A stretch of 22,160 nt of DNA from a virus, in the IMG/VR virus record IMGVR_UViG_3300030109_004175, positions 1-22,160 of that record; one strand, 5' to 3'. A model generated the notes under the pieces. That model was given only the letters and a program-made list of their open reading frames with translations, searched no databases and was not told where the DNA came from. Numbering within the stretch: the stretch's first letter is position 1; each line of letters opens with the position of its first letter. Shown here one piece after another: positions 1-22,160 of the stretch. A program made the translations under genes and the position numbers.

Positions 1-296
1 AGAACGAAGTGAAGAAGATAGGCAATGATAGTTGTTGACTTACCACTCTGTCGAGGAAGTTTGGCGATAACGAATCTGTTATTGTGGACTTTGTTAATGA
101 TATCTCGTTGAAAGTCATACATGTCAAATGGAACCAAACCTTCATCAACATTGACGATTTGCACATAGGTTTCAATAAAATATTCTGGTTCAGCCGCACA
201 TTTCAAATACTCCTCGACTTGCTCTTTTGTGAAGTCTACCGGAACATCTGATGCTTTTAAGTTTTTATTACCAAGATATGAATTTTCATTCGGCAT
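1..296 (-). CDS. 17: Terminase large subunit gp17, N-terminal part (cut by window edge)
   Basis: This is the ATPase-nuclease that drives DNA into the prohead at the portal. Only the first 98 codons are in the window. Translating the minus strand from the ATG at 296-294 gives an open frame to base 1. It contains an adenine-binding-like stretch with FDMYDFQRDII (residues 57-67) and a Walker A motif, PRQSGKST (81-88), of the type seen in T4 gp17. Walker B and the nuclease domain lie outside the window. The start is firm, because the next codons upstream in frame are ATA and then TAG. The gene overlaps the end of gp16 by 11 bases, the usual 16-17 order in T4-like phages. No strong Shine-Dalgarno (SD) sequence is visible, so translation may depend on coupling to gp16. 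Identity is confident from motif plus position. Confidence 0.95.
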   Translation of the reverse strand, partial: MPNENSYLGNKNLKASDVPVDFTKEQVEEYLKCAAEPEYFIETYVQIVNVDEGLVPFDMYDFQRDIINKVHNNRFVIAKLPRQSGKSTTIIAYLLHFV

Positions 297-753
297 TATC
301 TAAATCTTCTAACTGTTTCCTTTGATTCTTCACCAAATCTTGAAGAGCCTTTGTCGAACCAACAAAAATCGAGTTGTTTGTGATGCTTCCTGCTTTTTGG
401 TTAGAGGAAGAATCTTCCTTCTTAATCTCCTTGATTGACTTGTGAAGGGAGATTAAGTCTTTATTTGCTTCCGACACACTCTTGATGAGTTGAGATACAA
501 CTTCGTATGCTCTCGGTGAATCTCCTTCAGAAGCAACGGAAAGTATACCGTCAATAGCAACGGAGCCTTTTTCTATAATCTCTTTTAGGTTTCCACGAAC
601 ATCATCATAGTCTCTTTCGAGGTGAAAGTCTTTGATACCTTTCTTTGGTTCTGCGGGGACAATTTCTGTATCTATAACTTCACCTTCTAGAATTTCATCG
701 TGTTCTATGTTTAGTGCTTCACTAATTCTTTCTTCAACTTTTTTCTTAGCCAT
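286..753 (-). CDS. 16: Terminase small subunit gp16
   Basis: This is the small terminase subunit, which recognises DNA and stimulates gp17 during packaging initiation. The product has 155 residues, close to T4 gp16 (about 164). The family core is visible: DVRGNLKEIIEKGSVAIDGI (residues 51-70), then SPRAYEVVSQLIKSV with LISLH, matching the conserved PRAYEV helix of the oligomerisation coiled coil. The N-terminus is acidic and the C-terminus is charged, as is usual for the family. The ATG at 753 is preceded by GGAGA (759-763) at 5-base spacing. It lies 13 bases after gp15 and overlaps gp17 by 11 bases. Confidence comes from motif, size and its place directly before the large terminase. Confidence 0.93.
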   Translation of the reverse strand: MAKKKVEERISEALNIEHDEILEGEVIDTEIVPAEPKKGIKDFHLERDYDDVRGNLKEIIEKGSVAIDGILSVASEGDSPRAYEVVSQLIKSVSEANKDLISLHKSIKEIKKEDSSSNQKAGSITNNSIFVGSTKALQDLVKNQRKQLEDLDNAE

Positions 754-758
754 TTAAA

Positions 759-763
759 TCTCC
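759..763 (-). promoter_or_regulatory. Ribosome binding site of gp16
   Basis: GGAGA on the minus strand ends 5 bases before the ATG at 753, inside the 13-base gap between gp15 and gp16. It supports the chosen start. Confidence 0.7.
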
Positions 764-766
764 ACT

Positions 767-1588
767 CTATGCAGTTGTGTTCCCTGCATAATCCATTGAT
801 ATTCCTTGCACCCATGTTTCAGATTCTGTGCTATAGTTATCTATACCAGATGTAAACCCACTTGGTCCGGTTACTGTTACCTGAACAGTAGACATTGCAG
901 CCGTAGCACCAGAAGGCCCAGATGATGTGAAATCTTCGGAATTCCAGAATGCGACATTTGCTTCTCGTATAATCTTCGATGTTTTTACTGGTCCGTACAC
1001 ATAAGACTTTGCGATAAATTGGTAATCTGTAATAATACTTCGTCGAGCATCAAAATCTCCTTCATAATCTTCATTTAAAGTGGATGACTGTAATATAATT
1101 GGAACATCTACTTTTGTGTGGAGAGAAGTCATGTTCAGGGAAACATTAAATTCTGGTGTAAAGTACGGTAATATTTGTTCTGTAATTTGAAGTGCATCAT
1201 CCATGTGTCGAACCATCGCAGATAACTGGAATGAAAAGTTATAAGGAACTTCAGCATAATCATATGAAATTGGAGCGGAACCAGTTACACCAGAGGTAGT
1301 ATGAAACTTATTCATGGTGTTTCTTTTTCTCTGGGAATCATAATCAATTCCGGTTATTTCAAAAGCCAAACGAGGTAAAGTGATTTCGGTTTTAGGTCCG
1401 TCGCTTATTGAACTTCTTTCGTATATTCTTCTTAAGAATTTTTCCTTTGGACCGTAAGAAATGGGAACTTTAATTTTTTCTTTTGTTGTTCCGTCAGCAT
1501 TCTTTCTTGTGATGTAAATATCATTAAACATTGAACCGAATGCAATTACTAAATTTCTAACAGAGTTGTGATAAAATGTTTCGAACAT
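767..1588 (-). CDS. 15: Tail completion and sheath stabiliser protein gp15
   Basis: gp15 forms the hexameric tail terminator that caps sheath and tube and joins the tail to the neck. The product has 273 residues (T4 gp15 is about 272). Family hallmarks seen are the N-terminus MFETFYHNSVRN followed by FGSMFNDIYITR, the segment KVPISYGPKEKFL (40-52), and MDDALQITEQILPYFTPEFN (129-148), which closely parallels the T4 EQILPYF region. The last 50 residues are Gly/Ser/Thr-rich, with two GPSG motifs, and end in an unusual WVQGISMDYAGN tail. I do not recognise that tail in T4. The start overlaps the gp14 stop as TGATG, with GGAGG at 1599-1603, so translation is probably coupled to gp14. Confidence 0.94.
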   Translation of the reverse strand: MFETFYHNSVRNLVIAFGSMFNDIYITRKNADGTTKEKIKVPISYGPKEKFLRRIYERSSISDGPKTEITLPRLAFEITGIDYDSQRKRNTMNKFHTTSGVTGSAPISYDYAEVPYNFSFQLSAMVRHMDDALQITEQILPYFTPEFNVSLNMTSLHTKVDVPIILQSSTLNEDYEGDFDARRSIITDYQFIAKSYVYGPVKTSKIIREANVAFWNSEDFTSSGPSGATAAMSTVQVTVTGPSGFTSGIDNYSTESETWVQGISMDYAGNTTA

Positions 1589-2535
1589 CAGATGTCACCC
1601 TCCGAAAATGGATCTGTGTCTGTAAAGTCAAATATGGAATCACCCTGCAATTCGAAATCGTCTGCGTCGTCGAACGCATCTGCAATAACAATTGTAGGTG
1701 TAGACAAGGATCCTGTTTTTCCGGTAACATAAAATGCATTGGAACTGTTACCAGTAACACCTGCCGTCCATCCTGTATGTCCTCCGATGAATCCTGTAGA
1801 ACCGGAAGGTCCTGCAACAGTGAGTAGCATATATCCTGTCCCCTCTGGTCCTGCTGTGCCACCTGTCGCCCATGATTGAACTGTTGCATACCAACTTGCA
1901 CTGGAACCATCGGTTCCAAACCCTTGTGAACTTTGATAGACTACTTCACCTATACTATAGTTTCCACTTGCAGATGCTCCTCCGGTTAGATAGACATAGA
2001 ATGATTCTTGTTCTTCTATACCTACTACCTTATCAACATCAGTAAACCCAGTATCGAAATCTTCTTGACTATACTCGAAGAGTTCGCATGAAAGTTTGTA
2101 TGTGTATAGTTTTCCTAATTGATAGAATGGATTTTCATGTTCTACAAATTTAATTTCAAACAAACCTTTAGATAGAGGAAGGTAGATTAAATCGCCTTCT
2201 CTTGGTCTAATTATGGTTGATTCATGAGATAGATTTTTTTCAAATACTTTTTTCGAGACAATAAATTCAACCGTGTCTTTAATTTGAATGCCAAACTTAG
2301 AAGCAAAATCTCCCTCTCCTTCAAATCCATCGACACTTGAGATATACATTTCAATGTTAATCCCTTGTTCGAATTTGGAGATGGTGTCTTCTCCGAACAA
2401 AAAGTCTTTGTTTACCAATGTTCTTGGTATGTAGATGACATCATGACCATACATCCGAATCGCTTCGATTGTAATGTCTTCTACCAGATTCTGTTCTGAT
2501 TTTACTTGATGTCTAAAAAACTTATTTGTTGCCAT
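1588..2535 (-). CDS. 14: Neck protein gp14 with an internal insertion
   Basis: gp14 is a neck protein that works with gp13 to close the filled head and receive the tail. The N-terminal 170 residues match T4 gp14: IRMYGHDVIYIPRTLVNKDF (26-45), FGED, SSVDGFEGEGDF, FGIQIKDTVEF, REGDLIYLPLSKGLFEIKFV (112-131) and NPFYQLGK. The end is also gp14-like, acidic and finishing in DPFSEGDI. T4 gp14 is about 256 residues and this product has 315. The surplus is a Gly/Ser/Thr-rich block at about residues 175-282 that resembles modules in gp7 and gp8 of this phage (see findings). The start at 2535 follows the gp13 stop as TGATAAATG. The identity is secure, and the role of the insertion is unknown. Confidence 0.94.
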   Translation of the reverse strand: MATNKFFRHQVKSEQNLVEDITIEAIRMYGHDVIYIPRTLVNKDFLFGEDTISKFEQGINIEMYISSVDGFEGEGDFASKFGIQIKDTVEFIVSKKVFEKNLSHESTIIRPREGDLIYLPLSKGLFEIKFVEHENPFYQLGKLYTYKLSCELFEYSQEDFDTGFTDVDKVVGIEEQESFYVYLTGGASASGNYSIGEVVYQSSQGFGTDGSSASWYATVQSWATGGTAGPEGTGYMLLTVAGPSGSTGFIGGHTGWTAGVTGNSSNAFYVTGKTGSLSTPTIVIADAFDDADDFELQGDSIFDFTDTDPFSEGDI

Positions 2536-2538
2536 TTA

Positions 2539-3282
2539 TCAACCTACCATGAAGTCAGGAGGAAGTTCATACATGAGTTGTACATTTTCCTCAATTTTAT
2601 CAATCTCTACTTGAGCCCTTTCCATGATTTCTCTTCCATTAAATGATACTCCACCCGGCAATTGAATTCCCTCAAACTTAGACAAGTTAGAACCCCATTG
2701 TCTTCTAAACAGTTCAGTCACATATCTTTTTAGTAGTCTATCATTATAAATTTCTGTAAATGTCTCTGGGTCGAGAACAGCGTATGCTTCTGCAACCAAG
2801 TAATCACCAACAGTTACTTCTTCACTCCAGTCCATATCAACCTTTAGTCTGTTTGTGACTCTACTAAATCTAATAGATTTTTCTGGCGAAAGAATATCTT
2901 GAATTAAAGATAAGTGCCTTTTTGTTATGTCATATTGTACCATAGATTGATTGGGATTTCTTAGTCCGTAGAAATCATTTAAAGCCATTTGATACCTAAC
3001 ATCAAATAGATTTATAGTTCCTTCACTGAATTGAAATAGTTTAGTGACAGATATAACACTATCGTCCACCGTGATATATTCGTTGTCTATATCATCTTGT
3101 GTCACGACATGCTTTAAATAAGTTTTTTCAACTCCGTCAAAATGATATTCCGCAAAGAACTGTAACGCATCGTCAATCCTATCTTCCAGTTGAGCATCAT
3201 CTACATTAATTTCAATAACTGGTGCGCCAAGTCTTCTGAGAGCGTATTCTTTTAGTGTTGCTCTTGATGTTGGTTTTGCCAT
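2539..3282 (-). CDS. 13: Head completion / neck protein gp13
   Basis: gp13 is the head-completion protein that docks on the portal after packaging and binds gp14. Both ends match the T4 protein clearly: LKEYALRRLGAPVIEINVDD near the N-terminus, then EYHFDGVEK; and near the C-terminus LPGGVSFNGREIMERA, ending in LPPDFMVG (T4 ends in a similar PP-F-LVG). At 247 residues it is shorter than T4 gp13 (about 309), with the loss in the middle, as expected for compact relatives. It starts 51 bases after the preceding small gene, the widest gap in the window, with a clear AGGAG at 8-base spacing. It is followed at once by gp14. Confidence 0.95.
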   Translation of the reverse strand: MAKPTSRATLKEYALRRLGAPVIEINVDDAQLEDRIDDALQFFAEYHFDGVEKTYLKHVVTQDDIDNEYITVDDSVISVTKLFQFSEGTINLFDVRYQMALNDFYGLRNPNQSMVQYDITKRHLSLIQDILSPEKSIRFSRVTNRLKVDMDWSEEVTVGDYLVAEAYAVLDPETFTEIYNDRLLKRYVTELFRRQWGSNLSKFEGIQLPGGVSFNGREIMERAQVEIDKIEENVQLMYELPPDFMVG

Positions 3283-3290
3283 GTCTAATG

Positions 3291-3295
3291 CTCCT
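3291..3295 (-). promoter_or_regulatory. Ribosome binding site of gp13
   Basis: AGGAG on the minus strand lies 8 bases before the gp13 ATG. It is in the 51-base gap 3283-3333, the longest non-coding stretch in the window. The gap shows no clear hairpin terminator and no exact T4-type late promoter (TATAAATA). Confidence 0.75.
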
Positions 3296-3333
3296 AGTAT
3301 TTCTCCAATATATGTATGCCAAAGGAGAACTAA

Positions 3334-3615
3334 TCATCCATTGTCAGCATTAGATTCTTCGTCCAACTGCAATTGTTTTTCCAGAAATTTCAATTCTACT
3401 ATGGATTTAATATATCTGTCACCATCCGGCCAAGGGAATTTATCACCGACTTGATTTTTTCCATTGTTTAAATAGTGTTTTCTGTTTTGAATATACATTC
3501 GACTCCACCCCTCTGGAGTATTATAATCAGGATCAAATTGTTTTATAATTTTTTCATCAAACTGAATTCCGTCAATTTCAACGACGCCGTTCTGCTTGTG
3601 ATAAAAATAACTCAT
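3334..3615 (-). CDS. Small protein of unknown function before gp13
   Basis: I do not recognise this 93-residue product. It begins MSYFYHKQNGVVEIDG and continues with an aromatic, charged middle (FDPDYNTPEGWSRMY) and an acidic, helical-looking C-terminus rich in Glu, Leu and Gln. There is no signal peptide or membrane segment. The frame extends upstream to a TTG at 3630, but the ATG at 3615 is chosen because it overlaps the preceding stop as ATGA, the coupling pattern seen elsewhere here. It lies between a fibre-type gene and the neck genes, so a virion or assembly role (for example chaperone or adaptor for its neighbour) is possible. That is inferred from position only. Confidence 0.75.
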   Translation of the reverse strand: MSYFYHKQNGVVEIDGIQFDEKIIKQFDPDYNTPEGWSRMYIQNRKHYLNNGKNQVGDKFPWPDGDRYIKSIVELKFLEKQLQLDEESNADNG

Positions 3616-5780
3616 CCTGGTAATATCCAATTTGGTCTAAATGACAATCCTGAATTCTCACAAACATAAAAATCTTGTTCATACCAATCACTATATGATC
3701 CATCATCATTACAATTTCCACCCTGACATTCAAATCCTCCGCCTGGCCTTGCTATGGACGGTATTCCCCCTGTGCATCCTCCAGGACAAGTAAGACAGTA
3801 ATCGCACGATGAATCTTGAAGTTCTTCCCACTTCCATCTAGATCCTCCATATCCAAAATATGAATAATTATTACCATTCCACCACCAAAATCCAAAATAT
3901 TGGTGAGGATAAGTACCGTCACCATAAAACCATTTACAATCTGGAAGGGAGTTTGGATTACTGGGTGGCCACAATGCGTAACATTCGTTGTCATAATTAT
4001 CATATAAATCATCGTTCACAAAAAACGGTGCTTCGTAGAAATTTCCCCAAGTTTCGTCAAATTTATATTGTATAATTCTTTGCTCTAAGTGATCTTGATA
4101 ATTCCAATAGTTGTCAAAGGAAACTTTATCCGAGTCTATCACCTTCAGGACATTTGTTCCTTCCTCTTGACGAAAAACTGTTATACCTTCTCTATTATAT
4201 GATGCTTGGGGACAGAATTTTCTAGAAGAATTAAGCAACCACATTAGATTGTGTCTGTTTGTTATTACTAATGTGACATCCTTATGAGGCATACCTGTAC
4301 TTTTTAAATTTTGGGCCCATTCTGTTTGCCCGTATATATCACAGCAACCACCATCTCCATATAGTGCATTGTTCCATTGGTATCTTTGACTCGAACCCCA
4401 AGAACCAGGATTATCAGGATCTGAGTCGTTGTCATAATCATAATTGTAATTCATGAAGTATGAATAAAAACTGTTCAGTCCATTCTGGTAGTCTAGGGTG
4501 TATCCAGTATCAAATTTACACGCCACATGACTTCCTTCATTTTCTACATTTAAATCAACAGCAGATCCTAGTGGTGCTTTCATTGCTCCTACTGTGTGGT
4601 AATACATCTTTTGTGTTTGACCTGGATCTCCAGGGCTATAGTTTGAATACCAACCTGTACCCCCAGATGTTCTTGAGGTATATCCATATGTTGCTTGTTC
4701 TTGGTGATCGTTCATTGAAGGAATATAAAATCTTCCCCCAACGATGTCTCCGTATAACAAATCTCCATTTTCTTTTGATGTCATCCACCCTTCTCTTGCA
4801 TCATATCCACTGCTGGCTTCGCCAAAATCTTTTACAAGTGTCCAAGAAGAAGTACCGGAATTATATCCGTCTGCACCAGAATTCCAAGAACTGCTACCTG
4901 AAAGATAGTCTGGAATTTTAATTCCAGAATCCAAAGAGTCTAATCTCAATAACATTCTTCTATGATCTTGGTTTAGGTTTCCCCCTCCCTGCGGCCAGGG
5001 GCCTCCAGTTGGAGTGGAACAGGTCATTATCAAAATATTTTTATATGCATCTGTGTCGTTATAGTCTGGAGAATCTTTTGGAATGCTTGTAATACCAACT
5101 ATGTTGCCTGGATAGAAATCTCTGGAATCATTCTCCGAAGACCCGTCGTTACTTGCACCACCATCTTGTGTACCCGGCTTCAAAATCAATCTAGACCAAA
5201 CTTTAGGTGTCACCGTTCCGTCATCGTTTATTTTGTTTGCGTGTAATATTACTCTGGCGTATGTGTCTTCAATTGTAGAATTTCCATCCGACCGAATATC
5301 TCCCGGTTCATCTGGCATTCCATCGGTGTTTGTTTGCGAACCGTCTGGATTAGTGAATGCTTCTGGATAAATATCTTGAGCATCTGGATAAACAGTTTCT
5401 GTTATTAGAAATGTGTCCCTAGAAACGAAATGTAAATTTCCATATCTAACATTTGCAGTATACTGATCGTATATCGGTTTACCATCAGAACCGAGTGTAT
5501 TCATAGCATCAAATATTTCCTGTCTTGAAACTTTTCTGCTGTTATGATCAAATGTTAATTTGTAAAGTTTATTTGATTTGTTTTTTGTTTCACTTGATGT
5601 GCTGTCAAATCTCCAGTATCTTCTCCAACTATATGACTGATCCGCTGAATCGTAAAAGAGATAAAGGAATGCTTCATAATACCTAACAGTTCCCTGCCAG
5701 TAATAAACTTCTGGAGTTCCTGTTTCTGCGTCCGATTTCCAACCGAAACCGGATTTCAAGTTGGGACCTTGTCCTAGCAT
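3612..5780 (-). CDS. Large Trp/Tyr/Cys-rich protein in the fibre region, unknown; candidate adhesin
   Basis: This 722-residue product matches no family I know. It is rich in Trp, Tyr, Gly, Asn, Asp and Ser and looks like an all-beta extracellular-type protein. It has 14 cysteines, most of them in the last quarter, including a CDYCLTCPGGC cluster, then ECQGGNC and VCENS. No signal peptide or membrane segment is visible. Aromatic runs such as FGFWWWNGNNYSYFGYGG suggest carbohydrate contact. An ATG at 5825 is also in frame but has no SD and would overlap the upstream gene by 41 bases. The ATG at 5780 follows that gene's stop by 4 bases (TAGTATCATG), so it is preferred. Lying between the collar fibre and the neck genes, where T4 has gp12 and wac, it could be a distal fibre, receptor-binding or decoration protein. 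This is inference. Confidence 0.8.
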   Translation of the reverse strand: MLGQGPNLKSGFGWKSDAETGTPEVYYWQGTVRYYEAFLYLFYDSADQSYSWRRYWRFDSTSSETKNKSNKLYKLTFDHNSRKVSRQEIFDAMNTLGSDGKPIYDQYTANVRYGNLHFVSRDTFLITETVYPDAQDIYPEAFTNPDGSQTNTDGMPDEPGDIRSDGNSTIEDTYARVILHANKINDDGTVTPKVWSRLILKPGTQDGGASNDGSSENDSRDFYPGNIVGITSIPKDSPDYNDTDAYKNILIMTCSTPTGGPWPQGGGNLNQDHRRMLLRLDSLDSGIKIPDYLSGSSSWNSGADGYNSGTSSWTLVKDFGEASSGYDAREGWMTSKENGDLLYGDIVGGRFYIPSMNDHQEQATYGYTSRTSGGTGWYSNYSPGDPGQTQKMYYHTVGAMKAPLGSAVDLNVENEGSHVACKFDTGYTLDYQNGLNSFYSYFMNYNYDYDNDSDPDNPGSWGSSQRYQWNNALYGDGGCCDIYGQTEWAQNLKSTGMPHKDVTLVITNRHNLMWLLNSSRKFCPQASYNREGITVFRQEEGTNVLKVIDSDKVSFDNYWNYQDHLEQRIIQYKFDETWGNFYEAPFFVNDDLYDNYDNECYALWPPSNPNSLPDCKWFYGDGTYPHQYFGFWWWNGNNYSYFGYGGSRWKWEELQDSSCDYCLTCPGGCTGGIPSIARPGGGFECQGGNCNDDGSYSDWYEQDFYVCENSGLSFRPNWILPG

Positions 5781-5784
5781 GATA

Positions 5785-7797
5785 CTATGAGAAGTCCTCA
5801 GCCCAAGTACAGAGAAGTGTTCCATCTGCTAAACATACAGCGGAAACTACAAGTTCGCTACTTCCCCTTACTAGGTTTGGTTTGATTCCATTTGCAAATT
5901 TAAAATTCCCCTCAAAAGTCAATGTTACTACTTGTGTATTATTGTTGTCTAAAATAATAGTATACATTCCACCTGCTTTTTGATTTAGAGGATTTTTAAC
6001 AGTCAGTTGAGTGTGATCACTTCTCGACCATCTCTGAACAACACCATTTGCAAAATTTGGTTCAAAATTAGTCGAGGTTGTAACCGATTCTAATTCTGTA
6101 TATGCTTGTCCTTGGAATTTGGTTTCACCTGCAATATCTACATTTCCAGTTACACCCAATGCTCCCTGAATCTCGATGGTACTTCTATTTAATTGAGTGG
6201 TGTCATCCGCTGGTTTATCTACGATTGCCCATACTGCTCCATCACCTTTGCTGATATAAAGAGGTGAGTCATTTCTGTCTGTAGTTAATGCACCGCCATC
6301 GTTATTACTCAACAGTCTAGTAATATGATTTCCGCTTAAATCTTCTACTCGCAATTCTGGACTCTCACCCTTAACATGTAGAGGGTAATTTCCTACATTA
6401 TGTCCAACTGAAATGTATCCATTATCATTTCTTATTCTAAAGTTCTCTTCAAATACAGTTGGGTCTGATGGATATTCATCGAGAAGTCTAAGAGGTTTAT
6501 ACAGAGAACCATCATAAACAGTAAAGTCCCCATTCGCTGCCGTTGTTGTATCGTGATCAGTAAGTCCAACATCTGCAAGAGAAACATTTACACCGTCAAT
6601 TAATGCTGCCTGAGCAGTGTCACTAATTCTAACAATATAATTTGATGCCATGAACGGTTGCTTCAGGTTTGCGTTTCCAGTATTTACTGCCGCATATGCG
6701 GTTATTCCGTCAGATGAGGCGGCAGCGGTGAATCCGATAGTATCTGCATCCTCTGCTCCTCCGAGTTGTCCTGCTGTGTATCCGTCAAATGTACCTTGCG
6801 CCGCACCTGCTCCAAGAATTACTCTTGCAGTTAGGTCTGGTGTTTTGACATATTTCACTGTTGCACTGTCTACAGTATAAGTGGCACCACCGGAGTCTTT
6901 TTGCATACTAAGAAATCGTGACGAATCATAAATTAATCCGTGTGGATATCCTGTGTTGTCTGTTGATGTTTCTCCCCCCTGTACCGTTTCTGTAACGGGA
7001 ACAAGAACATCGACATCTAGTAGCACTGTACCAGTGCCACCCCCACCGGAACTTGTGTGAGACCATGAAAGGACATCAGATTCCACTAGACCACCCGAAC
7101 CAAAATCTTGGTTTGCAGTGTTTCCAGAATCAGCAAATCCAGTATTTCCTCTGTGTTGGAATACTATTTCCGAATGATATCCGTATTTTGTTCCAACTCT
7201 AGAATAGTAGGTTGAATATGTAGAAGCGTCTAGGGTGCTACCATCGCATAATTGCCATCCACTGGGAACATCACTAGGACTTCCAGCAAAAGCAATAATT
7301 TCTCCTACTGGATGAACGGTGTCTAAACTTACTGTGTTGCTACCGCCAATGATTGTACCAAGATAATTAGTAACCAATCCTTTATCGTCATCCGTTCCAC
7401 TTAATAGAGTAAGAACTGGTTTAATGATTTGTCCACTACTCACAGGAGCAGTTGATGTCAATCCACCCGAAACAACAGGATCTAAAAACCAAACATCAGA
7501 ACCGCTGGGTTGTGCGCCACTTGCAGTAATAAATGAACTCGTATCAATTTCACCACCATAAACAATAGTGAATTCATTTCCACTCGCAGATACAGATTCT
7601 ACGATACCTATCGCTTCTGCGGTAATTCCACCGTCTGCTTGAGCGAGTTTAAAATCTCCACTACCACCACCTGCGTGTTGAACAAACCGAATAACACTTC
7701 CCGCAGAAAATCCATGGCTTGCCTGAGTTTTTGTTGCTCGGATAGATTTACCATCTGAACCCAAGTTGCTACTTAATGTAAATGCTGAATTAGCCAT
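5785..7797 (-). CDS. Tail fibre-like protein with phage tail-collar domain
   Basis: This is a 670-residue virion adhesin of the short-tail-fibre/collar type. Residues about 26-147 form a beta module (ASHGFSAGSVIRF, then GEI, then VWFL, IIKPVLTL) shared with the 472-residue upstream fibre. Residues 163-206 are a tail-collar domain (GEIIAFAGSPSDVP, GWQLCDGS, YYSRVGTKYG). Its later elements PDLTARVILG (320-329) and NLKQPFMASNYIVRI (377-391) are displaced by an insertion at about 207-319 holding a Gly/Ser-rich loop. After residue 460 comes a repetitive beta region (YPLHVKGESPELRVEDLSG), then a C-terminal domain ending LLCTWAEDFS. GGAG (7804-7807) precedes the ATG. It occupies the position of T4 gp12, but only the collar motif supports a link. 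Confidence 0.88.
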   Translation of the reverse strand: MANSAFTLSSNLGSDGKSIRATKTQASHGFSAGSVIRFVQHAGGGSGDFKLAQADGGITAEAIGIVESVSASGNEFTIVYGGEIDTSSFITASGAQPSGSDVWFLDPVVSGGLTSTAPVSSGQIIKPVLTLLSGTDDDKGLVTNYLGTIIGGSNTVSLDTVHPVGEIIAFAGSPSDVPSGWQLCDGSTLDASTYSTYYSRVGTKYGYHSEIVFQHRGNTGFADSGNTANQDFGSGGLVESDVLSWSHTSSGGGGTGTVLLDVDVLVPVTETVQGGETSTDNTGYPHGLIYDSSRFLSMQKDSGGATYTVDSATVKYVKTPDLTARVILGAGAAQGTFDGYTAGQLGGAEDADTIGFTAAASSDGITAYAAVNTGNANLKQPFMASNYIVRISDTAQAALIDGVNVSLADVGLTDHDTTTAANGDFTVYDGSLYKPLRLLDEYPSDPTVFEENFRIRNDNGYISVGHNVGNYPLHVKGESPELRVEDLSGNHITRLLSNNDGGALTTDRNDSPLYISKGDGAVWAIVDKPADDTTQLNRSTIEIQGALGVTGNVDIAGETKFQGQAYTELESVTTSTNFEPNFANGVVQRWSRSDHTQLTVKNPLNQKAGGMYTIILDNNNTQVVTLTFEGNFKFANGIKPNLVRGSSELVVSAVCLADGTLLCTWAEDFS

Positions 7798-7803
7798 TTA
7801 ATA

Positions 7804-7807
7804 CTCC
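7804..7807 (-). promoter_or_regulatory. Ribosome binding site of the collar-fibre gene
   Basis: GGAG on the minus strand, 6 bases before the ATG at 7797, within the 12-base gap after the 109-residue gene. Confidence 0.65.
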
Positions 7808-7809
7808 AA

Positions 7810-8139
7810 TCAATCGTAAATTACACAATGGATGAACGCGGGATTTATTGCCGAACCACCGGCATCTTCTGCTCGTACACCAAATGTATTTCCGTGTCTT
7901 CCGAAAATACTTGCGATTCCTTCATTTCCTGCGGTGAGTTCTGCTGTTACTTGAACACAATATCCTGTTTTTCCGAGGTTGTGTGTAACATGCCAAACAC
8001 CCTCGTTCGCCTTGGACGATGCAATGACACCAGTTCCTACAATCTGATCGGTTACAATACCCGATGCAGCCGTTCCATTGAATGTAATTGCATGTCTTGG
8101 TCCAACACCCGTTACTTGTCTAGCACTCTGATCACCCAT
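7810..8139 (-). CDS. Small free-standing fibre-tip-like beta domain protein
   Basis: This 109-residue product has a Gly/Ala/Thr-rich start and a beta-type core GVWHVTHNLGKTGYCVQVTA, then NTFGVRAEDAGGS and IHCVIYD. The core pattern (GV-aromatic, TH, Tyr-x-Val, then an F/V-rich strand and a short C-terminal strand) parallels the last 65 residues of the adjacent 472-residue fibre (GVYGITHDFATAEYSVSI). It therefore looks like a separately encoded copy of that fibre's C-terminal domain. No signal or membrane segment is seen. It starts one base after the upstream stop (TAATATG), so the two are likely co-translated. It may be a tip or decoration subunit of a fibre. That is inferred from similarity by eye. 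Confidence 0.78.
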   Translation of the reverse strand: MGDQSARQVTGVGPRHAITFNGTAASGIVTDQIVGTGVIASSKANEGVWHVTHNLGKTGYCVQVTAELTAGNEGIASIFGRHGNTFGVRAEDAGGSAINPAFIHCVIYD

Positions 8140-8140
8140 A

Positions 8141-9559
8141 TTAGTTTACCGCCTTCGCTAAGATTACTTCTATCGCATTTGCTGTCAATGTATTTGAACC
8201 ATTATAAACATTTATTGTCACATAATTATTACTCTTGGTGTTTACATTAGCAAACATCGCATTTGATCCTGCAACCGGAGCAATTGAAACAGAATATTCA
8301 GCAGTTGCAAAGTCATGAGTAATACCATAAACTCCAGTTGAAGGAGAATGGGATGTCAAGTCACTGTTTCCGCTGTCTTTGCTTCCGTCTGATGCAATTG
8401 AAATTCTACGCATCATTGGTGCCATGGTGTCAACTTCTGGTGCGATTTTTGCTCCAACATAGGATAGAACATATCCTGCCGTCGGACCAAATCCAATCAA
8501 CATTGGTTTTCTAATTTTACCTGCTGTTGCTGGTTCTTGATTTGTTACTTCTCCACTATTTCCTTGTGTTCCGCTTAGGAAATAAACTCCACCCGGAGCA
8601 AGTGTTGAACCGGCAGCACCACTTGCGACACCCAGTCCATTAGAGAAATCTCCTCGGATTTCTCCCTGCATTGTAACAACAAATTGGTTTGCGTTTGGAA
8701 CTTCAGATATAATGCCAAGAACTTCAGCATCTGCTTCCGAATTTCCATGTGCTGGTTGACATGTAAGACCATTTAATCTTACACACATTCCAAATGTAAA
8801 TCCGTGACTTGCGTGTGTAAACAGTTTCTTATTTACACCATCATAAATTCTAACCAACCCATCTTCGTCGAAATAGATTCCTTGAGTTATAGCGGCACTT
8901 GCAGTGGACATATGACCAATTTTCATTGCTTTTTGGCTATAAGATTGTCCCATGATACCAGCAGTTGCAACTGTGCTTACCATAAGTCCCGCACCAGTTG
9001 CATTTACACCAGATTTAAATCTCAAAGTATCATCAGTGGATTTAAGTCCAACTCCACCTGTGAGATTAATATAATCGGTACAAGTCCATGCACCAGAACA
9101 ACCAACTCCAAGCGTGTTAAATGTTAAACTTCCGCTTCCGGTTGTAATTCCACCCCACAAAAACGATGCATCTGCTCCGTCTTTTCTCTTTAATATAACA
9201 CCGCCACCACCACCAGAGTCAATGTGAACATCTGCTGTACCATTTCCGTTTTCTACATCACCTAATACTATATTGTAATCATCTATTGTTAGATTTGTAG
9301 AATTTACCGTAGTTACACTTCCGTTAAATACAACATTTCCGGTAAATGTGATTCCATGAGGAATTGTCTTGGCTATACTTACTGTCGCAAGACCACTTGT
9401 GGATTGTGATACATCAATTCCGGTTCCGGCGGTAACAGCATATGTTGATATGTTGTTTAGTTTCGCAATAATAGAATTATTGGAAACAGTCAACCACTCA
9501 TGGAATGTGTCACCGAGAACTAAATTTGGTATTTGATATGTGTTAGTTTCAACGCCCAT
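8141..9559 (-). CDS. Modular tail fibre / virion structural protein
   Basis: This 472-residue fibre-type protein is predicted to be all-beta and is Gly/Ser/Thr/Asn-rich. The N-terminus (IPNLVLGDTFHEWLTVSNNS) has the look of the attachment segment of T4 gp9/gp10-type proteins. Residues 66-102 (TFTGNVVFNGSVTTVNSTNL and TIDDYNIVLGD) are a motif common in marine phage structural proteins. Residues about 247-372 form the THASHGF...GEI...VYFL...IRKPML module also found at the start of the 670-residue fibre. Residues 408-470 form a terminal domain that resembles the next gene. The start overlaps the preceding stop (TAATG), with AAAGG a few bases upstream, which implies translational coupling. It probably forms a fibre linked to the baseplate, and its exact T4 counterpart is unclear. 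Confidence 0.85.
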   Translation of the reverse strand: MGVETNTYQIPNLVLGDTFHEWLTVSNNSIIAKLNNISTYAVTAGTGIDVSQSTSGLATVSIAKTIPHGITFTGNVVFNGSVTTVNSTNLTIDDYNIVLGDVENGNGTADVHIDSGGGGGVILKRKDGADASFLWGGITTGSGSLTFNTLGVGCSGAWTCTDYINLTGGVGLKSTDDTLRFKSGVNATGAGLMVSTVATAGIMGQSYSQKAMKIGHMSTASAAITQGIYFDEDGLVRIYDGVNKKLFTHASHGFTFGMCVRLNGLTCQPAHGNSEADAEVLGIISEVPNANQFVVTMQGEIRGDFSNGLGVASGAAGSTLAPGGVYFLSGTQGNSGEVTNQEPATAGKIRKPMLIGFGPTAGYVLSYVGAKIAPEVDTMAPMMRRISIASDGSKDSGNSDLTSHSPSTGVYGITHDFATAEYSVSIAPVAGSNAMFANVNTKSNNYVTINVYNGSNTLTANAIEVILAKAVN

Positions 9560-9798
9560 TATTCATTTACCTTTAAAATATCTTTAATCTCATTTAGTAT
9601 AGATTTCAACTCTTGAACTTCATCTCTAATCTTATTTATTTCATTTTCGTTGCTTATAATTTTATTATTTCTTTCTTTTTTCAACAACCATGATTTCTTT
9701 TCTTCTATATCAGTTTTCAAAATTGCTTTTGAGTGGTTGTCTCGAACAATGTCGTTTCTATTTTCTATGAGTGTTGTATTTTTCATTCTATTATCCAT
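9559..9798 (-). CDS. Small coiled-coil protein between baseplate and fibre genes
   Basis: The product is 79 residues, highly charged and lacks Gly-rich beta sequence, unlike its neighbours. The first half holds RNDIVRDNHSKAILKTDIEE. The second half (NEINKIRDEVQELKSILNEI) has leucine/isoleucine spacing of a coiled coil. I have an impression of similar short genes beside fibre genes in marine T4-like phages, but no named function. The ATG at 9798 overlaps the stop of the giant upstream gene by 8 bases. An ATG four codons later (9786) is an alternative. It is coupled to the following fibre by TAATG. A fibre-assembly chaperone or a trimerisation or attachment adaptor is plausible from size and place, but this is not shown. 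Confidence 0.75.
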   Translation of the reverse strand: MDNRMKNTTLIENRNDIVRDNHSKAILKTDIEEKKSWLLKKERNNKIISNENEINKIRDEVQELKSILNEIKDILKVNE

Positions 9799-12700
9799 TC
9801 AGTGCAATTGTTCTGAAATCCTTTATTGAAGGAACTTTTGTCGTAGAAGAACTATATAAACAAATTTTAATCGCAAATGTTTTTATTGGTTTATCAAAAT
9901 TAGAACTTAGTGAGAAAACCGATTCGGTGAAGTCATAATTATTAGATGAGTTAGGAATGGCTACATCTTCTGTCATCTGTGTGTACGGAACATCTTCGAA
10001 TGGAGTTGTGTCCTCTTCTGCAAGTGGTTTGATAAACACCTGAATAGTTGCTTCAGCAGGTTTGTTTACAGACATCAGCACTTTAAAGTTACTAGATTCA
10101 AATCCATCTGAAAGTGTGACTCTTCTAGTTATGTATCTCGCCGCAGAACCAGCCGCTTCTTGTCCTTCATATAAGGAATCGTCGGTTGAATTTGCATTCG
10201 GATTTAATTCTCCGTTCTTGGTGGTATCTGTGCTGTTGTTAACAGTGTTATTTACACTTATCAAATCCAAACGCTTTGTGTCGATTATTGGAGAAACAAA
10301 AGCGTTTGATGTAGTCATAGTTGTATTTACCAAGAAATCTGAAGTTGATGTCATTCTTTGTGGTGATTCTAAATATAGGTTTTCGTTTGCAATGATTCCT
10401 ACATTTGAAATACCACCCAAAGTTGTTAGCGAATGTGAAATATTGGTATTTCTTGGAGTGTATTCTCCAGAAGCAATTTTAATAAGATCGGAAGTAATTC
10501 CACTTGAACCTACTTGCTCTGTAAATTCATCTGACGGGATGTTGATTTCCACTGAACCGTTGGTGGAGAACGAACAGGCATTTATTCTATACTTTAAACT
10601 GTCCGCAGGATTCGAAGAAGCAATTCCTGAGTTTTGAGGTATGAATAATGTACCATCGTGTGGTTGTTCTGAAATGACACCACCGGAATTTAAATCTGCC
10701 GCTCCGATTGTTCCACTATACAGATTATAGGATTGACTGCTCGTCCTCAGACAGAATGCATATTCTCCAGGACTTAGATGAACAGGTGTATCAAATTTAA
10801 ACCTAGTGTAAGTTTCATCAACAGGATAGTCTTCTCTTACTTCAGATGGGAGGGGTATCAAGGAAATACTAGAGAAGGGAACCACTTTAGACAAGTGAGG
10901 ATATCCATTTATTGTTGGTCGTATTTCCAGTGTGATGGGTACATTTTGATCTATTCGTTGGAAGAATAAATCTATACTTTCCAAGAATATACCGTCTGTC
11001 CATATGTTATTATTTACAGTGAATGTCTGTGATAAAGGATCTGACCATAAATTGTTTTCGTTTGTGGCAATATAAACATCTCTATCAAATGCATCTCTTA
11101 CAATTGAGTTGTCATTCACTACTTGTCTTCTTGAAACAATAGGTCTAGTAGACGCCAAGGTTCCGTCTAATTGATTTACGATTCCCTGTGCATAATAAAT
11201 CCCGTCCGCAGCCGTAGTTGTTTGGGATAAGTCATCCATAGAACTATCTGTTAATCTAAAGAGTCTTTCTCCAGACTTGTATGAGTTTTGAGGTATTGAG
11301 AAGAATGCATTTCTAATATCTCCACTCGGACCCGTAACTAAGGAATCACCAGAAGCACCACCATCTGGACCACAACTTGCCGAAACATTTACACCATCGA
11401 ATATTGGATGAACTGTAGTATTCGGTTTCATTCCATATGCACTGAATTTAATTGTTCTCGAACGAATATAAGGAACAACGCTCACATCTACAATTCTATT
11501 GTTTACAAGTTTCTCTAACCGTTCGGGCAATCTTCTAATTCTTATTCCAGATCTACCCTCATGATTTTTTAGCGTTTCTGTAGAACGAATAGATGAATCT
11601 TCTGCTACTGATATTCTCTGTTCAATGTCTGCGGTGAGAGATGTTGTCCTGAAGTCACTTAAGAAATCTCTACCTCTGTTGCTATACAGGTCGCTCTCTG
11701 TTACATTTCTTCCAGACCACAGAACTTCCCAATCATTCCATTGAGTTCCGAATCCATGTGATGTAGATTCGTTCGTTACTTTCCACCTATCGTTTTCTCC
11801 CTGACTGTTAATTTTAACTACAGGTTTAGAGGATTGGTCGTACCAATTATCGAATGGATCATCAAAATCAACATAACCCATGAACGAAGGAACATTAGCA
11901 GGATTTACTGAAACAAACTGACTTGCAAATGGTTGCCATACGAATTCATTGTATCTGCTATAGTCTAATGTTATAATTCCATTTTTACTGATGGTAATTC
12001 CAGAATTTGCTCCAGTTCCTAATGAGAGACTGTTGCTTGTGAATGACGGCCTTAAATGTCCGTTTTCATAATCAATCGAACAGACATAATCTTTATTGAG
12101 GACATCTCCAACCGAGTGTCCTCTGAACGCATCTACCATAATTCCGTTTTTGAAGATATCATCACCGGAAGAATCTACAAATGATCTTGCTTCTGTTTGC
12201 TGTTCGAGTAAAGACAAACTTGTGTAATATTCTAAAGTTTGTACTCTCTTCTCAATCGAGCCAATGTCTCTCATTGTGTACCGTTTGTTTTCCACATATT
12301 GAGTATTGATGTCGTCTACATTGTATGTGTATGCGGGTACAGTTATTACATACAATGTCATTGCATCACTTCGGTCCGGCGGAGTTTGCGGATTTAGTGC
12401 AGGTATACCTGTAATTACATCAAATTTTCTTTCCTTAGTAAGAATAATTTTATCAACTCTTGACAAGTGATGTGAGTATGTTGCTCTAAAATCGGATGAA
12501 CTTTTCGGACTCAATCCATCTGGTTTTATAGTTCCATCGGATTGTGCTGTACCACGGAAATCAATACAGTTTCTTAGAGAATAACTCTTTCCTGTATTTG
12601 GACTGGTATATATTGGAATGTTGTCAAATGTAAATCCTGATGTCGGATGTGTATATGAATTTGCAATAAATGGTCCGTCTCCACTTTGGTGGTTGAAGTG

Positions 12701-14992
12701 ATCATATTTAATTGTCAAATTCATTGCGCCTGTAATTCCGTCATATCCCAAATCTGGTTTTAGATATAACCGCCCAAAGTCATAATAATTATCTCTTTGT
12801 CCGTTGTCTAACAAGAATACACTCTTGACATCAGATGTTGACAATCCTGCTCTTGCTTGCACCGTTCCTTCATTATCAGTAATAGAAGTTACATTGATGA
12901 TGTCACGATAACTTAGAGGAATATAGTATGCTCCAGATTCACCGTCAAAACTTACGGTTTCTCCATTAGCCGCTCTTGAGAATGTTTCTTCTCTTGCATT
13001 GAACCTTGTTTTGTTTCTTTTTCTCACACTGCTTGATACAGTCGCCAATAGTGTATATGTTCCTGGCGTTAATGGGAAATTCGTATCAGAGTCTCCGATT
13101 GTTAGAGATTGTCTGTCGGAAGATAATACAAATTTAACCTTATCTGTGTCTACTCTTTCCCCTGTAAATCCAGCCGATGCAGTTCCACCTTCTTGGCAAA
13201 TTAAGGTATAATGAGTTTTCTTACTCTGTTGTTGCATTTCATTTGAGGTGGTATCTGTAATATCACCAACAAAAGTCAAATCGGATTGTCCAGTGCTTAT
13301 TGTTTGTGTTGATGACCAATCTGAGGATGCTAAAGTAAATCCTTTATATATCGTATATGAAAGTGTATCAACGGAGTTGATTGAATTTCCAATCGGAAGA
13401 GGGAAAATTGATGCATTGAATCCAGGATCAAAAAGTTTTGTCTTGGATGTTGCTCCCACTGTACCTCCTGTGGCAACAGAGAATCCTGCTGTTAAACTGC
13501 CTGCTCCGAGGTTTGTTCCACCGAATCCCGTAACATTGCCGAAAGCAGTCATTCCCCCAGTTCCGAGATTAACATCAAACAGATACATGTTGTATGACTG
13601 TCCGTAATTTGTAACTCCTGCTGTGTCGTTGTTTGGGATTATTTGACGAACCCTAGCAGTTCCGGTTTTCCCTCCACTGTCCGTTAGGAGGATTTTAGGA
13701 TATTTGTCAATCAGAACATCGAATCCACCCGTCAGTGATCCCGCCGCAGTTGACCTTACTTTTGCGTATGAACCAAATCTTACATCCTGTACTTGTTTGT
13801 TCGTCAGTGTTTCTGTTGTTCTTGCTTTGTCTACAAGAACATATTCTGTTCCTTGTGTTTCCAGTTCATATCCGAAAACATATGCCTTTCCTGCTTCGAG
13901 TCCTATCGCAGCCTTTGTTTCTGTTCCACCTGAATCCGAATCGAAAACATCTAAAGATTCTCTAATGTCAATCTCAAAGGGTTTTGTTGTATAGGAACCA
14001 GATTCGTCATAAGTTCTTCTTGCTAGAGTTTTTTCAATTTCAGAATACTCACTATATTCTGTTGTTGATTGTAATTTTCCATCAACGAATCGAAGCAAAT
14101 CAATAAAGTCTGCGTCTGTGAATCCACTTGCGCCATATGAAGAGTCATTCACAAAGTTTTTGAAGTCAATGTTTAGGTTTACTTGATATCTATCTGCTCC
14201 TGGCGCATTGTAGTTATATGTTCCCGATGCAGGATCTCGCAATGTGTAGTCATCTGTGTGTTCTACTATTTCCTTTTTAACATTAAATCCAATTCTGCTC
14301 GTTGGGTTATTGAACCAACGAATGTTCGAAGAAGATCCTGTCATTGCAAATGGTGATGTGGACTGGTAGTCTGCTTTAACAAACTGACCATCTATGAAGA
14401 AAATTCCATTAGCAATTGTTGTAAGTTTTGCTGTACCAGTTACACCATCTACAACTGTAGCATCTGTATCTGGTTGCGCTACGGATGATGCAACTTTTGC
14501 AAAATATGTCACATCACCAGTTGTTCCTTTGATTACAGCATTATCGCCCCATTGTGGTCCTGCACCACTACCACCATCCATATACTGAACCATTAATATT
14601 GGGTAGTTGTCGTTGCTTGATGTGGAACCAGTTATGCCGTAAAGAACCTTCGCCCTTCGAGTATCATTTGTGGCGGGTTGATTTGTAGTGACTTCCGTTC
14701 CAATAAGCCCTTCGACATTTACATCTTGAGTTTGGTTTGATGGATCATTGGGGAGTAGTCTCAAAAATGTGATATCTTGTGTACTAAGTTCTCCACCAAG
14801 AACCCTAGAGCCATTTTTAAATACATGGCCACCCATCTTTTTCAATTGATCAGAAACTATCGTTTGGAGTTGAGTAAGTTCTCTTGCTTGAACTGCTCTG
14901 CCAGGGCGAAATAACATTCTGAGGAATTTTTTATCCTCATCAAAATCATCCCAGTACGGGTCAGTATTAAAAAGTGTTGCGCTGTATACCAT
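9791..14992 (-). CDS. Giant DUF4815-type virion structural protein (baseplate/fibre base)
   Basis: At 1733 residues this is the largest gene here. The N-terminus (YSATLFNTDPYWDDFDEDKK, then LFRPGRAVQARELTQLQTI) and the helical signature RYTMRDIGSIEKRVQTLEYY (near residue 905) match what I know as the DUF4815 family of phage structural proteins. The first 600 residues are beta-rich, with Gly/Thr blocks. From about residue 1310 (SDPLSQTFTVN) to the end lies a separate beta domain with LTLEIRP-like and SPGEYAFCLRT segments. In T4 this interval holds gp9 and gp10, so it probably replaces them at the baseplate rim and anchors fibres. No direct T4 similarity is visible. AGGAG overlapping the gp8 stop supports the start. 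Confidence 0.88.
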   Translation of the reverse strand: MVYSATLFNTDPYWDDFDEDKKFLRMLFRPGRAVQARELTQLQTIVSDQLKKMGGHVFKNGSRVLGGELSTQDITFLRLLPNDPSNQTQDVNVEGLIGTEVTTNQPATNDTRRAKVLYGITGSTSSNDNYPILMVQYMDGGSGAGPQWGDNAVIKGTTGDVTYFAKVASSVAQPDTDATVVDGVTGTAKLTTIANGIFFIDGQFVKADYQSTSPFAMTGSSSNIRWFNNPTSRIGFNVKKEIVEHTDDYTLRDPASGTYNYNAPGADRYQVNLNIDFKNFVNDSSYGASGFTDADFIDLLRFVDGKLQSTTEYSEYSEIEKTLARRTYDESGSYTTKPFEIDIRESLDVFDSDSGGTETKAAIGLEAGKAYVFGYELETQGTEYVLVDKARTTETLTNKQVQDVRFGSYAKVRSTAAGSLTGGFDVLIDKYPKILLTDSGGKTGTARVRQIIPNNDTAGVTNYGQSYNMYLFDVNLGTGGMTAFGNVTGFGGTNLGAGSLTAGFSVATGGTVGATSKTKLFDPGFNASIFPLPIGNSINSVDTLSYTIYKGFTLASSDWSSTQTISTGQSDLTFVGDITDTTSNEMQQQSKKTHYTLICQEGGTASAGFTGERVDTDKVKFVLSSDRQSLTIGDSDTNFPLTPGTYTLLATVSSSVRKRNKTRFNAREETFSRAANGETVSFDGESGAYYIPLSYRDIINVTSITDNEGTVQARAGLSTSDVKSVFLLDNGQRDNYYDFGRLYLKPDLGYDGITGAMNLTIKYDHFNHQSGDGPFIANSYTHPTSGFTFDNIPIYTSPNTGKSYSLRNCIDFRGTAQSDGTIKPDGLSPKSSSDFRATYSHHLSRVDKIILTKERKFDVITGIPALNPQTPPDRSDAMTLYVITVPAYTYNVDDINTQYVENKRYTMRDIGSIEKRVQTLEYYTSLSLLEQQTEARSFVDSSGDDIFKNGIMVDAFRGHSVGDVLNKDYVCSIDYENGHLRPSFTSNSLSLGTGANSGITISKNGIITLDYSRYNEFVWQPFASQFVSVNPANVPSFMGYVDFDDPFDNWYDQSSKPVVKINSQGENDRWKVTNESTSHGFGTQWNDWEVLWSGRNVTESDLYSNRGRDFLSDFRTTSLTADIEQRISVAEDSSIRSTETLKNHEGRSGIRIRRLPERLEKLVNNRIVDVSVVPYIRSRTIKFSAYGMKPNTTVHPIFDGVNVSASCGPDGGASGDSLVTGPSGDIRNAFFSIPQNSYKSGERLFRLTDSSMDDLSQTTTAADGIYYAQGIVNQLDGTLASTRPIVSRRQVVNDNSIVRDAFDRDVYIATNENNLWSDPLSQTFTVNNNIWTDGIFLESIDLFFQRIDQNVPITLEIRPTINGYPHLSKVVPFSSISLIPLPSEVREDYPVDETYTRFKFDTPVHLSPGEYAFCLRTSSQSYNLYSGTIGAADLNSGGVISEQPHDGTLFIPQNSGIASSNPADSLKYRINACSFSTNGSVEINIPSDEFTEQVGSSGITSDLIKIASGEYTPRNTNISHSLTTLGGISNVGIIANENLYLESPQRMTSTSDFLVNTTMTTSNAFVSPIIDTKRLDLISVNNTVNNSTDTTKNGELNPNANSTDDSLYEGQEAAGSAARYITRRVTLSDGFESSNFKVLMSVNKPAEATIQVFIKPLAEEDTTPFEDVPYTQMTEDVAIPNSSNNYDFTESVFSLSSNFDKPIKTFAIKICLYSSSTTKVPSIKDFRTIALNG

Positions 14993-15002
14993 TTAGATTT
15001 AA

Positions 15003-15007
15003 CTCCT
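15003..15007 (-). promoter_or_regulatory. Ribosome binding site of the DUF4815-type gene
   Basis: AGGAG on the minus strand overlaps the TAG stop of gp8 and lies 10 bases before the ATG at 14992. Confidence 0.7.
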
Positions 15008-17297
15008 AAAATCCAATCATTACTTTGATTTCTTCATCTTGCTCAAGGTTTCTAGTAATAGGCCTTATATTCTGTATGTATAAGACTTCTCCAGAGCCAA
15101 CATTTATTTCTGGTTCAGTAATTCCAGTTATTGTATGATTTGTTGATCCGGAAAATCCACCAGCGATGAAAGTTCCTCTAACATCACTTAAATGTAATTC
15201 TCCGGTGTTTCCGTTGGTAGCAGACCAATTTACAATTTTTCCAGTAACTGTTCCTTGCGTTAAACCGGAGTCCAATGACACCTGATAAAATTTATCATCA
15301 TTTGTATATGATGACGAACTCAAACTTCCTGTTGAGTCCTGAATTATCAATTTTGATGTTGTTGAATAAGTCTTTTCTAGTGTATCTTCATCCTGAACAT
15401 CTGACAATCTGTTTGCCCTAACAATGCCCTGATGTCCTGCAAACGATTTAAATTCACATGTTACACCTTCTCCACCTTCAAATTGTTTTATAAGTTCTCC
15501 CATTTTTCTTTCTACCACACCAGCCTCAGCCCAATCCACACCCGTTGCAGTTCCCTCTAAATTATACTCTACAAATTGTGGAGTTGCGGTAAAGGAATTG
15601 CTAGTTACATCAATTATCAATTCTCTGATATTACTATTCCACGAATGAACAGTTCCTGTGGCAGTTACATCGCCATTGACTTGTTTTACAGTATATCCCA
15701 CAGTCCAATTTCCTAAGTTACCAGTGGACAAAGGAGTAAACACAACTCTAACTAATTTTGATGCTGGATCTTCAGTTACGAAATTTCCCTGAACATTCGA
15801 CAATTTTAGCGTTCCCAAGGCTCCATTTATATCTGCATTCCATTCTTCAACTTTCCCTGTTGCTCTGGAAGTATCTCCTACTACTGTATTTCCAACAGTG
15901 AAAGCACTGCTTGTTAATGCTTGATCCATGTAGTATGGTCTATTTACCGATAATTGTTTCAACCTTGTAATTTCTGTTCCTGCCACCACACCTTCAGATG
16001 TTCCTCCTTTTAGTTTTGGATTTTTTACTATGGAGACTTGTCTGAATTGATTTCCACTTGGGAAATCTGTATCTGAACCTTTGAGAACAGACCTAATCAT
16101 AATTTTTGAAGCGTCAAGTTCCTTTATGATGTTACTGGCATGTCCATTATAAGGAGGAATAGAAGAACTAAATGTTGGTCCTGCAATATTGTCACTTCCT
16201 ATGTTTCCACCAGAAACTGATTTGGGAAAGACATCTACTTCTGCTATTGTATAATTTTTTCCTCTATTGATTATATTTAAGGATTTAATTTCATATCTCG
16301 AATTCAATAGAGGAACCGCATCAGCAGAAGAGCCGTCTCCATTTATTACAACATTAGGAATAATTTGGTATCTCGATCCTGCACTTCCATCTACTGGAGG
16401 AGAAACAGCAAATTCTAATCCTTCTGTAAAATAAACTCGTCTATCAGCAGGAACATAACTTGTGATTGTTCTTTTTTGTCCTACGCCGGGACCACTTGTG
16501 ATGTAAATCGAGTATCCCTTGTAGTAGTCTGTTTCTGTGCTTTCGGATGCCGGAAGAGTTATGTGTTTTTCGCCGACATTAGAAATGAGTGCAACTTCTT
16601 GATCAGCAAGTTCGGTGTTGGTTGAACTTTCTGAAGATTTTATCCATTGTGCTGCCGTTAGACTGGATACAGGAACAGTTGTTTTTATAGAATCTATTGC
16701 ACCAACAGTAGAATCTTGTTGAGCGTTCCATTGATTCAACATTGGTGGTGTGTTGTCATTGGCAAATTTTACAGGAATATAACTTCCGGTTGTAAAATCA
16801 GAGGCATCTTCCAGAACTTTACCCATAAACAACCACCTATATCCATCACTGGTGGTAACTACTGGAGTGTTAGTATGATCTGGTTCATATTGTGATGCGG
16901 CACCACCTGCATTTTCTATACATTTATATACATTACCAGTAGTGGTATGAACATAAAATGCGGTAGAACCGGAGTGTATGTTTGTTGTGTGATCATATTC
17001 GGGGTAAACTTGACCATATGTCCAATCTTGACGACTAATCATATGGTAAATATTTCTAGACGAAATTCTCTTTGCAACAACAGAATCTCGAAGTGCATAA
17101 TTATGCTTTTCTACAGAATCAACATTTGAGGGTGCATTCCCAGAGTCGTCTGCGTCAGCACCGTAAGGTTCGTTCACCCACGAATCAACTTTACCGAAGT
17201 AAAGAAAATATTGATTTGTGTTGTCGTTGTTAAAGTCATTTGCTAAATCTTCAGCAAACGAAATAGAAAATGATTTGTTCATAGCATCAGAAGCCAT
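15006..17297 (-). CDS. 8: Baseplate wedge protein gp8, enlarged by an internal repeat insertion
   Basis: gp8 is a baseplate wedge subunit. Ends and core match T4 gp8: FLYFGKVDSWVNE (31-43), HMISRQDWTYGQVYPEYD (85-102), VYKCIE (123-128), SDGYRWLFMGKV (150-161), FRQVSIVKNPKL (418-429), and the C-terminus SGEVLYIQNIRPITRNLEQD running on to VMIGF. T4 gp8 has 334 residues and this one 763. About 190 extra residues lie between the SDGYRW and FRQ motifs, and about 305 (430-734) lie between FRQ and the C-terminal strand. The second insertion contains three copies of a G-V-x-x-W ... L-x-L-S-x-V-x-G-x-F pattern. It starts 9 bases after gp7. The end motifs make the assignment strong, and the insertions are of unknown role. 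Confidence 0.93.
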   Translation of the reverse strand: MASDAMNKSFSISFAEDLANDFNNDNTNQYFLYFGKVDSWVNEPYGADADDSGNAPSNVDSVEKHNYALRDSVVAKRISSRNIYHMISRQDWTYGQVYPEYDHTTNIHSGSTAFYVHTTTGNVYKCIENAGGAASQYEPDHTNTPVVTTSDGYRWLFMGKVLEDASDFTTGSYIPVKFANDNTPPMLNQWNAQQDSTVGAIDSIKTTVPVSSLTAAQWIKSSESSTNTELADQEVALISNVGEKHITLPASESTETDYYKGYSIYITSGPGVGQKRTITSYVPADRRVYFTEGLEFAVSPPVDGSAGSRYQIIPNVVINGDGSSADAVPLLNSRYEIKSLNIINRGKNYTIAEVDVFPKSVSGGNIGSDNIAGPTFSSSIPPYNGHASNIIKELDASKIMIRSVLKGSDTDFPSGNQFRQVSIVKNPKLKGGTSEGVVAGTEITRLKQLSVNRPYYMDQALTSSAFTVGNTVVGDTSRATGKVEEWNADINGALGTLKLSNVQGNFVTEDPASKLVRVVFTPLSTGNLGNWTVGYTVKQVNGDVTATGTVHSWNSNIRELIIDVTSNSFTATPQFVEYNLEGTATGVDWAEAGVVERKMGELIKQFEGGEGVTCEFKSFAGHQGIVRANRLSDVQDEDTLEKTYSTTSKLIIQDSTGSLSSSSYTNDDKFYQVSLDSGLTQGTVTGKIVNWSATNGNTGELHLSDVRGTFIAGGFSGSTNHTITGITEPEINVGSGEVLYIQNIRPITRNLEQDEEIKVMIGF
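15138..15899 (-). repeat. Three diverged beta-module repeats inside gp8
   Basis: Within gp8, residues about 467-512, 532-575 and 671-720 follow one pattern: an aromatic plus VG start, then TGKVEEW / TGTVHSW / TGKIVNW, then LKLSNVQGNF / LIIDVTSNSF / LHLSDVRGTF. They are protein-level repeats with no obvious DNA-level identity, so they are old. Similar units occur in gp7 and gp14. Confidence 0.65.
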
Positions 17298-17306
17298 TTT
17301 TATCCC

Positions 17307-19520
17307 CTAAACCGTATATCCATGATCGCTGTGGAACTGCCATGAAGCATCTAATTTAACCACACTTTGAAAATCAAGATGCTTTACTTTCTGTCTGATT
17401 GTTTCTGTTGACATACCACCAGTTCCTATGTAAGTAACGGAAACACTCCCGTCAATATTATTTATCTCTTGTATAGTTCCATTCTCAAAATCTACCCCAG
17501 ACAAAGATTGAATTTTTAATGTATTTCCGGTTCCACCAGAAATGCCAGGAATCCAATCTTTCACTATTCCTCTTCTGGTATTTCCTGTTTCATTATCCAT
17601 TTGGGTAACAACATTTCCTATGTTGAAATCGTAACCGGCAGTATATCCAGTTTGTGTTTCGGAAAATGTTTGAACAGAAATTGAAGTATCAAATCCAGCA
17701 TCAGATATTGGTGATTGTTCGATGTCCCAATATGCTGTTGCACCAAATGAAGTTGCACCTTGTGTCAAACCACCATTCGGTCCAGTTATATGTGTGTGAG
17801 AAGCAAACTCATATACGGTTCCATTTCCCATAGTAACATGTTCAATGATAGCAGTTGCTCCGCCAGTCCCTATTATTTCTTCTCCGGTAGTGAACCCAAG
17901 TGCAGTTCCACCACCGTGTGTGTATATAAACATTGTTCCGCCTGTAGCACTGTTCCTACTCCATGCAAATATTGTTCCTGTGACACCACTGGTTGAACCA
18001 CTTATTGATTCTCCGTTTCTAAAGGAACCTAAAGTATACCCACCACCAAATGTTGCAGTTCCGGTTTTAATTGCCAATCTGCCTCCGGTATTCCCCAGAC
18101 AGTGATTGGCGCCAGTTGAACCTGGCTGGAATCCTCTTGGGTATAAATCTACTGCTCCCCCACCGGCTCCAGTCGTTCCTCTTAAATTGTCTTGAGTGTC
18201 TAGTGTATATGCAGTGTATCTTCCAATGACTGGTATTTTTGATTGTTTTATGATTGAACTATATGGTATAGAAGAAGTAGCAGAATTAAATATTGATATG
18301 TTTCCAAACAATTTATTTCCTGCGGGGTGTACTAATTTTTTTATTCTGCTCTTGTAGTCTGCCAAAGAAACTTCTGATTTTAAAACATAAGAATATTCCT
18401 GATATAGATTGTTATCTCTTATCCTTTTATTGGAACTCAGATGACCATCATTGTTGGCATAATATCCCGGATACAAACAAAGAGCATTTAAATTTACAGA
18501 ACCAGAAGCACCTTGTCCACTGCTAGATCTAAAGTTAATTGGAAGTTTTGTAATAGTTGTAGAACTAGTTTTATAATCCACACCAAAATTATCTATTCTT
18601 CCAGATTTTACTTTGCCGGTTGATGTTTGTACCTCTGAAACAGAACCTTTCGCCCCCACTCCAGAAAAATAAGAATCAGAAGTTTCATCAATGTTAATTT
18701 CATCACCCGACCTGTATCCCACTCCACCATCGTGTATTTCCACAGCAGAAGGAATTGAATATATTCTTTCTCTTAATTTTGTTCCGTCATCTAATATAGA
18801 AATGACATCAGATCCTTGAGTGAATGTTCCATTTATATCGGTTAAAAATAATTCTGTTACTGTGTATTGGTTAAGTTGATATTGATATACACTTTCAACA
18901 TTAGCATAAGCAGTGACACTACCACCCAGAACAGAATCTATTTGTTGCACCGATTTATTTTTCATTGAGAAGTTTTGGGTTCCGTTGTTGCTTGTAATTT
19001 TGATAGATTTTTTTTCTACCCACTTTCCGTCAGAAAGTCTCATTATGTCTTTCTTGGGATAGTAAAAATCTATGTCACTGTCGTACAAAATTCTAAACAA
19101 AAATTGATAGGACTTTTCGGAACCTTTTGAACTGTAAAAATCTGTCACATTCTTTAAGATTGTCTTCTTATTTGTTTCTTCACCAGATGAAAGTTTTGCA
19201 AAAACTTTTGGAAACTCATGGAGGTAATTGTCTTTAAAGTATTCTATAAAAGAATCTAAAGTTAAATCAATGTCAAGAGTGTCCATTAATGTGGAAGAAG
19301 TTCCGTGTGGATTTTCTTTTTGATTCGACCATTCATAATACGCCTCTATAAACGATACAAATTTTGAATGGTCATCGTTTACAAATTCGGGAAGATATTC
19401 TGATACTGTTGAATGAAAAGGATTTGCACCTTCTTCTTTTTTACCAGAAAGGAGCGAAACAACCATCGTTGGTTGTTCGTCTGGCTGTGCCGCGCCTTGA
19501 TTAAAAAGTAAAAATGTCAT
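17307..19520 (-). CDS. 7: Baseplate wedge protein gp7, short form
   Basis: gp7 is a wedge subunit that nucleates wedge assembly with gp10 and gp8 in T4. The match is to the C-terminal third of T4 gp7: FVNDDHSKFVSFIEAYYEWS (46-65), FYSSKGSEKSYQFLFRILYD (128-147; T4 has FYSTKGIEASYKFLFKVLYN), and SYVLKSEVSLADYKSR followed by VHPAGNKLFG (377-406). The roughly 650 N-terminal residues of T4 gp7 (1032 residues) are absent. In their place the C-terminus carries about 300 Gly/Thr-rich residues with two modules (about 498-561 and 631-691) resembling those in gp8. It sits between gp6 and gp8 as in T4. The start follows the gp6 stop as TGATAAATG, with GGTGGG upstream. Confidence 0.92.
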   Translation of the reverse strand: MTFLLFNQGAAQPDEQPTMVVSLLSGKKEEGANPFHSTVSEYLPEFVNDDHSKFVSFIEAYYEWSNQKENPHGTSSTLMDTLDIDLTLDSFIEYFKDNYLHEFPKVFAKLSSGEETNKKTILKNVTDFYSSKGSEKSYQFLFRILYDSDIDFYYPKKDIMRLSDGKWVEKKSIKITSNNGTQNFSMKNKSVQQIDSVLGGSVTAYANVESVYQYQLNQYTVTELFLTDINGTFTQGSDVISILDDGTKLRERIYSIPSAVEIHDGGVGYRSGDEINIDETSDSYFSGVGAKGSVSEVQTSTGKVKSGRIDNFGVDYKTSSTTITKLPINFRSSSGQGASGSVNLNALCLYPGYYANNDGHLSSNKRIRDNNLYQEYSYVLKSEVSLADYKSRIKKLVHPAGNKLFGNISIFNSATSSIPYSSIIKQSKIPVIGRYTAYTLDTQDNLRGTTGAGGGAVDLYPRGFQPGSTGANHCLGNTGGRLAIKTGTATFGGGYTLGSFRNGESISGSTSGVTGTIFAWSRNSATGGTMFIYTHGGGTALGFTTGEEIIGTGGATAIIEHVTMGNGTVYEFASHTHITGPNGGLTQGATSFGATAYWDIEQSPISDAGFDTSISVQTFSETQTGYTAGYDFNIGNVVTQMDNETGNTRRGIVKDWIPGISGGTGNTLKIQSLSGVDFENGTIQEINNIDGSVSVTYIGTGGMSTETIRQKVKHLDFQSVVKLDASWQFHSDHGYTV
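17448..18029 (-). repeat. Two beta-module repeats in the C-terminal extension of gp7
   Basis: Residues 498-561 (GSFRNGESISGSTSGVTGTI, then FAW, then FTTGEEIIG) and 631-691 (DFNIGNVV, then GIVKDW, then LKIQSLSGVDFENG) share the layout of the gp8 repeats. Recognised by eye at protein level only. Confidence 0.55.
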
Positions 19521-19523
19521 TTA

Positions 19524-21488
19524 TCAATACCCACCATATCCACCACCACCACCACCACCACTGGATGAACTAGATGATGAACTGCTAGATGATGAACTGC
19601 TAGATGATGAACTGCTAGATGAACTGGATGATGTTCCGCTCGAAGTAACAGAAATGCTTGACTGTGAAATTGATGTTTTATAAGGATCATATGATTCTAC
19701 AGTAACCAAAAGTGAATTAGGATCAGCAACATCTATTACCAATATAGAACCTCTTTCCGACAGAATGTCTTTATTTGCAGGAACTGCATCTATCAGGAGG
19801 TTGGTGTTTTCTACAGATACTGGAGAAAAGGAATTTAAAGTAATAGTTCCTTTTTCATAATCAACATCACCAACATCAGATGAGATATAGTTCTTTGAAT
19901 CGGAAAGCCATTCATACATTCTAAGTTTTCCATTCCCATCATCATCTAAGTATGATGTGCATGTTGTACCATCATCTTTTTTGTATGTGAATCCAGTAGA
20001 TGATATTACAGGATGGTGTCCATCGTGTGGATGATAGAATGGGTTGTAGTATTTAATCGTATAGGTTTTATTTTCATTTATCGTCGGTGTGATTCTTCTC
20101 TGCATGACAACGGAAGTTTCATTTCCTAGTATCGATTCGTCGGAGTCATCAATTTCTTTGATAAACTTCGAATACCTAAAATTATTGCCAAACATTTCTA
20201 ATTTTGTGTTTTTGTATAGCATTATCTGTGCTTCTACTAAAGCCTTTAAGTCTGAAGCACTAATAGCAGTTTTATCTGCATCAAAAAATACATTCGATGA
20301 AACCTTTAAGTAAATATAGGTTGGATCGACAACATCAGGAACAACACTTACTACATTTTGTTCTTTGATTAAATTCTGTAAACTTATTTTCTCTTCGTTG
20401 TTTAGGAAACTAGAATTTGTAGGTTTTACCGAGACGAAAACTTTACCGTACTCTGGAGGATCGTTATCTTCTCCTCCCCAAACAAAAACATCAGATGCAT
20501 TTGTGTAGTTTGAAGAAATATATGACTTATAGTCGTTGACAGTGACATTTCTGTTTTGAGACTGATATGATTTTGGAGCATTGTTTTTAATAGAATCTAT
20601 ACTTTCCTTCGAAGAACCTCCATTTGATGATGTGACAATAGAGATACTAGAAAGATTTGAAATATTATTGGATGTGAATGCACTTGAATCTACATTACCG
20701 ATACCATTAGCATCCGACCCATTGGTGATTAAATATTCTACAACAACTAAGTTTCCGTCGTCCAGACCTTTTCCTAAAATTCCATCGCCAAAATAAATCT
20801 CATATTGTCCTGTCTCTGTTTCTTGTAGAAAATATACCTTGCTCGTAGAAGTTAATGCTGTAACATCAGATACCTCCAACCAAGAATCCGAATATCCGGT
20901 TGTATCAGTCTCTGATTTTTGAACCTTTACTAGAATTTTGCTTGTGTCTACATTATTCTCTGGTATTATAAATCTTTGAGTAGACATGTTATTGTCTTTT
21001 ACATAACTTGCAACTCTCCATGTTCCTTCTACAAGGGTAACATTTCTTGCAATTTTTTGTGTAGCATTAAGAACTTCAAAAGTTTCAATTTCAGTGTTGC
21101 TAAATGTATAAGACACACTGTCCTTTACTCCTTTAAAGTTAGTTCTTTTTGTGAGATATGTGGTTGTTTCGTCTGCATCATCTATTGTAATATCAACGAC
21201 TGCGGTTGATGCCATTTTTGATCTTGGTGTGTACCCCAAAGCCTTTGCGTGTGAAACCACAGAAGTTCTTTTTATTGCACTATCCAAGAACATTTCGTTC
21301 GCTAACATATTGTTGTAAAATCCCTGATAATGGGTGACATATGCCAATAAGTCCAACAATACCGATGTTCCGGATCCTTCAAAGTCAAAATCAGTAAATT
21401 CATCAAGACCACTGAGATATGATTTCAAATTATCTCGTATACCAAAAAAGTCTAAACTGTTTATTTCAATCTTTCTATTACTATTCAT
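19524..21488 (-). CDS. 6: Baseplate wedge protein gp6 with a serine/glycine tail
   Basis: gp6 forms the iris-like ring that joins wedges around the baseplate hub. The product has 654 residues (T4 gp6 is about 660). Its N-terminus shows the family pattern: INSLDFFGIRDNLKSYLSG (8-26), FDFEGSGTSVLLDLLAYVTH (34-53), NMLANEMFLDSAIKRTSVVS and AKALGYTPRS. The middle has GQYEIYFGDGILGKGLDDGN, shared with gp6/gpJ-type baseplate proteins. The C-terminus is odd: 24 consecutive serines (620-643), seven glycines, then YGGY. The ATG overlaps the gp25 stop (ATGA), and GGAGA (21496-21500) precedes it by 7 bases. Order gp25-gp6-gp7-gp8 indicates a compact wedge operon. Confidence 0.94.
   Translation of the reverse strand: MNSNRKIEINSLDFFGIRDNLKSYLSGLDEFTDFDFEGSGTSVLLDLLAYVTHYQGFYNNMLANEMFLDSAIKRTSVVSHAKALGYTPRSKMASTAVVDITIDDADETTTYLTKRTNFKGVKDSVSYTFSNTEIETFEVLNATQKIARNVTLVEGTWRVASYVKDNNMSTQRFIIPENNVDTSKILVKVQKSETDTTGYSDSWLEVSDVTALTSTSKVYFLQETETGQYEIYFGDGILGKGLDDGNLVVVEYLITNGSDANGIGNVDSSAFTSNNISNLSSISIVTSSNGGSSKESIDSIKNNAPKSYQSQNRNVTVNDYKSYISSNYTNASDVFVWGGEDNDPPEYGKVFVSVKPTNSSFLNNEEKISLQNLIKEQNVVSVVPDVVDPTYIYLKVSSNVFFDADKTAISASDLKALVEAQIMLYKNTKLEMFGNNFRYSKFIKEIDDSDESILGNETSVVMQRRITPTINENKTYTIKYYNPFYHPHDGHHPVISSTGFTYKKDDGTTCTSYLDDDGNGKLRMYEWLSDSKNYISSDVGDVDYEKGTITLNSFSPVSVENTNLLIDAVPANKDILSERGSILVIDVADPNSLLVTVESYDPYKTSISQSSISVTSSGTSSSSSSSSSSSSSSSSSSSSSSSSGGGGGGGYGGY
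19560..19631 (-). repeat. 15-bp tandem repeat encoding the poly-serine tail of gp6
   Basis: Three perfect copies of a 15-bp unit (plus strand GATGATGAACTGCTA) lie at 19573-19617, with degenerate flanks covering 19560-19631. Each unit encodes five serines with mixed codons (AGC AGT TCA TCA TCT). A GGT triplet repeat follows for the glycines (19542-19559). Confidence 0.9.
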
Positions 21489-21883
21489 CGCAATCTCTCC
21501 AATAAGATGCTTACTGTTTCAACTGATGGTTGATTTACTATTTGATATTCTATTGTTAAATCGTATGCGTTTTTTCTGACATTTTGTAACACTCTAATAT
21601 CTAACAATTGTATTCTTGGCTCATATCTTCTCACTACATCATAAATAGATTTTCTAATTTCTACTCTTGTGAGGGGAGAATCTGGCTCAAACAATAGTTT
21701 TCTAATTTTTGAATTGATATTTGGCTGGAAGGGTTTATCAAACTTACCCATCATAATAAGATTTCTTAAGGATTGTTTGACAGCATCTTTGTTTTTTAGT
21801 TGCACAACATCCCCTGTGACTGGATGTGCAACGAAATCCAAATCTAAATCCTTATATCGTGCTTGTTTTGATTGTCCTGCCAT
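21485..21883 (-). CDS. 25: Baseplate wedge protein gp25
   Basis: gp25 is the small wedge subunit that contacts the sheath and is related to a type VI secretion lysozyme-like baseplate component. The product has 132 residues, as in T4. It shows the family layout: AVKQSLRNLIMMGKFDKPFQ (34-53), INSKIRKLLFE (56-66), PLTRVEIRKSIYDVVRRYEP (70-89) containing the invariant EPR (88-90), and a C-terminal hairpin (YDLTIEYQIVN). It starts 3 bases after the preceding stop and overlaps gp6 by 4 bases. In T4 this gene lies apart from gp6-gp8, so its position directly before gp6 is a rearrangement relative to T4. No strong SD is visible. Confidence 0.95.
   Translation of the reverse strand: MAGQSKQARYKDLDLDFVAHPVTGDVVQLKNKDAVKQSLRNLIMMGKFDKPFQPNINSKIRKLLFEPDSPLTRVEIRKSIYDVVRRYEPRIQLLDIRVLQNVRKNAYDLTIEYQIVNQPSVETVSILLERLR
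21496..21500 (-). promoter_or_regulatory. Ribosome binding site of gp6
   Basis: GGAGA on the minus strand, inside the end of gp25 and 7 bases before the gp6 ATG at 21488. It supports the ATGA-overlap start. Confidence 0.65.
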
Positions 21884-21886
21884 ATT

Positions 21887-22160
21887 CTATTTATGCTCAA
21901 TTTTTCTCTTTTGATTGATTAATTCTACTTCAATTAAAGATTGGCTTCTGTTCATCCAATCCTCTACCAATTCTTCGTCTATGTCGTCTACTTTGTTCCA
22001 ACTACACCATTGACCCATAATATATCCCATTATCATGTTGTTTCTTCTTATGGGAAGAACAGCAAATGCGATAACATTTCCACTTTCCATGTGCTGTTTG
22101 GCGTAGGAGTCTTCCATCTTGTTGACATACTGCAAGATTCCCTCGTCTTTCCTTACCAAC
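21887..22160 (-). CDS. Partial protein of unknown function upstream of gp25, GAF-like C-terminus
   Basis: The open frame runs from the window edge to a TAG at 21887-21889, giving about 90 residues. A TTG codon right at the edge (22159) could be a start, but the true start is probably outside. Visible features are a helical first part, a two-strand core (NVIAFAVLPIRRN, then MIMGYIMGQW), and a C-terminal helix with LVEDWMNRSQSLIEVELINQ. Strand, turn with Gly-Tyr, aromatic, acidic loop and final long helix recall the end of a GAF domain, but I see no ligand motif. It is 3 bases upstream of gp25 and co-oriented, so it is co-transcribed with the wedge genes. The function is unknown. Confidence 0.7.
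   Translation of the reverse strand, partial: LVRKDEGILQYVNKMEDSYAKQHMESGNVIAFAVLPIRRNNMIMGYIMGQWCSWNKVDDIDEELVEDWMNRSQSLIEVELINQKRKIEHK

Follow-up and report, generated by a model that had tools for sequence, protein, structure and literature searches.

A published counterpart of the region analysed here is the host recognition cluster of pelagimyophages, a variable block rich in fibre genes that extends from VrlC to the neck genes (PMC7029224). For individual host-recognition proteins, the beta-propeller has precedents in the five-bladed propeller of the phi11 receptor-binding protein Gp45 and in the catalytic domains of endosialidases (PMC4901313), and the presence of iron in marine phage fibres has also been discussed (PMC11705849).

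Genomic context of gene Q

The analysed stretch of 22,160 nucleotides (the window) opens a virus record of 41,635 bp and carries the minus-strand structural genes of a T4-like myovirus. The label Q is used for the 722-aa putative host-recognition protein analysed here. The genes relevant to its context are as follows.

1588-2535, minus strand: gp14 (head closure Hc2), used for the reference tree
2539-3282, minus strand: gp13 (head-tail adaptor Ad2), the neck-side boundary of the cluster
3334-3615, minus strand: small orf98 homologue with a conserved ATG at 3615-3613
3612-5780, minus strand: Q, putative host-recognition protein, intact reading frame of 722 aa
5785-7797, minus strand: 670-aa short-tail-fibre-like protein with a Phage Tail Collar domain (PF07484), the upstream neighbour of Q
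7810-8139, minus strand: 109-aa protein (orf109) of the same gene cluster
8141-9559, minus strand: 472-aa fibre-like protein, also in this gene cluster; no protein family matched
9791-14992, minus strand: 1,733-aa DUF4815/phrog_358 protein, taken as the baseplate boundary of the cluster (VrlC position)

An in-frame ATG at 5825 would extend Q to 737 aa, but it is unlikely to be the start codon because the relatives begin at a methionine matching position 5780. The gene lies among fibre genes between the neck genes and the baseplate gene, which is assumed to be VrlC from its position and its DUF4815 domain, and it is more variable than the flanking structural genes. The sequence-only reading had placed Q between a collar fibre and the neck genes; this location is borne out, and the stretch corresponds to the published host recognition cluster, with which it shares the hypervariable block of fibre genes between a VrlC-type baseplate gene and the neck (PMC7029224). 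It differs in size, with ~6.5 kb and five genes compared to mean lengths of 44.6 kb in pelagimyophages and 34.2 kb in cyanomyophages (PMC7029224), and no counterpart of Q itself turned up in the collection of phage genomes searched.

The ATG of orf98 overlaps the stop codon of Q (ATGA), which suggests translational coupling of the two genes. Nevertheless, orf98 does not belong to Q exclusively, since it is also found where unrelated genes occupy the same slot. Across many marine myoviruses orf98 is conserved just upstream of gp13, whatever gene precedes it. Searches with its product gave no hit in the phage collection, PHROGs, or Pfam; the protein could be an assembly factor.

Two further features of the same record were observed outside the cluster. 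A 311-aa protein (record positions 35928-36863; 15928-16863 of locus L102) has a weak, below-cut-off match to a Concanavalin-A-like lectin (PF13385, E 1.9e-5) and may be regarded as a second host-binding candidate. In the window, a 654-aa protein (19524-21488) has a C-terminal serine run followed by glycines (19524-19633), and this stretch is encoded over a short tandem repeat with a 15-base period.

Composition and motifs of Q

Q has the highest aromatic content among the 14 window proteins compared (25 W, 57 Y, and 29 F, or 15.4% together; 2.6-13.7% in the other 13). Its 14 cysteines amount to 1.94%, compared with 0-0.85% in the neighbours except for orf109 (2 cysteines in 109 aa, 1.83%), and its Gly/Ala/Thr share is 20% versus 30-37% in three fibre-type neighbours. 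Both cysteines (7 within 60 residues, P=0.001) and aromatic residues (10 within 18 residues, P=0.02) are clustered above the level of same-protein shuffles. The composition on which the sequence-only reading had remarked, rich in aromatics and cysteine and poorer in Gly/Ala/Thr than the fibre-type neighbours, was thus reproduced. The following elements were mapped on Q.

5691-5741, minus strand: N-terminal motif GWxxDxxGxPExYYWQG, residues 14-30, conserved in the alignment (residue positions converted by arithmetic)
4335-4346, minus strand: CCDI of the CCDIYG motif, residues 479-482, from the family alignment
3711-3899, minus strand: C-terminal variable insert, residues 628-690, with the FGFWWWNGNNYSYFGYGG run and the CX2CX2CX3C cluster
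3627-3653, minus strand: C-terminal conserved motif around GLSFRPN, residues 711-717

A restricted family of Q relatives

No match to Q was found in PHROGs or in a phage collection of ~50,700 genomes, and sequence searches of Pfam, NCBIfam, and PDB returned chance-level matches only. An isolated, weak TetR match (E 0.13) was dropped as chance, as were an OAA-lectin match (E 0.0037) and a GTA spike fibre match (E 0.0098), each obtained with one family member only. When viral contigs were scanned with patterns from Q alone, there were no hits, and one GTDB scan detected no relative.

Relatives were recovered with gp13 as bait. Among the 80 loci obtained, 22 contigs contain a clear Q relative and one more contains a C-terminal fragment. 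The relatives, from ~22 IMG/VR contigs and ~14 lineages, belong to one clade, and another three scans, run with alignments of subfamilies, brought in no new contigs; as the search relied on short conserved patterns and stored contigs, the breadth of the family is possibly underestimated by these counts. In every contig that is long enough, the relative is flanked by the Collar-domain gene immediately upstream and by the orf98 homologue, followed by gp13, downstream. Family members range from ~463 to 722 aa, with L025 as the compact 463-aa relative, and share the motifs GWxxDxxGxPE near the N terminus, FISRD, EGW, CCDIYG, REG, and the C-terminal SGxSFRPN. In the family alignment, C479 is kept in 15 of 17 sequences and D481 is almost invariant, and every member carries the GLSFRPN-type motif close to its C terminus, with minor substitutions.

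Beyond this clade, six large records from more distantly related phages gave no match to the Q profile, and no convincing Q-like gene was identified among the ORFs of other loci. In such phages, the position before orf98 is taken by a different, unrelated gene, its protein mostly 600-740 aa long. The presence/absence comparison proposed in the sequence-only reading therefore gives a divided picture: unrelated genes occupy the locus outside the clade, but within it a homologue is always in the slot. Judged from these searches, the Q family appears to be small, new, clade-restricted, and fast-evolving.

Rapid evolution and exchange of Q within the clade

Identity to the window proteins is 29-47% for Q, compared with 82-97% for gp13 and 75-90% for gp14. 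The dN/dS ratios are 0.17-0.54 for Q (seven pairs) versus 0.00-0.13 for gp13, and intermediate to high for the neighbouring fibre genes, the values for more distant pairs being rough due to saturated dS. Q is the fastest-evolving gene of the region. The differences among relatives include length changes in addition to substitutions.

These rates bear on the possibility that Q is a structural accessory, such as a neck whisker, a collar fibre, or a baseplate decoration, that makes no contact with a receptor. The gene does adjoin gp13/gp14 and the Collar-domain gene and is putatively coupled in translation to orf98. However, the neighbouring gp13 and gp14 evolve far more slowly and with lower dN/dS, and the slot holds unrelated genes beyond the clade; an accessory role is thus unlikely.

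The phylogeny of Q conflicts with that of gp14. In the Q tree, L002 and L013 are joined (support 100/100) and a grouping of the window with L002 is rejected (AU test, p 1.3e-4), whereas the gp14 tree joins the window with L002 (100/99) and rejects L002 with L013 (p 3.8e-5). The tested clades were picked after quick trees, which makes these p values somewhat too favourable; the conflict is strong all the same. It shows that Q has been exchanged within the clade, between close relatives. The sequence-only reading had proposed a laterally acquired host-specificity protein. Q indeed evolves like a host-specificity gene, but a foreign origin was rejected, since all through the clade this slot is filled by a homologue, and the exchange has taken place among close relatives. 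With regard to retroelement-driven variation, an RVT_1 search of the 41.6-kb record and eight related records, which may all be incomplete, found no reverse transcriptase. As for clues to the host, neither a psbA-type gene nor a CsgG gene was detected in the records examined, which again may be incomplete.

Predicted structure of Q

A single-sequence prediction of Q was useless (pLDDT 30). The model built with 18 relatives is all-beta, with a pTM of 0.74 and a mean pLDDT of 58.7; 269 residues have a pLDDT of at least 70, 315 of the 722 residues fall below 50, and the Cys-rich C-terminal insert is mostly in the latter range. The strands are grouped in fours, which we read as approximately five blades, with the motif at residues 14-30 taken to be the first of the blade-like repeats. 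Profile comparison revealed no sequence repeat between the proposed blades, and comparison of the whole profile with itself returned nothing.

Foldseek searches of the model against PDB and BFVD gave no significant match: the best PDB match had an E value of 0.24, probabilities among the matches listed did not exceed 0.11, and TM-scores were low. In the list of 50 PDB matches, the ones with a TMq of at least 0.12 include arabinanase, sialidases, XusB, glucose dehydrogenase, RAG2, and integrin alpha heads. The proteins at this TMq level are known beta-propellers, with the exception of 9y6s_5g, to which no fold was assigned. The model makes a beta-propeller the probable fold of Q. The claim that the protein is unrecognised holds in every library tried, and the remote homology check, including Foldseek on the predicted structure, yielded no confident match to a known fibre family.

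Gp45 of the Staphylococcus phage phi11 is a host-recognition protein, the role proposed for Q, and is of similar size (~636 aa); its platform is a five-bladed propeller, with a triple-helical stem on the N-terminal side and tower domains on the C-terminal side (PMC4901313). Q, by contrast, starts directly with the putative propeller (the strands of the model begin by residue 14-25) and has Cys-rich loops; no stem or coiled coil of the Gp45 kind was seen, as the model has no long helix. No sequence match between the two was found, and the propeller of Q is a prediction of low significance.

The same structural matches raise the possibility that Q is a receptor-destroying or glycan-trimming enzyme, a tailspike hydrolase on a propeller scaffold like the phage endosialidases or arabinanase-type glycosidases. 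Arabinanase and sialidases are among its best whole-length matches, the endosialidases of K1F and phi92 are likewise propeller-bearing host-surface proteins, and the conserved acidic residues D17, D122, E330, and D481, which would line the centre, come from four different blade-like segments. However, these matches are not significant, none of the 18 members has a Pfam or NCBIfam glycosidase match at E values up to 10, and the acidic residues are not all strict (E replaces D17 in L010, and N replaces D122 in L014 and L017). In contrast to the endosialidases, Q has neither a glycosidase-family sequence match nor demonstrated enzymatic residues, and we consider a hydrolase quite unlikely.

Q could also be a non-virion cargo or regulatory gene in a hypervariable region, similar to the metabolic genes upstream of gp13 in marine myoviruses; the cultured Pelagibacter phage Mosig has oxygenase and bilin-reductase genes at this place. 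Yet Q has no enzyme family match, is predicted to be all-beta and loop-rich with diversifying loops, and lies in a tight operon with fibre genes, which makes such a function very improbable.

Cysteine-rich loops

The WWW run and CDYCLTCPGGC are both located in the variable insert at residues 628-690, the letters of which are common to no relative. Its cysteines are C659, C662, C665, and C669, which form the cluster, plus C685 and C690. The spacing C659-X2-C662-X2-C665-X3-C669 (CX2CX2CX3C) is that of ferredoxin-type [4Fe-4S] sites, although the proline that follows the fourth cysteine in such sites is replaced by threonine in Q. This spacing arose in none of 5,000 shuffles of whole Q and in 0.15% of shuffles of its C-terminal 80-residue segment. 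None of the relatives has the motif, and the cysteines found family-wide are those of CCDIYG and a few others. The cluster is particular to the window's copy and not to the family.

Cys-dense loops are also present in family members L013 and L019. Among the other forward-strand ORFs of the fetched loci, the exact spacing was found only in putative fibres with 53-55 cysteines (L032/L074 and L034); similar proteins with 57 and 59 cysteines (L031 and L038) lack it. These putative fibres of related marine myoviruses (L032:4445-7486, L031:4294-7482, L038:4300-7452, L034:2-2581) lie two genes before orf98/gp13 and have most of their cysteines in one stretch (17 per 60 residues). No Pfam match was found for the L032 and L031 proteins, and no phage-collection match for the L032 copy. 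They resemble Q in their position near gp13 and, in L032/L074 and L034, in the CX2CX2CX3C spacing, but their Cys domain is much larger and the remainder looks unrelated, with no match to the Q profile. A more distantly related phage carries the incomplete ORF L069:19863-20750 (at least 296 aa, 21 cysteines, no Pfam match), which lies ~9 kb downstream of gp13, beyond a portal-like gene.

Of the cysteine cluster pointed out in the sequence-only reading, the presence, including CDYCLTCPGGC, stands; it is limited to this copy, though Cys-rich loops recur in host-recognition-region proteins of related phages. Because such loops recur, they may have a role on the outer surface of the virion, where disulfides could form after lysis, or may bind metal, as has been discussed for iron in marine phage fibres (PMC11705849). 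As a long shot, unrelated host-recognition proteins of marine T4-like phages might have gained small Cys-rich modules (CX2CX2CX3C and related) that are reduced in the cell and, with disulfides or iron acquired after lysis, would form a rigid receptor-binding knob.

Proposed role of Q

We favour, with a probability of roughly 0.6, the reading of Q as a virion receptor-binding (adhesin) head of the host recognition cluster, likely a beta-propeller with variable loops, because of its cluster position, synteny, fast evolution, exchange, all-beta model, and the phi11 Gp45 precedent; we infer the propeller fold, the virion location, and the receptor binding alike. The phage is an uncultured marine T4-like (Kyanoviridae-like) myovirus, of which Q would be a virion protein. 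The conserved core (~430 aa) would most likely form the propeller, perhaps with five blades, and the C-terminal SGxSFRPN strand would serve to close it or to anchor it. The large loops, which vary in length and include the C-terminal insert rich in aromatics and cysteine, would point towards the host, and they would diverge quickly through point substitutions, insertions, and exchange among closely related phages.

The analysis places in a family a protein that is absent from the libraries searched. If confirmed, the repeated occurrence of Cys-rich loops would be surprising in proteins that are put together in the reducing cytoplasm. Q is the likely host-range gene in this clade of uncultured marine phages, and the way in which the clade shifts its host specificity can be tested clearly through it.
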